A DNA stretch of 64,000 bases from NCBI RefSeq assembly GCF_008801925.2, contig NZ_CP062804.1:186001-250000 (forward strand). Reading direction: 5' to 3'. Position 1 is the stretch's first letter. Every line of letters starts with the position of its first letter. The position numbers were made by a program, and so were the translations under genes. Positions 1 through 64,000 of the stretch are shown piece by piece. Origin of the DNA: Cupriavidus basilensis (GTDB lineage: Bacteria > Pseudomonadota > Gammaproteobacteria > Burkholderiales > Burkholderiaceae). The notes under the pieces are model-generated. The model saw only the letters and a program-made list of their open reading frames with translations, did not search any database and was not told where the DNA came from.

Positions 1-893
1 AGCGTGACGGCGGGGGTGACCGTGTAGTTGGCACCCACGGTGAAGAAGTCGTCGCGCCGGTTGCTGCCGAACACCGAGTTGAACGCGGCGCGGTTGGTGG
101 CCGTGGCGGCGGTCGACATGCTGGTGATGGTGGCGGTATCGGTGCCGCCCTTGGACGAGTCGAAACCAGCGTCGCGGTCGCTGTAGATATAGTTGGCGAA
201 CAGGCTCGCGCGGCCGACCGAGGCCTTCAGCCCGGCCAGGTAGATGCGCGCGGCGCGGCTCATGCTGTCGCGGGTTTGCTGGAAGTCGCCCACGGCCACT
301 AGCGGGCCCGAGGCGTACTTCACGCCCAGCGAGACCGACGACATCGCGGAGCCCTTGCCGGCGGTCTCGCCCAGCGCGTACTCGGCAATCAGCGCCACCG
401 GGCCGTAGTTGCCGGTGTAGCTGATCGCGTTGTCATAGCGCTGGCCGGTCAGGAAGACCATCCACGCATTGGACGGCGCGGCGCCCACGCCGAGCGGGTC
501 CACGTAGTACAGCATGGTGTTGGCCGTGGTGTACTGCCGGCCCAGCGCCACTTCGCCGTAGCGCTTGCTGCCGATCCTCACATACGCCTGGCGCCCGAAC
601 AGCTGGCCCTGCTGGTCGAGCTTGCCGGTGTCCGACAGCAGGCCGTTTTCCAGCACGAAGCCTGCCGACAGATCGCCGCCCAGGTCTTCGCTGCCTTTGA
701 GGCCGAAGCGGCTGCCGGACAGAAAGCCCTCTCCCCCCTGTTGCAGGCCAGCCAGCGCGCTGCCGTTAGGGTCCGAATGGGTCTGGTAGGTGAGCGCGGT
801 GTCGATCACGCCGTACAGCGTGACGCCGCCCTGCGCCATTGCGGCGGCGGGCAGGCTCAATACGAGTGCGCCAAGCCAGTGCTTGTTAATCAT
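1..893 (-). CDS. Gram-negative trimeric porin, C-terminus cut by window edge
   Basis: This is an outer-membrane general diffusion porin of the OmpC/Porin_4 type. The ATG at 891-893 is preceded by a strong ribosome binding site (GGAGGA on the minus strand at about 903-909). The protein opens with a typical signal peptide (basic start, hydrophobic core, cleavage after AMAQ), then GGVTLYGVIDTAL, the usual first beta strand of Burkholderiales porins, and later RFGLKGSEDLGG, the family motif. About 297 codons are visible out of the usual 350-390, so the last strands lie outside the window. It is 126 bp downstream of peptidase E on the same strand but has its own ribosome site. It may admit substrates for the neighbouring peptide genes; that link is inference. 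Confidence 0.93.
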   Translation of the reverse strand, partial: MINKHWLGALVLSLPAAAMAQGGVTLYGVIDTALTYQTHSDPNGSALAGLQQGGEGFLSGSRFGLKGSEDLGGDLSAGFVLENGLLSDTGKLDQQGQLFGRQAYVRIGSKRYGEVALGRQYTTANTMLYYVDPLGVGAAPSNAWMVFLTGQRYDNAISYTGNYGPVALIAEYALGETAGKGSAMSSVSLGVKYASGPLVAVGDFQQTRDSMSRAARIYLAGLKASVGRASLFANYIYSDRDAGFDSSKGGTDTATITSMSTAATATNRAAFNSVFGSNRRDDFFTVGANYTVTPAVT

Positions 894-1019
894 GGTGTTT
901 CCTCCTCCAAGGGTAATAGGGGGCCCGCGCAGGGGTCTTTCGCACTGCGTCGGGGTGTAGCGTGGGTGGTTTGGCGCCGCGAGGCGCCTGGAATCAGGTC
1001 CCGGATTCGGGCCCGGAAA

Positions 1020-1775
1020 TCAGGCCCGGAAGTCTTGCCAGCCATCCATGCCGGCCGGCCCGGTGATACGCGACAAGGGGAAGGTCTCGCCCTCGCGCAG
1101 CGTCTGTACCTGTCCCTCGGCCGTGAAGTGCAGCGCGTGGCGCTCGCCCAGCACCGTGCCGTTGCTGCCGTCGGAGAACAGCGCGGAGCCCTCCGGCAGC
1201 GCGAAGACCTGCTCCGGCGCGTTGATGTGCAGGAACTCCGCCAGGCGCTCTTCGCGGCTTTCACCGTTATGGCCGGCGGGCTTGCCGCTGATGAAGTGCG
1301 GGTTGATCTGGAACGGCACCAGGCGCAGCGCGCGCAGAGAGGGTGGCTGCACGATGGGCATGTCGTTGGTGGTGCGGATGGTCGGGCAGGCCACGTTGCT
1401 GCCGGCGCTCCAGCCCACGTACGGCGTGCCGGCCTGCACCTTGGCGCGGATCGCGTCGACGAGATCGGCGTCGTACAGGCGCTTGAGCAGCGCGAACGTG
1501 TTGCCGCCGCCAACCGCGATGGCTTCGGCCTCGTCCACCGCGCGGCGCGGGTCGGCGCTGTGGTGGATGGACGCCAGCGCGTAGCCCAGGCGCTCGAACA
1601 CGGGCTTGACCATGCCTTGATAGCTATCGAAGCTGAAGGTCACGCCGGCGAAGGGGATGAACAGGACTTTGCGTGGCTCGTGCCTGAGTAGGGCATGGAT
1701 CTGCGCGTCAGCGTGTTCGAGGTAGCCGAGGTTGTCCTTGCGGGAGCTGCTCATCAGCAAGATGCGTTGGTTCAT
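1020..1775 (-). CDS. pepE: Peptidase E (alpha-aspartyl dipeptidase)
   Basis: This cytoplasmic serine peptidase of family S51 hydrolyses dipeptides with N-terminal aspartate. At 251 aa it is close to the family length of about 230. The nucleophile is in GWSAGSN, preceded by the IAVGGGNTFALL loop; the conserved INPHF segment supplies the histidine. The start MNQRILLMSSSRK matches the family's first beta strand. It lies 34 bp downstream of the class V aminotransferase and on the same strand as the OPT transporter and IclR regulator. This arrangement suggests one transcription unit for import and degradation of small acidic peptides. The enzyme assignment is firm; the exact substrate is inferred. 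Confidence 0.9.
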   Translation of the reverse strand: MNQRILLMSSSRKDNLGYLEHADAQIHALLRHEPRKVLFIPFAGVTFSFDSYQGMVKPVFERLGYALASIHHSADPRRAVDEAEAIAVGGGNTFALLKRLYDADLVDAIRAKVQAGTPYVGWSAGSNVACPTIRTTNDMPIVQPPSLRALRLVPFQINPHFISGKPAGHNGESREERLAEFLHINAPEQVFALPEGSALFSDGSNGTVLGERHALHFTAEGQVQTLREGETFPLSRITGPAGMDGWQDFRA

Positions 1776-1809
1776 GTCGGGTTCCGGTAGTTCAATCGTG
1801 ATGTCAGGC

Positions 1810-2994
1810 TCAGGCCACGGTGGCGGCGATCAGTTCGGCCACGCGGTCGATTTCCTCATGGGTATTGAAGTAATGCAGCGAGACGCGTGCCATGGTGGAC
1901 ACGCCGTAGCGCGCCAGGATGGCATCGGCCATGAAATTGCCGGCTTCGATGATGCACTGCTGCTGCTCCAGCGCGGCTACGATCTTGGCCGGGTCCACGC
2001 CGCGCACGTTGAAGGGCACGATGCCGATGCGGTCGGCGGCATGGGATGGGCCGTAGAGTTCGAAGCCAGCGATAGCGGAGAGCTTTTCCACAGCGTAGGC
2101 GGTGAGATCGCGCACGCGCGCTTCGATGGCGTCGATGCCGATGTGTTCCGCATAGCCGATGGCGGTGCCCAGGCCGAGGATGGCCGGCACGATCGGGCAG
2201 CCGGCTTCAAACCGGCGTGCGCCCGGCACCAGCGACAGCGCGCCGGTGGCGCGGTCATAGCTGCCGTTCCACCAGCCCACCAGCGCGGGCTCGATGGTCT
2301 CGATCAACGCGCGGCGCACATAGAGAAACCCCGATCCTTCGGTGGCGCGCAGCGCCTTGCGCCCGCAACCGGCCAGGAAATCGCAATCCAGCGCCTGCAC
2401 GTTGGAGCGCAGCATGCCCACGCTTTGCGCGGCATTGACCAGCGCCAGCACGCCATGCGCGCGTGCCACCGCGCAAATGGCGGCGGCCGGCTGCACCGCG
2501 CCGGTGGAATTGGGCAGGTGCGAGAACGTCAGCAGGCGCGTGCGCGGGGTGACGGCGGCGGCGAAGCTGTCGGGGCTCAGCAGACCTTGCGCATCGGCCG
2601 CGACCATCTTCACCACGATGCCGTGGGTTTGCTCCAGGCGCTTCCACGGCAGCAGGTTGCTGAGCATTTCCGTGTCGGCCACCAGCACTTCGTCGCCCGC
2701 TTGCCAGGCGATGCCGCGCGCCACGATGGAGATGCTCTCGGTGGCATTCTTGGTGAAGGCGATCTCGTCGGCGGCCGCGCCCAGCAGGCCGGCTAGTTGT
2801 GCGCGCGCGGCTTCCACGCGGGCATAGGTGGCCTTGCGGAAGGCCGGCAGGTAGATGCCAACGTGGCCGGTATCGAGCAGGTACGCGCGCACCGCGTCGA
2901 GCACGGCGTCCGGCGGCAGCGAGGCCGCCGCGGTATCGAGATAGATGGTGGAGGCCGTCAGCGGGGTGTCGGCGCGGATTGCTTGGATATCCAT
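1810..2994 (-). CDS. Class V aminotransferase (cysteine desulfurase-like, PLP-dependent)
   Basis: This is a fold-type I PLP enzyme of the SufS/NifS/isopenicillin-N epimerase group. YLDTAAASLPP is near the N-terminus, FTKNATESI is the cofactor phosphate loop, and DCDFLAGCGRKALRATEGSGF contains the likely Schiff-base lysine. The usual His before that Lys is replaced by Arg (GRK rather than GHK). No SufS-type active-site Cys loop was recognised, so it is probably not a true sulfur donor. The ATG at 2994 (MDIQAIRAD) fits the family N-terminus best. An upstream ATG at 3036 would add 14 residues and begin 3 bp after the transporter stop. It is cotranscribed with the OPT transporter and pepE; amino-acid or peptide catabolism is likely, but the substrate is unknown. 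Confidence 0.8.
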   Translation of the reverse strand: MDIQAIRADTPLTASTIYLDTAAASLPPDAVLDAVRAYLLDTGHVGIYLPAFRKATYARVEAARAQLAGLLGAAADEIAFTKNATESISIVARGIAWQAGDEVLVADTEMLSNLLPWKRLEQTHGIVVKMVAADAQGLLSPDSFAAAVTPRTRLLTFSHLPNSTGAVQPAAAICAVARAHGVLALVNAAQSVGMLRSNVQALDCDFLAGCGRKALRATEGSGFLYVRRALIETIEPALVGWWNGSYDRATGALSLVPGARRFEAGCPIVPAILGLGTAIGYAEHIGIDAIEARVRDLTAYAVEKLSAIAGFELYGPSHAADRIGIVPFNVRGVDPAKIVAALEQQQCIIEAGNFMADAILARYGVSTMARVSLHYFNTHEEIDRVAELIAATVA

Positions 2995-3039
2995 GAAACG
3001 TCTCGGGGTGATGCGGGAAAGAAGGTGCTTCGGCAAGGC

Positions 3040-4647
3040 TTACTTGCTCAGCTTGGTGACCGAGCCGAAGAAGCTGAACAGCGCGTCGCCCGCAATGACG
3101 CCGCCGGCGAAGGCGCTCATCTCCGCGATATCGCGCTCGCCACGCAGGCGCAGCAGCACGAAGCGGATCAGCAGCCCTGCGAGTACGGCCCAGCCGGCCA
3201 GCGGCGAGGCGATCAGCATGCCGGTGGACAGCAGGATGCCAAGCTGGCGCCTGGCGCCGCCCAGCCACTGCAACAGCGCGCCCGGAATGGCCCAGATCAC
3301 CAGGTTGCGCGCAATCTCGGCAGACGAGCCGGCCTTGATCGACGCGGCATAGACGCGGTCCACCGGCGGCAGCAGGCCCTGCGAGAAGAAGGTGCCGTGG
3401 AAGACCAGCACCACCACGGCCGCCACGGCAAAGCCGATCATCGCGGCGAAGAACTGTTGCTTGCGCCCGGCCAGCTCCGCCTCCATGTCGCGGCCTTCGC
3501 CGCGCAGCAGATAGCCGGTCTTGAGGTCGTAGCCCATGTCGGCAAAGGCCGGCCCGGTGGCGGCGGAGAAGCCCACCAGCACCGCCAGCGCCGTCGGCGG
3601 GAAACCGATCAGGATGCCGATGGTCAGCGTGATCAGCGCCACCGCGAAGGCCGGGAACCAGCCCGAATGCATGGCCGCGATGCCCACGATGAGCTCGTGC
3701 ACATAGGCGGCAAACGCGGCGTAGAGCACGAATGCCACCAGCATGCCGAGCGACATGTCGGAGACATGGCCGGCTAGCACCGAGATCAGCAGTGCGATGG
3801 CCAGGTAGACCAGGAAGCCGCCCGAGAGAATGCGGCTGGCGCGCGCGGCCGGGACTTCGATGGTGCGGGCGTCGGCGGCGGGGGCGTTGCGCGACTTGTG
3901 GATCTCGCGTGCCACCTGGAACAGCGCCACCAGCCCGGCGCCGATCATCAGGCCGTGCGGGATATAGGCCTTGGCAATGTCGATGCCGAGTAGCGGCACC
4001 GAGTAGCCGCGCGTCAGCAGCCCCAGGCCGAACATGCTCAGCGCGGCCAGGTTGCCGAGGAACGCAGCGCCAAAGGCCGACATCGGGATGCCCAGCCAGG
4101 CCCCGCCCACGCCCACCGCGATGCCCAGGCCGAGAAAGGCCGCCTTGCGCCCGCCGCGGTCGCCAGCCCAGATCGCCTCAGCGGTGGCGATGCCGGCCGG
4201 CCAGGTGCCGGTCGCCGGGAAGATCTTGCTGCCAAATAGGAAATACAGCATGGCGCCGTCGACAAACATGGCGATCACCGCGCCGATCAGCATCGGCGTG
4301 GCCAGCTCCGGCATGCCCATGGCGTAGGGCACGCCGAGCGGGATCATCAGGGAATTGGCCGCGCCGAAGGTGGCCGAGGAAATCGCAGTCTGCACCAGGT
4401 TCTGGCGCTCCAGCACGCGAAAGCGCCGGGTGATCTCCAGCGGGATGCGCGAGAACACAATGGCGATCAGCGCGCCGATGATCGATGTATTGGCCGAGAT
4501 GCCGAGCGAGACGATCAGCTGCATGCCGATCATCGCGCCGAAAACCGACAGCCCCACCGATACCAGCAGCAGGAAGGGTTCGGTGATGCGCGCGCGTGTG
4601 GCGGGCTTGGCCGCCAGGGGTGGGTTCATTGCTGCCGGGGCTTCCAT
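3040..4647 (-). CDS. OPT-family oligopeptide transporter
   Basis: This is a polytopic inner-membrane protein of about 535 aa with many hydrophobic helices. The motif TGTWPAGIATAEAI (around residues 145-160) is typical of the OPT/YSL oligopeptide transporter superfamily, whose members are proton-coupled importers of peptides or metal chelates. The start at 4647 (MEAPAAMNPP) has an AAAGG ribosome site about 6 bases upstream; an ATG 14 codons earlier is less well placed. Downstream lie an aminotransferase and peptidase E, and upstream, 48 bp away on the same strand, is an IclR regulator. The context supports uptake of small peptides for intracellular cleavage by PepE; that function is inferred. 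Confidence 0.82.
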   Translation of the reverse strand: MEAPAAMNPPLAAKPATRARITEPFLLLVSVGLSVFGAMIGMQLIVSLGISANTSIIGALIAIVFSRIPLEITRRFRVLERQNLVQTAISSATFGAANSLMIPLGVPYAMGMPELATPMLIGAVIAMFVDGAMLYFLFGSKIFPATGTWPAGIATAEAIWAGDRGGRKAAFLGLGIAVGVGGAWLGIPMSAFGAAFLGNLAALSMFGLGLLTRGYSVPLLGIDIAKAYIPHGLMIGAGLVALFQVAREIHKSRNAPAADARTIEVPAARASRILSGGFLVYLAIALLISVLAGHVSDMSLGMLVAFVLYAAFAAYVHELIVGIAAMHSGWFPAFAVALITLTIGILIGFPPTALAVLVGFSAATGPAFADMGYDLKTGYLLRGEGRDMEAELAGRKQQFFAAMIGFAVAAVVVLVFHGTFFSQGLLPPVDRVYAASIKAGSSAEIARNLVIWAIPGALLQWLGGARRQLGILLSTGMLIASPLAGWAVLAGLLIRFVLLRLRGERDIAEMSAFAGGVIAGDALFSFFGSVTKLSK

Positions 4648-4695
4648 GGTTCTACCTTTCATCATCTGTCCTGCCAGTGTTCTCCGCACGTTTTT

Positions 4696-5430
4696 TTAGC
4701 GGATGAAGCCGGCAACCTCCTCGATTGGCCCCTTGGCCCGGCGCATCGCGTCCAGCAGGCGGGGTACGGCCTGTATGTCCAGTCTTTGCAGCGGCCCGGC
4801 GATGCCCAGCGAGCCCACCACCGCGCGCCCGTCGCGCGACCACAGTGGCACCGCCAGCCCGGCCACCGCGGCGGCGGCTTCTTCACGGGTATGCGCCCAG
4901 CCGTCGGCGCGGATGCGGGTGAGCTGTGCCTCCAGCGCATCCACCGCCGCGTCCTGCCAGCCGCCCGCGCGGTACACCTGCAGGCGCAAGGACTCGTCCT
5001 GGAAGGCCAGGATGGCCTTGGCATGCGCGCCGGCAACCAGCGGGAAGCGCTGGCCCACTTCGATGGAAAAGCGCAGCTGGTGCGGGCTCTGTGCAATGTC
5101 CGTGCACAAGCCCTCAAGGCCCTCGCGCCAGGACAGAAAGACGGTCTCGCCGCTCTGCGCGGCCAGCGCCTCCAGCGCGGGCTGCACGACTTCGCTGGGC
5201 GAGAAAGCCTTGCGCGTGGCCTGCCCTAGTTCCAGCCAGCGCAGGCCCAGGCCATAGCGGCCGGCCGCGTCCTGCACCAGGAAGCCGTTGGCGGCGAAGG
5301 TCGCAAGCACGCGATGTACCACCGCATGGTGAATGCCGGCGTGCTTGGCGAGTTCGCGCACGCCCCAGCTCGGCTGACGCACGCTGAAATGCGTCAGCAG
5401 GCCGCGGGCGCCGTTGAGGGTCTTGAGCAT
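4696..5430 (-). CDS. IclR-family transcriptional regulator
   Basis: This 244-aa DNA-binding regulator has an N-terminal winged helix-turn-helix (residues about 1-60, VRELAKHAGIHHAVVHRVL) followed by the IclR effector-binding domain (residues about 75-240). It is the first gene of the minus-strand set that continues with the OPT transporter, aminotransferase and pepE, so it is probably their local, possibly autoregulated, regulator. It is strikingly similar to the IclR protein at 8458-9222, for example in VVHRVLATFAANGFLVQDA and GAHAKAILAFQD, so the two are recent paralogues. The start at 5430 is supported by alignment with that paralogue. The effector is unknown. Confidence 0.9.
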   Translation of the reverse strand: MLKTLNGARGLLTHFSVRQPSWGVRELAKHAGIHHAVVHRVLATFAANGFLVQDAAGRYGLGLRWLELGQATRKAFSPSEVVQPALEALAAQSGETVFLSWREGLEGLCTDIAQSPHQLRFSIEVGQRFPLVAGAHAKAILAFQDESLRLQVYRAGGWQDAAVDALEAQLTRIRADGWAHTREEAAAAVAGLAVPLWSRDGRAVVGSLGIAGPLQRLDIQAVPRLLDAMRRAKGPIEEVAGFIR

Positions 5431-5455
5431 GCGATCTTTGTGTCTTGCTGTTTTT

Positions 5456-5480
5456 GTCTCTATATAAGAGACAGCGTCTC
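5456..5480. promoter_or_regulatory. Candidate IclR operator: overlapping inverted repeats
   Basis: Upstream of the IclR gene lie GTCTCT (5456-5461) and AGAGAC (5467-5472), a 6-bp dyad around TATAA, immediately followed by GTCTC at 5476-5480, which forms a second dyad GAGAC-AGC-GTCTC. Three alternating half-sites in 25 bp, 26-50 bp from the start codon, are typical of a repressor site. The AT-rich centre may also be the -10 region. Assignment to the neighbouring IclR protein is inferred from position. Confidence 0.5.
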
Positions 5481-5629
5481 TTTATTTGTAAAATGCTAGG
5501 CCTCGCCATGGACTCGAACAATCAGGGTAAACACGGAATGCTGCCGCGCAACGGTGCACGTGTGCGTGCTTTGCCACGCCACAACGCCGCCTATACTTGG
5601 GCGGGAATGTGCAAAGGAAAGGGTTCTGC

Positions 5630-8461
5630 ATGCCAGTCCAAGAGCAGCCTTCGGATGACGAACTGGCCCGCATCGCGCGCCGGCGCAGGCAACTCGGGAT
5701 TGCCCGGCGTACGCGCGATGGCGACAGCAACTGGGCACTGGCACTCTCGGGCGGCGGGATCCGCAGCGCGACGTTCTGCCTGGGCGTGATGCAGGCACTG
5801 GCCAAGGCGCCTGCGCCGCCGGTGGCCGGTCCTGCGCTGCACGCAGTTGCCAGGCAGGCGCCGGCGGATGCCGTCCAGGAAGGCGACGGGCCGGATGCCA
5901 TCGTTCCCGCCCCCGCGCCAGCCACCACCTCCTTGCTCGGCCAGTTTGATTACCTGTCCACCGTCAGCGGCGGCGGCTACATCGGTGCTTTCTTCTGCAG
6001 CCTGTTTGTACCGGGCAGGTTGAAGCCGGGCACCACGCCGCCGGAGGCTGCGGCACTTGCTTACCGCACGTTGCAGCATGAGCCGCCGGAGCGCATCCGC
6101 TCGTCGGCGTCCTACGCCTCCGATCCGGGGCGCGCCGCGGTGGCGTGGCTGCGCGAGAACGGCCGTTATTTGACGCCGACCGGCGCTGGCGATTCGCTTT
6201 ACGCGGCCTCGCTGGTGGTGCGCAACTGGTTTGCCATGCAGTACGTGATCGGCAGCGCGCTGCTGTTGCTGCTGGCGGTGCTGGCGCTGCTGCGCCATCT
6301 CGCTATCGGCACCTGGCTCGACCTGGGCCGGCACGAGCTGGACCTGCTGCACGACGCTCGCCAGGTCTTCAACGAGGGGGGGCTGGCGATCTGGTGGAGC
6401 GAGCTGCTGTGGCTGCCGCTGGCGGCGCTCCTGCTGTTTGCCGTGCCGCCGGGCGTGGCGTACTGGCTGGTCTATCCGCACGGCGGCAATGGCAAGGCGG
6501 CCTTGCGCTTTGACAGCCTCGCCACGCGGCTGGCCGCGCTGGCTGGTGTGGCGATGCTGGTCATGGCCGCGGTCCTGCACCACCTTGGTCCGGGGCTGGT
6601 GCTGTCGTGCCTGCTGCTGGCGATGGCGGTGCTGACGCTGTCAGGCGTGGCTTGCTGCTTTGTGTTGTGCCGGGTGCCGCCGGCCACCGTGCAGGACTAC
6701 CGGGTGCGGGCCACGCGCCTGCTGAGCCAGGCCATTGGCATTGCGCTGTGGCTCGCGGCGCTGGGCGTGGCGGACACCGTGGCGCGCACCTTCTATCTCT
6801 ACACGCAGGCCTCCCATCAGTCCTGGCGCACGCTCTGGCCGGCGGGGATGCTGGGTGCGCTGGTCTGGCTCATCCGCTATGGCGCGGCGCTGCTCGATGG
6901 CAAGGGAGGCAATGGCGGCAATGGCAAGGGTGATACGTGGCGCGCGCGTCTGCCTGTGTCGCTGCTGGCGGGCATTGCCGCCGCCGTGGTGGCGCTGCTG
7001 GTCTTCGTGCTGTGGTCGTGGCTGGTGCTGTGGGTGCGCTGGAATGGCGGCGAGCCGCTCGACTGGTTTACCTTCGGCAACGCCTACACCACGCCGGTGC
7101 TGTGCACGCTGATCGTGCTGGCGCTCGGGCTGACCATGATCGCCGGGCGTTTCGCCGGTTTCCTGAACCTGTCGACGCTGCAGCCGTTTTACTCGGCCCG
7201 GCTGACCCGCGCCTACCTCGGCGGCTCCAACGGCAAGCGCTTCATGCCCGGCAGCGGCGCGGCGCCCGCGCAGCAGCATGCCAGCCAGCGCGCCAGGCTG
7301 AGCGTGGCAGAGCCCGCGGACGGCGACGCGCTCAGCCTGAACACCTACTACGATCCCGCCATGCTGGCGCCGCTGCACCTGATCAATGTCACGCTCAACC
7401 TCACGGTGGATCCCGCCGAGCAACTGGTGCAGCGCGATCGCAAGGGCAAGCCGCTTTGCGTGGCGCCAGGCCCCTTCGTGCTGCCGGCAACGGCCTCGCG
7501 CACCATGCCGGAGGATGCCTTCGTGCGTTTCACCGTGGACGGGCAGCGCTATTTTCCGGAAACGCACAAGGCGGGTGGCAGCGAGCTTTCGCAATCGCGC
7601 ACGTTGGGCGACTGGATCGCGACCTCGGGTGCGGCGGTCTCCACCGGGCTGGGCCGCTCGACCACGCTGGGCACGTCGCTGCTGCTAGGGCTGGCCAACC
7701 TGCGCCTGGGCACCTGGTGGCCGTCGTACCCGCTGGATGCCGGCAGCGCGCCGCGCGCCGGCGGCGCAGAGCGCAACCGCGTGCAGGCGGACCTGCCCGG
7801 GTCGCCCTGGCTGGGCGGGTTGATCACGCTGTTCCGCACGCAGTACTACCTGGCCTGCGAACTGAGCGCGCGCTTTCATGGCACGCGGCGCGGCTGGCAA
7901 TACCTGTCGGACGGCGGGCATTTCGAGAACACCGCCGTGTATGAGTTGCTGCGGCCCGAGCGCGGGGTGGGGCTGATCGTGCTGTGCGATTGCGGAGCGG
8001 ACCCGGACTACCAGTTCGGCGACCTGGCCAACCTGATCCGGCTGGCCCGCATCGACATGGGGCTGGAGATCGTGGTCGATGCCGCGGCCGCCGTCGATGC
8101 CGTGCTGGGCAGCGTGTTCGGCACGCCGGAGGATTTTTTGCCGGCGGCCCGCCAGAACCCGGCAACGGCCAACAAGTGCGCGCTGCTGTTGAACGTGTAC
8201 CGTGCGCCTGAGCCCGCCGCCACGCGCCGTCCCGTATCGCGCATCGTGCTGCTCAAGCCCTGCCCGGTTGCTTCGGCGCCGGTTGATGTGCAGCAGTACC
8301 GCGCCGGCCATCCGGCGTTTCCGCAGGAACCCACGATCGAGCAGTTCTTCAATGAAGCGCAGTGGGAGAGCTACCGCGAGCTGGGGTACTCCATCGGCCA
8401 GCTTGTGTTCGGTGGTGGCGCCGGCGGCGACGCGGTGGCGCGCGCCTTGTGGGCGCGCTAG
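5630..8461 (+). CDS. Membrane-embedded patatin-like phospholipase
   Basis: This 943-aa protein carries a patatin (Ser-Asp dyad lipid acylhydrolase) catalytic site broken up by a membrane domain. The oxyanion-hole motif GGGIRS is at residues 41-46 and the nucleophile Ser113 lies in STVSGGGY. Seven or so hydrophobic helices follow between about residues 205 and 515. The conserved DGG with catalytic Asp761 appears only after them (SDGGHFENTAVYELL). Ordinary patatin domains hold Ser and Asp within roughly 200 residues. The start at 5630 (MPVQEQPSDD) has an AAAGGAAAGGG ribosome site. A TTG at 5597 is possible but has poorer support. The gene converges on the downstream IclR gene with a 4-bp overlap of stop codons. 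Its substrate, probably membrane phospholipid, is inferred. Confidence 0.85.
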   Translation: MPVQEQPSDDELARIARRRRQLGIARRTRDGDSNWALALSGGGIRSATFCLGVMQALAKAPAPPVAGPALHAVARQAPADAVQEGDGPDAIVPAPAPATTSLLGQFDYLSTVSGGGYIGAFFCSLFVPGRLKPGTTPPEAAALAYRTLQHEPPERIRSSASYASDPGRAAVAWLRENGRYLTPTGAGDSLYAASLVVRNWFAMQYVIGSALLLLLAVLALLRHLAIGTWLDLGRHELDLLHDARQVFNEGGLAIWWSELLWLPLAALLLFAVPPGVAYWLVYPHGGNGKAALRFDSLATRLAALAGVAMLVMAAVLHHLGPGLVLSCLLLAMAVLTLSGVACCFVLCRVPPATVQDYRVRATRLLSQAIGIALWLAALGVADTVARTFYLYTQASHQSWRTLWPAGMLGALVWLIRYGAALLDGKGGNGGNGKGDTWRARLPVSLLAGIAAAVVALLVFVLWSWLVLWVRWNGGEPLDWFTFGNAYTTPVLCTLIVLALGLTMIAGRFAGFLNLSTLQPFYSARLTRAYLGGSNGKRFMPGSGAAPAQQHASQRARLSVAEPADGDALSLNTYYDPAMLAPLHLINVTLNLTVDPAEQLVQRDRKGKPLCVAPGPFVLPATASRTMPEDAFVRFTVDGQRYFPETHKAGGSELSQSRTLGDWIATSGAAVSTGLGRSTTLGTSLLLGLANLRLGTWWPSYPLDAGSAPRAGGAERNRVQADLPGSPWLGGLITLFRTQYYLACELSARFHGTRRGWQYLSDGGHFENTAVYELLRPERGVGLIVLCDCGADPDYQFGDLANLIRLARIDMGLEIVVDAAAAVDAVLGSVFGTPEDFLPAARQNPATANKCALLLNVYRAPEPAATRRPVSRIVLLKPCPVASAPVDVQQYRAGHPAFPQEPTIEQFFNEAQWESYRELGYSIGQLVFGGGAGGDAVARALWAR

Positions 8462-9222
8462 CGCCCGAAACCCACCACTTCTTCCAGCCGGCGGCTGGCT
8501 TCGCGCAGGGCTTCCAGCAGGCGCGGGACTGACTCCTCATTCAGGCGTTGCTGCGGGCCTGCAATGGCCAGCGAGCCAACCACCTCGGTCTGGTCGCGCG
8601 ACCACAGCGGCAGGGCCAGCCCCGCCACGCTGGCGGCGGCCTCGCCGCGCGTGTGGGCCCAGCCCTGCTGGCGGATCTCGGCAAGCTGCGGCTCGATGAC
8701 GGCGGGATCGGGCGCGCCCAGCGTAGGCTGGCCCTGGGCGCGCTGCCTGGCGTTTTCCAGCACACGAGCCCGGAAGGCGTCGTCCTGGAAGGCTAGGATG
8801 GCCTTGGCGTGCGCGCCCGCGTGCAGCGCAAAGCGCTGTCCCAGTTCGATCGAGAAGCGCAGCTGATGCTGGCTCTGGACCATGCCGACACATAGCCCTT
8901 CATGGCCGTCCAGCCACGACAGGAAGACAGTCTCGCCGCTTTGCGCGGCCAGCTTTTCCAGTACGGGCTGCACCACCTCGGCGGGCGAGAACGTCTTGCG
9001 CACCACCTGGCCCAGCTCAAACAGCCGCAGCCCCAGCGAATACTTGCCGCTGGCTGCGTCCTGCACCAGGAAACCGTTGGCGGCAAAGGTGGCCAGCACG
9101 CGGTGCACCACCGCGTGATGCACACCGCTGTGCTTGGCCAGCTCGCGCACGCCCCAGGTGGGCTGGCGCACAGTGAAGTAGGTCAGCAAGGCCAGCGCGC
9201 CGTCTAGAGTCTTGAGAGTCAT
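8458..9222 (-). CDS. IclR-family transcriptional regulator (paralogue of 4696-5430)
   Basis: This 254-aa IclR protein has a winged helix (VRELAKHSGVHHAVVHRVL) and effector domain. It is very similar along its length to the regulator at 4696-5430. The differences include a short insertion (about residues 150-165, AQGQPTLGAPDPAVIE) in the effector domain. The start MTLKTLDGAL follows a CAGGA-like ribosome site. No obvious structural gene lies directly downstream on its strand; it converges on the phospholipase gene. It may control the distant peptide operon, the phospholipase or a locus elsewhere. The regulatory target is unknown. Confidence 0.9.
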   Translation of the reverse strand: MTLKTLDGALALLTYFTVRQPTWGVRELAKHSGVHHAVVHRVLATFAANGFLVQDAASGKYSLGLRLFELGQVVRKTFSPAEVVQPVLEKLAAQSGETVFLSWLDGHEGLCVGMVQSQHQLRFSIELGQRFALHAGAHAKAILAFQDDAFRARVLENARQRAQGQPTLGAPDPAVIEPQLAEIRQQGWAHTRGEAAASVAGLALPLWSRDQTEVVGSLAIAGPQQRLNEESVPRLLEALREASRRLEEVVGFGR

Positions 9223-9285
9223 ACCGTTATCCTGCCTTGATCCTGCTTTGCATGGGCAGCATGGTACGGATAAGCGGCGCGCGGC

Positions 9286-10395
9286 TCAATCTTTGTTGTC
9301 GGGAAGGCACGGTGGCGGGGAGCCCCAGCCGGAGCTCGTGGTACTTGCCGTTGTCAGGAAGTGCTCTGCGATTGCGGCGAAAGACGCAAAGCAGGTCTCG
9401 AAGACTGGCCTTTCTTTTGCGAACAGGAGAGGGAGCAGGCGCTGCGAGAAATCTCGGCGCAGGCCTTCGTCGCTACGGGCGCGATCCAGCGCGTTGCTCA
9501 GGACGGCGTAGGGTTTGGTATCGAATCCGGGATGTTGGCCCTTGAACTCTTCAACATCCTTCGCCACGAGCGCGGCAAAGACAGCGCGAGCCGGCTCGAT
9601 TGCGTCTGGCCGTGCCGCGTGGATACGCCAGACGTCATAGACGTGGCGAACCAGCGCCGGGTCGGAGTCGCCACGCTGGTGCCCATCCCACTTCCAGGCG
9701 CAGCGTCGCAAGAGCGAAAGCACCTTTTCCGCGAGGGTCTCCGCGACCGAGATCGCAAGCATCTGGAAACGAACCGGCGTGTCGCGGGGAATGAAACGAT
9801 CCAGCAGGTAGCCCATCTCGAGCGCTTCAACCGGGAGCTTGGGCGGACGATGGATGAGTTCGACTTTCAACTCTGGACGCAAGACGCCGGAGACATCGTT
9901 GAATTGCGGACCATACTCAACCGCGAGCCTGTAGTAGCGACGGTTGTCGTTTGAGAACGGGTTGTTCTTGTCTTCGATTTTCGTAAAGACAAAGCCAACC
10001 CGGCTCAGGCGCTCCTCCAGTTCTGCCTGGATGTCGCCCAGGCGCTTGCGCGTCGAATGACCTTTCGGCAGCGCATAGCCATCCGGAGCGTCTTCCAGCA
10101 GAACCTTGATGTCGATGTCTTCCGACATCCGTTCGATGAGGCCGTGGGCTTTCGACAGGCAGGTGCCGCCGGCAAAGACTAGCTGGCTCTTTAGTGCTAC
10201 CCGAGCCGGGCGCGTATCTCCCTTCCTGCGCTCTTGCCGATGTGCGATGTGCGCAATCCGGATTTTGGAGAGTGCAATCAGCGCATCGGTGATGTGGACG
10301 TCTTTTTCCGCGACGGCGGGTGGTAAGTTGTTCAGCAGGCCTGCCGTGGCAGCGTCCTCAATGTCGGACTTGAGCTCAGCGGTGATGGCTTTCAT
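9286..10395 (-). CDS. abiEii: AbiEii/AbiGii-type nucleotidyltransferase toxin
   Basis: This is a predicted type IV toxin-antitoxin toxin of the nucleotidyltransferase superfamily (369 aa). The nucleotide-binding motif appears as FAGGTCLSKAHGLIERM (about residues 75-91) and the metal-binding motif as SEDIDIKV (about residues 92-99). AbiEii enzymes block growth, and in some systems give phage abortive infection, by nucleotidyl transfer. It overlaps the upstream antitoxin gene by 20 bp, the classic bicistronic arrangement. It is the second gene and both are read from the minus strand. The short disordered tail (TTASTTSSGWGSPPPCLP) is unusual. Family assignment is good; phage defence has not been shown for this member. 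Confidence 0.85.
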   Translation of the reverse strand: MKAITAELKSDIEDAATAGLLNNLPPAVAEKDVHITDALIALSKIRIAHIAHRQERRKGDTRPARVALKSQLVFAGGTCLSKAHGLIERMSEDIDIKVLLEDAPDGYALPKGHSTRKRLGDIQAELEERLSRVGFVFTKIEDKNNPFSNDNRRYYRLAVEYGPQFNDVSGVLRPELKVELIHRPPKLPVEALEMGYLLDRFIPRDTPVRFQMLAISVAETLAEKVLSLLRRCAWKWDGHQRGDSDPALVRHVYDVWRIHAARPDAIEPARAVFAALVAKDVEEFKGQHPGFDTKPYAVLSNALDRARSDEGLRRDFSQRLLPLLFAKERPVFETCFASFAAIAEHFLTTASTTSSGWGSPPPCLPDNKD

Positions 10396-10783
10396 ATTGG
10401 ATGGTCCGATCGCCTACCGTGATTTGCCGGCTGATGCGCCGGCGCCCAGTGTTGACAATGCTTCCCATCGGGATCTGGGTGCTCCTGCCGCTGTTGTAGT
10501 CCTGCGCGAGCTGGCTTGGGGAGATCGCGATGCCGAGCTTCTGGAACAGCTCGGCAGCTATGTCCTCAAGCGTGCCGGCGGGCGTTGGTTTTCCGGTGAA
10601 CTTGTTGACGCGTGTCTTGGCGAACGCCCCCTTGCTAACGCGGACCAGCTTGCCCTCGTCCACAAGACGGGCTAGCACGCGGCCAACCTGTGCGGAGCTT
10701 CCCAGCTTGGCAAGCTCCGAGCGCAGGATGACAGTCGCAGCGCGCTGCGTCAGCGAGCGATTGATTCGGTCTTCCAGTTTCAT
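10376..10783 (-). CDS. AbiEi-type antitoxin / DUF6088 regulator
   Basis: This 135-aa protein has an N-terminal winged-helix segment (RSELAKLGSSAQVGRVLARLVDEGKLVRVSKGAFAK) and a C-terminal part with TGRRRISRQITVGDRTIQY, a pattern found in DUF6088/AbiEi-type antitoxins. These proteins neutralise the AbiEii toxin and repress their own promoter. It is the first gene of the pair and overlaps the toxin gene by 20 bp. A 17-bp inverted repeat 28 bp upstream is a likely autorepression site. Confidence 0.75.
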   Translation of the reverse strand: MKLEDRINRSLTQRAATVILRSELAKLGSSAQVGRVLARLVDEGKLVRVSKGAFAKTRVNKFTGKPTPAGTLEDIAAELFQKLGIAISPSQLAQDYNSGRSTQIPMGSIVNTGRRRISRQITVGDRTIQYESHHR

Positions 10784-10810
10784 GGCTTGCCTGCCGGGTC
10801 GGATTTACGT

Positions 10811-10827
10811 TGATAGTGACTCTATCA
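10811..10827. promoter_or_regulatory. Candidate operator of the AbiEi/AbiEii pair
   Basis: TGATAGTGACTCTATCA is a perfect inverted repeat with 6-bp arms (TGATAG/CTATCA) and a 5-bp centre. It lies 28 bp upstream of the antitoxin start. Position and symmetry suit binding by the antitoxin's winged helix; this is inference. Confidence 0.55.
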
Positions 10828-10936
10828 CACGAAATGCCAGAAACTGGCTATGGTATTGGGAAATACGTTTCAGAATCTGCTCATTTACGATCAGTTTTTG
10901 TTAGCGAATTCAGTGGGAAAGTGCGTAAAAATCCAT

Positions 10937-10960
10937 AAAAAACTCCCGATTGCTCGGGAG
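10937..10960 (-). terminator. Rho-independent terminator downstream of the MFS gene
   Basis: On the minus strand CTCCCGA-GCAA-TCGGGAG (10943-10960) forms a 7-bp perfect stem with a 4-nt loop and is followed by six T residues (10937-10942). It lies 67 bp beyond the stop of the nicotinate transporter gene, so it probably ends that transcript. It also separates the nic cluster from the AbiE pair. Confidence 0.8.
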
Positions 10961-11026
10961 CCTCTTGCTTTCGCGCTTAACCCGGCCGTGCCCGCATTGC
11001 ACGGAGCCGGACGATCAGGCCAAACA

Positions 11027-12337
11027 TTACCGGTTGACCACCTTGGCCGGCATCGCCAGCACCAGGAAGCAACTCGCCACCAGGCAGCCTGCGAACAGGA
11101 TCAGGCCGGCGCTCGGGCTGTGGAAGGTGTCCTTCAGCCAGCCCAGCAGGTAGGTGGCCGCGAAGCCGCCCAGGTTGGCGACCGAGCAGGCCAGTGCGAT
11201 ACCGGCGGCGGCCGCGGTGCCGCTCAGGAAGGTGGATGGCAGGCACCAGAACACCGGGAAGGTCGCCACGATGCCTACGTTGGCCACCGTCAGCATCACC
11301 AGGGTGGCGGAGGTGGAGCCGGTGACGAAGGTGCTGCCGACCAGGCCGGCGGCGCCTGCCAGGGTGGGCAGCACAATGTGCCAGCGGCGCTCGCGCGTCT
11401 TGTCGGAGTGGGCGCCGTTGAGCAGCATGCCGATCACCGCCGCGGCGTGCGGGATGGCGGTGAGCAGGCCGATGTGCAGCGGGCTGGCCACGCCGGAGTC
11501 GCGGATGATGGTGGGCATCCAGAAGCCGATGGAGTACGTGCCCATCAGCAGGCACATGTCGATCAGGCCCAGCATCCACACGCGGCGATCGGCGAAGGCG
11601 GCCATGAGCGAGTGGTTGTTTTCCACCAGCACGTCCGTATCCAGGTTGCGCTGCAACGTGCGCTTTTCGTCAGCCTGCAGCCACTTGGCGTCCTTGATGC
11701 CGTTGGGCAGGTAGAAAAACACCATCACGCCCAGCAGCACCGAGGGGATGGCCTCCAGGAAGAACAGCCACTGCCAGCCGGCCCAGCCGTGCATGCCGGC
11801 AAAAGCGGTCATGATCCAGCCGGACAGCGGGCTGCCGATCATGCTGGCAAGCGGCAGGCCCATCATGAACAGCGCGATGATCTTGCTGCGCTTGTGGGTG
11901 GGGAACCAGTAGGTCAGGTATAGCAGCACGCCGGGCAGGAAGCCCGCCTCCGCTGCGCCCAGCAAGAAGCGCAGCACGTAGAACTGCGTTGGCGTGGTGA
12001 CGAACATGGTCGCCCCGGACAGCAAGCCCCACGTCACCATGATGCGGGCGATCCAGAGGCGCGCGCCCACCTTTTGCAGCACCAGGTTGCTGGGCACCTC
12101 GAACAGGATGTAGCCCACGAAGAACAGGCCCGCGCCCAGCCCGTAGATCGTCTCGCTGAAGTGCAGGTCGTCCAGCATCTGCAGCTTGGCCAATCCGACG
12201 TTGATGCGGTCGAGATAGGCGGCGAGATAGCAGGCGCAGAAGAACGGGATCAGGCGCCAGGTCACCTTGCGGTAGATGTCTGGCTCGGCCGCCGCGGGTA
12301 GTACGCCCGCCGCGCCGTCTGGATACTGATACGACAT
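11027..12337 (-). CDS. nicT: MFS transporter of the anion:cation symporter type, probable nicotinate importer
   Basis: This 436-aa inner-membrane permease of about 12 helices has AAYLDRINVGLAKLQM near helix 1, as in ACS-family MFS carriers for aromatic and organic acids. The ATG at 12337 (MSYQYPDG) is preceded by AAAGGAG with 5-base spacing; the GTG two codons earlier is less likely. In Pseudomonas putida the nic cluster includes the ACS-type carrier NicT. Here the gene sits at the end of the nicotinate genes, 414 bp downstream of the dehydrogenase genes on the same strand, with its own upstream palindrome. Nicotinate or 6-hydroxynicotinate uptake is therefore the best guess; the substrate cannot be read from sequence alone. 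Confidence 0.8.
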   Translation of the reverse strand: MSYQYPDGAAGVLPAAAEPDIYRKVTWRLIPFFCACYLAAYLDRINVGLAKLQMLDDLHFSETIYGLGAGLFFVGYILFEVPSNLVLQKVGARLWIARIMVTWGLLSGATMFVTTPTQFYVLRFLLGAAEAGFLPGVLLYLTYWFPTHKRSKIIALFMMGLPLASMIGSPLSGWIMTAFAGMHGWAGWQWLFFLEAIPSVLLGVMVFFYLPNGIKDAKWLQADEKRTLQRNLDTDVLVENNHSLMAAFADRRVWMLGLIDMCLLMGTYSIGFWMPTIIRDSGVASPLHIGLLTAIPHAAAVIGMLLNGAHSDKTRERRWHIVLPTLAGAAGLVGSTFVTGSTSATLVMLTVANVGIVATFPVFWCLPSTFLSGTAAAAGIALACSVANLGGFAATYLLGWLKDTFHSPSAGLILFAGCLVASCFLVLAMPAKVVNR

Positions 12338-12544
12338 GTTCACTCCTTTACTGTTTACCGTTGTCTACCGTGTGTGTGTCTTTGCCACCGCTGCGCTCGG
12401 CTGGCTTGTGCTGTTTGCTATGCAAGCAGCGGGCCAGGCCTGTTCAGTGATGGATGGCTGTCTTCTTATGGTTTCCGGCGGGCTGGCCGGGGTGTTACGC
12501 GCCGTCCTTGTGCAGCGAGGGCACTGCTTTTCTTCATCCGGCAC

Positions 12545-12566
12545 TCATGTAGTGCCCGCTACATGA
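12545..12566. promoter_or_regulatory. Perfect inverted repeat upstream of the nicT-like gene
   Basis: TCATGTAG (12545-12552) and CTACATGA (12559-12566) are perfect 8-bp arms separated by 6 bp. A further half-site-like GCTACATA lies at 12580-12587. The site is 208 bp upstream of the transporter start. It is probably an operator for a regulator not identified here, because it does not resemble the sites at the nicC/nicE promoter. Confidence 0.45.
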
Positions 12567-12633
12567 TAGTTCAGCGTAAGCTACATAAAACAAGCTAGCA
12601 AGAGCGTGGTGGTGGTTTTCTCCTCGGGGTTTT

Positions 12634-12677
12634 CCCCCTGCCGCGCGGCGTATGCACCGGGTAGGCGCGGCAGGGGG
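12634..12677. terminator. Strong intergenic hairpin after the dehydrogenase cytochrome gene
   Basis: CCCCCTGCCGCGC (12634-12646) and GCGCGGCAGGGGG (12665-12677) form a perfect 13-bp stem with an 18-nt loop. It begins 75 bp beyond the stop of the dehydrogenase cytochrome subunit on the minus strand. No T tract follows on either strand, so it is either a Rho-assisted terminator or an mRNA-stabilising 3' structure between that gene and the transporter. The rest of 12567-12751 shows no gene. Confidence 0.5.
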
Positions 12678-12751
12678 CTGCGGCAAGGTGGCTTGCCGGA
12701 AAAATGGCGGGCTGATGGCTTCAGGCCGGCCCGGTATTGTTCAGTGCCTGC

Positions 12752-15700
12752 TTAATGAGTGGGTTGGTGAGTGGGGGCCGCGCGCAGCCGCGCGAGCGTA
12801 TCGTCCACGTTGTCCCAGGCGGGTTTGTCGGGGGCGAAGCGCTTGCGCAGGTAGTGCACCAGTTGCGTCAGCTGACGGTCGTCCAGGCTCTCGCCAAAGG
12901 CCGGCATATAGCCCAGATCGCTTGTCCCCGGCGTGGGAATGCCATCCAGCAGCACGCGGATCAGGTTGTCCGGCTTGTCGCCGTGCAGGTTGCTATTGAG
13001 CGCCAGCGACGGCTTGATGCCGAATTGCCTGATGCCCTGGTCGCTCTGGTGGCAGACCGCGCAGGCATTCTGGTACAGGCGCGCGGCGGGTCCGCCAAGC
13101 GTGCGCGCGGCGTCGGCGCTGCGTTGCTCAAGCTGCTGCGCCTGTGCGCTGGCCGCCGCCGCATCGGGCTGCGTGTCGCCGAACGATGCCACATAGTGAG
13201 CGATGGCGCGCACATCCTCCTCGGGCAGCAGCGCCAGCTCTTCGATTACCGGCGCCATCGGCCCGGCCGCCGCGCCATGATGCGGGGCGTAGCCGGTGCG
13301 CAGGTAGGAGAACAGCGATTGCTCCGTCCACGGCACCGGCGCGTGCGACAGCTTGCCCAGCGCGGGCGCCTCCCAGCCTTCGGCCTCGCCGCCGCCAAGA
13401 TAGCGCCGCCCGCCTTGCTCGGCGCCCAGCGCGTTGCGCGGCGAATGGCAGGCGCTGCAGTGGCCCAGCCCTTCGGCCAGGTAAGCGCCGCGGTTCCACT
13501 GCGCCGAGCGGGCCGGATCGGCCTCGAAGGGCTTGGGGCTGTGGAACAGCAGGTTCCATCCGGCCATCAGCGGGCGCAGGTTGTAGGGGAAGGCCAGCGC
13601 GGTCTCGGGCGCCTTGGCGCGCACCGGCTCGGCGGCCATCAGGTAGGCGTAGAGCGCCTGCAGATCGCCATCGCTGGTCTTGGCAAAGGCGGTGTAGGGG
13701 AACGCCGGGTAAAGATGCCGGCCATCGCGATGAATGCCCTGGCGCATGGCGCGCTCGAACGCCGCGTAGGACCAGTTGCCGATGCCGGTCTCGACATCGG
13801 GTGTGATGTTGGTGCTGTAAATGGTGCCGAACGGTGTGTCCAGCGCCAGCCCGCCCGCATTGCGCGCGCCGTTGGGCGCCGTATGGCAGACCGCGCAATC
13901 CCCGGCCGCCGCTACCAGCCGGCCACGCTCGATGGTAGCGGCCGAGTAGAAGCCGGCCCCCGGCGGGGCCACCGGGGCGATAGGCGCGCGCCATGGCATG
14001 GCTGTGGCGAACAAGCCGGCCGCGGCGGTGGCGCCGGCCAGCAGCCAGTTGCGCTTGCGGGCGGCACCGCGCCTGGGCGTGCCCTCGGGATTGGCCTGCG
14101 CGGCCAGCGCAAGCCGGATGCGTTCGCCGCTGAAGGGCGGCTCGCGCAGGCGCACGCCGGTGGCGTCGAAGATGGCATTGGCTACGGCCGGCGCAGCGGA
14201 CAGGGTGGCGGCGGCGCTCGTGCCGAGCGTGGCGCTGGCGGGGCGCAGCGCACCGGCAACGCGCACTTCCGGCAATTGCTCGGTGGCAAGCGCCGGCAGG
14301 CTGGCATTGTGTACCGCGGGCAGGTTGGCGGCGGGCCAGCTATCGAAGCGGCTGCCGTCGACGGTGAGTTGCTGCGCGGCGCGCGCGGCCTCCCGCTGCA
14401 AGGCCACGGCATTGGCCCCGCCTTGTTCACCCGCATCGCTGTCGTGTCCTAGCGTGACGCCGGTGACGCTGACCTCGCCGGTGGTGGCATCCACTTCGAC
14501 TTCCGCCACCCAGGCTGACCAGCTGCGCACGGGCTGGCCGCCATCGGCCGGCCCGGCTTCGATGGTGCTGGCGTACGCAAAGCCGCGTCCGCGCCGTACG
14601 TTCTGTTGCGCTTGCGGGCGTTCGCCGCGTGGCTGCCAGTTAGCCTGCGCCGCGACCCGGCGCACGAGGCCAGCGCCGCGCGCGTCGTCGAGATGGCGCA
14701 GCCGCAAGGCCACGGGATCCTGCGCGCTAGCCGCCGCCACTTCGTCCAGGTGCGACTCATGCGCGAACACGTGGGCGCGCGCTGCCTGCGCCGGCGTGCT
14801 CTCCACGCGCGGCTGTCCCGGCAGGTCGGCCTGCGTCACGCTCAGGCTGTCAAAGCGGTAGGGTGGCAGGATGGCATCGTCGCGCGTGTCGCGTCCGGCG
14901 GATGCTTCCGGCGTTATCTCGCTGACCGGCGCTGTCGTGCGGGTCAGCCACAGGGCCAGCGGCGGCGCATGCATGACCGCGGCGCTGCCGCGCGCATCCA
15001 CGGCCGTGTTGACGGCATAGGCGGCGATCTCGCCATTGGGCGTCCAGGCGCTTTCGATGTGGGTGTTGACCATGGCCTGCGTGGCGCCAAGTTCATGGGC
15101 CTCCACGCGTACGCGCACCACTCGCCCGGCCGCATGCGCCAGCAGGGCGGCATCGGCGGCGGCATGGTGGGCGTACAGGGGATCTTCGTCGTGGCCCGGA
15201 GCCTGCCAGCAGATCAAGGTAATGCGGTCTTCGCCGATGCCGAGCAGGGCGGCGAGCTCGGCCCGCAACGCGCCGGGGCGACGGCTGGGCAGCCACACGC
15301 GCAGCGCGCTGTCGCGCCAGTCCGCAAGCGCGGAGCAGCCGGCGGCTTGCAGGCCGGCGAGTGGCCATTGATAATCCTGCGCGCTGCGGCCGGCGGCATC
15401 CGCCATGGCCTGGGCGGCGTCGCCGTGTTCGGCAACGATGCGGCGGGCGAGCGGCAAGCCCGAGGCTGCCGCTGTTGGCGGGGCCTGCCAGCGGGCGTGC
15501 AGCGCGTGGGCGGCTTGCAGCGCCTGTGGCGCGGTATCGGCAGCGACGCCGAGAAAGTCGCCCCGGCGCAGTACCGTGGCAACACCGGGCACCGCGCGCG
15601 CGGCCGTCTCATCGCAATCGATCAGGCGGGCGCTAAGCAGCGTGCTTGTTTGCCATGCCAGCACGGGCGGACGGACGACGTGCCCGGCCAGCCACTCCCG

Positions 15701-15766
15701 CTCGGGCGGCGGCTGCCATGCGCCGGGGCCGGCCTGCGCCATGATGAGGTCGTCGCGCCCGCTCAT
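12752..15766 (-). CDS. nicB: Nicotinate dehydrogenase cytochrome subunit with degenerate molybdopterin-binding domain
   Basis: This 1004-aa protein has an N-terminal part (about 1-560) related to the molybdenum subunit of isoquinoline-1-oxidoreductase-type hydroxylases, a hydrophobic segment near residue 580 (WLLAGATAAAGLFATAMPW), and three c-type heme sites at Cys624 (CAVCH), Cys770 (CSACH) and Cys902 (CAVCH). This follows the plan of P. putida NicB, which passes electrons from nicotinate 6-hydroxylation to the respiratory chain. Its molybdenum part is short. It starts at the GHVVRPP segment and lacks the N-terminal module with GHVDLGTG found in the protein at 22168. Where that protein has MGAGESASLPGAPA, this one has LGTSAAATLSAAPA, so the expected catalytic Glu is missing. 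The ATG at 15766 overlaps the NicA stop as ATGA. Role: probably electron-transfer subunit only. Confidence 0.87.
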   Translation of the reverse strand: MSGRDDLIMAQAGPGAWQPPPEREWLAGHVVRPPVLAWQTSTLLSARLIDCDETAARAVPGVATVLRRGDFLGVAADTAPQALQAAHALHARWQAPPTAAASGLPLARRIVAEHGDAAQAMADAAGRSAQDYQWPLAGLQAAGCSALADWRDSALRVWLPSRRPGALRAELAALLGIGEDRITLICWQAPGHDEDPLYAHHAAADAALLAHAAGRVVRVRVEAHELGATQAMVNTHIESAWTPNGEIAAYAVNTAVDARGSAAVMHAPPLALWLTRTTAPVSEITPEASAGRDTRDDAILPPYRFDSLSVTQADLPGQPRVESTPAQAARAHVFAHESHLDEVAAASAQDPVALRLRHLDDARGAGLVRRVAAQANWQPRGERPQAQQNVRRGRGFAYASTIEAGPADGGQPVRSWSAWVAEVEVDATTGEVSVTGVTLGHDSDAGEQGGANAVALQREAARAAQQLTVDGSRFDSWPAANLPAVHNASLPALATEQLPEVRVAGALRPASATLGTSAAATLSAAPAVANAIFDATGVRLREPPFSGERIRLALAAQANPEGTPRRGAARKRNWLLAGATAAAGLFATAMPWRAPIAPVAPPGAGFYSAATIERGRLVAAAGDCAVCHTAPNGARNAGGLALDTPFGTIYSTNITPDVETGIGNWSYAAFERAMRQGIHRDGRHLYPAFPYTAFAKTSDGDLQALYAYLMAAEPVRAKAPETALAFPYNLRPLMAGWNLLFHSPKPFEADPARSAQWNRGAYLAEGLGHCSACHSPRNALGAEQGGRRYLGGGEAEGWEAPALGKLSHAPVPWTEQSLFSYLRTGYAPHHGAAAGPMAPVIEELALLPEEDVRAIAHYVASFGDTQPDAAAASAQAQQLEQRSADAARTLGGPAARLYQNACAVCHQSDQGIRQFGIKPSLALNSNLHGDKPDNLIRVLLDGIPTPGTSDLGYMPAFGESLDDRQLTQLVHYLRKRFAPDKPAWDNVDDTLARLRAAPTHQPTH

Positions 15767-16296
15767 GCCGCGCCATCCCGGCTTGCGGCCTGGCGCAGCA
15801 GCGTGCCAGCGCGTTGCACTGCGCGCAGGATCTCCACGTGCGTGCCGCAGCGGCAAAGGTTGAAGCGCAGTGCCTCGCGGATCTGCGCCTCGCTGGGGTC
15901 GGGGTTTTCCGCCAGGAGCGCCTTGGCGGTCATGATCATGCCGTTCAGGCAATAGCCGCACTGCGCGGCCTGTTCATCGATAAAGGCTTGCTGTACAGGG
16001 TCGGGCTGCCCGCCGGTGGCCAGCCCGTCGAGCGTGGTGATGGCGCGTTGCGCCACCGCTTTCACGGGAATCACGCAGGAGCGCGCCGCCACCCCGTCCA
16101 CCAGCACCGTGCATGCGCCGCACTGGCCCAGCCCGCAGCCGTACTTAGGGCCGTTGCAAGCAAGGTCATTGCGCAGGACGTAGAGCAGCGGCGTGTCGGG
16201 GTCGACCTCGGCATCGAGCTGGTACGTGGTCCGGTTGACCCGGAGGCACAGGGGGCGGGGCGTGTTCATCGGGGGCTTGGGGGCGTTTTGGAACAT
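15763..16296 (-). CDS. nicA: Nicotinate dehydrogenase 2Fe-2S subunit
   Basis: This small subunit of a molybdenum hydroxylase carries two 2Fe-2S clusters. The plant-ferredoxin-type site is CNGPKYGCGLGQCGACTVLV with the fourth Cys in RSCVIPV. The second, all-helical domain has CGYCLNGMIMTAKALL and LCRCGTHVEILRAV. At 170-180 aa it matches NicA and other xanthine-dehydrogenase-family small subunits. The ATG at 16296 has a weak GAG site; starts at 16329 (GTG) or 16269 (ATG) cannot be excluded. It overlaps the downstream cytochrome subunit by 4 bp and follows nicC by 57 bp, forming a nicC-nicA-nicB operon. It should pass electrons from the molybdenum subunit to the hemes. Confidence 0.92.
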   Translation of the reverse strand: MFQNAPKPPMNTPRPLCLRVNRTTYQLDAEVDPDTPLLYVLRNDLACNGPKYGCGLGQCGACTVLVDGVAARSCVIPVKAVAQRAITTLDGLATGGQPDPVQQAFIDEQAAQCGYCLNGMIMTAKALLAENPDPSEAQIREALRFNLCRCGTHVEILRAVQRAGTLLRQAASRDGAA

Positions 16297-16353
16297 CACT
16301 CGCTCGGGGCCGGGGCCCTGGGGGGGCACCCGGCGGTCTGGCTGGGGCGTGGC

Positions 16354-17628
<1,275 letters not shown>

Positions 17629-17747
17629 TTATGCCAAAGTGACAGTCCCGTTTTGATGCCCATAAACCGGGAAATAAAGCACCATATGAGGGGTTGATTC
17701 ATGAAGTGGGCACTGAAATCGTGCGCCGTGCGCGGTCGAACGTCTTG

Positions 17748-17776
17748 TTGTACAAATATCGTGTGTACACTACAAT
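17748..17776 (+). promoter_or_regulatory. nicE promoter with two TGTACA palindromes
   Basis: TTGTAC (-35, 17748-17753) and TACAAT (-10, 17771-17776) are 17 bp apart. TTGTACAA (17748-17755) and GTGTACAC (17763-17770) have centres exactly 15 bp apart and cover the -35 box and spacer. Together with the site at nicC they form a three-site divergent control region. The MarR-type regulator at 24506 is a plausible binder, by analogy with NicR of P. putida, but the match is untested. Confidence 0.55.
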
Positions 17777-17874
17777 CGTTCGCAGGACACGGAGACCGCT
17801 GAAGGCTCCGGTCCGGCCGTGCAGGGCGCTTCCCCGCTAAGACGGGCGCCAGGGCGGGTGGACAGAACACACAG

Positions 17875-18642
17875 ATGACGGAGTCGACAGTGCAGAAAAT
17901 TTTCCGTATCGGCCAGATCGTGCCGAGCTCGAACACCACCATGGAAACCGAGATCCCGGCGATGCTGACGTTGCGCCAGCAGGTGCGCCCCGAACGCTTC
18001 ACCTTCCATTCCAGCCGCATGCGCATGAAGAAGGTGGTCAAGGAAGAACTGGCCGCCATGGACGCCGAGTCCGACCGCTGCGCGCTGGAACTGAGCGACG
18101 CCCGCGTCGACGTGCTGGGCTATGCCTGCCTGGTGGCCATCATGGCGATGGGCCACGGCTACCATCGCGTCTCTGAAAAGCGCCTGCAGGCTCATACCGC
18201 CGCCAACGGCGCTGACGCGCCCGTGATCACCAGCGCCGGCGCGCTGATCGACGCGCTCAAGGTCATCGGCGCCAAGCGCATCGCCGTGGTTGCGCCTTAC
18301 ATGAAGCCGCTGACCGAGCTGGTGGTGGACTACATCCGCAACGAAGGCTACGAAGTGGTGGACTGGCGCGCGCTGGAAATCCCCGACAACCTCGAAGTGG
18401 GCCGCCACGACCCCGCCAGGCTGCCCGGCATCGTCGCGCAGATGAACACCAAGGATGTGGACGCCATCGTGCTGTCCGCCTGCGTGCAGATGCCGTCGCT
18501 GCCGGCGGTGGCCAAGGTGGAAGCCATGACCGGCAAGCCCGTGATCACGGCCGCTATTGCCACCACTTACGCCATCCTCAAGCAGCTCGACCTGGAGCCG
18601 GTCGTGCCCGGCGCGGGTGCGCTGCTGTCGGGTGCCTATTGA
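17875..18642 (+). CDS. nicE: Maleate cis-trans isomerase
   Basis: This enzyme of the Asp/Glu racemase superfamily converts maleate to fumarate, the last step of nicotinate degradation. At 255 aa it has the family length. The two catalytic cysteines are Cys85 (GYACLVA) and Cys203 (SACVQMPS). The N-terminal segment FRIGQIVPSSNTTMETEIP is characteristic of maleate isomerases. The ATG at 17875 was taken; a GTG five codons later is possible. It leads the plus-strand operon nicE-nicD-nicX-nicF, divergent from nicC, with 28 bp to nicD. Confidence 0.93.
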   Translation: MTESTVQKIFRIGQIVPSSNTTMETEIPAMLTLRQQVRPERFTFHSSRMRMKKVVKEELAAMDAESDRCALELSDARVDVLGYACLVAIMAMGHGYHRVSEKRLQAHTAANGADAPVITSAGALIDALKVIGAKRIAVVAPYMKPLTELVVDYIRNEGYEVVDWRALEIPDNLEVGRHDPARLPGIVAQMNTKDVDAIVLSACVQMPSLPAVAKVEAMTGKPVITAAIATTYAILKQLDLEPVVPGAGALLSGAY

Positions 18643-18670
18643 CTACGTCTTCGGTAAAGGGAGCCCAGCA

Positions 18671-19513
18671 ATGAGCGAGTTTCTCCACGGCGGCAACGTG
18701 TTCGCCAATGGCATCCGCCAGCATTACCTGCGCTACGGCGGCAGCACCGGCGCGCGCGCGCAGCGCGACGCCGTGGTGATCGTGCCCGGCATCACCAGCC
18801 CGGCGGTCACCTGGGGCTTTGTCGGCGAACAGTTCGGCAAGCACTTCGATACCTACATCCTGGATGTGCGCGGGCGCGGCTTGTCCGAGGCGGGCGATGC
18901 GCTGGACTACAGCCTGGATGCGCAAGCCGCGGACGTGACGGCGTTCGCGCAGGCACTGGGCCTGGCGCGCTACGCCATCGTCGGCCATTCCATGGGCGCG
19001 CGCATCGGCATCCGCGCCGCGCGCGGCAATCCCGCCGGGCTGACGCGGCTGGTGATGGTGGACCCGCCCGTGTCGGGCCCGGGACGGCGCGCCTATCCCT
19101 CCCAGCTGCCGTGGTACGTGGACTCCATCCGCCTGGCGCGCCAGGGCATCGATGCCGAAGGCATGCGCCGCTTCTGCCCGACCTGGACAGATGAGCAGTT
19201 GCGCCTGCGCGCCGAGTGGCTGCACACCTGCGACGAGCGCGCCATCGTGACGAGCTTCGAGGACTTCCATCGCGACGATGTGCATGCGGACATGCCCTTG
19301 GTGCAGGTACCCACGCTGCTGATGGTGGCAGGCCGCGGCGATGTGATCCGCGCGGAAGACATCGAAGAGATTCGCGGCCTGCTGCCTGCCGTGCAGGTTG
19401 CCCGCGTGCCGGATGCGGGCCACATGATCCCGTGGGACGACGAGGCCGGCTTCTACCGCGCCTTCGGCGATTTCCTCGGCGCGCCGCTGCTGCAGGACCA
19501 GGCTGCCGCCTGA
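18671..19513 (+). CDS. nicD: N-formylmaleamate deformylase
   Basis: This alpha/beta-hydrolase removes formate from N-formylmaleamate to give maleamate. The nucleophile is Ser107 in GHSMG, the acid is probably in the PTLLMVAGRGDVI segment, and the His is in VPDAGHMIPWD. The start at 18671 (MSEFLHGGNVF) follows AAAGGGAG; the reading frame is open further upstream into nicE, but that part has no family match. The mature length of 280 aa is slightly longer than P. putida NicD. It lies between nicE and nicX, both pathway partners, which makes the family assignment specific. Confidence 0.9.
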   Translation: MSEFLHGGNVFANGIRQHYLRYGGSTGARAQRDAVVIVPGITSPAVTWGFVGEQFGKHFDTYILDVRGRGLSEAGDALDYSLDAQAADVTAFAQALGLARYAIVGHSMGARIGIRAARGNPAGLTRLVMVDPPVSGPGRRAYPSQLPWYVDSIRLARQGIDAEGMRRFCPTWTDEQLRLRAEWLHTCDERAIVTSFEDFHRDDVHADMPLVQVPTLLMVAGRGDVIRAEDIEEIRGLLPAVQVARVPDAGHMIPWDDEAGFYRAFGDFLGAPLLQDQAAA

Positions 19514-19542
19514 GCTGCCCGCTTCACCAGAAAGGAGAACAC

Positions 19543-20634
19543 ATGCCAGTAAGCGATCACGACCTGACCCAGGCATGGCGCCAGGTGCTCACCCTGTCAA
19601 AACTGGAGCCGGGCCAGACGGTCACGGTGCTGACCGGCGCCGCCACGCATCCGCAAACGCTGCGCACGGCGCAGATGGCGGCCACCGCGATGGGCGCCAT
19701 CGTCAACCGGCTGGACCTGCCGCCCGTCAACGCAGACAAGGCGCTCAGCCGCGACGCGCTGGCTTATCTCGGCACTACGCCGCTGACCGGCAACCCGGCC
19801 GCCATCGCCGCGCTCAAGGCCAGCGACCTGGTGCTGGACCTGATGACGCTGCTGTTCTCGCCCGAACAGCACGAGATCCTCTCCGGCGGCACCAAGATCC
19901 TGCTGGCGGTGGAGCCGCCCGAGGTGCTGGTGCGGCTGGTGCCCACCGAAGGCGACCGCACCCGCGTGAAAGCCGCCACGGCGCGGCTGGCGCGCGCGCG
20001 GGAGATGCACATCACGTCCGATGCCGGCACCGACCTGCGCTGCGCGCTGGGCGAGTTTCCCGCCATCAGCGAGTATGGCTTTGTCGATGAGCCGGGCCGC
20101 TGGGACCATTGGCCAAGCGGCTTCGTGCTGACCTGGCCGGACGAGGGTGGCACCAACGGGCGCATCGTGCTCGATCGCGGCGACATCCTGCTGCCGATGA
20201 AATCCTATGTGCAGGAGCCGATCGACATCACGGTGGAGAAAGGCTACGTGACCCGCATCGAAGGCGGCCTGGATGCCGAGCTGCTGAGCGACTACATGGC
20301 CTCGTTCAACGACCCCGAGGCCTACGCCATGTCGCATATCGGCTGGGGCCTGCAGCCGCGCGCGCGCTGGTCCACGCTCGCCATGTATGACCGCGAGGCC
20401 ACCATCGGCATGGATGCGCGCGCGTTCGAAGGCAACTTCCTGTGCTCCTTCGGCCCGAACAACGAAGCCGGCGGCAGCCGCACCACGGCCTGCCATATCG
20501 ATATCCCCGTGCGCCATTGCACGGTGCGGCTGGACGCAGAGGCGGTGGTTGAAAAAGGAAAGGTGCTGGATCACGAGTACCAGCAAGCGCAGCAAAGCCA
20601 GCAACGAGATGCCAAGGGAGCCATCCATGCATGA
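19543..20634 (+). CDS. nicX: 2,5-dihydroxypyridine 5,6-dioxygenase
   Basis: This non-heme Fe(II) extradiol-like dioxygenase opens the ring of 2,5-dihydroxypyridine to N-formylmaleamate. With the ATG at 19543 (AAAGGAG ribosome site), the iron ligands fall at His265 (SHIGWG), His318 and Asp320 (CHIDIP). These are the positions known for P. putida NicX, which confirms both the start and the family. The length is 363 aa. It overlaps nicF by 8 bp, indicating translational coupling. The C-terminal Gln-rich tail (EYQQAQQSQQRDAKG) is longer than needed and looks disordered. Confidence 0.95.
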   Translation: MPVSDHDLTQAWRQVLTLSKLEPGQTVTVLTGAATHPQTLRTAQMAATAMGAIVNRLDLPPVNADKALSRDALAYLGTTPLTGNPAAIAALKASDLVLDLMTLLFSPEQHEILSGGTKILLAVEPPEVLVRLVPTEGDRTRVKAATARLARAREMHITSDAGTDLRCALGEFPAISEYGFVDEPGRWDHWPSGFVLTWPDEGGTNGRIVLDRGDILLPMKSYVQEPIDITVEKGYVTRIEGGLDAELLSDYMASFNDPEAYAMSHIGWGLQPRARWSTLAMYDREATIGMDARAFEGNFLCSFGPNNEAGGSRTTACHIDIPVRHCTVRLDAEAVVEKGKVLDHEYQQAQQSQQRDAKGAIHA

Positions 20635-21274
20635 TGAAGTGAAGACCTACCAGCGCCAGGGCTTCGGCGCCGCGCTGGAACCGAAGGCACCTTACGGCCT
20701 GCTGATCATCGACTTCGTCAACGGCTTCGCCGACCCGGCTGTCTTCGGCGGCGGCAATATCCCCCAGGCCATCGCCAACACCGTGCCCCTGCTGGCCACG
20801 GCGCGCGAGCAGGGCTGGCCGGTGGCGCACAGCCGCATCGTGTTTGCCGACGACGACAGCGACCACAACATCTTCACGCAGAAGGTGCCCGGCCTGCTGG
20901 CCCTGAAGGAAGACAGCCACAACAGCGCCATCGTCGGGCAACTGGCGCCGCGCGCGGGTGAACTGGTGGTGCGCAAGACCGTGCCATCGGCCTTTTTCGG
21001 CACCTCGTTGGCCGCATGGCTGAACCAGCGCGGCGTGCAGACGCTGCTGGTGGCGGGCTGCGTGACCAGCGGCTGCGTGCGCGCCAGCGTGGTCGATGCC
21101 ATGTCGTACGGCTTCCGCCCGCTGGTGCTGTCGGATTGCGTGGGCGATCGCGCTATCGGGCCGCACGATGCCAACCTGTTCGACATGGCGCAGAAGAACG
21201 CCACGGTGATGCCGCGCGACGAAGCGCTGGCGATGCTGGCGCGGGCTACGGCCACGGCTACGGCTACGGCTTAA
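20627..21274 (+). CDS. nicF: Maleamate amidohydrolase
   Basis: This cysteine hydrolase of the isochorismatase superfamily converts maleamate to maleate plus ammonia. The catalytic triad is recognisable as Asp in LLIIDFVNGF, Lys in VVRKTVPSAFFGT and Cys145 in LLVAGCVTSGCVR. The start at 20627 (MHDEVKTYQRQ) has AAGGGAG upstream; the length of 215 aa matches the family. It overlaps nicX by 8 bp and ends the plus-strand nic operon. The last codons are a GCTACG-type repeat coding ATATATATA before the stop, probably slippage-prone. A hairpin 7 bp downstream probably ends transcription. Confidence 0.93.
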   Translation: MHDEVKTYQRQGFGAALEPKAPYGLLIIDFVNGFADPAVFGGGNIPQAIANTVPLLATAREQGWPVAHSRIVFADDDSDHNIFTQKVPGLLALKEDSHNSAIVGQLAPRAGELVVRKTVPSAFFGTSLAAWLNQRGVQTLLVAGCVTSGCVRASVVDAMSYGFRPLVLSDCVGDRAIGPHDANLFDMAQKNATVMPRDEALAMLARATATATATA

Positions 21275-21281
21275 GGGAAAG

Positions 21282-21313
21282 GCATCCGGCGATGCGCGAT
21301 GACCGCCGGATGC
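21282..21313. terminator. Hairpin between convergent nicF and TetR genes
   Basis: GCATCCGGCG (21282-21291) and CGCCGGATGC (21304-21313) form a perfect 10-bp stem with a 12-nt loop in the 44-bp gap between two convergent genes. It is followed by CTTTCCCTT on the minus strand and by no T run on the plus strand. It probably acts as a shared, partly Rho-dependent terminator. Confidence 0.6.
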
Positions 21314-21318
21314 GAGGC

Positions 21319-22071
21319 TCAGGCACGCTTGGCGCGTGCCGGCTTCTTGCGGGCGGCGGGCGCCGCCGCCTCGGCTTCGGCCGGGGCCTGCCCAGCCGGG
21401 GCGATGCCGGTGCCCGGCACGCAAACCGTGCTCAGCACCGTACGCTGGATCACATCGCGCCAGTGCTCCAGCGCCGGCTTGCTCATCATGGGCTCGCCCA
21501 GGAAAGCGCTGAGCGTATGATGATTCGAGTTGTAGAAGTAGCCCAGCGACGCGATCACCAGGTAGATATCGCGGGCGAGCACATCGGGTTGGAACAGCCC
21601 GGCAGCCTTGCCGCGCACCAGGATGCCGTCCAGCACAGACAGGGCGTAGCTGGAGATCTCCCGGAGCCGGCTCGACTTCTTGGCATGCTTGCCCTGGCTC
21701 ATGTTCTCGCTGGACAGGATGGCGACGAACTCGGGATGATCGAGGTAGTAGCCCCAGACGAAGTCGATCAGCTGGGTCAGCGCGCGGACCGGATCCTCGG
21801 GGTCGAGCTTGAGCGCCTGCTCGGCCTCGTTGAGCTGGATGTAGATGGTTTCGAGCACTTCGACGAACAGCTTTTCCTTGCTGCCGAAGTAGTAATAGAT
21901 CATCCGGTCGTAGGTCTTGGCCAGCGAGGAGATCTTCTCCACGCGCCCGCCTTCGTAGCCGCGCAAGGCGAAGACCTTGATGGCGGCCTTGAGGATCTTG
22001 GCTCGGGTGTCCTGAGCTTGCCGGGCCCGGGTTCCGGCTGCCGCGCTTTTCTTAGCGGTCGGGGTGCTCAT
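21319..22071 (-). CDS. nicS: TetR-family regulator of the nicotinate dehydrogenase genes (NicS-like)
   Basis: This 250-aa repressor-type protein has an N-terminal TetR helix-turn-helix (AKILKAAIKVFALRGYEGGRVEKISSLAKTYDRMIYYYFGSKEKLF) and a ligand-binding helical domain, with an Ala/Pro/Lys-rich tail. The frame stays open for another 700 codons upstream only because it is antisense to the molybdenum subunit gene; the genuine start is the ATG at 22071 (MSTPTAKKS). In P. putida the TetR protein NicS controls the nicotinate dehydrogenase genes. Here the gene is divergent from the molybdenum subunit across 96 bp. The symbol rests on this context and is tentative. Confidence 0.85.
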   Translation of the reverse strand: MSTPTAKKSAAAGTRARQAQDTRAKILKAAIKVFALRGYEGGRVEKISSLAKTYDRMIYYYFGSKEKLFVEVLETIYIQLNEAEQALKLDPEDPVRALTQLIDFVWGYYLDHPEFVAILSSENMSQGKHAKKSSRLREISSYALSVLDGILVRGKAAGLFQPDVLARDIYLVIASLGYFYNSNHHTLSAFLGEPMMSKPALEHWRDVIQRTVLSTVCVPGTGIAPAGQAPAEAEAAAPAARKKPARAKRA

Positions 22072-22078
22072 ATGTTTG

Positions 22079-22112
22079 ATACGTATTGCTTGTTCGAGCC
22101 TGGCAGTATAAC
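22079..22112. promoter_or_regulatory. Divergent control region with ATACGTAT palindrome
   Basis: The 96-bp gap between the TetR gene and the molybdenum subunit holds an 8-bp perfect palindrome ATACGTAT (22079-22086), just upstream of the TetR start. A possible plus-strand promoter is TTGCTT (22086-22091) and TATAAC (22107-22112), with a short 15-bp spacer. Binding by the TetR protein is inferred from position. Confidence 0.4.
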
Positions 22113-22167
22113 GGCCAGGGCGGGCGGCGCCGGAATCCGGCAGTCCGCCAGCGTGCCTACCTGAGAC

Positions 22168-24498
22168 ATGGAACGAATGGAAACGACCCCCGGCTCCGGA
22201 CCCCGGTCCGCCTCTCTTCCCGCATCGGCGCCGATGTCCCCGGGCGCGCAGCGCGACGCCCTGCTGCAGGCGCGCGGCGTGCTGCTGGTGACGCGCGCGC
22301 CGCAAGCGGCGCCGCGGCCCGCGCCCGGCCAGCCCGGCGCGGCCTCCGACTACATCGCCGCGCAGCCCGACATGTTCGTGGCGGTGCGCGACACCGGCGA
22401 GATCCTGGCCTTCAACGGGCACGTTGACCTGGGCACCGGCATCCGCACCGCGCTGGCGCAGATCGTGGCCGAGGAGCTGGAGGTGCCGGCGGCGCGCGTG
22501 GCGATGACGCTGGGCCATACCGAAGCAACGCCCAACCAGGGCCCCACCATTGCCAGCGCCACCATCCAGATCTCGGCGCTGCCGCTGCGCCGCGCGGCAG
22601 CGCAGGCCATGGCCTGGCTGCGCGAGCGCGCGGCGCAGCGCCTTGGCGTGGCGCCCGAAGCGCTGATCGCCGAAGATGGCCGCCTGCGCTTGCGCGGCGC
22701 AGGCAATGAGAACGCCGAAGGCCTGGCCTACGGCGACCTGCTGGCCGGCGAGCATATCGAGCTGCCGCTGGCCGACGCCATTGCCACCAAGCCGGTCAGC
22801 GAATACCGCGTGGTCGGGCGCCCCGCGCCCCGCGTGGACATTCCCGCCAAGGCCACGGCACAGCTCACCTTCGTGCACGATGTGCGCGTGCCTGGCATGC
22901 TGCACGGCCGCGTGGTGCGCCCACCCTACGCCGGGCGCGATAGCGGTGGCTTTGTCGGCACCAGCCTGCGCGGCGTCGACCGCGCGTCGATCCGCGATGT
23001 GCGCGGTGTCGTCGACGTGGTGGTGCAGGGCGATTTCATCGGCGTGGTGGCGCAGCGCGAGGAGCAGGCCATGCAGGCGGCGCGCCGCCTGCGCGTGGAC
23101 TGGAAGCCGGCGCCGCCGTTGCCCCCGCTCAGCGAGCCGGAAGACACCGAGGCCGCGCTGCGTGCCAATCCCGCGACGCGCCGCACGCTGGTGGACGAGG
23201 GCGACGCCCAAGGCGCCTTCGACTGCGCCGAGCGGATACTGTCGCGCGGCTACGCGTGGCCCTACCAGATGCACGGCTCCATCGGCCCGTCCTGCGCCGT
23301 GGCGGACTACCGCGAGGATGGCCTCACGGTCTGGTCCGGCACGCAAAACCCGCATGTGCTGCGCATCGACCTGGCGCGCCTGACCGGCCTGGATGAAGGC
23401 TGCATCGAGATCGTGCGGATGGAAGCCGCCGGCTGCTATGGCCGTAACTGCGCCGACGACGTTTGCGCCGATGCGGTGCTGCTGTCGCGCGCGGTGAGGC
23501 GCCCGGTGCGGGTGCAGCTCAGCCGCGAGCAGGAACATCTCTGGGAGCCCAAGGGCGCGGCGCAGCTGATGGATGTGCGCGGCGCCGTTGGCCCCGATGG
23601 CGAGTTGCTGGCCTACGATTTCGTCAGCCGCTATCCATCCAACGACGCGCCCACGCTGGCGCTGCTGCTGACCGGCGTGGTCGACAACGCGCCGCGCATG
23701 CTGCAGATGGGCGACCGCACCGCGGTACCGCCTTACCAGTACGCCGCGACGCGCATCGGTTGCGACGACACGCCAGCCATCGTGCGCGCGTCCTGGCTGC
23801 GCGGCGTGTCCGCGCTGCCAAACGTGTTCGCGCACGAGTCCTTCATCGACGAGCTCGCGCATGAGGCCGGCGCCGATCCGCTGGCGTACCGCCTGCGCCA
23901 CCTGCCTGATGCGCGCGCCACCGACCTGCTGCGCGCGCTGGCGGCGCATGCCGGCTGGCGCGAAGGCGCGCGCGGCACGCGTGGCCAGCCGGACGCGGAT
24001 GGGCTGCTGCGTGGGCGCGGCGTGGCCTATGCCCGCTATATCCACAGCAAATTCCCGGGCTTTGGCGCCGCCTGGGCCGCCTGGGTGGTGGACCTGACGG
24101 TCGCGCCCGAAACCGGCCAGATCGTGGTGGAGCGGCTGGTGGTGGCGCAAGACACCGGCATGATGGTCAACCCCGACGGCGTGCGCCACCAGGTGCAGGG
24201 CAATGTGGTGCAGGCGCTTGGCCGCGTACTCAAGGAACAGGTGCGCTTTGACGCCAGCGGCGTGGCCAGCCGCGAATGGGGCAGCTATCCGCTGCTGACC
24301 TTTCCCGAGCTGCCGCCCATCGAAGTGTTGCTGATGCCGCGCCAGGAGGAAGCGCCGATGGGCGCGGGAGAATCCGCGTCGCTGCCGGGCGCGCCGGCTA
24401 TTGCCAACGCGCTGTTCGATGCCACGGGGGTGCGGTTGCGGCGCGCGCCTTTCACGCCGGAGGCGGTGCTCGCGGCGCTGGCCGGCCAGCCCGCCTGA
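22168..24498 (+). CDS. Molybdopterin-binding catalytic subunit of nicotinate dehydrogenase (aldehyde oxidase/IorB type)
   Basis: This 776-aa protein is the large molybdenum-cytosine-dinucleotide subunit of a xanthine-dehydrogenase-family hydroxylase, most like isoquinoline-1-oxidoreductase beta subunits. Recognisable parts are the N-terminal FNGHVDLGTGIRTALAQIVAEEL, NQGPTIASATIQ, the central YQMHGSIGPSCAVADY, EAAGCYGRNCADDVCADAV and the C-terminal MGAGESASLPGAPAIANALFDATG with the expected catalytic Glu735. It has no heme motifs and no 2Fe-2S domain, so it needs partners, which are present as NicA and the cytochrome subunit at 12752. Together these make a three-protein nicotinate dehydrogenase rather than the two-protein form of P. 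putida. ATG 22168 and 22177 are both possible starts. Confidence 0.87.
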   Translation: MERMETTPGSGPRSASLPASAPMSPGAQRDALLQARGVLLVTRAPQAAPRPAPGQPGAASDYIAAQPDMFVAVRDTGEILAFNGHVDLGTGIRTALAQIVAEELEVPAARVAMTLGHTEATPNQGPTIASATIQISALPLRRAAAQAMAWLRERAAQRLGVAPEALIAEDGRLRLRGAGNENAEGLAYGDLLAGEHIELPLADAIATKPVSEYRVVGRPAPRVDIPAKATAQLTFVHDVRVPGMLHGRVVRPPYAGRDSGGFVGTSLRGVDRASIRDVRGVVDVVVQGDFIGVVAQREEQAMQAARRLRVDWKPAPPLPPLSEPEDTEAALRANPATRRTLVDEGDAQGAFDCAERILSRGYAWPYQMHGSIGPSCAVADYREDGLTVWSGTQNPHVLRIDLARLTGLDEGCIEIVRMEAAGCYGRNCADDVCADAVLLSRAVRRPVRVQLSREQEHLWEPKGAAQLMDVRGAVGPDGELLAYDFVSRYPSNDAPTLALLLTGVVDNAPRMLQMGDRTAVPPYQYAATRIGCDDTPAIVRASWLRGVSALPNVFAHESFIDELAHEAGADPLAYRLRHLPDARATDLLRALAAHAGWREGARGTRGQPDADGLLRGRGVAYARYIHSKFPGFGAAWAAWVVDLTVAPETGQIVVERLVVAQDTGMMVNPDGVRHQVQGNVVQALGRVLKEQVRFDASGVASREWGSYPLLTFPELPPIEVLLMPRQEEAPMGAGESASLPGAPAIANALFDATGVRLRRAPFTPEAVLAALAGQPA

Positions 24499-24505
24499 GG
24501 CGGGT

Positions 24506-25018
24506 TTACTCTGGCTCGCCGTCTGGTGCGTTGCCGCGCTCGTCGCGCTCGTCGAACTCGCTCATCTTGCGCAACAGGTAGGTGATCGCCACCCGCTCGG
24601 CGGGATTGAGGTCGCCGAACGTCTGCTCGGAGATCTTGTGCGCGAACGGCACGGTCTCCTCGATCAGCGCATGGCCGGCCGGGGTCACCGTGACCACGAC
24701 CTTGCGGCGGTCATTGGTGTCGTGCGAGACGGCCACCAGCTCGCGCGCCTTGAGGCGCTCGATGATGCCGCGCACGGTGGCCTGGTCGATGGCGGTGGCT
24801 CGCACGATTTCGCTGAGCGAGCACGAGCCGCGCTCGTTGACCGCGCACATCACCACGAACTGCGCCGCGGTCAGCTGCGAGTCGGCAATGGTCTGCTGGA
24901 AGATCGCCACATGGCGCTGGTAGGCGCGCCGCAGGAGGTGCCCGACCTGCTCGGTGAAATCGTAGTCGGCGGCGGCGGGTTTTTGCGCGGCGGTCTTGCG
25001 CGCGGAGGAGTTGGACAC
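24506..25018 (-). CDS. nicR: MarR-family regulator (NicR-like)
   Basis: This 170-aa winged-helix repressor has the MarR core (LTAAQFVVMCAVNERGSCSLSEIVRATAIDQATVRGIIERLKARELVAVSHDTNDRRKVVVTVT). The C-terminal EFDERDERGN is acidic. A GTG at 25018 (MSNSSARKTAAQ) gives a family-like length; a GTG at 25102 would add 28 residues. It is convergent with the molybdenum subunit with only 7 bp between stops. In P. putida, the MarR protein NicR represses the 6-hydroxynicotinate genes and is relieved by 6-hydroxynicotinate. The position at the end of this nic cluster supports the same role. The TGTACA sites at the nicC/nicE promoter are candidate targets. Confidence 0.8.
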   Translation of the reverse strand: MSNSSARKTAAQKPAAADYDFTEQVGHLLRRAYQRHVAIFQQTIADSQLTAAQFVVMCAVNERGSCSLSEIVRATAIDQATVRGIIERLKARELVAVSHDTNDRRKVVVTVTPAGHALIEETVPFAHKISEQTFGDLNPAERVAITYLLRKMSEFDERDERGNAPDGEPE

Positions 25019-25113
25019 GATGGGCGGTCTGCAGGCATGAGATAAACGTGCCTCAGAGTATACCGAGTGGGGCCGCGCGCGGCGCGTTTTTTGCGCGTGC
25101 ACGGCCCCGCGCC

Positions 25114-25149
25114 CGCAATCCGCTCAATCCGCTCAATCCGCTCAATCCG
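25114..25149. repeat. Tandem 9-bp repeat (CTCAATCCG)
   Basis: Three exact copies of CTCAATCCG (25123-25131, 25132-25140, 25141-25149) follow a fourth imperfect one, CGCAATCCG (25114-25122). The repeat contains the dmeF stop codon (25142-25144) and otherwise lies between dmeF and nicR. It is likely a slippage-generated minisatellite with no evident function. Confidence 0.85.
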
Positions 25150-26113
25150 CGCACCGGTGGATTTCCACGGTGATATGCACGAGCTCTTCATGCACGGCAA
25201 GGGCGCTCCTGACGCGCGCTGCCGTCAGCGCGGGGTCGTGCGTCACCAGGCTGACAAGGCAGGAGAATTTCTCCTTACCCACTCGCCAGACATGAAGGTC
25301 GGCAACACGGGTACCCTCGTCGCCGGTATCGAAAGCCTGCAACACTTCGCGTACCTCGTCCACGACCGGATGGTCCATTTCGCGATCGAGCAGAACGACG
25401 CCGGTTTGCTTCAGCAGGCCGAAGGCCCACGCGCCGACCAGCCCGGCGCCAACGATGCCCATGACCGGGTCGAGCCAGCGCCACCCGAGCAGCCAGCCTC
25501 CGGCCAGTGCCAGAATGGCAAGCACCGATGTCGCGGCATCGGCCAGCACATGGACGTATGCCGAGCGCAAATTCAGGTCATGCTGGTGATGGCCGCCATG
25601 GCCATGCGCGTGTCCATGTTGGTGCCCATGCTCATGCCCAGGTTCGTGGCCATGGTCATGCGCATCGCCCAGTATCAGCGCGCATCCTATATTGACAAGC
25701 AGTCCGATGACCGTGACTGCCATGGCCTCCTTGTAGTGAATTGCCTGCGGACTGAAGATCCGTTCAACGGACCCGAAGACCATCAAGGCTGCGATGCCGA
25801 GAAGAAAGATCGCACTGGCGAATCCCGCCAGGATTTCAATCTTCCAGGTGCCGAAGGCGAATCGATGGTCATGGGCATAGCGCCGCGCCGCAACATAGGC
25901 AAAGGCGCTCAACCCGATGGCAAGCGCGTGGGAACTCATATGCCAGCCGTCTGCCAGCAGCGCCATCGAGTTGAACCAGAGGCCGGCGGCGATTTCCACA
26001 ACCATCATCGCCGCGGTGATCAGCATCACGAGGCGCGTGCCTCGCTCGGCGGCCTTGTTGCCTGAGTCGAATACGTGGGTGTGGGTCCACGGGGTGAGGT
26101 CATGTGTATGCAT
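25142..26113 (-). CDS. dmeF: Cation diffusion facilitator, cobalt/nickel efflux (DmeF type)
   Basis: This 323-aa inner-membrane CDF antiporter exports divalent cations. It has the N-terminal HTHVFDSGNK signature of DmeF, six predicted helices, the metal site motif ALLADGWHMSSHALAI (helix 2) and YVHVLADAATSVLAIL (helix 5). A long His-rich loop (about residues 150-178, HGHEPGHEHGHQHGHAHGHGG) lies between helices 4 and 5. In DmeF the helix-2 site is HxxxD-like, giving cobalt and nickel preference over zinc. It is second gene of an operon with an RcnR-type sensor 87 bp upstream. The stop lies inside a tandem repeat. Confidence 0.9.
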   Translation of the reverse strand: MHTHDLTPWTHTHVFDSGNKAAERGTRLVMLITAAMMVVEIAAGLWFNSMALLADGWHMSSHALAIGLSAFAYVAARRYAHDHRFAFGTWKIEILAGFASAIFLLGIAALMVFGSVERIFSPQAIHYKEAMAVTVIGLLVNIGCALILGDAHDHGHEPGHEHGHQHGHAHGHGGHHQHDLNLRSAYVHVLADAATSVLAILALAGGWLLGWRWLDPVMGIVGAGLVGAWAFGLLKQTGVVLLDREMDHPVVDEVREVLQAFDTGDEGTRVADLHVWRVGKEKFSCLVSLVTHDPALTAARVRSALAVHEELVHITVEIHRCAD

Positions 26114-26200
26114 GTTCGATCTGCTGCAGTTTCGTGGCGATTCGAGCGTGAGCGGGTAGTAAACCGTGAAGCGGGTAATAGACTGAGTGAGTCAGGCTAC

Positions 26201-26479
26201 TCATTTGAAGTAGCTGTGCACCACCTCGATGAGCTGCTCCCTGGCGTCGCCTTCGGACTCGCCATGGGCTGGCTCGGCTTCGACAAGGTGCGTGCGGATG
26301 TGGTCTTCCAGTACCACGGCCAGCAGGCCGTTCATGGCCCCACGGCAACTCGTGATCTGCTGCAGCACCCCCACGCAGCCTTGCTCCTCCTCAAGTGCGC
26401 GTTCGATGGCATCAATCTGCCCCCGGATGCGGCGCACCCGGTTCAGCAACTTCTGTTTCTCGCGGATGGTGTGGCTCAC
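26201..26479 (-). CDS. dmeR: RcnR/CsoR-family nickel/cobalt-sensing repressor
   Basis: This 92-aa all-helical DUF156 repressor starts at the GTG at 26479 with a GAGG ribosome site. With that start it has His3, Cys35, His60 and His64, exactly the metal-ligand pattern of RcnR, so it should sense nickel or cobalt rather than copper or formaldehyde. The sequence reads SHTIREKQKLLNRVRRIRG, then GCVGVLQQITSCRGAMNG and DHIRTHL. It precedes dmeF on the same strand, giving a dmeRF operon like those described in rhizobia. The operator candidate is the G tract at 26497-26511. Confidence 0.9.
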   Translation of the reverse strand: MSHTIREKQKLLNRVRRIRGQIDAIERALEEEQGCVGVLQQITSCRGAMNGLLAVVLEDHIRTHLVEAEPAHGESEGDAREQLIEVVHSYFK

Positions 26480-26496
26480 GGCTTCGCCTCGAATAT

Positions 26497-26511
26497 AGTA
26501 TGGGGGAGTAT
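26497..26511. promoter_or_regulatory. G-tract operator candidate of dmeRF
   Basis: AGTAT-GGGGG-AGTAT sits 17-32 bp upstream of the dmeR start. CsoR/RcnR-family repressors bind G/C tracts flanked by AT-rich ends, so this is a likely autoregulatory site. The flanks are direct rather than inverted repeats. Confidence 0.55.
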
Positions 26512-26787
26512 ATATTCCCAGCCGGGAAAGGGACGATGACCTTGCAAGCCGCCGGGTTTTGCCCGCTGCGTGGTACGTGGCAAGTCTTCCTGTTCGTCCC
26601 ATCATGAGAGGCGTTGACCACCTGCGTCTCGCGCGTGGACAATGGGCCAGTCGTGCCTCCTGCCAGAACCGAGAGAACTGCCAAATGCCTTCTGCCGTTG
26701 CTGCAGCGGTTGCCGCCGCCTGCAGGCTTTCACTGCCGCGGTGCCGCTTGCGCTGTGCGCCAACTGCGACATTCGCGGTGACCGGTC

Positions 26788-27228
26788 TTGGATGACGCCG
26801 ATACGGCTTCGCCGGTACCGGGCGCCAACCCGAGCGATCCGCCGCTGCGGCTGGCGCGTACCCGCACGGCACGTGCGTTGCTGACCGCGCTGGCGTTGCT
26901 GAGCCTGGGGGTGGCCATCCTCGGGCTGTTCGTGCCCGGCCTGCCCAGTACCGAATTCATCCTGCTGTCCGCCTGGGCCGCGGCCAAGGGGTCGCCGCGC
27001 CTGCATGCGTGGCTGCTTGGCCATCGCGTGTTTGGCCCGATGCTCTACAACTGGCACAACGGCCGCATGGTGAGCCGCCGCGCCAAGTGGAGCGCCACGG
27101 CGGCCATGAGCATCTGCAGCGCCGTGCTGCTGTTCGGCATGCATCGGCCCTGGCTGGCCTACGGGGCAATTGCCTGCATGGCTTGCGTGCTGGTGTGGCT
27201 ATGGCGCCGGCCCGAGCCGGCGGCCTGA
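26788..27228 (+). CDS. DUF454 / YbaN-like small inner-membrane protein
   Basis: This protein of about 146 aa has two hydrophobic segments near residues 30-60 and two more near 105-140. The central LFVPGLPSTEFILLSAWAAAKGSPRLHAWLLGHRVFGPML is the DUF454 (YbaN) signature. An in-frame stop at 26779-26781 limits the start. The only visible start codon is TTG at 26788, so the true start is uncertain and translational coupling to an overlapping short frame is possible. Function unknown. It is divergent from dmeR and convergent with the TetR gene, 15 bp away. Confidence 0.72.
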   Translation: MDDADTASPVPGANPSDPPLRLARTRTARALLTALALLSLGVAILGLFVPGLPSTEFILLSAWAAAKGSPRLHAWLLGHRVFGPMLYNWHNGRMVSRRAKWSATAAMSICSAVLLFGMHRPWLAYGAIACMACVLVWLWRRPEPAA

Positions 27229-27243
27229 TGCCGCACCCGCAAG

Positions 27244-27921
27244 CTACGCTGCCTGGGTTTCGTGCGGCGGGGCTTTCTTTACCGCTTTTACTGCCTTCAC
27301 CGCCTTTACCGGCCAAGCCAGCATCGCGGTAGCGGCCAGTGCTTCGAGCGCGGCGCGCGACGCGCCATCGCGCGCCTGCATCGACATCCCCTGCATGACC
27401 GTGTTGAAGAACTTGGCCAGTGCTGATGCATCCGTGCCGGCCGGCAGTTCGCCGCGCCGGATGCCCTGCTGGATACAGGCCTGCAGGGCTTGCTCCTTTT
27501 CCTTGCGGCGCTGGCGCAGCGTGTCTTCGATATAGGCGCAGTCGGCCGAGCAGCTGGTGCCCGTCATCAGGAAGCAACCGGCGGGGTTGCCCTTGGCGCT
27601 GAACAAGGCGGCCGCGCCGGCGAGCAGGCTGCGCACGGCGTCGTGCGCGCTGCCAGCGCCTTGCAGCGGCGCGTAGAGCAGCGCGCCGTGGGTATCCGCA
27701 TAGCGGTCCACGGCTTCATAGAACAATTGCTCCTTGCTGCCGAACGCGGCGTAAAGGCTGGGCGCGGTGATGGCCATGGCCTCGGTGAGCGCGGAGATCG
27801 AAGTGGAGCTATAGCCATAGCGCCAGAACAGCGACAGGGCCTGGCCCAGCGCCTCGTCGCGATCGAACTGCCTGGGCCGTCCGCGGCCCGCACCGGAAAC
27901 ACTCTTTTTCATAGTGGTCAT
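27244..27921 (-). CDS. TetR-family regulator
   Basis: This 225-aa regulator starts at ATG 27921 (MTTMKKSVSGAG). The helix-turn-helix is RGRPRQFDRDEALGQALSLFWRYGYSSTSISALTEAMAITAPSLYAAFGSKEQLF, the AcrR-like form with a GRPRxFD lead. The C-terminus carries a slippage-like run, VKAVKAVKAVKK. The frame stays open upstream only as antisense to the monooxygenase. It is divergent from the luciferase-like monooxygenase with an 81-bp shared promoter region and is probably its repressor. TAGTGATCGTT (27961-27971) and the related AGTGGTCATTA (27913-27923) are possible half-sites. Confidence 0.85.
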   Translation of the reverse strand: MTTMKKSVSGAGRGRPRQFDRDEALGQALSLFWRYGYSSTSISALTEAMAITAPSLYAAFGSKEQLFYEAVDRYADTHGALLYAPLQGAGSAHDAVRSLLAGAAALFSAKGNPAGCFLMTGTSCSADCAYIEDTLRQRRKEKEQALQACIQQGIRRGELPAGTDASALAKFFNTVMQGMSMQARDGASRAALEALAATAMLAWPVKAVKAVKAVKKAPPHETQAA

Positions 27922-28002
27922 TATATTTTTCCGTTGCCAGTGACGCCAGTGGTGATTAGTATAGTGATCGTTCAATAAATTGCTGCGCCGCAGTCGCTCG
28001 CC

Positions 28003-29019
28003 ATGATCCCCTATTCCCTGCTTGACCTGTCGCCCATCGTGGAAGGCGGCGACGCCGGCCAGGCCATGCGCAATTCGCTCGCGCTTGCCCAGCACGCCGA
28101 GCGGTTGGGCTACCAGCGCTTCTGGCTGGCCGAGCATCACAATATGCCCGGCATCGCCAGCGCCGCCACGGCGGTGCTGATTGGCTACGTTGCCAACGGC
28201 ACGTCCACGATCCGCGTCGGTTCCGGCGGCATCATGCTGCCCAACCATTCGCCGCTGGTGGTGGCCGAGCAGTTCGGCACGCTGGCCTCGCTGTTCCCCG
28301 GCCGTATCGATCTTGGCCTGGGCCGTGCACCCGGTACCGACCAGTCCACCGCCCGCGCGCTGCGCCGCAGCGCCACGCAGGATACGGCCGATGCTTTCCC
28401 GCAGGACGTGGAGGAGCTGCAGGCCTACTTCGACGACCCGCGTCCCGGCCAGCGCTTGCGGGCGGTGCCCGGCGCGGGCCTGAAGGTGCCGCTGTGGCTG
28501 CTTGGTTCCAGCTTGTTCAGCGCGCAGTTGTCGGCGGCGATGGGCCTGCCCTTCGCGTTTGCCTCGCACTTTGCGCCGGGCTTCATGCGCCAGGCGGTGG
28601 ACCTGTATCGCAAGACCTTCCAGCCGTCGGCGCAGCTCTCCAAGCCGCATGTGATGCTGGGGCTCAATGTGTTCGCGGCGGATTCGGACGCGCAGGCGCG
28701 CCGGCTGTTCAGCTCGCTGCAGCTGCAGTTCCTGGCGCTGGTGCGCGGCAGTCCCGGCCCGATCCGGCCCCCGGTGGATAACATCGAGCTGATGTGGACG
28801 GAGACCGAGGCCACGCATATCCGGCGCTCGCTGGCGTGCACGGTGGTGGGTGATCCGGAAGGCGTGCGCAATGGCTTGCGCAATTTCATCGAGGAGTTCC
28901 GGCCGGATGAGTTGATGTTGACGGCGCAGATCCATGACCATGAAGCCCGCCTGCGCTCGTTCGAGATCGCGGCGCAGGCGATGCGGGCGGTGGAGCCGGT
29001 GGCCAGGGCCGCGATCTGA
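28003..29019 (+). CDS. LLM-class flavin-dependent monooxygenase
   Basis: This 338-aa TIM-barrel protein of the bacterial luciferase superfamily uses reduced FMN. Visible signatures are [18 protein letters not shown] (about residues 40-57) and [44 protein letters not shown], the MsnO8/YhbW-type subgroup. Members oxidise small organic molecules, but the substrate here is unknown. It is divergent from a TetR gene that probably controls it. The P450 gene ends 9 bp beyond its stop on the other strand. Confidence 0.85.
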
Positions 29020-29028
29020 ACGGCGGCC

Positions 29029-30462
29029 TTATCGCCCGGCGCGCGCCGCCTCAGACGGAGCAAGCCGCAGGTGCAGGGGTTGCTCTGGCCGCAGCGTGAT
29101 ATGGAACACGGGCCGTGGCGCGGCCATGCCGTCGGGCACCGACAGTGCAAAGCGTTGCAGAATCATCGCCGCGACCACCGTCATCTCGGTCATTGCCAGG
29201 TGCTGTCCCAGGCAAACGCGGGGTCCGGTGCCAAAGGGCAGGTAGGCGCCGCGCGGCACCGCCGGTGCTTCGGGGCCGAAACGTTCGGGCTGGAATGCCA
29301 GCGGCTCGGGGAACCATCTCGGGTCGTGGTGCATCAGCTGCACCGGCACCATGAACTGGGTGCGCGCGGGCAGCTGCCATGAGCCCAGCGTGATTGGCCG
29401 CGTGGAGCGGCGGCTGCTGAGCATCGGCGCGGCCGGGTGCAAACGCAGCGTCTCTTGCAGCGTCTGGGTCAGGTAGCGCAGCAGCGGCAGGGTTTCTGCC
29501 GTTGGCGCGCGGCCCTGCAGCACCCGCCGGACTTCCTCTGCCGCCGCGGTCTGCGCGGCCGGGTTTGCCGCCATGTTCCATGTCCACCAGGTTAGTGTCG
29601 CCGCGGCGGTTTCATGCCCGGCGAGGAACGTCGTCATGCACTCGTCGTGCACGGCTTGCAGCGGCCATGCGGCCGCGTCGTCGCGGTGCAGTTGCAGCAG
29701 ACGGGTCGCCAGGTCGTCGGGCCAGGTGTCACGCGGCAGCTTCAGCCGGGCTTGCAGATGGTGGTCGATCAAGCCGTTGAGCGTGGCCAGGGCTTGCCGC
29801 TTGGCGCGCTTCCAGGGCGCCCAGTCGGGCCAGCTCGCGGGCCAGTAGAACTCGGCGTTGGCCGCCGCCATGGCCGTGCGCGAGGCTTGCTCGGCGATGC
29901 GGGCGTGCGCGCCGATCTCGCTCGAAAACACCATCCGCATGATCACATCCATTGCCAGCGACGTGAGCGCGTTCTCGATTGGCCAGTTTCCCGCGCTATC
30001 CGGCCAGTGAACCAGCGCCTGCCCGGCGGCGCCAGCCATGGTCGGTACGAAGGCCTGTACTGCCTTCGGCGAGAAGTTCGGCTGCAAGGCGTGCCGCTTG
30101 CCTCGCCACGCGTCCCCCTCGGCAATCAGCACGCTGTTTCCATGCAGTTGCGCAAAGACGCGCATGCCGCGCTCCCAGCGGATCAGCGCGTCGTGGTGTG
30201 TGACCAGCAATTCGCGCGCGAGCTGCGGGTCGGTGACGATGATCTGATGCTCAGGCCAGATGCGCACGTGCACCACATCGCCGAATGCCCGCTGCCACGT
30301 GGCCAGCATGCCAAGCAGATCACGCGACATGCCGCGCAGGAAGCGCCATCCGGTCAGGCCGGCAGGCGGCCCGGGGGGCCAGACGCCAGGAGGATGGAGT
30401 ACGGGCTGGTGGGACGGGGCACCCGCATGAAATGGACAATCCGGGGACGATGAGGTATTCAT
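29029..30462 (-). CDS. Cytochrome P450
   Basis: This soluble P450 of about 477 aa is full length. The I-helix oxygen-activation motif is TFLAGHETAAATLTW, the K-helix ExxR is in ETLRLHP, the PERF-like motif is FQPERFGP, and the heme-thiolate loop is FGTGPRVCLGQHLA with the axial Cys. The layout is closest to class-IV-type bacterial P450s that use long-chain or terpenoid substrates, but no subfamily is claimed. The ATG at 30462 (MNTSSSPDCPF) was chosen; 30513 is an alternative. No ferredoxin or reductase gene is near. The AraC regulator at 30550 is divergent and may control it. Confidence 0.88.
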   Translation of the reverse strand: MNTSSSPDCPFHAGAPSHQPVLHPPGVWPPGPPAGLTGWRFLRGMSRDLLGMLATWQRAFGDVVHVRIWPEHQIIVTDPQLARELLVTHHDALIRWERGMRVFAQLHGNSVLIAEGDAWRGKRHALQPNFSPKAVQAFVPTMAGAAGQALVHWPDSAGNWPIENALTSLAMDVIMRMVFSSEIGAHARIAEQASRTAMAAANAEFYWPASWPDWAPWKRAKRQALATLNGLIDHHLQARLKLPRDTWPDDLATRLLQLHRDDAAAWPLQAVHDECMTTFLAGHETAAATLTWWTWNMAANPAAQTAAAEEVRRVLQGRAPTAETLPLLRYLTQTLQETLRLHPAAPMLSSRRSTRPITLGSWQLPARTQFMVPVQLMHHDPRWFPEPLAFQPERFGPEAPAVPRGAYLPFGTGPRVCLGQHLAMTEMTVVAAMILQRFALSVPDGMAAPRPVFHITLRPEQPLHLRLAPSEAARAGR

Positions 30463-30549
30463 TCGACCCATCGTCCACCATCCTGCGGCGCCGGTCTTGA
30501 ACGCAAACGACATGGCCACGCGCTCCAAAGGCTCCCTGTTTTTCGCGCG

Positions 30550-31491
30550 ATGCTCTCCACCGAACTGCCGCCCTTGCCGCCACACTGCCCCGATCCGCTA
30601 GCGCGCGCCCCGCGCGCGCCGGGCGAAGCGAAGACCGTGCGCGACCGTCTGTACCTCGCGCCGCCCGCCTTGCAGGGCGCGGTTGCCGCCGTCGTCCACC
30701 GCGATACGCGCGGCTTGAACTTGAGCAGCGCGCAGCGGCTGTCGCATGTCGCAGCCACGCCGCTGGTGTGTCTTTCGTGGTACCAGGGCCTGGATGCGGG
30801 GCTTGTCGAGCGCACCGGCGGCAGCCCGCAGTGGCGGCCATTCGGCGCGGCGGTGGTGGTCTCGGGCAGCCAGTCCCGTCCTACGGTGGGCTGGGCACCG
30901 ACCACCGGGCGTGCTGGCACGGTGTGCTTCGCGGCGGATGCCGCGCGGGTATTGCTTGGCCTGGACCTGGCTGCCGTGCAGGACCGCTTTGTCGCCGCCC
31001 ATGCAGTGCTCGATGCCGCCTGGTGGCCATTCCTGCAGGCGCTGCTCGATGCTGCTGACGACGCGGCCACGCAGGCCGCATTGGAACTGCACCTTGCGCC
31101 GCGCTGGCAGGCGCTGCAGGGCGGCACGTCGCCCATGCCCTCGCTGCGCCGGTTTGGCCGCCATTGGGTCGAACGCCTGGCCTGGCAAGCTAACGCATGG
31201 CTGCGCACGCACAGCCCGCGCCAGGTCGAGCGCCGCATCAAGGCGCACAGCGGGCGATCGCTGCGCCAGTGGCAGTCGCTCGTCAAGACCGAAGGCGTGT
31301 TCTTTTCCGCGCGGGACCGCTACGAGGCGGGCCTGCCCTTCGATTGGGCAGGGCTGGCCCAGGACGAGGGCTTTGCGGATCAAGCCCATTTGAGCCGCGC
31401 CTCCAAACAGATCACCGGCTTTTCGCCGAGCGAGTTTGCGCGGCGCTTTGACGAAGACGAATCGTTCTGGCTGTACCGGTTGTGGGTGTGA
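30550..31491 (+). CDS. AraC-family transcriptional regulator
   Basis: This 313-aa regulator has a poorly conserved N-terminal sensing region and a C-terminal AraC DNA-binding domain (about residues 210-305). The latter has the helix-turn-helix GLAQDEGFADQAHLSRASKQITGFSPSEFARRF. The first recognition helix region (RQVERRIKAHSGRSLRQWQSL) fits the family. It is divergent from the P450 gene, with less than 90 bp between start codons, which suggests it controls that gene. The ligand is unknown. Confidence 0.83.
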   Translation: MLSTELPPLPPHCPDPLARAPRAPGEAKTVRDRLYLAPPALQGAVAAVVHRDTRGLNLSSAQRLSHVAATPLVCLSWYQGLDAGLVERTGGSPQWRPFGAAVVVSGSQSRPTVGWAPTTGRAGTVCFAADAARVLLGLDLAAVQDRFVAAHAVLDAAWWPFLQALLDAADDAATQAALELHLAPRWQALQGGTSPMPSLRRFGRHWVERLAWQANAWLRTHSPRQVERRIKAHSGRSLRQWQSLVKTEGVFFSARDRYEAGLPFDWAGLAQDEGFADQAHLSRASKQITGFSPSEFARRFDEDESFWLYRLWV

Positions 31492-31510
31492 GCCGCCTGG
31501 AGCCAACCAC

Positions 31511-31620
31511 TAGGTCAGCTTGCGCGCCGGCGTTTCGGTGCCCGGGAGGCGGCCACGGCAGGTGACGAAGCTGTCACGGGGGTTGGCGCCGGCGCGCGCG
31601 CTCGCCTTGCCCGCATCGAC
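31511..31620 (-). pseudogene. 110-bp duplicated fragment of a chemoreceptor sensor domain
   Basis: This stretch aligns without gaps to 48619-48728 inside the intact methyl-accepting chemotaxis protein gene; by eye about 8 of 110 positions differ. It encodes the same [31 protein letters not shown] segment of the sensor (Cache-like) domain. It has no start, no signalling domain and abrupt edges, so it is a copied scrap rather than a gene. It lies just after the AraC gene at the edge of a region full of gene remnants. Confidence 0.85.
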
Positions 31621-31643
31621 TTGTGCGGATGGCGCCGATGCGC

Positions 31644-31964
31644 TCAGAGGTGCTTGTAGAAGAACGTTGTCCCGCAGAACTCGCCGTCCGGCATCAGCGC
31701 GTACTTCGGCACCGCGCCGGCGCGCTGCCATCCCGCGCGCTGGTACAGGCGCTCGGCGTCGCCGCCGGTCACAGTGTCGAGCACCAGCACCGACTTGCCC
31801 GCCTCGCGCGCGGCATCGTCCAGGGCCGCCAGCAGCCGCTGCGCTACGCCGCGGCGGCGGGCCTTGCGGGTGGGATTCTTGTAGACGATGGGGCGGTCCA
31901 GCCGCATGGACAGGCAGTCGCCGGTTTCCAGGCGCCAGTGCTGGTCGCCCACTGTCATTTCCAT
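31644..31964 (-). pseudogene. Chimeric remnant: cupin C-terminus fused to GNAT acetyltransferase C-terminus
   Basis: The 106-codon frame has two unlike halves. Residues about 1-35 (WRLETGDCLSMRLDRPIVYKNPT) look like the last cupin strands of an XRE-cupin regulator. Residues about 37-106 (RRRGVAQRLLAALDDAAREAG through YQRAGWQRAGAVPKYALM) are the acetyl-CoA-binding half of a GNAT acetyltransferase with its normal C-terminus. XRE-cupin and GNAT genes are often neighbours, so an in-frame deletion may have fused them. There is no clear ribosome site and the acceptor-binding half of GNAT is absent; activity is doubtful. Confidence 0.6.
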
Positions 31965-32078
31965 GATTCAACGCAACTGGAACCTGCCGACGCGCAGAGC
32001 GCGTTTCAGACCTCGGAAGTCAAAAAGTTGGAGCGCACTTCGGGCCGGGGCCGGGGCCGGGGGCTGGGTCGGTGCCGC

Positions 32079-32999
32079 TCAAGGCTCCCTCATGGAGACT
32101 TGGCTTTCAAGGGGCCGGCGCACAACGGGCTGCCTTGCCGGCAGGATGCGGCCCCTGTTCATGCCGACGGCGAGTGCCAGCAGGATCAGCGCGATGCAGG
32201 CCCCATCCGAGGCGCTGGGACGTTGGCCGATGATGAACAGGGAACTGACGATGCCGAACACCGGAATCAGCAGCGACAGGGGCGCAACCCGCGATACCGG
32301 GTACTCGCGCAAAAGCAGGTTCCATCCCCAGTAGCAGAAGTGCGTTGCGCCGTAGGCCTGGAACGCCAGTGAAAACATGGCGGCCCCCCTCAAATGCGAG
32401 GGCAACGCGGTAAATGGCCCCGGCCCATGCAGCAGCCAGGTCAACAGAAACAGCGGAATCGGCGGGAACAGGCTGGCCCACACCACGAAGGCGAAGATCT
32501 CGCGCACCTTGGACACCTTGATGACGATATTGCCAATGCTCCAAGCCAGGGCGCTGACCATCACCAAACTAAAACCGATTGTGGTGGCCTTGCCGGGACT
32601 GCCCAGCAGGATGCCCACCAGCCCGATGGCGGCCAGCACCATGCCGATCAACTGGGGTAACGCCAGGCGTTCACGGAACAACAGCACGCCCCAGCCCAAC
32701 GTGAAGAATGCGCTGAACTGAATCAACAAGGAGGCGCTGCCGGGCGGCACGCCCATCGCGATCCCCAGGTTGATCAACGCCCACATTGCCACGCCGAAGA
32801 TCAAGCCATAGACCGCTAGCCAATGGAAGGCCACCTGCGGACGTTTCACGAAGAACACCCACGGCAAAGCGGCCAGCGTAAAACGGATGGCCGTCAACAG
32901 CAGTGGATCGATCCCGGCAAGCCCGAGTTTGGTGATGGGAAAGTTGAATCCCCAAACGGCCGTCACGACGACGGCCAGCAACAGGTGTTTTCTTTGCAT
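32079..32999 (-). CDS. EamA/DMT-family transporter
   Basis: This 306-aa inner-membrane protein has ten predicted helices in two EamA repeats, beginning LLLAVVVTAVWGFNFPITKLGL, a typical first helix. Related proteins (RhaT/YdcZ/EamA) export amino acids or other metabolites. The ATG at 32999 (MQRKHLLLAV) puts the first helix at the N-terminus; a longer frame upstream lacks family similarity. It is divergent from an AraC-cupin regulator 115 bp away, which is probably its activator or repressor. The substrate is not predictable. Confidence 0.88.
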   Translation of the reverse strand: MQRKHLLLAVVVTAVWGFNFPITKLGLAGIDPLLLTAIRFTLAALPWVFFVKRPQVAFHWLAVYGLIFGVAMWALINLGIAMGVPPGSASLLIQFSAFFTLGWGVLLFRERLALPQLIGMVLAAIGLVGILLGSPGKATTIGFSLVMVSALAWSIGNIVIKVSKVREIFAFVVWASLFPPIPLFLLTWLLHGPGPFTALPSHLRGAAMFSLAFQAYGATHFCYWGWNLLLREYPVSRVAPLSLLIPVFGIVSSLFIIGQRPSASDGACIALILLALAVGMNRGRILPARQPVVRRPLESQVSMREP

Positions 33000-33114
33000 G
33001 GTCAGTGTGTCTCTTGCTGGCTGCAAGGCGTAAAGCGCTGGCATCGACGGAAATTTGCCGGAAATCCGCATGGCCTGCTTTCGATTACAGGTCAAAAAGC
33101 AATAAAATCAGGCC

Positions 33115-33897
33115 ATGCGGAAAATCACGATCGATCCCTACGAGAACACGCCGCGCGATGCCGTCGTGACGGCGCGAGACTACGCGGATGGCGAGCTGTT
33201 CCCATCGCACCGCCATCAGCGCGGGCAATTCGCCTACGCCGCGCGTGGTGTCATCACGGTACGCACCGACGAGGGCAACTGGGTGGTGCCGCCCCAGCGC
33301 GCCGTCTGGGTGCCGTCCCGGCTGCCACACGCCATGCAGATGCGCGGCCCGGTCACCATGCTCAACACCTACATCCGCGCGCAGGCCGTGCAGCGGCTTG
33401 GCTTGCCTGCGCATTGCCAGGTCTGCGACGTGTCGCCGCTGTTGAGGCAATTGCTGGAGCAGGCGCTGGCGGTGCCCACGCACTATGCAGCTGGCGGGCG
33501 CGACGGCTATCTGATGGGTTTGTTGTTGCACGAGATCGCCGCCATGCCCGCGCTATCTCTCAATGCGCCATTGCCCGCGGAGCCGCGTCTTGATCGCGCT
33601 TGCCGCGAGTTCCTGGCGTTCCCCTCGCTGGAAATCGGCATCGACGACATGGCGCAGCGCACCGGCATGAGCCGCCGCACCTTTACCCGTCAGTTTCGGC
33701 TGCACACCGGCGTCAGCTATATCGAATGGCGGCAACAAGCCTGCCTGCTCGCAGCCGTGGTTAGGCTCGGCAATGGCGAACCTGTCACGCGCGTCGCCAT
33801 GGAGCTGGGTTACAGCAGCGCAAGTGCATTCGCGACCGTCTTCAAGCATGTCCTGGGTGAGGCGCCTAGCCGATACTTCGCAACGCATAGGGCTTAG
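33115..33897 (+). CDS. AraC-family regulator with cupin sensor
   Basis: This 260-aa regulator has an N-terminal cupin sensor (SHRHQRGQFAYAARGVITVRTDEGNWVVPPQRAVWVPSRLPHAM) and a C-terminal pair of AraC helix-turn-helix motifs (GIDDMAQRTGMSRRTFTRQFRLHTGVSYIEWRQQ and PVTRVAMELGYSSASAFATVFKHVLGEAPSRYF). It is divergent from the EamA transporter gene and probably controls it. The layout AraC-cupin next to an EamA exporter is common. Confidence 0.88.
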   Translation: MRKITIDPYENTPRDAVVTARDYADGELFPSHRHQRGQFAYAARGVITVRTDEGNWVVPPQRAVWVPSRLPHAMQMRGPVTMLNTYIRAQAVQRLGLPAHCQVCDVSPLLRQLLEQALAVPTHYAAGGRDGYLMGLLLHEIAAMPALSLNAPLPAEPRLDRACREFLAFPSLEIGIDDMAQRTGMSRRTFTRQFRLHTGVSYIEWRQQACLLAAVVRLGNGEPVTRVAMELGYSSASAFATVFKHVLGEAPSRYFATHRA

Positions 33898-33927
33898 AGG
33901 CCGGTTCAAAAAATCTGACGTTGTTTG

Positions 33928-34035
33928 GTCGCACGCGGCGAGCTGGCCAAGACGCTGCGGCACCTGGCGGACAAGGTCGCGCGTATCGACGTGGTCGACA
34001 TCTCCGGCTCCGATGAAGCCGTGTGCGGCACATAG
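33928..34035 (+). pseudogene. Fragment resembling a SAM-dependent methyltransferase
   Basis: In the 211-bp gap between the AraC gene and the antitoxin gene an open stretch ending at TAG (34033-34035) reads ARGELAKTLRHLADKVARIDVVDIS. This fits the region from motif I to motif II of class I methyltransferases (G-x-G-x-L ... V-x-x-V-D-I-S). Nothing precedes or follows it, so it is a scrap. Identification is by pattern only. Confidence 0.4.
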
Positions 34036-34056
34036 CACGCCAATTGCCGAAGGAAC

Positions 34057-34090
34057 ATTTGTCCGTTTATGTCGTCTATACTTGACAAAT
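34057..34090. promoter_or_regulatory. Operator candidate of the XRE antitoxin gene
   Basis: ATTTGTC (34057-34063) and GACAAAT (34084-34090) are perfect 7-bp inverted arms 20 bp apart. They lie 19-52 bp upstream of the XRE gene. TATACT at 34077-34082 could be the -10 box between them. Widely spaced symmetric half-sites fit an autorepressing XRE antitoxin. Confidence 0.5.
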
Positions 34091-34108
34091 AAATCGGAGG
34101 TTGTCGCC

Positions 34109-34612
34109 ATGAACCCTGCCCTCCTGGGTAATACGATTCAACACAAGCGGATCGCCCTCGGCTTGACCCAGCAGCAACTGGCGGATATGGCCAAACTGTC
34201 ACGCCAGTCCCTAAACGGTATCGAGCATGGAACCGTGAACGCCACGCTCGAAACGCTGGGCCGGCTGATGGACGTCCTCGGCCTGGCGCTTGATGTGTAC
34301 GATCCCGAAGCCGACCGCCAAGCCAGAGGCATGCCGACCCGCGCGCTATGGATGGCCGTGAAGGGCGCAAACGTTAGTTATACCGGCGAGCTCACGCCTG
34401 ACCAGCTTGAATGGGCGCTGGCCACTGGCGAGGTGCCGGCGGAGTTTCGTCCGCAAGTAGCCCAGGTTCTGGATGAGGCGCCACTGCAACTCGTCACCAA
34501 GGTAGTGGCCGAGGTGGCGGCGAAGCAGCACCGGAAACCGGCCGATATCTGGAAGAACCTCAGACGGCTCGCGCAGTCATTGATGGCGACACGCGGAGGG
34601 CTGTGGGCATGA
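34109..34612 (+). CDS. XRE-family antitoxin-like regulator
   Basis: This 167-aa protein has an N-terminal XRE helix-turn-helix (KRIALGLTQQQLADMAKLSRQSLNGIEHGTVNATLETLGRLMDVLGL, residues 12-60) and a C-terminal region of unknown fold that includes SYTGELTPDQLEWALATGEVP. The ATG at 34109 has GGAGG with 8-base spacing. Its stop overlaps the next start as ATGA, so it is translationally coupled to the AbiEii-like gene. This is the antitoxin half of an XRE/AbiEii two-gene module. It looks intact although the toxin is broken. Confidence 0.82.
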   Translation: MNPALLGNTIQHKRIALGLTQQQLADMAKLSRQSLNGIEHGTVNATLETLGRLMDVLGLALDVYDPEADRQARGMPTRALWMAVKGANVSYTGELTPDQLEWALATGEVPAEFRPQVAQVLDEAPLQLVTKVVAEVAAKQHRKPADIWKNLRRLAQSLMATRGGLWA

Positions 34613-35141
34613 AGATTGAGCTCCAGGGTGACATCTGGGAAAGCCTGTTCCCTCACGCCTTCACGCTGATGGAGGAGGTCAGGAAGCACGGGGGTATCGA
34701 GCCGTTCTGGACCTTCGGAGGCGGGACGGTCCTGATGCTCCGGTACCGCCATCGCCCAACCTGACCGACGAGCCATTCGAGGTCTGGGAGATCCTGGGGC
34801 AGCCAGTCAAAGTGGAGACCGCAGCCGAAATCGTTGCCAAGAAGCTTTACCATCGGGGCGACCGCGCCACCGCACGGGATTTCTTCGACCTGGCCGTCGT
34901 GGTCGAGCAAGAATCAATAGCCCTCGCGCATGCCGCGCCGTTTCTGCTTAGGCATGCAGCAGCCTTCCTGGGCCAAATCGAGGCGGGCCCGCCGATCATG
35001 CGCGAGCAGTTCGCCAGGATCCAGCGGATCAGCTTCGACCGGAGCTTTGATGAGTGTGTCGCGCTGGCGCGGGATTTTCTTAATTCGCTGCGGGAAACCG
35101 ATGACTCTCCGCAGAGGGCGCGGGAACGACAGCGCCTGTAG
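34609..35141 (+). pseudogene. AbiEii-like nucleotidyltransferase toxin, internally deleted and frameshifted
   Basis: The gene opens in frame with WTFGGGTVLMLRYRHR, the nucleotidyltransferase motif that should continue into S-x-D-I-D. It then hits a TGA at 34762-34764. From about 34756 another frame continues with PNLTDEPFEVWEILGQPVKVETAAEIVAKKLYHRGDRATARDFFDLAVVVEQE, the normal C-terminal half, to a stop at 35141. About 50 codons, including the metal-binding aspartates, appear to be missing at the junction. The toxin is therefore almost certainly inactive. It is coupled to the intact antitoxin gene by ATGA. Confidence 0.8.
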
Positions 35142-35174
35142 ATCTCTCGAAGTGCGCGGCGCTCGGTAGCGCTA

Positions 35175-35600
35175 GCCCGCTCCTGCGCGGCCAAGTTGGC
35201 GTGGCCCTCGGTATCAAGTTCACCGCCTCACTGAAAGACGCGGCATTGGCCGCATCGTTCTTATCAGTTCTGGCGCCTGGTGGGCGATATGATCCGCGTG
35301 GACCTGCCGTCGCTGTCTTCCGGAAAGGATGATCAATCCGTCGATGGTTTCGGTGGACACTTCGGCCTCGGGTGACTGAGTAGAGAAAGCGTTCATGCCC
35401 CCCGACCAACGCGATCGAAACAATAAGCCGCCGCAGGCTGCAAGGCTGCTGCATTCCAACGCGAGTTGGAGCCGCACGGTTCTTGCGCGACGCTCAAGTA
35501 AGGCGCGCAATCTACGTTGATCTATAATCCACACCGGCTTTCCTGAACCCGTGTTTCGGGGCAGCAGGCGTCCTTGATGCACCCATAGGGCACGCATCAC
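35175..35600 (-). pseudogene. Decayed IS110/IS1111-type transposase remnant
   Basis: Three minus-strand frames carry consecutive pieces of a DEDD transposase N-terminal domain: RTVRLQLALECSS (like the E-containing motif), RSTRIISP (like V-R-L-I-x-P) and TDKNDAANAASFSEAV (like K-N-D-A-x-D-A-x-A-I-x-E-A). Frame changes between them and loss of the C-terminal half mean it is dead. Each piece is short, so the call depends on their order. The 586 bp between the broken toxin and the IclR gene hold nothing else I can recognise. Confidence 0.45.
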
Positions 35601-35727
35601 GCTGCTGCAATACGATTCTGCCCATGGACCGGCGCACCGAGGATGAAGGATCTACCTCAGCATGGCAGTTGGCAGACTTTCTCTCTTCCGCCGTCCTACA
35701 TCCGTGCAACCATTTGAGTATTGAAGA

Positions 35728-36561
35728 ATGCGGAAGTCAGAGTCATCGGTCGCCGCCGCGGCACCGTCCCCCACCCCACTCTCCGAATACCCCGGAGAGG
35801 ACCCCCGCGCCGCGAGGGCAGGCATCCAGGTCATTGCGCGGGCGGCGGAAATACTGCGCACGTTGAGCAGCCACCCAGGTGGCCTGAGTCTCGGCGCCAT
35901 TGCAAAAGATGTGGATTTGCCGCGCTCGACCGTGCAGCGGATTGTCGATGCCCTGGGCGCGGAGGGTCTGACAATGTCCGCTTCGGGCGGCAGTGGCGTG
36001 CGGCTTGGTCCGGCTATCCTCTCGCTGGCCAACGCGACGAAGTTCGAGATCGCGGATATGGTCCGCGACGCGCTTGTCGACTTGTCGAAAGCGACGGGAG
36101 AAACGGTGGACTTGTCGATACTGGATCAGAACAAGGCGGTGTTTATCGATCAGGTACAGGGCACGCATGTGCTGCGGGCCGTTTCCGCTGTCGGAGCCGC
36201 GTTCCCGTTGCATTGCTCGGCGAATGGCAAGGCCCTGCTCGCCATGCTGGACGACGCAGCCCTGGCCAAGGTCAAAGGCAAGCTGAAGTTCGAGCAGCTG
36301 ACACCGCATACCCTTCGCAGCTGGGAAGATCTCGCAAAGGATATTGAGTCGACGCGGGCCACCCATGTCGCCGTGGATCGCGAGGAAAACTCATTGGGGA
36401 TTTGCGCCGTCGCAATCGGCTTGCTCGGGCCAATGGACCAGCGCATCGCTATCTCGGTGCCGACCCCGACCCACCGTTTCGTGCAAAGCGAAGCGCTTCT
36501 CACTGAGAAGCTCGTGGAATGCAGGGCGCGGCTCCTGGCAGGACCGCTGCGCAGGGCCTGA
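35728..36561 (+). CDS. IclR-family regulator of the BKACE catabolic island
   Basis: This 277-aa protein has a disordered N-terminal tail, a winged helix (GIQVIARAAEILRTLSSHPGGLSLGAIAKDVDLPRSTVQRIVDAL, residues about 31-78) and an effector domain with FIDQVQGTHVLRAVSAVGAAFPLHCSANGKALLA. It is a different branch from the two IclR paralogues at 4696 and 8458. The next gene, a 3-hydroxyacyl-CoA dehydrogenase, is convergent. The gene sits at the edge of the island whose two promoters carry four copies of a shared 16-bp motif, so it is the likely binder. Effector unknown. Confidence 0.9.
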   Translation: MRKSESSVAAAAPSPTPLSEYPGEDPRAARAGIQVIARAAEILRTLSSHPGGLSLGAIAKDVDLPRSTVQRIVDALGAEGLTMSASGGSGVRLGPAILSLANATKFEIADMVRDALVDLSKATGETVDLSILDQNKAVFIDQVQGTHVLRAVSAVGAAFPLHCSANGKALLAMLDDAALAKVKGKLKFEQLTPHTLRSWEDLAKDIESTRATHVAVDREENSLGICAVAIGLLGPMDQRIAISVPTPTHRFVQSEALLTEKLVECRARLLAGPLRRA

Positions 36562-36595
36562 CCCAGGTTCCGGCCCTGTTCCCCAAGGCTACGCC

Positions 36596-37510
36596 TTACA
36601 TCTGGGCATCGCTGCGTTCCTTTAGGGCGGCGGCAAGATACGCCAGGAGCTGCTCCCTGACGCCCTGCGCACTCGAATACGTCCATTCGTAGAATCCCTT
36701 CCCGGACTTCATGCCGAGGTTGCCGTCGCGCACGCTGTTCGTCACGATACGGTTCGGCCACGACGTGCTATCCAACGTCGGCAGGATAACGGCGTGAATG
36801 TCCTGCGTCAGGTCGAGCCCGACCAGGTCGGCATTCTCCAGCGGCCCCAATACCGGCAGCCGCAGGCCAAACGAGTTCTTGACGACCAGATCGACCGTCC
36901 GCGCATCGCAGATGCCTTGCGACACAAGGGCGATTGCCTCGCGCCAGAGCGCATGCTGCAAGCGATTGCCGACGAAGCCGGGAACATCCTTCTTGACGTG
37001 TACCGCCACCTTGCCGACCGATTCCAGCAGCGAGATCGTGCGTTCGACGACCTGCTGGTTCGTTGCCGTCGCCTGCACGACTTCAACCAGCGGGATGAGG
37101 AAGGGCGGATTCCACCAGTGCGTTCCCACGAGGCGATCCTTTTTGCTGATCGCTTCGCCGATATGGCCGATGGGTATGACGGACGTGTTCGACGCGATGA
37201 TGCACTCGCCAGATACGACCGCCTCGATCTGGCGCATGACGTGATGCTTGATCTCTAGCTTCTCGGGCACAGCTTCGAACACGATCTGACAGCCGGATAG
37301 GGCTTCGCTGATGTCGTCGCTCAGCCTGAGCTTTGCAAAAGACACAGCGGGGCGTCCCAGCGTCTTCAGATTGGAAGCAATACGTTCCTGCACGGTTTCA
37401 ATCAAGCCTGGCGCGGCATCGTAGACGCACACATCGAACCGGCCGTCCTCCAGGAATACCTGCGCGATGCCGTGGCCCATCAGCCCGGCGCCGACGACAC
37501 CGATACACAT
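36596..37510 (-). CDS. 3-hydroxyacyl-CoA dehydrogenase-family enzyme
   Basis: This 304-aa NAD-dependent dehydrogenase has an N-terminal Rossmann fold (GVVGAGLMGHGIAQVFLEDG), the catalytic His in GTHWWNPP, and a C-terminal dimerisation domain (VPGFVGNRLQHALWREA). It resembles stand-alone members that oxidise 3-hydroxy acids or their CoA esters, such as carnitine, gulonate and hydroxybutyryl-CoA dehydrogenases. The ATG at 37510 (MCIGVVGAG) was chosen because it begins exactly at the Rossmann strand. It is divergent from the BKACE operon and shares its motif. Production of a 3-keto acid for BKACE would be a natural role; this is inference. Confidence 0.85.
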   Translation of the reverse strand: MCIGVVGAGLMGHGIAQVFLEDGRFDVCVYDAAPGLIETVQERIASNLKTLGRPAVSFAKLRLSDDISEALSGCQIVFEAVPEKLEIKHHVMRQIEAVVSGECIIASNTSVIPIGHIGEAISKKDRLVGTHWWNPPFLIPLVEVVQATATNQQVVERTISLLESVGKVAVHVKKDVPGFVGNRLQHALWREAIALVSQGICDARTVDLVVKNSFGLRLPVLGPLENADLVGLDLTQDIHAVILPTLDSTSWPNRIVTNSVRDGNLGMKSGKGFYEWTYSSAQGVREQLLAYLAAALKERSDAQM

Positions 37511-37540
37511 TGAATTCAATATCCTCTCCCGCTTATTTTT

Positions 37541-37576
37541 AACCGTTATACGGTACATATGTACCTTATTGCGGTT
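37541..37576. promoter_or_regulatory. Double inverted operator upstream of the hydroxyacyl-CoA dehydrogenase gene
   Basis: AACCGTTATACGGTAC (37541-37556) and, inverted, AACCGCAATAAGGTAC (37561-37576, on the minus strand) face each other across 4 bp. Together they make a 36-bp dyad centred on the perfect palindrome GGTACATATGTACC (37552-37565). It lies 31-66 bp upstream of the dehydrogenase start. The same 16-bp motif recurs at 37745 and 37766. Confidence 0.7.
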
Positions 37577-37715
37577 AACAATAAGCAGGAAACCGGCATC
37601 GGTCAACCAAGGGTAAACGCTGCTGAACAGCCGAATTCCCAGTCCTGGCAAGGGCTGCGAGGGAGTTGCATGCCTGCCGTTGCACGCATTACAGGGAACG
37701 CCGCTGCCTATACGC

Positions 37716-37744
37716 TTGACAACGCTGATGGCCCTCCATAAAGT
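37716..37744 (+). promoter_or_regulatory. Sigma-70 promoter of the BKACE operon
   Basis: TTGACA (37716-37721) and TAAAGT (37739-37744) are separated by 17 bp. The -35 box is perfect. The operator copies begin directly after the -10 box, so the transcription start would lie within them, as expected for a repressed promoter. Confidence 0.65.
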
Positions 37745-37781
37745 AACCGCAAAGCGATACACAGTAACCGCAATGCGGTAC
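37745..37781. promoter_or_regulatory. Two direct operator copies at the BKACE promoter
   Basis: AACCGCAAAGCGATAC (37745-37760) and AACCGCAATGCGGTAC (37766-37781) are direct repeats with a 21-bp period, about two helical turns. The second contains the palindrome ACCGCA-A-TGCGGT. They match the two copies at 37541-37576 (consensus AACCG-N6-G-R-TAC). The adjacent IclR protein is the likely binder. Confidence 0.7.
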
Positions 37782-37802
37782 GAACATAAACAGGAGACAG
37801 CC

Positions 37803-38735
37803 ATGGCAGCTGAGAAGGTCATCATTTCATGCGCGGTGACGGGGGCGATCCACACGCCCACGATGTCGCCCTATCTGCCAATCACGCCCCAAGACATCGC
37901 GCAGCAGGCGGTCGACGCCGCGCGGGCGGGAGCGTCGATCCTGCATCTGCATGCGCGCGATCCGCTGGACGGCCGCCCGAGTGCCGATCCCGAAGTCTTT
38001 ATGCAGTTCCTTCCGGAGATCAAGCGGCAGACCGATGCCGTGATCAACATCACGAGCGGCGGCAGCACGAAGATGACACTGGAGGAGCGGCTCGCGCCCC
38101 CATTGCGCGCGCGGCCCGAGATGGCCTCGCTCAACATGGGCTCGATGAACTTCTCGATCCACCCTGTCGCGTCGAAGATTGCCCAGTGGGAACACGATTG
38201 GGAGAAGCCATACGTGGAGGGCACGGAAGATACGATCTTTCGCAATACCTTCAAGGACATCCGCCGCATCCTCATGGAGCTTGGCGAAGGATGCGGGACC
38301 CGGTTCGAGTTCGAGTGCTATGACGTCGGGCACCTGTACAACCTGGCCTACTTCGTCGATGCAGGCCTGGTGAAGCCGCCGTTTTTCATCCAGACGATCT
38401 TCGGGATCCTGGGAGGTATCGGGCCTGCAGCCGAGAACGTGACGTTCATGCGCGAGACGGCTAACCGGCTGTTCGGCCGCGATTATTACTGGTCCGTGCT
38501 GGGTGCCGGGCGCCACCAGATGCCGTTGCTGACCTACGCATCGATCATGGGGGCGAACGTGCGGGTGGGCCTCGAAGACAGCCTGTACCTCGGGCGCGGC
38601 AAGCTGGCGCAGTCCAATGCCGACCAGGTCAGGAAGATCCGCCACATCCTGGAAGAACTCGGTTTCGATATCGCATCGCCCGCCGAAGCGCGATCCATGC
38701 TGCAACTCAAAGGGCGCGACAACGTCGCGTTCTGA
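37803..38735 (+). CDS. Beta-keto acid cleavage enzyme (BKACE, DUF849)
   Basis: This 310-aa TIM-barrel zinc enzyme of the 3-keto-5-aminohexanoate cleavage (Kce) superfamily condenses a beta-keto acid with acetyl-CoA and splits it to acetoacetate and a new acyl-CoA. Family features are KVIISCAVTGAIHTP, the metal motif HLHARD (about residues 47-52), SLNMGSMNF and GILGGIGP. The ATG at 37803 follows CAGGAGAC. It is the first gene of the plus-strand operon under the double operator. BKACE members differ in substrate (amino, carnitine-derived, aromatic keto acids), and the specific one here cannot be told from sequence. Confidence 0.9.
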   Translation: MAAEKVIISCAVTGAIHTPTMSPYLPITPQDIAQQAVDAARAGASILHLHARDPLDGRPSADPEVFMQFLPEIKRQTDAVINITSGGSTKMTLEERLAPPLRARPEMASLNMGSMNFSIHPVASKIAQWEHDWEKPYVEGTEDTIFRNTFKDIRRILMELGEGCGTRFEFECYDVGHLYNLAYFVDAGLVKPPFFIQTIFGILGGIGPAAENVTFMRETANRLFGRDYYWSVLGAGRHQMPLLTYASIMGANVRVGLEDSLYLGRGKLAQSNADQVRKIRHILEELGFDIASPAEARSMLQLKGRDNVAF

Positions 38736-38776
38736 ACCCATTGAAATCACGCCATCCTTTCCACAACGGAGACATC

Positions 38777-39598
38777 ATGTCGATATCCGCATACCCCGCC
38801 ACGCCCCCTTCCAATACCGACGGCGTCGAATTCGTCGAACTGAGCCACCCCTGGGGTCACGGCGTACCTAACTGGCCGTACTTCGAAGACGTGAAGATCG
38901 AGCGGATCCATTACATGGCGAAGTCCGGGGTGCTCACGCAACGCATTACCACTGTCATGCATAGCGGTACGCATATCGATGCGCCTGCGCACGTGATCGA
39001 AGGCACGCCGTTCCTGGATGAGATCCCGCTGGACCGTTTCTTCGGCACAGGCGTGGTGGTCAGCATTCCCAAGAAAAAGTGGGAAGTCATCACGGCCAAG
39101 GACCTGGAGAACGCCTATCCGAAGATCCAGAGGGGCGACATCGTCATGATCAACACCGGCTGGCACCATCATTACGGCGACAACAGCCAGTACTACGCCT
39201 ACTCTCCCGGCCTGTACAAGGAAGCGGGCGAATGGCTGGCCGAAAAAGGCGTGAAGATGGTGGGCGTCGACCAGCAAGCCCTTGACCATCCGCTGGGCAC
39301 GGCCATCGGCCGCCACGGCGTTGGCCCGCTCTTGCCGCGGGTATGCGAGGAGTATGAGCGTGAAACGGGCCGCTCCGTCGAGCAGGACTTTCCGTATTGG
39401 GAGCCGGCGCATCGTGCGCTGCTCGAGGCGGGTATCCCTGGTATCGAGAATGTCGGGGGCGATCTCGACAAGGTGACCGGCAAGCGGGTGACGATAGCGG
39501 CGTTCCCCTGGCGCTGGGTAAAGGGCGACGGATGCATCGTGCGTGTGGTGGCGATGCAGGACAAGAGCCAGTCCTTCCGTATTGAAAGCGGTCTGTAA
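38777..39598 (+). CDS. Cyclase-family metal-dependent hydrolase
   Basis: This 273-aa protein of the putative cyclase family (PF04199 type; kynurenine formamidase fold) has its metal motif as MHSGTHIDAPAH (about residues 61-72) and ELSHPWGHGVPNWP near the N-terminus. Relatives hydrolyse formamides, lactones or other cyclic amides using manganese or zinc. The ATG at 38777 has CGGAG 6 bases upstream. It is the second gene of the operon, 41 bp after BKACE. It may open or deacylate a ring in the unknown substrate. Confidence 0.85.
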   Translation: MSISAYPATPPSNTDGVEFVELSHPWGHGVPNWPYFEDVKIERIHYMAKSGVLTQRITTVMHSGTHIDAPAHVIEGTPFLDEIPLDRFFGTGVVVSIPKKKWEVITAKDLENAYPKIQRGDIVMINTGWHHHYGDNSQYYAYSPGLYKEAGEWLAEKGVKMVGVDQQALDHPLGTAIGRHGVGPLLPRVCEEYERETGRSVEQDFPYWEPAHRALLEAGIPGIENVGGDLDKVTGKRVTIAAFPWRWVKGDGCIVRVVAMQDKSQSFRIESGL

Positions 39599-39609
39599 CG
39601 GACGCGGCC

Positions 39610-39984
39610 ATGGAAGTCAAACGACTGCATGCCGCCGCTCGCTATGACGCGGCCAGGCATTTCGACATGCGGTCCCTGCGCTTGCAGGGGCTCGATGCCA
39701 CGCACGTGGAGCACTTTTGGGTAGGCCTGTCGCACTTTTTGCCAGATGGCGGCGCGCAATGGGACGCAGGGCCGACAGAGAAGGTCTACGTGGTGCTGAG
39801 CGGTGAGATCACGCTCACCACCGCCGGCGGGGACGTCGTGCTCAAGGCGTTGGACTCGTGCGTGATTCCGGCCGGCGAAGGGCGAAGCATCAGGAACGAT
39901 TCCAGGTTGCCGGCCTCGATGCTCGTGATCCTGGCTTCGGCCTTGCCCGGGAGCCAATCTACAGGAGAAGGAAACAATGGCTAA
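39610..39984 (+). CDS. Small cupin-domain protein
   Basis: This 124-aa single cupin reads EKVYVVLSGEITLTTAGGDVVLKALDSCVIPAGEGRSIRND, with the standard G-x5-(8)-P-x-G spacing. The usual metal-binding His residues are mostly absent, so it may be non-catalytic or an isomerase or sensor. It overlaps the following SDR gene by 8 bp, suggesting coupled translation. Role unknown. Confidence 0.75.
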   Translation: MEVKRLHAAARYDAARHFDMRSLRLQGLDATHVEHFWVGLSHFLPDGGAQWDAGPTEKVYVVLSGEITLTTAGGDVVLKALDSCVIPAGEGRSIRNDSRLPASMLVILASALPGSQSTGEGNNG

Positions 39985-40765
39985 TACCAGTGCCGCCTTT
40001 GGCTTGTCAGGCAAGGTAGGCGTGATCACCGGTGCCACCGGCGCGTTCGGACGGGCCGCGGCACACAGCCTGGCCGATGCCGGCGCGAGACTCGTGATCG
40101 CGGGGGCGAATGCGCAGGCGCTGCGCGAACTCGAAGTGCAATTGAATGCCGACGGTATCCGGGTCAAGGCCAAGGCATGCAGGCCCGACACGGAGGCCAA
40201 TGCCCGCAACCTGATCGACGAAGCGGTTGCGCAGTTCGGTGCCATCGATTTCGTCGTCGTCGGCTCGGGTACCAACGATCCCGCGCCGATCCAGGATATG
40301 ACCACGGAACAGTGGGACCACGTAATGGCAGCCAACGTGCGCGGATCGTGGCTGGTCTGCAAGGCCTTCGCCACCCACTGTATCGAGATGGCGCAGCGCG
40401 GCAGGGTTGTCCTGCTGTCGTCCACGCGCGGCAAGCTCGGGCTTGCCGCCGGTTACTCGGCTTACTGCCCCTCGAAGGCGGCGATCGATGGCCTGACGCG
40501 GACACTGGCATGCGAGCTGGGCCGCTACGGCATCAACGTCAACGCCATCGCGCCGACGGTGTTCCGATCCGAGCTCACGGCATGGATGTTCGCCGATGAC
40601 GATCGCGGCCGCGCGGCGCGCGAAGGGATGCTCGCGCGTATTCCGCTCGGGCGCCTGGGGGAACCCGAGGATCTCGTCGGGGCGTTGCAGTTCCTGCTTT
40701 CCAGGGCGTCGGAGTTTTGCACCGGCCAGACGCTATATATCGACGGAGGCTACACAGCCGGTTAG
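39977..40765 (+). CDS. Short-chain dehydrogenase/reductase
   Basis: This 262-aa Rossmann oxidoreductase has the cofactor motif GVITGATGAFGRAAA, the active-site Ser in LLSSTRGK and the Y-x-x-x-K as YCPSK, with C-terminal TGQTLYIDGGYTAG. It is of the classical FabG/gluconate dehydrogenase type. The NN(A)G motif reads VGSGTN, an unusual version. It follows the cupin by overlap and precedes the ABC importer by 89 bp. It probably oxidises or reduces a hydroxyl/keto group in the same pathway. Confidence 0.87.
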   Translation: MANTSAAFGLSGKVGVITGATGAFGRAAAHSLADAGARLVIAGANAQALRELEVQLNADGIRVKAKACRPDTEANARNLIDEAVAQFGAIDFVVVGSGTNDPAPIQDMTTEQWDHVMAANVRGSWLVCKAFATHCIEMAQRGRVVLLSSTRGKLGLAAGYSAYCPSKAAIDGLTRTLACELGRYGINVNAIAPTVFRSELTAWMFADDDRGRAAREGMLARIPLGRLGEPEDLVGALQFLLSRASEFCTGQTLYIDGGYTAG

Positions 40766-40854
40766 TGATTCGCCCCGCCCCGGAGCGGCAGGTACGAAAG
40801 GCAAGCGGTTCCAAAGAAGAGCCGCGCCGACATAAGCATGACAGGAGACAAGAC

Positions 40855-42168
40855 ATGAAGAAGGAAATGGAAGGTGGCACTGTCCGCCAAATGCACTCCG
40901 CCGGGCGCCGCGCCACCTTGCGTGGCCTGGTAGCACTGGGCGCGTCCACGGTCGGCGTGCAATCGATCCGGCCCGCTTCAGCGGCCGCGCGGCCGCTGAA
41001 GATTGGCTACGTGAGCCCTCGAACAGGGCCGCTCGCCCCGTTCGCAGAGACCGATGGATTCATCCTGCAGCGCGTGCGCGCAGCGATTGCGAACGGCATC
41101 TCTGTAGCGGGCAATGTGCATCCTGTACTGATCATCGAAAAGGATAGCCAGTCGAATCCGAATCGCGCCGCCGAAGTCACGGCAAGCCTGATCAAGGACG
41201 ACAAGGTGGACCTGATTGTGTCCGCGTGCACGGCGGACACCGTCAACCCCGTGTCCGATCAATGCGAGCTGGGCCGGATCCCCTGCATCACCACGAACTG
41301 CCCGTGGCAACCTTACTACTTCGGGCGAGGCGGTTCGCCGGCGAAGGGCTTCGAGTATACGTATCACTTTTGCTGGGGACTGGAAGACCTGATCGCGGTA
41401 TATACGGCCATCTGGGACAGCGCCGGCGCCGCCACCAATCGCACCGTCGGAGCGCTCTGGCCGAACGATGCAGAAGGCAACGCGTTCAGTGACAAGGCCT
41501 TTGGCTTTCCGGCGGCGCTTGCCGCGAAAGGCTACAAGCTCATCGACCTCGGCCGGTTCCAGCCGACCGCCAATGACTTCTCGGCGCACATCCGCGCGTT
41601 CAAGGCGGCAAACGTGGAGATCGTGACGGGCGTCCTGCCGCCCGCAGCGTTCGCTACATTCTGGAGCCAGGCAGCCCAGCAGGGTTTCAAGCCGAAGATC
41701 GTGACCTTTGCCAAGGCGCTGCTCTTTCCTTCCGCGGTTGCAGGACTCGGGCCACGAGGCGTCGGCTTGTCCACGGAGGTGGCGTGGTCGCCCGCCTATC
41801 CTTATCGCTCCACACTGACCGGCGAAACCAGCGCACAGTTTGCCGCTGCCTATGAAGCGGCTACCGGCCGGCAGTGGGTGCAACCCCTTGGCGCAACGCT
41901 GTCCTTGTTCGAAGTCGCACTCGACGTGCTCAAGCGGAGCGCCGCGCTGACGCCACAGGCGATTGTCACGTCGATCCGCACGACCGACTACGCGTCGGCC
42001 GTCGGTCCCGTCAAGTGGACTGGGAGCCCGGTCAAGAACGTCACCAAGACGCCGCTGGTAGGCGCGCAATGGACCGCGGGCAACAGGCATCCACTGGATC
42101 TGCAGATCGTGAGCGCAACGCTTGCGAAGGATATCGGCGTGCAGAAGCGCCTGGCAATTCTCACCTGA
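40855..42168 (+). CDS. ABC transporter substrate-binding protein (LIV type)
   Basis: This 437-aa periplasmic binding protein of the branched-chain amino acid/amide family has an N-terminal RRATLRGLVALGAS signal, resembling a Tat signal, with likely cleavage near ASAAA. The mature part begins LKIGYVSPRTGPLAPFAETDGF. The ATG at 40855 has AGGAGA. The protein is longer than typical LivK proteins and belongs to the aromatic/amide subgroup. It heads a complete importer with two ATPases and two permeases directly downstream, so it defines substrate uptake for the island. Confidence 0.88.
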   Translation: MKKEMEGGTVRQMHSAGRRATLRGLVALGASTVGVQSIRPASAAARPLKIGYVSPRTGPLAPFAETDGFILQRVRAAIANGISVAGNVHPVLIIEKDSQSNPNRAAEVTASLIKDDKVDLIVSACTADTVNPVSDQCELGRIPCITTNCPWQPYYFGRGGSPAKGFEYTYHFCWGLEDLIAVYTAIWDSAGAATNRTVGALWPNDAEGNAFSDKAFGFPAALAAKGYKLIDLGRFQPTANDFSAHIRAFKAANVEIVTGVLPPAAFATFWSQAAQQGFKPKIVTFAKALLFPSAVAGLGPRGVGLSTEVAWSPAYPYRSTLTGETSAQFAAAYEAATGRQWVQPLGATLSLFEVALDVLKRSAALTPQAIVTSIRTTDYASAVGPVKWTGSPVKNVTKTPLVGAQWTAGNRHPLDLQIVSATLAKDIGVQKRLAILT

Positions 42169-42176
42169 GGGGTCGT

Positions 42177-42914
42177 ATGGAACATTGTGTCCTTTCCGCC
42201 GAAATGCTGGTGAAGCGATTCGGCGCGGTGACGGTCGCCGACAATTTGTCCGTTGCGCTCGGTGACGGCGAAGCGCTGGGCGTCATTGGCCCCAACGGTG
42301 CAGGAAAGAGCAGTTTCTTCAACCTGCTGAGCGGCAACATCCGCGCGGACAGCGGCCGTATCCTGCTGGAAGGGCGGGACGTCACCCATGCATCGCCAAA
42401 CGAGCGGGCGATTGCCGGGATCGGGCGAACGTACCAGATCCCCCGGCCCTTTTCCCAGCTGACGGTATTTGAAAACCTGCTCGTTGGCGCATTCTTCGGC
42501 GCCAGGCTGGACGCGCGCCGAGCTCAGCAGCATTGCTACGAAACGCTGGCACTGACCGGGTTGCTCCGCCATGCCGACAAGCCGGCGGCTGCGCTGTCGC
42601 TGCTCGAACGCAAGCGACTGGAACTGGCGCGAGCGCTGGCGACCCGCCCGAAGGTCCTGTTGCTCGACGAAATTGCAGGCGGCCTGACGGAGGGCGAGGC
42701 GGCGGAACTGGTCGCAACCATTCAATGCATCCACGCCCAAGGCACCGCCATCATCTGGATCGAACACGTCGTGCATGCGCTCCTGGCGGTTGTCTCCCGG
42801 CTGATGGTGCTGAGCTTCGGCAAGAAGCTCATGGAAGGCGAGCCGTCGGCTGTGATGCACAGCGCCGCGGTGCGGGATGTGTATCTGGGTATCGAGGTGG
42901 AAGCCCATGCTTAG
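42177..42914 (+). CDS. ABC transporter ATP-binding protein (LivG type)
   Basis: This 245-aa cytoplasmic ATPase has Walker A GPNGAGKSS, Walker B VLLLDEIAGGL and the switch His in WIEHVVHAL. The signature motif reads LSLLERKRLEL rather than LSGGQ, a known but uncommon variation in LivG-like proteins. It lies 8 bp downstream of the binding-protein gene and overlaps the second ATPase by 8 bp. It pairs with the next ATPase to drive the LivHM-type permease. Confidence 0.9.
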   Translation: MEHCVLSAEMLVKRFGAVTVADNLSVALGDGEALGVIGPNGAGKSSFFNLLSGNIRADSGRILLEGRDVTHASPNERAIAGIGRTYQIPRPFSQLTVFENLLVGAFFGARLDARRAQQHCYETLALTGLLRHADKPAAALSLLERKRLELARALATRPKVLLLDEIAGGLTEGEAAELVATIQCIHAQGTAIIWIEHVVHALLAVVSRLMVLSFGKKLMEGEPSAVMHSAAVRDVYLGIEVEAHA

Positions 42915-43605
42915 CATTCATGAACTCGATGCGTACTACGGCGACTTTCAGGCGCTGTTTGCCCTGAGCCTGACAATCCAGCAAGGCGAGTCGGTGGCGA
43001 TCATCGGTGCGAATGGGGCCGGGAAGTCGACCTTGCTCAAGGCGATCTCGGGAGCGCTCCCTGTCAGGCACGGCGCGATCCGCCTGCGCGAACACAGCCT
43101 CGGACATGACAATGCGGCGCAAGTGGTGCGCAAGGGCATTGCGCTCGTTCCCGAGGGGCGCCGCATGTTTCCGAGCCTGAGCGTGGAGGAAAACCTGCAG
43201 ATCGGGGCGTACGCCAGGCGGCCGGGCCCGTGGAATCTGGGACGCGTCTACACGATGTTCCCCCGGCTCGCGGAGCGGCGCCGGCAGAACGTGACGTCCC
43301 TGAGCGGTGGCGAGCAGCAGATGGTCGCCATCGGGCGCGCGCTCATGTCGAACCCCTCCATGCTGATGTGCGATGAGCTGTCGCTGGGCCTCGCGCCCAA
43401 GATCATTCGAGAGATGTATGGCCACCTCGCAACCCTCAAGGAGGAAGGCACGACGCTGCTGATCGTCGAGCAGGACATTCATCAGGCGCTTCGCTTCTCG
43501 GACCGCTACTACTGCATGCAGAAGGGACGGGTCACGCTGTCCGGCCAATCCGCATCGGCCAGCAAGGACGAGATCGGACGCGCGTACTTTGGAGAACAAC
43601 AATGA
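42907..43605 (+). CDS. ABC transporter ATP-binding protein (LivF type)
   Basis: This 232-aa ATPase has Walker A GANGAGKST, the standard signature LSGGEQQMVAIGRAL and Walker B MLMCDELSLGL. The start at 42907 (MLSIHELDAYYGDFQ) overlaps livG by 8 bp; the frame is open slightly earlier but without family match. It is coupled by ATGA overlap to the first permease gene. With the LivG-type subunit it forms the ATPase pair. Confidence 0.91.
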   Translation: MLSIHELDAYYGDFQALFALSLTIQQGESVAIIGANGAGKSTLLKAISGALPVRHGAIRLREHSLGHDNAAQVVRKGIALVPEGRRMFPSLSVEENLQIGAYARRPGPWNLGRVYTMFPRLAERRRQNVTSLSGGEQQMVAIGRALMSNPSMLMCDELSLGLAPKIIREMYGHLATLKEEGTTLLIVEQDIHQALRFSDRYYCMQKGRVTLSGQSASASKDEIGRAYFGEQQ

Positions 43606-44474
43606 CGGGCTGGATCGATGTGATCGTTCAGGGCATTCTTCTGGGCGGCCTCTACGCCTTGTATGCCAGTGGGCTGTCGCTCATTTTCGGTGTCATGCGA
43701 TTGGTCAACGTCGCGCACGGCGACCTGATCGTGCTGGCGGCATTCCTCGCCTTTGCCATTCGCATCCCGGGGGCGGAGACTTCATTTTCCTCGCTGCTGC
43801 TAACCGTCCCGGTCATGTTCGCGATCGGCTATGTCTTGCAGCGCGCGCTACTGAACGGCGCCATGGGCGCCAACGTGCTGCGTCCGATGCTGCTGACGTT
43901 CGGCCTGTCCATCGTCCTGCAGAATGGTCTCCTTGATATTTTCTCGGCGGACTCCAGGAAGCTTCCCGGCGGCTCGATCGAGACAATGAGCGTGCCCCTC
44001 GGCGGCGGCATCGCCGTCGGCATCCTCCCGGTGATCACGCTGCTGGCGGCGATTGCCGTTCTTGGCGCGCTCCAGTTCATGCTGCGACGCACCGCCATCG
44101 GACGGGCATTCAGGGCAACCTCCGATGACGCGGAGGCGGCTGGCTGGATGGGCATCAATCACCGCAACCTGTTCGCGCTGGCGACCGGCATATCGATGGC
44201 TGTCGTCGGCATCGCCGCCGTCTTCATGGGGACGCGGGCGAGTTTCGATCCGGCCAGTGGACCGGACCGGTTGATCTTCGCATTTGAAGCAGTGGTCATC
44301 GGCGGCCTGGGTTCGCTGTGGGGCACCCTTGCCGGCGGCATCGCGCTCGGCGTCGCTCAGAGCATCGGCGCATCACTTGACCCCGACTGGCAACTCCTTG
44401 CCGGCCACCTGCTGTTTCTCGTGGTGCTGCTGATCGCGCCTAACGGACTCTTTCCCCAACGAGGCAACCAATGA
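43602..44474 (+). CDS. ABC transporter permease (LivH type)
   Basis: This 290-aa inner-membrane protein of 8 or so helices begins IVQGILLGGLYALYASGLSLIFGVMRLVNVAHGD, the LivH signature. The cytoplasmic EAA-like loop RAFRATSDDAEAAGWMGIN contacts the ATPases. It overlaps both neighbours by 4 bp (ATGA), showing tight coupling within the importer operon. Confidence 0.91.
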   Translation: MTGWIDVIVQGILLGGLYALYASGLSLIFGVMRLVNVAHGDLIVLAAFLAFAIRIPGAETSFSSLLLTVPVMFAIGYVLQRALLNGAMGANVLRPMLLTFGLSIVLQNGLLDIFSADSRKLPGGSIETMSVPLGGGIAVGILPVITLLAAIAVLGALQFMLRRTAIGRAFRATSDDAEAAGWMGINHRNLFALATGISMAVVGIAAVFMGTRASFDPASGPDRLIFAFEAVVIGGLGSLWGTLAGGIALGVAQSIGASLDPDWQLLAGHLLFLVVLLIAPNGLFPQRGNQ

Positions 44475-45553
44475 GCGCACACCTGACATCTCACTTGGCG
44501 CTGCCCGCCGGCGCGCCGAGGTTTTCGCGCACCGACGGCGCCTTTGTTGCCGCAACCGTTGCGCTGGCCGCGCTGGCTTTCGTTCTCGATACCGGACAGC
44601 AGTCCATGCTCGTCGAGTTCTTCTATTTCGTCGCGCTCGCACAGCTCTGGAATATCCTGGCTGGCTATGGCGGATTCATGTCGCTCGGACAGCAGGCCTA
44701 CCTTGGCAGCGGGGGGTATGTCCTCTTTGCCCTGGCGATCTTCTTCAAGATGCCGCCGCTGGCGTCGGTTGTCCTGGCTGGGCTATTCGCTGCCGGCATG
44801 GCGTGCATCGTCGCATTTGCCGTCTTTCGCCTGGCCGGACCATACCTGGCGATCGGGACCTGGGTGATCGCCGAGGTGTTCCGGTTGGCATTTTCACAGG
44901 CGAGCGCGCTTGGCGCGGGGTCGGGAATCAGCATACCCCTGGATGCGGTGCGCTCCCTTGACCTCGGCTGGATGAGCCGCGACATGCTGCTCTATCTCAT
45001 CGCCCTGCTGCTTGCCGTCGCGGTGAACTATGGCGCGTACCGCATGCTCAGGTCGAAGTATGGTCTCGCCCTTTGCGCGATACGAGACAACGAGAGCGCG
45101 GCGTCCACCATGGGGATTCATCAACGGAACCTCAAGTTCGCTGTCTATGTCGTGATCAGCGCTGCCTACGGCATGCTGGGCGCGTTTATCTTCCTGACCA
45201 AGCTGCGTATTTCACCGGCTTCCGCGTTCGACATCAATTGGACCGGCTACATCATCTTCATCGTGGTGATTGGCGGAATCGGCACGCTTGAGGGCCCGAT
45301 CATCGGCTGCATCGTCTATTTCTTGATGCGGCAGTACCTTGCCGATACCGGTAGCACCTACTTGATTCTTCTGGGCTTGATCGGCATCGTCGTGATGCGT
45401 TTCTATCCAAGGGGAATCTGGGGCGAACTCGCCGCGCGCCATGGCATTGCATTCCTGCCCACACGCTGGCACCTTCCGGCCGCCGCCAACCCAGGTGCCC
45501 GGCCTGCGCGGGAGGGTGAACGGCGGGCAGCGGACGTTGCTGGCAACCCGTGA
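44471..45553 (+). CDS. ABC transporter permease (LivM type)
   Basis: This 360-aa permease has a long N-terminal extension before the first helix and the conserved GYGGFMSLGQQAYLGSGGY segment. The EAA-like loop reads CAIRDNESAASTMGIHQRNLKF. The C-terminal tail of about 35 residues (ARHGIAFLPTRWHLPAAANPG and on) is not conserved. It overlaps the LivH-type gene by 4 bp and is followed by a porin gene 90 bp downstream. Confidence 0.9.
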   Translation: MSAHLTSHLALPAGAPRFSRTDGAFVAATVALAALAFVLDTGQQSMLVEFFYFVALAQLWNILAGYGGFMSLGQQAYLGSGGYVLFALAIFFKMPPLASVVLAGLFAAGMACIVAFAVFRLAGPYLAIGTWVIAEVFRLAFSQASALGAGSGISIPLDAVRSLDLGWMSRDMLLYLIALLLAVAVNYGAYRMLRSKYGLALCAIRDNESAASTMGIHQRNLKFAVYVVISAAYGMLGAFIFLTKLRISPASAFDINWTGYIIFIVVIGGIGTLEGPIIGCIVYFLMRQYLADTGSTYLILLGLIGIVVMRFYPRGIWGELAARHGIAFLPTRWHLPAAANPGARPAREGERRAADVAGNP

Positions 45554-45643
45554 TGACGGATGCGTGACGGCGCCACGTTCCGAGGGGCTCTGCGCAGTTC
45601 GCGCCCGCAGCGCAGCGTACAAGAATATAACGAGGAGACGACA

Positions 45644-46762
45644 ATGAAAACACCGAAGACGGTGAAGGCAACATGGCTGTTGGCGCTGCCGTGTCTTGGG
45701 TTCGGAGCCGGCGCTTGCGCCCAGGGCAGCGTATCGCTGTTCGGCATGCTTGATGCCGGTGTGACGTATGTAAGCAATCAATCCGGCAAACGGGGCGTAT
45801 TGCTCGATACCGGGGTGTATGTGCCAAGCATTTTCGGGCTGCGCGGGAACGAGGACATTGGCGGAGGCAGCAAGGTATTCTTTGAACTGGCCAGCCAGTT
45901 CAGCAATGACAATGGAGCAACAATTCCGTCGAACGGTTCGCTCTTCGCCAGGCAGGCATTTGTCGGTCTTGGCAATGCATCCTGGGGGAAAATCTCCCTG
46001 GGGAACCAGTACGACTTCATGACTGAATCGCTATTGTTTTCCGGTCTTGACGGTGGCCTGCTATATGGCGGCTTCTACAATTTCCGCAATGGTCCGTTCA
46101 CTGGCCTCGGCATTCCGAATAATCCAACCGGAGCGACCGACTTCGATCGCGTCGGCGCCTCCACGCGCGTCGCAAATTCCGTCAAATATGTGACACCGTC
46201 AACCGGAGGCTTCACGCTTGGCGCCTTGTATGGTTTCGGTGAGATTGCAGGCTCTGTAACCTCTGGGCGGACCGCCAGCGCCGGAGTGAATTATGAGCGC
46301 GGCCCGCTGGCGCTTGGCGCTGCCGTCACGGACGCGCGCTATAGCGCGATCAACAATGGCCGGGACGGCATACGCAACATCGGCGTGGGCGCGCACTATG
46401 GATTCCCTTCGGTGCTTGCCCACATTCTTTACACGAACACGCGCAACACATTCTCCGGTGCAATGGTGAACGTCGTGCAGGCGGGCGCAAACTGGACCCT
46501 CTCCGGCGGCCTGACACTTGGCGCCAACTACCAGTGGATGAAGGGAAACGCACAGCTCAGCCACAACAAAGCGCAACAGGTCACGTCGACCTTGATGTAT
46601 GCGCTGTCCAAACGTACCTCGGTTTACCTGGAAGGTGTCTACCAGCATGCTGCCGGCGACCACGGCGCTCAGGCCTGGATCAACGGACTTTTCGGGCCAG
46701 ACGCGGCGTCGTCCGGATCCAGTCAGGCCATTGGGCGTATCGGGATGGCCACGCGGTTCTAA
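45644..46762 (+). CDS. Gram-negative porin of the catabolic island
   Basis: This 372-aa outer-membrane porin has a signal peptide ending in GACAQG and first strand SVSLFGMLDAGVTYVSNQ; the C-terminal residue is Phe (MATRF), as required for BAM-dependent insertion. The ATG at 45644 follows CGAGGAGACG. It lies inside the operon, which suggests it admits the same substrate as the ABC importer. Its sequence differs clearly from the porin at 1-893. Confidence 0.92.
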   Translation: MKTPKTVKATWLLALPCLGFGAGACAQGSVSLFGMLDAGVTYVSNQSGKRGVLLDTGVYVPSIFGLRGNEDIGGGSKVFFELASQFSNDNGATIPSNGSLFARQAFVGLGNASWGKISLGNQYDFMTESLLFSGLDGGLLYGGFYNFRNGPFTGLGIPNNPTGATDFDRVGASTRVANSVKYVTPSTGGFTLGALYGFGEIAGSVTSGRTASAGVNYERGPLALGAAVTDARYSAINNGRDGIRNIGVGAHYGFPSVLAHILYTNTRNTFSGAMVNVVQAGANWTLSGGLTLGANYQWMKGNAQLSHNKAQQVTSTLMYALSKRTSVYLEGVYQHAAGDHGAQAWINGLFGPDAASSGSSQAIGRIGMATRF

Positions 46763-46806
46763 GGTGACAGTCAGTTGGAGTTCTTTTCATTTTGAAGGAG
46801 ATTGGA

Positions 46807-47493
46807 ATGGATTTGTCTGAAGCGCACGCCTTGCTCGATCCGGCTCCGCTTGCCCTGGAGACCGGCTATGAACGTCTCGCAAGCGGGGTCTTGCACGTGG
46901 CCTGCCGCACGGAACTACACGGCTGTACGGGGGAAATGTTTGAATGGTGGTTCCGCTTTCGCCCAAATACGCAGCAGTACATCTGGTGGCATCCGGCCGA
47001 CCATGTCTCCAGCAAGTGGGCAGAGGCTCAGGATGGGACACATATCGGGTCCATTCATCTGGTCGAGGAGCATTTTTCCGGATCGCCAGCGGAAAAGCTC
47101 GCCATTCAGTTTCGTCATCCCCATGAGTATTTCGATGCCGCGGCGTACGACGAGGCCAGGGACCGGGGCGCCATCAGCGCGGCGGTTTGCGGCCGGGTAG
47201 GCATGGGGGATGCGCCCGAACGCACCGGCAGCGGTGAAATACTTGGCGGCCGGCTGTTGCACATGGGACGCGATACGCCATCGGGAATGACGCTGAGAAG
47301 TCATTTCTACCTTGGCGAGGATATGCCCGCGCAAGGGCATAGCGCCGAGGGGATCAAGGCGGCTTTTCCCGATGCGTTCGGACAGGCACTGCTTATGCAT
47401 TGCTACAACGAATTCACCTTCCTTTCTCGCTTCCTGCCCTCGCTCTATATCGCCGAGCATCGGGATAGCGTCAAGGTTCGGCTTCCGTGGTGA
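46807..47493 (+). CDS. DAPG-hydrolase (PhlG)-like protein
   Basis: This 228-aa protein resembles 2,4-diacetylphloroglucinol hydrolase, a zinc enzyme that cleaves an aryl-acyl C-C bond. Typical stretches are TGEMFEWWFRFRPNTQQYIWWHPADHVSSKW (about residues 37-67), AIQFRHPHEYFD, and MHCYNEFTFLSRFLPSLY near the C-terminus; these hold candidate His/Glu zinc ligands. The ATG at 46807 has AAGGAG with 6-base spacing. It ends the island operon, 44 bp after the porin. Family resemblance is fair; the true substrate is unknown but an acylated ring compound fits the neighbours. Confidence 0.75.
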   Translation: MDLSEAHALLDPAPLALETGYERLASGVLHVACRTELHGCTGEMFEWWFRFRPNTQQYIWWHPADHVSSKWAEAQDGTHIGSIHLVEEHFSGSPAEKLAIQFRHPHEYFDAAAYDEARDRGAISAAVCGRVGMGDAPERTGSGEILGGRLLHMGRDTPSGMTLRSHFYLGEDMPAQGHSAEGIKAAFPDAFGQALLMHCYNEFTFLSRFLPSLYIAEHRDSVKVRLPW

Positions 47494-47543
47494 GAGACAG
47501 GGGACCTTTCTCGGCCAAACTCCCACTTGCCGCCTCCCGCTCC

Positions 47544-49121
47544 CTATGCCGCCAGCCGGAACGACGCCACCGAGCGCATCATCGATTGCGCCTGCTCGGC
47601 CAGCGCCTGGGCCGCGGCGGCGGCCTGTTCCACCAGTGCCGCGTTCTGCTGGGTCACGGTGTCCATCTGGTTGACCGCTTGCCCGACCTGCTCGATGCCG
47701 GCGCTCTGCTCGTTCGATGCCGCGCTGATCTCGCCCATGATGTCGGTCACGCGCTTGACCGCGCCAACGATGTCCTCCATGGTCTGGCCGGCCTTGGCGA
47801 CCAGCGCCGAGCCGTTGTCCACCTGGGCCACCGAGTTGTCGATCAGGCCCTTGATCTCCTTGGCGGCGGTGGCCGAGCGCTGGGCCAGGCTGCGCACCTC
47901 GCCGGCCACCACGGCAAAGCCGCGGCCTTGTTCGCCGGCGCGGGCCGCTTCCACGGCGGCGTTCAGCGCCAGGATATTGGTCTGGAAGGCGATGCCCTCG
48001 ATCACGCCGATGATGTCGACGATCTGGCGCGAGGCGCCGTTGATCTCGCCCATGGTGCTCACCACCTGGTTGACCACCTGCCCGCCGCGTTGCGCGATAT
48101 CGGAAGCATTGACCGCGAGCGAGCTGGCCTGGCGCGCATTGTCCGCGTTCTGGCGCACGATGCCCGTCAGCTCTTCCATGCTTGAAGCGGTTTGCTCCAG
48201 CGCCGAGGCTTGTTCCTCGGTGCGTTGCGACAGATCGGTATTGCCCGCGGAAATCTGCTGCGTGGCCGAGGCGATCGAATCCGCCGCGCCGCGGATCTCG
48301 CCGAGCGTGCCGGACAGGCGCTGCTGCATGCGCTGCATGGCCGCCAGCAGGCTGGTCTGGTCGCCGGCGTGGATGCGCACGGGCACGGTGAAATCGCCGT
48401 CGGCGATGCGCGTGACCACCTCGGCGGCGTAGGCCGGCTCGCCGCCCAGGCTCTTGCGCACGGTGCGCATGATGGCCAGCATGAATGCCGACACCAGCAC
48501 GCCGATCAGCAAGGTGCTGATTGCGGCGGAGATCAGGTCGTCGCGGAAGCTGCTTTCGATGTCCCTGAGGAACACGCCGGTGGCAACGTGCCAGTCCCAG
48601 GCCGGCACATAGCGCACATAGGTCAGCTTGCGCGCGGGGGTTTCGGTGCCCGGGAGGCGGCCGCGGTAGGTGACGAAGCTGTCATCGGGGCTGGCGCCGG
48701 CGCGCGCGCCCGCCTTGCCCGCATCGACGATGCTCTGGTAGACCAGCTTGCCGTCGGGGTCCTTGAAGTCGCCCACGATCTTGCCTTCCGTATCCGGCAG
48801 GCCGGGGTTGAGCACCACCTGCGGCTTGGAGTTGAGCAGGAACAGGTAGCCCTTGTCGCCGAAGCGCATCACGCGCAGTGCATCCTTGGCCGCGGCCTGG
48901 GCGTCCTCGGTGCTCATGGTGCCTTTGGCGGCGCGGTCCACGTAGAGCTTGACGATGCCTTCGGCGGTCGCCACCAGGGACTGCAGGCTCTCGCGGCGCT
49001 CGGCCATCATGGTGGCGCGGGTGTGCACGGCGCCCCAGGTGCCCAGCGCCAGCAGGGCCAGCCACATCGCCACCAGCGCGGCCCAGAGTTTGGCGTTCAA
49101 CGAGATTCGATTCATGATCAT
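47544..49121 (-). CDS. Methyl-accepting chemotaxis protein with single Cache-type sensor
   Basis: This 525-aa transmembrane chemoreceptor has a first helix at about residues 10-30 ([21 protein letters not shown]) and a periplasmic sCache_2-like sensor ([36 protein letters not shown]). A second helix at about 190-215 is followed by HAMP and the signalling domain with the hairpin tip [42 protein letters not shown]. sCache_2 receptors often sense small carboxylates. The ATG at 49121 or 49115 is likely. It is convergent with the catabolic island, so taxis to that island's substrate is conceivable. A 110-bp copy of its sensor region lies at 31511. Confidence 0.92.
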
Positions 49122-49399
49122 GCTTACCGGGTATGGGCAGCCGGTTCGCGCCGGCGGCGCGGCATCGGCCTGACCTTGGTGTTGACAGAGCGGCACAGGC
49201 GAGACGAATCCGCGCGCCGCGCCTAGCCTGGCCACAGCCGGTTAACGACCCGTCACCGTCGGGACTTGAATGGGGGAAAGATAAGTGAATAAAGGGCTGC
49301 TTTTTCCCGGGCCGGCAAGCTTTCCGATCCCTGCCTACAATGTGACTTTCGCCGCGCCTGGATGACGGGCGGCTCGACGCAACCCGCGGAGCAAAACGC

Positions 49400-50365
49400 A
49401 TGACCTCAAGCATCACCACACGCAAACTGGGCAGGTCCGGGCTGGAAGTCTCGCCCCTGGCATTTGGTGGCAACGTGTTCGGCTGGAGCGCCGACGAGGC
49501 CACTTCCTTCAAGCTGCTCGATGCCTTTGTCGGCGCCGGGCTCAACTTCATCGATACCGCCGACGTGTACTCGCGCTGGGTGCCTGGCAACCAGGGTGGC
49601 GAGTCCGAGGCCATCATCGGCAAGTGGTTCAAGCGCAGCGGCAAGCGTGCCGAGGTGGTGCTGGCCACCAAGGTGGGCAAGGACATGGGCGAGGGCCGCA
49701 AGGGTTTGTCGCGCGCTTATATTGAACGCGCCGTGGACGCCTCGCTGCAGCGCCTGCAGACTGACTACATCGATCTCTACCAGTCGCACGACGACGAAGA
49801 CCGGGACACGCCGCTCGAGGAAACCCTGGACGCCTACGCCCGCCTGATCAAGGCCGGCAAGGTGCGCGCCATCGGCGCCTCCAACTACAGCGCCGCGCGC
49901 CTGGCCGAGGCGCTGGAAACCAGCCGCCGCCACAACCTGCCGCGCTACGAGAGCCTGCAGCCGCACTACAACCTCTATACCCGCAGCGAGTATGAGGCCG
50001 AGCTCGAGCCGCTGGTGCTGCGCGAAGGCCTGGGCGTGTTCAACTACTATGCGCTGGCCAGCGGATTTCTCAGCGGCAAGTACCGCTCCGAGGCCGATCT
50101 TGCCAAGAGCGGCGCGCGCGGCCAGCGCGTCAAGGCCTATCTCGATGCGCGCGGCCTGCGCATCCTGGCGGCGCTGGACGATGTCGCGGCGCGCACCGCC
50201 ACCAACCCGACGCAGGTCGCGCTGGCCTGGCAGATCGCGCGCCCAAGCATTACCGCGCCGATCGCCAGCGCCACCTCGCTGGCGCAGCTGGACGACCTGA
50301 TTGCCGCCACGCGCCTGCCACTGAGCGCCGGCGATATCGCGCTGCTGGACCAGGCCAGCGCGTGA
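49400..50365 (+). CDS. Aldo/keto reductase
   Basis: This 321-aa NADPH-dependent TIM-barrel oxidoreductase has the catalytic tetrad as Asp and Tyr in FIDTADVYS, Lys in VLATKVG and His in LYQSHDDE. The cofactor segment is GASNYSAARL. It is of the YajO/L-glyceraldehyde-3-phosphate reductase type rather than the steroid type. It is followed 28 bp later by a HAD gene on the same strand. Substrate unknown. Confidence 0.9.
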   Translation: MTSSITTRKLGRSGLEVSPLAFGGNVFGWSADEATSFKLLDAFVGAGLNFIDTADVYSRWVPGNQGGESEAIIGKWFKRSGKRAEVVLATKVGKDMGEGRKGLSRAYIERAVDASLQRLQTDYIDLYQSHDDEDRDTPLEETLDAYARLIKAGKVRAIGASNYSAARLAEALETSRRHNLPRYESLQPHYNLYTRSEYEAELEPLVLREGLGVFNYYALASGFLSGKYRSEADLAKSGARGQRVKAYLDARGLRILAALDDVAARTATNPTQVALAWQIARPSITAPIASATSLAQLDDLIAATRLPLSAGDIALLDQASA

Positions 50366-50392
50366 GCCGGCCAACCCCGGAGGAGATAAGGG

Positions 50393-51154
50393 ATGCATGA
50401 GAACAGATTGAGTCACGGCAACAGCGACGGCAGCAAGGCAGCGGACCTGAGCGCGGTCAGGGCGCTGGTGTTCGACGTCTTCGGCACCGTGGTGGACTGG
50501 CGTACCAGCGTCATCGCGGACCTGTCCGCGTTCGGGCGGAACAAGGGCATCGAGGCCGACTGGACCGCCTTTGCCGACGCCTGGCGCGCCGGCTATGTGC
50601 CCGGCATGGAGCGCGTGCGCAAGGGCGAGCGGCCATGGGCCAATATCGACGTGCTGCACCGTGAACGGCTCGACGCGCTGCTCGACCAGTTCGGCATCGA
50701 GGACCTGAGCGAAGCGGAGAAGGACTACCTCAACCGTGCCTGGCACCGCCTCCGAGGCTGGCCGGACACCGTGCCCGGCCTCACGCGGCTAAAGCAGCGC
50801 TACATCATTTCCACCTTTTCCAACGGCAGCGTGCAGTGCCTGGTCGACACGGCCAAGCATGCCGGCCTGCCGTGGGACGCGGTGTTCAGCGCGGACATCG
50901 TGCGCCACTTCAAGCCGGAGGCGCAGATCTATCAAGGCGTGATTGCCTTCTTCGACCTGCAGCCCCAGGAGGTGATGCTGGTTGCGGCGCACAACAATGA
51001 CCTGCGGCATGGCCGCTCGCATGGCATGCGGACGGCTTATGTCAACCGGCCTACGGAGTACGGGCCGAACCAGGCGAAGGATCTGGCGGCCGAGTCGGAC
51101 TGGGACGTGGTGGTGGATAGCTTGACGGAACTGGCGCAGCGGCTGGGCGCTTGA
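50393..51154 (+). CDS. HAD-family type II haloacid dehalogenase-like hydrolase
   Basis: This 253-aa protein has the HAD nucleophile Asp in LVFDVFGTVVDWR, Ser/Thr motif II in IISTFSNGS, Lys in VRHFKPEAQIY and the acidic motif in VAAHNNDLRHGRSHGMRTAYVNRP. These match the L-2-haloacid dehalogenase branch. Arg in VVDWR is the halide-pocket residue expected for real dehalogenases. It sits between the aldo/keto reductase and acoR. Confidence 0.85.
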   Translation: MHENRLSHGNSDGSKAADLSAVRALVFDVFGTVVDWRTSVIADLSAFGRNKGIEADWTAFADAWRAGYVPGMERVRKGERPWANIDVLHRERLDALLDQFGIEDLSEAEKDYLNRAWHRLRGWPDTVPGLTRLKQRYIISTFSNGSVQCLVDTAKHAGLPWDAVFSADIVRHFKPEAQIYQGVIAFFDLQPQEVMLVAAHNNDLRHGRSHGMRTAYVNRPTEYGPNQAKDLAAESDWDVVVDSLTELAQRLGA

Positions 51155-51415
51155 GCGCGCGTGCGCCAGCCAGCGCACATCGGCTTGGGAAAGCCTGCGA
51201 TTGCGGCCTCCCGCCGTGAAGCGCTGGCTGCACTTGGCGCGCGTCTCGCGTGCCCGGCCGGCGCGATCGGGTTTGCCCAAGCCGCTCCCTGTCGGATACA
51301 TTAGGACTCCCGGCCGCCCACGCTGCAACCCTGCGGCGCCACAGAGGCCATGCGAGAGCCGGGAGTTGGCACGCGCCGGCACGGCAGCGCGCCAGGAGAC
51401 GACAAGGAGACCACG

Positions 51416-53440
<2,025 letters not shown>

Positions 53441-53507
53441 CCTAGCCAGCGCGCATGGCGGCGCGGCTCGCCCGCGCCGCCTTGCCTGCCCGGTGCAAGA
53501 TCCCCGC

Positions 53508-53554
53508 TACACCTGTTCACCCCCCTGTACACGTGATGCTGTGACACCTGTCAC
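53508..53554. promoter_or_regulatory. Candidate AcoR upstream activating sites
   Basis: GTGACACCTGTCAC (53541-53554) is a perfect inverted repeat with 6-bp arms, and TACACCTGTTCAC (53508-53520) is a related imperfect copy. They lie about 95 to 145 bp upstream of the -24/-12 promoter, the usual distance for an enhancer-binding protein. Binding by AcoR is inferred. Confidence 0.55.
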
Positions 53555-53649
53555 GCTGCGGCGTGCGCATGGCCCGCAAAGTCCCTGCGCGCCCCGTATT
53601 TTCCTGGGGTAATCCCGAGTATTTGCCGTCTCCGGCGTGCCGATGCGGG

Positions 53650-53666
53650 TTGGCACGGCCGTTGCG
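53650..53666 (+). promoter_or_regulatory. Sigma-54 (-24/-12) promoter of the aco operon
   Basis: TTGGCACG-GCCG-TTGCG carries GG at 53652-53653 and GC at 53664-53665 with the required 10 bp between them. It is close to the TGGCACG-N4-TTGCW consensus. It lies 36 bp upstream of acoX and just after the sigma-54 activator gene. Confidence 0.88.
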
Positions 53667-53702
53667 ATATGCCTGTCATAACCAGAAAGACAGGAGACAG
53701 GC

Positions 53703-54827
53703 ATGGGTGAGCACGCGCTGGCCGACCGGCCACTGGTCGGCATCATCGCCAACCCGATTTCCGCGCGCGATATCCGCCGCGTGATCGCCAACGCCAACAC
53801 GCTGCAACTGGCCGACCGCGTCAATATCGTGCTGCGCCTGCTGGCCGCGCTGGCGGCCTGCGGGGTTGGACGCGTGCTGATGATGCCGGACCGCGAGGGC
53901 ATGCGCGTGCTGCTGGCGCGCCACCTGTCGCGCCGCCAGGGGCCGGACGCCGCGCTGCCGGAGGTGGAATACCTTGACATGCCGGTGACCGCGCGCGTCG
54001 ATGACACCTTCCTGGCCGCCCGCATGCTGCGCGAGGCGGGCGTTGCCGCCATCATCGTGCTCGGTGGCGATGGCACCCACCGCGCGGTGGTGCGCGAATG
54101 CGGCGACGTGCCGATTGCCGGCATCTCCACCGGCACCAACAACGCCTACCCCGAAATGCGCGAGCCCACCATCACCGGGCTGGCCACGGGGCTGTTTGCC
54201 AGCGGCCGCATTCCCGCCGCGCATGCGCTGGCCGGCAACAAGCGGCTCGACATCACGATTGCCGGCGAGGGCGAGGTGCGCCACGACATCGCGCTGGTCG
54301 ACGCCGTGATTTCCCACGAGCATTTCATCGGCGCGCGCGCCTTGTGGAAGACCGAGACGCTGGGCGCGGTCTACGTGTCCTTCGCCGATCCGCAGGCGAT
54401 TGGGCTGTCCGCCATCGGCGGCTTGCTGGAACCCGTGGGCAGGCATGAGCCCGGCGGCCTGGCGATCGAGCTGGCCGCGCCCGGAGCGGGCCGCTTCGCG
54501 CTGCACGCGCCGATTGCGCCCGGCCTGCTGCGCGCGGTGCCTATCGCGGGCTGGGAACGCCTGACCGACGGCGTTGCGCACCGCGTGCGCCAGCGCGCCG
54601 GCATCGTCGCGCTCGACGGCGAGCGCGAGCTGGTGTTCGGCCCGCAGGACGAAGTCACCGTGACGCTGCGCGAGCGCGCCTTCCTGAGCATCGACGTGGC
54701 GGCCTGCATGCGCTACGCCGCCGCCGCCGGATTGATGCGCAGCGGGCGCGCGCCGCCGCCCCCGCCACAACAGCATTCCCCACCCCAGCCACTCACCGAG
54801 CTTTCTACCGCCACCACAAAACCATGA
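53703..54827 (+). CDS. acoX: AcoX, ATP-NAD kinase-like protein of the acetoin operon
   Basis: This 374-aa protein is of the AcoX/NAD-kinase-like fold, with PLVGIIANPISARDIRRVIANAN at the N-terminus, the diphosphate-binding VLGGDGTHRAV and GISTGTNNAYPEMR. Its role in acetoin catabolism has never been clear; it is conserved as the first gene of aco operons in Ralstonia/Cupriavidus. The C-terminus is Pro/Gln-rich and disordered. The ATG at 53703 has CAGGAGAC. It is followed by acoA after 11 bp. Confidence 0.9.
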   Translation: MGEHALADRPLVGIIANPISARDIRRVIANANTLQLADRVNIVLRLLAALAACGVGRVLMMPDREGMRVLLARHLSRRQGPDAALPEVEYLDMPVTARVDDTFLAARMLREAGVAAIIVLGGDGTHRAVVRECGDVPIAGISTGTNNAYPEMREPTITGLATGLFASGRIPAAHALAGNKRLDITIAGEGEVRHDIALVDAVISHEHFIGARALWKTETLGAVYVSFADPQAIGLSAIGGLLEPVGRHEPGGLAIELAAPGAGRFALHAPIAPGLLRAVPIAGWERLTDGVAHRVRQRAGIVALDGERELVFGPQDEVTVTLRERAFLSIDVAACMRYAAAAGLMRSGRAPPPPPQQHSPPQPLTELSTATTKP

Positions 54828-54838
54828 AGGAGACAGAC

Positions 54839-55843
54839 ATGACAGCCAACGCATCCGGTACCACCGGGAACACGCTGCCCCTCGACAAGCAGGAACTGCT
54901 CGCCGTCTATCGCAGGATGCGCACCATCCGCGATTTCGAAGAGCGCCTGCACGTGGACTTCGGGCGCGGCGATATTCCCGGCTTCGTCCACCTCTACGCC
55001 GGCGAGGAGGCCGCCGGGGTAGGCATCCTGCACCACCTGGGCGACGGCGACCGCATCGCCAGCACCCACCGCGGCCACGGCCACTGCATCGCCAAAGGCG
55101 TGGATCCGGTGGCGATGATGAAGGAGATCTACGGGCGCAAGGGCGGCTCCTGCAACGGCAAGGGCGGCTCCATGCATATTGCCGATCTGTCCAAGGGCAT
55201 GATGGGCGCCAATGGCATCCTGGGCGCAGGCGCGCCGCTGGTCTGCGGCGCAGCGCTGGCCGCCAAGTTCCGCGGCAAGGGCGAGATCGGCATCACCTTT
55301 GCCGGTGACGGCGCGTCCAACCAGGGCACGTTCCTGGAGAGCCTGAACCTGGCCGCGGTGTGGAACCTGCCGGTGATCTTCGTGATCGAGAACAACGGCT
55401 ATGCAGAATCCACCGCGCGCGACTACGGCACCGCGGTGGACAGCTACGTGGACCGCGCCGCCGGCTTCGGCATTCCCGGCGTGACGGTGGATGGCACGGA
55501 TTTCTTCGCCGTGCATGAGGCGGCGGGCGAAGTCATCAAGCGGGCCCGCGAAGGCGGTGGCCCGGCCCTGCTGGAATGCAAGATGGTCCGCTTCTACGGC
55601 CACTTCGAAGGCGACGCGCAAACCTATCGCGCCTCCGGCGAGCTCGACGACATCCGCGCCAACAAGGACTGCCTGAAGAAGTTCACCGCCACCGTGACCC
55701 AGGCCGGCGTGATCGCGCTGGATGAACTCAAGGCCATCGACGAGCAGGTTGCCGCACTGATCGAGGACGCCGTGCAGCAGGCCAAGGCGGCACCGTTCCC
55801 CACGCCCGCCGACCTGCTGACCGATGTGTACGTCAGCTACTAA
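54839..55843 (+). CDS. acoA: Acetoin:DCPIP oxidoreductase (acetoin dehydrogenase E1) alpha subunit
   Basis: This 334-aa thiamine-pyrophosphate-binding subunit of the acetoin dehydrogenase complex cleaves acetoin to acetaldehyde and an acetyl group passed to lipoate. The TPP motif is GDGASNQGTFLESLNLAAVWNLPVIFVIENN, and GFVHLYAGEEAAGVGI, STHRGHGHCIAKG and NGKGGSMHIAD are typical E1-alpha stretches. The ATG at 54839 follows AAGGAGACAG; a start 5 codons earlier overlaps acoX. It is cotranscribed with acoB and acoC. Confidence 0.94.
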   Translation: MTANASGTTGNTLPLDKQELLAVYRRMRTIRDFEERLHVDFGRGDIPGFVHLYAGEEAAGVGILHHLGDGDRIASTHRGHGHCIAKGVDPVAMMKEIYGRKGGSCNGKGGSMHIADLSKGMMGANGILGAGAPLVCGAALAAKFRGKGEIGITFAGDGASNQGTFLESLNLAAVWNLPVIFVIENNGYAESTARDYGTAVDSYVDRAAGFGIPGVTVDGTDFFAVHEAAGEVIKRAREGGGPALLECKMVRFYGHFEGDAQTYRASGELDDIRANKDCLKKFTATVTQAGVIALDELKAIDEQVAALIEDAVQQAKAAPFPTPADLLTDVYVSY

Positions 55844-55903
55844 GCGCACGCCCTCAGCCATTCCGAGACATAACGACAGCAAGCACGATCAGGAGACCAC
55901 ACC

Positions 55904-56920
55904 ATGTCCCGCAAATTAAGCATGAAGCTGGCGATCAACGAAGCGATCGACCAGGAAATGACCCGTGACCCGAGCGTGATCATGCTCGGCGAAGACATCG
56001 TCGGCGGCGCCGGCGCGGACGGCGAGAAAGACGCCTGGGGCGGCGTGCTTGGCGTGACCAAGGGCCTGTACGCTAAGCACGGCGACCGCCTGCTGGACAC
56101 GCCTTTGTCCGAATCCGCCTATGTGGGCGCGGCCATCGGCGCCGCGGCTTGTGGCATGCGCCCGATTGCCGAGCTGATGTTCATCGACTTCATGGGCGTG
56201 TGCTTCGACCAGATCTTCAACCAGGCGGCCAAGTTCCGCTACATGTTCGGCGGCAAGGCCGAGACGCCGGTGGTGATTCGCGCCATGGTGGGCGCGGGCT
56301 TTCGTGCAGCCGCCCAGCACAGCCAGATGCTCACGCCACTGTTCACGCATATCCCCGGCCTCAAGGTGGTGTGCCCCAGCACGCCATATGACACCAAAGG
56401 CCTGCTGATCCAGGCGATCCGCGACAACGACCCCGTGATCTTCTGCGAGCACAAGAATCTCTATGGCTTTGAAGGCGAAGTGCCGGAGAACTCGTACGCG
56501 ATCCCCTTCGGCGAGGCCAACATCGTGCGCGATGGCAAGGATGTTTCCATCGTCACCTATGGCCTGATGGTGCACCGCGCGCTGGAGGCGGCGGCGACAC
56601 TGGCCAAGGAAGGCATCGAAGCGGAGATCGTGGACCTGCGCACGCTCTCGCCGCTGGATATCGACACGGTGCTGGAGTCGGTGGAACACACCGGCCGCCT
56701 GGTGGTGGTGGATGAAGCCAGCCCGCGCTGCAACATCGCAACCGACATCTCGGCACAGGTGGCGCAGCGCGCGTTCGGCGCGCTCAAGGCCGGCATCGAG
56801 ATGGTCTGCCCGCCGCATACGCCGGTGCCGTTCTCGCCCGCGCTGGAAGACCTCTACATCCCCAGCGCGGCGCACATCGCCGATGCCGCGCGCAAGACCG
56901 TGAAAGGAGGGAAACACTGA
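55904..56920 (+). CDS. acoB: Acetoin dehydrogenase E1 beta subunit
   Basis: This 338-aa transketolase-like E1 beta subunit reads MKLAINEAIDQEMTRDPSVIMLGEDIVGGAG, FIDFMGVCFDQIFNQAAKFRYMFGG and the C-terminal LVVVDEASPRCNIATDISAQV. It forms the alpha2-beta2 enzyme with AcoA. A good AGGAGAC ribosome site precedes 55904. Its TGA overlaps the acoC ATG by one base. Confidence 0.94.
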   Translation: MSRKLSMKLAINEAIDQEMTRDPSVIMLGEDIVGGAGADGEKDAWGGVLGVTKGLYAKHGDRLLDTPLSESAYVGAAIGAAACGMRPIAELMFIDFMGVCFDQIFNQAAKFRYMFGGKAETPVVIRAMVGAGFRAAAQHSQMLTPLFTHIPGLKVVCPSTPYDTKGLLIQAIRDNDPVIFCEHKNLYGFEGEVPENSYAIPFGEANIVRDGKDVSIVTYGLMVHRALEAAATLAKEGIEAEIVDLRTLSPLDIDTVLESVEHTGRLVVVDEASPRCNIATDISAQVAQRAFGALKAGIEMVCPPHTPVPFSPALEDLYIPSAAHIADAARKTVKGGKH

Positions 56921-58032
56921 TGGCCGAGATCACCCCGATCGTCATGCCCAAATGGGGCTTGTCGATGAAAGAAGGCACGATCAACGACTGGCTGGTGGAG
57001 GAAGGCGCGCAGATCACGGTCGGCATGCCGATCCTCGACGTGGAGACCGACAAGATCGCCAACGCGGTGGAAGCGCCGGACGCCGGCACCCTGCGCCGCA
57101 AGGTGGCGGCCGTGGGCGACATCCTGCCGGTCAAGGCGTTGCTGGGCGTGCTGGCGCCGCCCGAGGTCAGCGATGCGGACATCGACGCTTTTGTCGCCGC
57201 CTATGAAACGCCGGCGGCCGATGAGGAAGAGGAGGGCGCCGCCGCCTCGGCCTATCAGTTCATCGAAGTGGACGGCATCCGCACGCGCTACGCCAGGCGC
57301 GGCGAGGGTGCCGACACCGTGTTGTTCATCCATGGCTTCGGCGGGGACCTGGACAACTGGCTGTTCAACCTCGACGCACTGGCCGATGCGCACACCGTCA
57401 TCGCGCTGGACCTGCCGGCGCACGGACACGCCACGCCCAGGCTGCCAGGTACCACGCTCGCATCGCTGGCAGGATTCGTCGCGCATTTCATGGATGCACT
57501 CGACATCGGCCAGGCCCACCTGGTGGGCCATTCGATGGGCGGCGGCGTCGCCGCGCAGCTGGCGGTGGACGCGCCGCAACGCGTGCGCTCGGTCGCGCTC
57601 GTATCGCCAGCCGGCCTTGGCGAGGAGGTCAACAGCCAGTACACCGAAGGCTTCGTCAACGCGCAATCCCGCCGCGACCTCAAGCCGGTGGTGGAACTGC
57701 TGTTCGCCGATGCCGGGCTGGTCAGCCGCCAGATGCTGGACGACCTGCTCAAGTACAAGCGGCTGGACGGCATCACGGAAGCGCTCGGCACACTAGGCGC
57801 GAGCCTGTTCGGTGGCGGCCGGCAAACCGAACTGCCCGGTCACAGGCTGGGGGATACCGGCAAGCCCGTGCTGGTGATCTGGGGCGCGCAGGACCAGATC
57901 ATCCCCGCGTCGCATGCGGCCAACGCGCCAGCCGGCGCGACGGTGAAGGTGTTCGACGATGCCGGCCATATGAGCCAGATGGAGAAGGCCAACGAAGTCA
58001 ACGCGCTGCTCAAGCGGCATATCGGCGGCTGA
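56920..58032 (+). CDS. acoC: Acetoin dehydrogenase E2 (lipoyl domain fused to alpha/beta hydrolase)
   Basis: This 370-aa protein has an N-terminal lipoyl domain (VMPKWGLSMKEGTINDW) with the lipoylated Lys45 in ETDKIANAV, an acidic linker (ADEEEEG), and a C-terminal alpha/beta hydrolase domain with Ser205 in GHSMGGG and His near DAGHMSQME. In Ralstonia/Cupriavidus AcoC the usual CoA-acyltransferase catalytic domain is likewise an alpha/beta hydrolase fold. It is the last aco gene before a strong hairpin. There is no E3 (acoL) gene here, so the complex must use an E3 from elsewhere. Confidence 0.93.
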   Translation: MAEITPIVMPKWGLSMKEGTINDWLVEEGAQITVGMPILDVETDKIANAVEAPDAGTLRRKVAAVGDILPVKALLGVLAPPEVSDADIDAFVAAYETPAADEEEEGAAASAYQFIEVDGIRTRYARRGEGADTVLFIHGFGGDLDNWLFNLDALADAHTVIALDLPAHGHATPRLPGTTLASLAGFVAHFMDALDIGQAHLVGHSMGGGVAAQLAVDAPQRVRSVALVSPAGLGEEVNSQYTEGFVNAQSRRDLKPVVELLFADAGLVSRQMLDDLLKYKRLDGITEALGTLGASLFGGGRQTELPGHRLGDTGKPVLVIWGAQDQIIPASHAANAPAGATVKVFDDAGHMSQMEKANEVNALLKRHIGG

Positions 58033-58054
58033 CGAATCGGAGTCCTGCTGGTTT

Positions 58055-58086
58055 GCTGCCCTCTCCCGCAAGCGCGAGAGGGCAGC
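58055..58086. terminator. Strong hairpin between acoC and the downstream SDR
   Basis: GCTGCCCTCTC (58055-58065) and GAGAGGGCAGC (58076-58086) form a perfect 11-bp stem with a 10-nt loop, 22 bp after the acoC stop. No T run follows, so it is more likely a partial attenuator or mRNA-protecting element than a full terminator. It resembles the hairpin at 62181-62200. Confidence 0.6.
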
Positions 58087-58156
58087 GCGGGGCGCGACGT
58101 ATTTCGTGGCGGTATGCACTGAAGAAAATCAACAAAACAAGCCTAGGAGACCACCC

Positions 58157-58933
58157 ATGGATGAACCCCTGAAGGGACAAGTCGCCGTCATCACCGGCGG
58201 CGCACGCGGCATCGGCCGCGGCATCGCCCTGACACTCGCCAAAGCCGGCGCTGACATCCTGATCGCCGACCTGCTCGAAGACGCCATGCGCGAAACCGCG
58301 GAGGACGTGCGCGCGCTCGGCCGTCGGGCAAGCACCCTCAAGGTCGACGTGACAAAGCCTGAGATGCACCGTGCCATGGTCAGGCAGGCACTTGACCAGC
58401 TCGGCGGCCTGGATATCCTGGTCAACTGCGCAGGCGTCATCAGCATCCACCCTGTCGATGCACTCAGCGAGCGCGACTGGGACTTCGTCATGGACGTCAA
58501 CGCCAAAGGCACCTTCCTCGGCTGCCAGGCCGCGCTGGAACACATGAAAGCCCAGCACAAGGGCCGCATCATCAACGTCGCCTCGATCGCCGGCAAGGAA
58601 GGCTTCCCCAACCTTGCCCACTACAGCGCCTCCAAGTTCGCGGTGGTCGGCTTCACCAACGCCCTGGCCAAGGAAGTGGCGCGTGACGGCATCACCGTCA
58701 ACGCGATCTGCCCCGGCATCGTGCGCACCTATATGTGGGATCGCCTCTCCGACGAATGGAAGGCAGAGGGCGAATCGGTTGATGATTCCTGGGCCCGCCA
58801 CCAGCTCACGCTGATCCCGCAGGGCCGGGCGCAGACGCCGGAAGACATGGGCCGGATGGCGCTGTTCTTCGCGACCATGGACAATGTGACCGGGCAGTCG
58901 GTCAATGTCGACGGTGGCTTCACCTTCCATTGA
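58157..58933 (+). CDS. SDR-family oxidoreductase linked to the aco operon
   Basis: This 258-aa classical SDR has VAVITGGARGIGRGIA (cofactor), NCAGVIS, the catalytic Ser in NVASIAG, Y-x-x-x-K as YSASK and C-terminal NVTGQSVNVDGGFTFH. Its place after acoABC suggests acetoin/2,3-butanediol interconversion, but it could equally be another polyol dehydrogenase. The ATG at 58157 has CTAGGAGACC; a start 17 codons earlier is unlikely. It lies 124 bp downstream of acoC, beyond a hairpin. Confidence 0.85.
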   Translation: MDEPLKGQVAVITGGARGIGRGIALTLAKAGADILIADLLEDAMRETAEDVRALGRRASTLKVDVTKPEMHRAMVRQALDQLGGLDILVNCAGVISIHPVDALSERDWDFVMDVNAKGTFLGCQAALEHMKAQHKGRIINVASIAGKEGFPNLAHYSASKFAVVGFTNALAKEVARDGITVNAICPGIVRTYMWDRLSDEWKAEGESVDDSWARHQLTLIPQGRAQTPEDMGRMALFFATMDNVTGQSVNVDGGFTFH

Positions 58934-59010
58934 CCGGCGCCGGGCCGCGGTGCGGCCCGCCATGTGCGCGTGCCGTCGCGCGTTCCGACCCGGCGCTTAC
59001 CGGTCATGCC

Positions 59011-59766
59011 ATGCGATTTGAATTTCTCGATCCCGATCCCACCGACCCCGATCCCTTGCACGCCGAGCAGGCGCTGCTGGAACAGGCATCCGCCGGCCGC
59101 TGGCTGGCGCACCTGTGGCAGGCGCCGGTTTCGCTGGTGGTGCCGCGCAGCTACCTGCGGCATGCGCAACTGGAGGCCGCGCGCGCCGATTTTGCCGCGC
59201 GTGGCTGCCCGGTCTGGCTGCGCCTGTCAGGCGGCGGGCTGGTGCCGCAGGGCCCGGGCATCGTCAACCTGAGCCTGGCCTATCCGGTGCGCGGTGGCGC
59301 CGGGACCCATGCGGAGCCGGCCTATCTGCACCTGTGCGAGGTGCTGGCCGCCGCGTTGAGCCGCCTTGGGTTGCAGACGCACTGGCAGGCGGTGGATGGG
59401 TCGTTTTGCGATGGCCGCTTCAACCTGGCCTGGGGCCCGCCGGAGCAGGCCCGCAAGATCGCCGGCACGGCGCAATACTGGCGCCGCGTGGCGGGCGCGG
59501 ATGACGCCAGCCTGCACGTGGTGCTGGCGCACGCCGTGCTGCTGGTCAGCGCCGATCCTCAGGAGATCAATGGCCGCGCCAACGATTTCGAGGCCGCCAT
59601 CGGCAGCGGGCGCCGCTACCGTGCCGACAAGGTGGTCAGCGTGGCCCAGGCACTGGCCGACAGCGGGCAGCCGGTACCCGGCGACCTCGGCGAGCGCACG
59701 TCCCAAGCGCTCGCCGAGGCGCTTGCCGCGACGCCGCCGGCTTTCGCGGCAACGGTCCCGGCCTAG
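59011..59766 (+). CDS. Lipoate-protein ligase A-like protein
   Basis: This 251-aa protein is of the LplA/LipB superfamily. Visible are DPLHAEQALLEQA near the N-terminus, WLRLSGGGLVPQGPGIVNLSLAYPV (the R-R/G-G-G-A-V-x-H-like motif, here with Leu-Val-Pro) and the lysine motif GPPEQARKIAGTAQYWRR. The H in the GGGxxxH position is replaced by Gln (VPQG), which is non-standard. The start at 59011 (MRFEFLDPDP) was taken. Its neighbour acoC needs lipoylation, so it may serve this complex; true ligase activity is uncertain because of that change. Confidence 0.75.
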   Translation: MRFEFLDPDPTDPDPLHAEQALLEQASAGRWLAHLWQAPVSLVVPRSYLRHAQLEAARADFAARGCPVWLRLSGGGLVPQGPGIVNLSLAYPVRGGAGTHAEPAYLHLCEVLAAALSRLGLQTHWQAVDGSFCDGRFNLAWGPPEQARKIAGTAQYWRRVAGADDASLHVVLAHAVLLVSADPQEINGRANDFEAAIGSGRRYRADKVVSVAQALADSGQPVPGDLGERTSQALAEALAATPPAFAATVPA

Positions 59767-59883
59767 GCCCGGGCCGTAGCTGTGCGCGTATTCGTCGTTA
59801 TTGACGATTCCACATCCCGGCGAGCGTGGCAAACTGACCGGCAAGACGCTTCCCTTGCGGGAGCACACAACCGGAGACAGGAT

Positions 59884-60996
59884 ATGGCGGGACCGTTGGC
59901 TGGACTGAAAGTGGTGGAAATGGTTGGGATCGGCCCGGCGCCGTTCTGCGCGATGATGCTGGCCGACCAGGGCGCCGAGGTGATTCGCATCGACCGCCCC
60001 CGCCCGGCCAAGCCGGGCGAGGCGCCGGCCACCGGCGCTGGCCGCGCAAGCTGCGACGTGACCGCGCGCGGCAGGCGCTCCCTGGCCATCGACCTGCGCA
60101 AGCCCGGCGCGGCCGAGGTCGTGCTGGACCTGATCGCCAAGGCCGACGTGCTGATCGAAGGCTTCCGCCCTGGCGTGATGGAACGCCTGGGCCTGGGGCC
60201 GCAGCCTTGCCTGGCGCGCAATCCGGCGCTGGTGTACGGCCGCATGACCGGCTGGGGCCAGCACGGCCCGCTGGCCCAGGCCGCCGGTCACGATATCAAC
60301 TACATCGCCATCGGCGGCGCCCTGCACGCCATTGGCCGGGCGGGGGAACCACCCGTGGTGCCGCTCAACTACGTTGGCGACTTTGGCGGCGGCGGCATGC
60401 TGCTGGCGTTTGGCGTGATGTGCGCCATCAACGAAGCCCGCAACTCCGGCAAGGGGCAGGTGGTGGACGCCGCCATGACCGACGGCACGGCCTTGCTGTC
60501 TGCCATGATGTACGGCTTCAAGGCCGCCGGGCGCTGGACCAGCCAGCGCGGCGACAACCTGCTCGATGGGGCGGCGCATTTCTACGACACCTATGCCTGC
60601 GCGGATGGCAAGTACGTCGCGGTGGGCGCCATCGAGCCGCAGTTCTACGCGCTGTTGCGCGAGCGCTGCGGCCTGGACGATCCGCTCTTCGACAAGCAGC
60701 TCGACAAACGCCACTGGCCCGAGCTCAAGGCCCGCATGGCCACGCTGTTCCTCACCCGCACGCGCGCGCAGTGGTGCGAGCTGCTGGAAGGCAGCGACGC
60801 CTGCTTTGCCCCGATCCTGGACTGGGACGAGGCGCCGCAACATCCGCATAACCGGGCGCGCGAGACGTTTATCGAGATCGACGGGGTGATGCAGCCGGCG
60901 CCGGCGCCGCGTTTCAGCCGCACGCCGGCGGGCGTGCCTCAGGCGCCTGTGGAGCCTGGTGCGGATAGTGAGGCGGTGTTGCGGGATTGGGGGTGA
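59884..60996 (+). CDS. CaiB/BaiF-family CoA-transferase / alpha-methylacyl-CoA racemase
   Basis: This 370-aa class III CoA-transferase-fold enzyme has [37 protein letters not shown] at the N-terminus and the active-site segment [22 protein letters not shown]. The His-Asp pattern (GHDINY) is that of alpha-methylacyl-CoA racemases, which invert 2-methylacyl-CoA stereocentres, rather than formyl-CoA-type transferases. The ATG at 59884 follows GGAGACAGGAT. It ends the plus-strand run; the next 308 bp hold only a repeat. Confidence 0.85.
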
Positions 60997-61169
60997 CGGG
61001 GGAGGTGATTGGGGGACTGCGCAGGGATGGGGTGATTTGAATTTGATATTGCTGTTGGGACTGCTTGCCGTTCAAAGTCAACGTCAAAGGCTTAAAGTCA
61101 AAGGCAGTTTCACCACCCCTGCGGGGCGGCGACCTACTTTCTTGTCTTGCCAAGAAAGTAGGCAAAGAA

Positions 61170-61263
61170 GGCGCCCCATACGGCCTGGTACACCTTGACG
61201 GCTCGCTTCGCATCGCAGGACGGTGTGGACCGCCCGTGGGGGCGCTCCGCACGGCTACACCGA
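61170..61263 (+). repeat. Intergenic repeat copy A (left of higBA)
   Basis: The block begins GGCGCCCCATACGGCCTGGT and ends GCGCTCCGCACGGCTACACC. A second copy with the same ends, shorter in the middle, lies at 62000-62065. The two stand in direct orientation on either side of the higBA module. Repeats of this sequence style are common between genes in Burkholderiales; here they may mark the limits of an acquired segment. Just upstream, TTAAAGTCAAAGGC-type short repeats are present at 61075-61108. Confidence 0.65.
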
Positions 61264-61304
61264 ATCCTGATCGCGCGATATCGCTTTTTCTTCGCGCTGG
61301 TTTG

Positions 61305-61607
61305 CTAAGCGGCGACGGCATGCTCCTTGATCGCTGCCAGTTTCTCCGCACCGATCTTTTCCTTCGCCCTTTCGGTGTCGTAGTGGGTTTGGAGGTTCAT
61401 CCAGCTTTGGGCATCGGTGCCGAAGAACACGCCGAGCCGGACGGCCGTATCGGCGGTGATGGCGCGCTCGCCCTTGACGATCTCGTTGATGCGCCGAGGC
61501 GGGACATCGATTGCCTTGGCTAGCGCGTATTGGCTGATCCCAAGCGGCTCAAGCCAGTCCAACTGCAGGATCTCGCCTGGTGTGGCCAGCGGAATTTCTC
61601 GTGCCAT
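61305..61607 (-). CDS. higA: HigA antitoxin
   Basis: This 100-aa XRE-type antitoxin of the HigA (VapI) family reads ATPGEILQLDWLEPLGISQYALAKAIDVPPRRINEIVKGERAITADTAVRLGVFFGTDAQSWMNLQTHYD, the full HigA signature. It neutralises HigB and represses the operon. It lies 11 bp after higB, so the toxin gene comes first, the order typical of hig modules. Confidence 0.92.
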   Translation of the reverse strand: MAREIPLATPGEILQLDWLEPLGISQYALAKAIDVPPRRINEIVKGERAITADTAVRLGVFFGTDAQSWMNLQTHYDTERAKEKIGAEKLAAIKEHAVAA

Positions 61608-61618
61608 GGTTTGCTCCT

Positions 61619-61897
61619 TTAGTGGTAGTCGACGATCTCGACGTCGGTCGCGTTGCCGTTAGCGAAACGGAAGCAGATGCGCCATTGATCGTTGATGCGG
61701 ATACTGAACTGTCCCGCCCGATCTCCTTTTAGCGCTTCCAGCCTGTTGTTCGGTGGGATGCGTAAGAAGTTGAGTTCAGTGGCGGCGTGCAGTTGCTGTA
61801 GCTTTCGCATCGCGACCTTCTCGATGTTGGCGAACCGGGCAACCCGGGTGCCAGCAAAGACCGTCTCAGTATCTCGGCAATTGAACGATGTGATCAT
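61619..61897 (-). CDS. higB: HigB toxin (ribosome-dependent mRNA endonuclease, RelE fold)
   Basis: This 92-aa protein starts at ATG 61897 (MITSFNCRDTETVF). It has KVAMRKLQQLHAATELNFLRIPPNNRLEALKGDRAGQFSIRINDQWRICFRFANGNATDVEIVDYH, matching the HigB/plasmid-killer family, with the basic and aromatic residues used for mRNA cleavage. A frame extension of 7 codons upstream crosses the promoter and is rejected. It is cotranscribed with higA from a promoter overlapped by HigA-type operators. Confidence 0.92.
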   Translation of the reverse strand: MITSFNCRDTETVFAGTRVARFANIEKVAMRKLQQLHAATELNFLRIPPNNRLEALKGDRAGQFSIRINDQWRICFRFANGNATDVEIVDYH

Positions 61898-61903
61898 GGA
61901 TTT

Positions 61904-61938
61904 ATAATAACGCAACACGTTATTAACGTCAAGCGTTA
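61904..61938 (-). promoter_or_regulatory. higBA promoter with two operators
   Basis: On the minus strand TTGACG (-35, 61927-61932) and TATTAT (-10, 61904-61909) are 17 bp apart, close to higB. AATAACG-CAACA-CGTTATT (61906-61924) is a perfect dyad with 7-bp arms. TAACG-TCAAG-CGTTA (61924-61938) is a second, smaller copy with the same 5-bp spacing. Both overlap the promoter, as expected for HigA autorepression. Confidence 0.75.
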
Positions 61939-61999
61939 TTAAATCCGGGGTTTGTGGTGCGCCGGTGCCTTTCCGGTTGCTCCTTTTGACTGCCTGCGA

Positions 62000-62065
62000 G
62001 GCGCCCCATACAGTCTGGTATACCTTGACGGCCTGCCCCTCGGGCGCTCCGCACGGCTACACCGA
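62000..62065 (+). repeat. Intergenic repeat copy B (right of higBA)
   Basis: This shorter copy of the block at 61170-61263 keeps the same ends (GGCGCCCCATAC, and GGCGCTCCGCACGGCTACAC) and orientation. It lies 102 bp beyond the higB start. The two copies bracket the module at about 0.74 kb distance. The rest of 62066-62200 shows only the CTCTCCCGC-TTGCGGGAGAG hairpin at 62181-62200. Confidence 0.65.
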
Positions 62066-62208
62066 GTCGGCGTCTGGCGGCAGCGCTCTTGCTTTCGTCC
62101 TCGGATATCGCGCGTTTGGGCTTTCGCGCGGGGCGGCATCGGCCGCCGCGCTACCGTTTGCCATCCACCGGTTTGCTCCCCTCTCCCGCTTGCGGGAGAG
62201 CAACCGTG

Positions 62209-63334
<1,126 letters not shown>

Positions 63335-63380
63335 GGGGCGGGGGAGAGGGCGGGCGTTCGTTATGCCGCCGTGCTCGTGC

Positions 63381-64000
63381 TCAGTCCGCCGGCCCCAGGA
63401 TCCGTTCGACAAACTCCGGCGCCAGCGCAACGCCGAGGAAGCGCGAGATCTCCACGATCTGTCCATACAGCATCCATTGGCCGTGATGCACCGCGCAGCC
63501 GCGTTCGCGTGCGGCTTTCAGCAGTGGCGTATCGCCATCGCGGATCACCGCCTCGCAGACCAGCGTGCCTGCGCTCAGTTGCGCAGCGGGGAGCGGCGTG
63601 GCGTCGGTATCGCGCAAGCCGAGCGCGGTGGCGTTGATAACCACGTCGAAGCCGGCGGGGTTGTGATCGCCGGCACGAATCGAGACGGTCGGCAGCACCC
63701 CTTTCAGGCTTGCCGCCAGCTCTTGCGCCTTGTCGGCGGAGCGGTTGTAGATGACCAGTTCGGCCGGCTGCTCGCGCGCGATGGCGTAGGCCATCGACTT
63801 GCCGGCGCCGCCGGCGCCTAGCTGCAGCACGCGCTTGCCAGACAGGCTGTGGCCGCGTTCGTGCAGGCCGGCGACGAAACCGTCGCCATCAAAGTTGCCG
63901 CCGACCCAAAAGCCTTTCTGGCGGTCGAAGCGCATCGCATTGACGGAGCCGAGCAGGCGCGCGGCATCGGTCAGTTCGCCACAGATGGCCACCACCGCCT
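63381..64000 (-). CDS. Shikimate dehydrogenase-like protein, N-terminus cut by window edge
   Basis: About 206 C-terminal residues are visible of a protein of the AroE/YdiB family, which reduces 3-dehydroshikimate or related acids with NAD(P)H. LTDAARLLGSVNAMRF and the loop GGNFDGDGFVAGL correspond to the usual G-A-V-N-T and N-T-D-G-x-G-F motifs. The Rossmann core has VLQLGAGGAGKSMAYAIA and YNRSADKAQELA, and the C-terminus has WMLYGQIVEISRFLG. The canonical Thr in N-T-D-G is Phe (NFDG), which suggests a variant rather than housekeeping AroE. The start lies beyond 64000. Confidence 0.87.
   Translation of the reverse strand, partial: AVVAICGELTDAARLLGSVNAMRFDRQKGFWVGGNFDGDGFVAGLHERGHSLSGKRVLQLGAGGAGKSMAYAIAREQPAELVIYNRSADKAQELAASLKGVLPTVSIRAGDHNPAGFDVVINATALGLRDTDATPLPAAQLSAGTLVCEAVIRDGDTPLLKAARERGCAVHHGQWMLYGQIVEISRFLGVALAPEFVERILGPAD

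Follow-up and report, generated by a model that had tools for sequence, protein, structure and literature searches.

A degenerate molybdenum domain on the cytochrome subunit of a tripartite nicotinate dehydrogenase in Cupriavidus basilensis

The nicotinate dehydrogenase of Pseudomonas putida has been described as a two-component enzyme, NicA/NicB, and a tripartite form, NicA/NicB1/NicB2, has been reported in Burkholderia gladioli and Bordetella (PMC10269826, citing Brickman and Armstrong 2018). The passages of PMC10269826 that deal with the latter call it tripartite only, and a dead domain is absent from the description given there. The names NicB1 and NicB2 are reversed where they appear in the Delftia genome paper (PMC4572682), in which nicB2 adjoins nicA and nicB1 is the gene called aldehyde dehydrogenase; here, NicB1-type denotes the cytochrome subunit and NicB2-type the catalytic one. 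In the membrane-bound aldehyde dehydrogenase of Gluconobacter oxydans (PDB 8gy3) the molybdenum and cytochrome chains are separate, and the proteins studied here match its chains C and A. Its 444-aa cytochrome chain has no molybdenum-type domain, unlike the cytochrome described below. The Fe-S chain of the Gluconobacter enzyme is separate too.

We analysed a 64,000-nucleotide stretch of DNA from the soil bacterium Cupriavidus basilensis (the window), which holds 2Fe-2S, separate molybdenum and multi-heme cytochrome subunits and nicC, D, E, F, X and T-like genes in one cluster. Its sequence makes it a member of the tripartite NicA/NicB1/NicB2 kind, with the same three parts: the cytochrome is 50% identical over 97% to a B. 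bronchiseptica protein (P0078), and the catalytic protein 70% over 96% to another (P0199). It shares pathway and domain types with the two-protein enzyme of P. putida, and the nic cluster of Pseudomonas sp. BYT-5 (L075) likewise contains a fused NicB. Whereas P. putida NicB has a live molybdenum domain fused to the cytochrome, the window has the two on separate chains and is not of the fused type; a dead copy of the domain is left on the cytochrome. The three-part enzyme is already in print and is not new. What is new is a census of split and fused loci in which the remnant is universal, the nesting and Tat history of the catalytic subunit, and the uneven decay of the remnant; within the literature searched, no mention was found of a degenerate molybdenum domain on the cytochrome. 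We see in it a dead domain, conserved and selectively trimmed, within an enzyme already known, and consider its origin well supported.

The nic cluster and its two molybdenum-type proteins

The NicB1-type cytochrome subunit is encoded on the minus strand at 12752..15766, and its 1004 residues comprise the dead molybdenum domain, a signal-anchor helix and three c-type heme sites (CAVCH, CSACH, CAVCH). The longest version of the frame, from GTG 15961, would give 1069 aa; the start at ATG 15766, which gives 1004 aa, overlaps by 4 nt the stop of nicA (15763..16329, minus strand), the gene of the 2Fe-2S subunit. The NicB2-type catalytic molybdenum subunit, of 776 aa, is encoded at 22168..24498 on the plus strand, and the two genes stand at opposite ends of the cluster, as the original prediction had placed them. 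A C. basilensis protein shares 97% identity with the cytochrome, and one of C. basilensis OR16 shares 95% with the catalytic protein. Between them lie a nicC-like FAD monooxygenase gene (16354..17613, minus strand) and, on the plus strand, genes for a nicE-like maleate isomerase of the Asp/Glu racemase type (17875..18642), a nicD-like alpha/beta hydrolase (18671..19513), a nicX-like 2,5-dihydroxypyridine dioxygenase (19543..20634) and a nicF-like isochorismatase-fold amidase (20627..21274; a start at 20609 is also possible). The nicX-like product has no Pfam or NCBIfam match and takes its name from a gene annotated as 2,5-dihydroxypyridine dioxygenase in Pseudomonas sp. BYT-5 (L075), which it matches at 53%. 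A plus-strand ORF at 21016-22164 was rejected as nicX, which lies at 19543-20634; under that ORF, on the minus strand, is a TetR gene. In the nicC-nicE interval, scans picked up two short palindromes and two promoter-like sites, where 0.3 such sites would be expected.

The TetR-family gene predicted beside the catalytic gene is real. It lies at 21319..22071 on the minus strand (PF17938, E 3e-38, and PF00440) and is separated by 96 bp from the divergently oriented catalytic gene at 22168. A homologue (E 1e-20) occurs in 12 of the 45 split loci described below and is adjacent and divergent in all 12. A MarR-family gene, NicR/BpsR-like by its place, follows at 24506..25102 (minus strand); it is 58% identical to the MarR gene that stands in the nic cluster of BYT-5. 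At the other side is a nicT-like MFS transporter gene (11027..12343, minus strand), beside which an AbiEii-type nucleotidyltransferase (PF08843, E 8e-32) and an AbiEi/DUF6088-like partner upstream of it form a type IV toxin-antitoxin-like pair (window 9286-10783). Next to the cluster, at 25142-26872, are a metal-sensitive repressor (PF02583) and a Co/Ni efflux transporter of the DmeF type, the latter scoring above the NCBIfam cut-off, and a cytochrome P450 at 29029-30585 (PF00067, E 4e-72) adjoins a TetR domain in the frame 27244-28941 (window 27244-30585).

That the cytochrome and the 776-aa protein share a molybdenum domain was borne out by BLASTP (33.5% over 558 aa, E 1.5e-55) and by a catalytic-domain profile that matches cytochrome residues 26-559 at E 2.9e-82; MoCoBD_1 of Pfam hits the dead domain at 30.0 bits, barely above its cut-off of 27. 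The 776-aa protein is intact, as had been claimed. FNGHVDLGTG and APMGAGES are both present, and Glu735 is invariant in 12 of 12 aligned proteins. The 1004-aa protein with its three CxxCH sites was said to lack the N-terminal module and to read LGTSAA at the MGAGES position, and the alignment agrees on both points: the module is missing, and LGTSAA aligns with MGAGES, which puts Ala518 in the catalytic-Glu column. Elsewhere between the live and the dead domain, GCYGRNCADD stands opposite GHEDPLYAHH, RASWLRGVSALPN opposite RVESTPAQAARAH and DTGTMVNPDGVRHQ opposite DSDAGEQGGANAVA.

Conservation of the catalytic Glu and of the cofactor motifs in the cytochrome protein would have spoken against a dead domain. 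The alignment shows Ala518 there and the loss of all seven cofactor-side motifs by which we judged catalytic members of the xanthine-oxidase family. In this family these motifs contact the molybdenum cofactor. Across 55 remnants (45 loci, the window and 9 database proteins) mean identity at the seven motifs is 0.04-0.20, and the best single protein reaches 0.22-0.50, as against means of 0.85-1.00 in 34 fused NicB proteins; Glu occupies the catalytic column in 34 of 34 fused proteins versus 6 of 55 remnants. Among the 120 of 218 matches listed, 89 (P0005-P0093) were counted as homologues of the cytochrome; 88 of them have at least three CxxCH sites, and 82 of those 88 have neither GHVDLGTG nor GxGES, so the loss is not peculiar to a single genome. 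Predicted models of both proteins keep the family fold, with cytochrome residues 2-559 forming a xanthine-oxidase-family molybdenum domain; confidence in the cytochrome model is low at 472-495 and 506-515.

Distribution and descent of fused and split enzymes

Species genomes were scanned with an alignment of the catalytic domain, and the best 80 named loci were kept and joined by eight plasmid loci, giving 88. Of this set, 34 loci are fused, with molybdenum and cytochrome parts in one frame, 45 are split, and 9 are unclassed (L077, L084, L085, L092, L104, L117, L123, L135, L151). The dead domain was present in all 46 split cytochromes (45 named loci and the window), each matching the catalytic-domain profile at E 7.1e-29 or lower; in three of the 45 (L125, L137, L155) the cytochrome frame is incomplete or broken. 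Split loci were found in Cupriavidus, Herbaspirillum, Bordetella, Schauerella, Achromobacter, Delftia, Acidovorax, Paracidovorax, Verticiella, Alcaligenes, Pusillimonas, Eoetvoesiella, Caballeronia and Pandoraea, in some Paraburkholderia and Burkholderia, and in one Cobetia. In 45 of 45, nicA lies just upstream of the cytochrome gene on the same strand (462 nt off the frame in L137), and this nicA-adjacent place is the one held by the fused nicB. The Cobetia crustatorum locus, L137, is the sole split locus outside Burkholderiales in the set, and has its cytochrome in two frames and a different gene order. In 150 genomes drawn from the window's family, 112 matched at 1e-60, many of them only through the cytochrome part of other proteins; when rechecked with the catalytic protein, 37 of 38 genomes matched at 1e-60, three of the genomes (G002, G089, G107) at only about 40% identity.

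The fetched flank contains at least one of nicC, D, E, F and X in 43 of the 45 split loci versus 7 of the 34 fused loci. The other 27 fused nicAB-like loci (L102-L145 and others), with none of these five genes within the fetched flank, may act on another substrate or have their pathway elsewhere. In Neorhizobium, yet another fused locus has a gene annotated as 6-hydroxynicotinate reductase in its vicinity. The unclassed L077, on plasmid pBYT1-1 (Pseudomonas sp. BYT-1), is a cytochrome/molybdenum fragment that has IS6100 and IS1411 copies nearby and no gene annotated under it.

A first tree of catalytic domains, built like a quick cytochrome tree from 20 of the 34 fused and 33 of the 45 split loci plus the window, placed the separate catalytic protein inside fused NicB. 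In a more careful tree, as in its cytochrome counterpart, L137 and the outgroup rows of greatest length were omitted; there the split catalytic subunits formed one clade (96/99, 33 rows) within fused NicB, and a clade of the 20 fused rows was rejected (AU p 0.022). When a third class with separate subunits and a Tat motif was included, the order of branching was the outgroup, the Tat class (95/77) and then fused plus split enzymes (100/99); the split catalytic subunits (98/93) were sister to fused proteins of Paraburkholderia and Burkholderia (100/99). Twelve remnants placed in a tree together with NicB proteins formed one clade (92/96) inside them. This tree and the three-class tree were built from fewer rows. 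In the quick cytochrome tree the 34 rows bearing a remnant came together (SH-aLRT 84); in the careful one the split rows do not form one clade and call for 3 changes, and forcing one clade costs 8.6 lnL units and is not rejected (p-AU 0.25). The original proposal that catalysis moved to a separate subunit is thus supported, in that the separate protein branches inside fused NicB and the 12 remnants form one clade within it.

The Tat-type class (PA1601-like proteins of P. aeruginosa, and those of Serratia and Paraburkholderia bonniea) is the closest sister of the fused and split group. Within the first 40 residues the Tat motif was found in 120 of 120 sister-class proteins among the matches listed (the query's own entry included), in 0 of 20 fused NicB proteins, and, using a loose pattern, in 16 of 121 separate catalytic proteins of the window's class. 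The three loose matches whose starts were inspected (P0231, P0237, P0241) have a short hydrophobic stretch broken by Arg, P0237 being the start of a fused protein; the fused L105 reads SRRQLY, just outside the pattern. The first 32 residues of P0246, a sister-class protein, are those given for PA1601 among the Tat substrates tabulated in PMC6085387. The window's catalytic protein has no RR before its GHVDLGTG motif and, by the Tat criterion, is not of the exported PA1601-like class. Nor does its cytochrome resemble that of the class, which in P. bonniea has no molybdenum-type domain. The P. bonniea set (G085, L163; named by a 100% identical P. bonniea protein) has a Tat-type molybdenum subunit, a 2Fe-2S protein and a 435-aa cytochrome in a row. 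It was rejected as a tripartite nicotinate enzyme free of the dead domain on account of its Tat motif and the absence of nic pathway genes from the surrounding 20 kb, assigned to the sister class, and left out of the split count. The window's own genome also carries, at G000:C1:1469311-1473388 (L002, L010), a separate molybdenum subunit with a Tat-like start and an 8gy3-type cytochrome.

The simplest reading of this order is that a separate, exported enzyme became a fused one that lost its Tat signal and is not exported, and that it later separated again. A once-fused NicB, with its molybdenum domain, membrane helix and three heme sites, would have been duplicated or joined by a second copy, after which each copy would have lost parts that the other retained. 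Catalysis would have stayed with the copy downstream of nicX and nicF, from which the cytochrome was lost; the helix and hemes would have stayed with the one next to nicA, whose molybdenum domain would have died. The trees and the remnant together argue strongly for such a complementary loss, including the death of the nicA-side domain. As the remnant branches are long, the catalytic copy may have originated either through duplication in place or from a relative.

Selection on the remnant and its possible roles

Conservation along the remnant is patchy. We divided the dead domain into four segments, all on the minus strand, and compared omega with that of the matching part of the live subunit. 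A relaxed, eroding part (aa about 26-329, 14780..15691; the profile match begins at aa 26) is followed by core 1 (aa about 330-437, 14456..14779; FAHES..DE.A..DPV.LRL.HL ... SAWV..VEV...TG), a relaxed middle (aa about 438-518, 14213..14455), which has lost DTGxxVNPDGVRHQ and GAGES and ends at Ala518, and core 2 (aa 519-552, 14111..14212; ATLSAAPAVANAIFDATGVRLREPPF...), 34 residues shortly before the membrane helix. Remnant versus live values were 0.331 and 0.102 for the eroding part, 0.210 and 0.128 for core 1, 0.320 and 0.072 for the middle and 0.069 and 0.084 for core 2; the borders were drawn after conservation was known, which makes per-segment values partly circular. The tri-heme cytochrome c part (aa about 607-1000, 12767..13948, minus strand) gave 0.101. 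Pooled values come from 14 pairs, hand-picked as disjoint by kinship rather than through a tree check of every pair, out of 44 close pairs that are all >80% identical in the cytochrome part and share branches. Remnant omega exceeded live omega in 13 of the 14 for the eroding part, 13 for core 1, 14 for the middle and 4 for core 2. Since omega was obtained by simple counting in GC-rich genes, differences between segments deserve more trust than the individual values.

Over most of its length the remnant is under three- to fourfold weaker constraint than the matching part of the live subunit and core 1 is mildly relaxed, whereas the constraint on core 2 equals that of the live enzyme. In live proteins the middle is among the two most constrained of the parts compared, and its relaxation in the remnant is therefore not a property of the region. 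Judged by these ratios, core 2 and, to a lesser degree, core 1 are still held by selection. The statement that the old domain was kept thus holds for its C-terminal, membrane-proximal piece, which is under selection, but not for most of the domain, where omega is about 0.32-0.33 as against 0.07-0.10. In one comparison core 2 was the most constrained part of live enzymes too, and its constraint may reflect folding rather than docking.

Our best guess, which we put at about even odds, is that the retained C-terminal piece docks cytoplasmic NicA and the catalytic subunit to the membrane anchor of the cytochrome, replacing the former covalent link. The full sequence of events, from a fused ancestor through complementary loss to a retained piece that docks its partners to the membrane, seems to us an evenly balanced proposition. 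The domain could instead be a functionless relic, dragged along by its in-frame fusion to an essential cytochrome and shrinking lineage by lineage. The remnant does shrink in steps, from profile positions 241-772 in Cupriavidus, some Bordetella and Herbaspirillum to 547-772 in Pandoraea and some Paraburkholderia and Burkholderia; positions 660-730 are often unrecognisable in the most eroded of these, and 8 of the 46 proteins (L141, L142, L146, L147, L148, L154, L160, L162) have nothing recognisable before position 532, only the C-terminal third being identifiable. Omega of 0.32-0.35 over the larger part of the remnant fits as well. Core 2, however, is unrelaxed, all 46 split cytochromes match its profile positions, and the most eroded remnants have their own set of invariant positions, so that we consider a mere relic unlikely.

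The retained piece lies about 20 residues before the signal-anchor-like helix, and an XdhC-family gene is present in two of the fused nic clusters seen. Both observations would suit a part in biogenesis, in which the piece is needed for insertion or folding of the anchored cytochrome, or for recruiting a molybdenum-cofactor chaperone, and not for docking partners; but the separate cytochromes of P. bonniea and 8gy3 do without such a domain, and this reading strikes us as quite improbable. Still harder to sustain is a pseudo-dimer in which the remnant stands in for one protomer of a Mo-Mo pair, the live subunit being paired with a dead copy of itself, as much of the domain has been lost in several genera that keep the system. 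That the remnant still binds cofactor or substrate and shares in catalysis has hardly any probability given the average loss of all seven cofactor-side motifs, to which the six remnants with Glu in the catalytic column, without a GxGES motif, oppose little.

Membrane sides and the route of electrons

Between the dead domain and the hemes lies a hydrophobic, signal-anchor-like helix (aa 574-592, 13991..14047, minus strand), with positive residues before it and a weak Kyte-Doolittle mean of 1.22, compared with an average of 1.65 over 89 proteins; the model has a helix at 570-589. Such a stretch (19 residues, mean at least 1.2, between the molybdenum-type domain and the hemes) was found in 88 of 89 fused or split proteins, and net charge was higher before the helix than after it in 87 of the 89. 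By the rule of hydrophobicity and charge alone, from which topology was read, the dead domain should lie on the cytoplasmic side and the c hemes in the periplasm. Hemes of the c type are attached in the periplasm, so the N-terminal part, with the dead domain, should be cytoplasmic. This bears on the earlier idea of a scaffold between NicA, the catalytic subunit and the hemes, which is only partly supported: a selected piece is indeed retained, but the hemes should lie across the membrane from it, and placing the scaffold between them and the other subunits conflicts with the sequence.

If the docking reading is right, electrons would pass from molybdenum to the NicA clusters. A bolder and tentative proposal is that the enzyme changed membrane sides at fusion, when the Tat signal was lost and the signal peptide of the cytochrome became an internal anchor, and that after the second separation the dead half came to serve as a cytoplasmic docking domain; we hold this possible rather than probable. 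Were it true, catalysis and the 2Fe-2S clusters would be cytoplasmic and the c hemes periplasmic, and electrons would have to cross or enter the membrane. To our knowledge, such a trans-membrane electron route has not been described for this enzyme family. For the NicAB group as a whole, the question raised is by what path electrons go from a cytoplasmic Fe-S protein to periplasmic hemes. Separate, fused and separate again would form an ordered series within one enzyme family, each step of which has living examples, and the remnant may show which residues of a catalytic domain keep their importance after catalysis has been lost.
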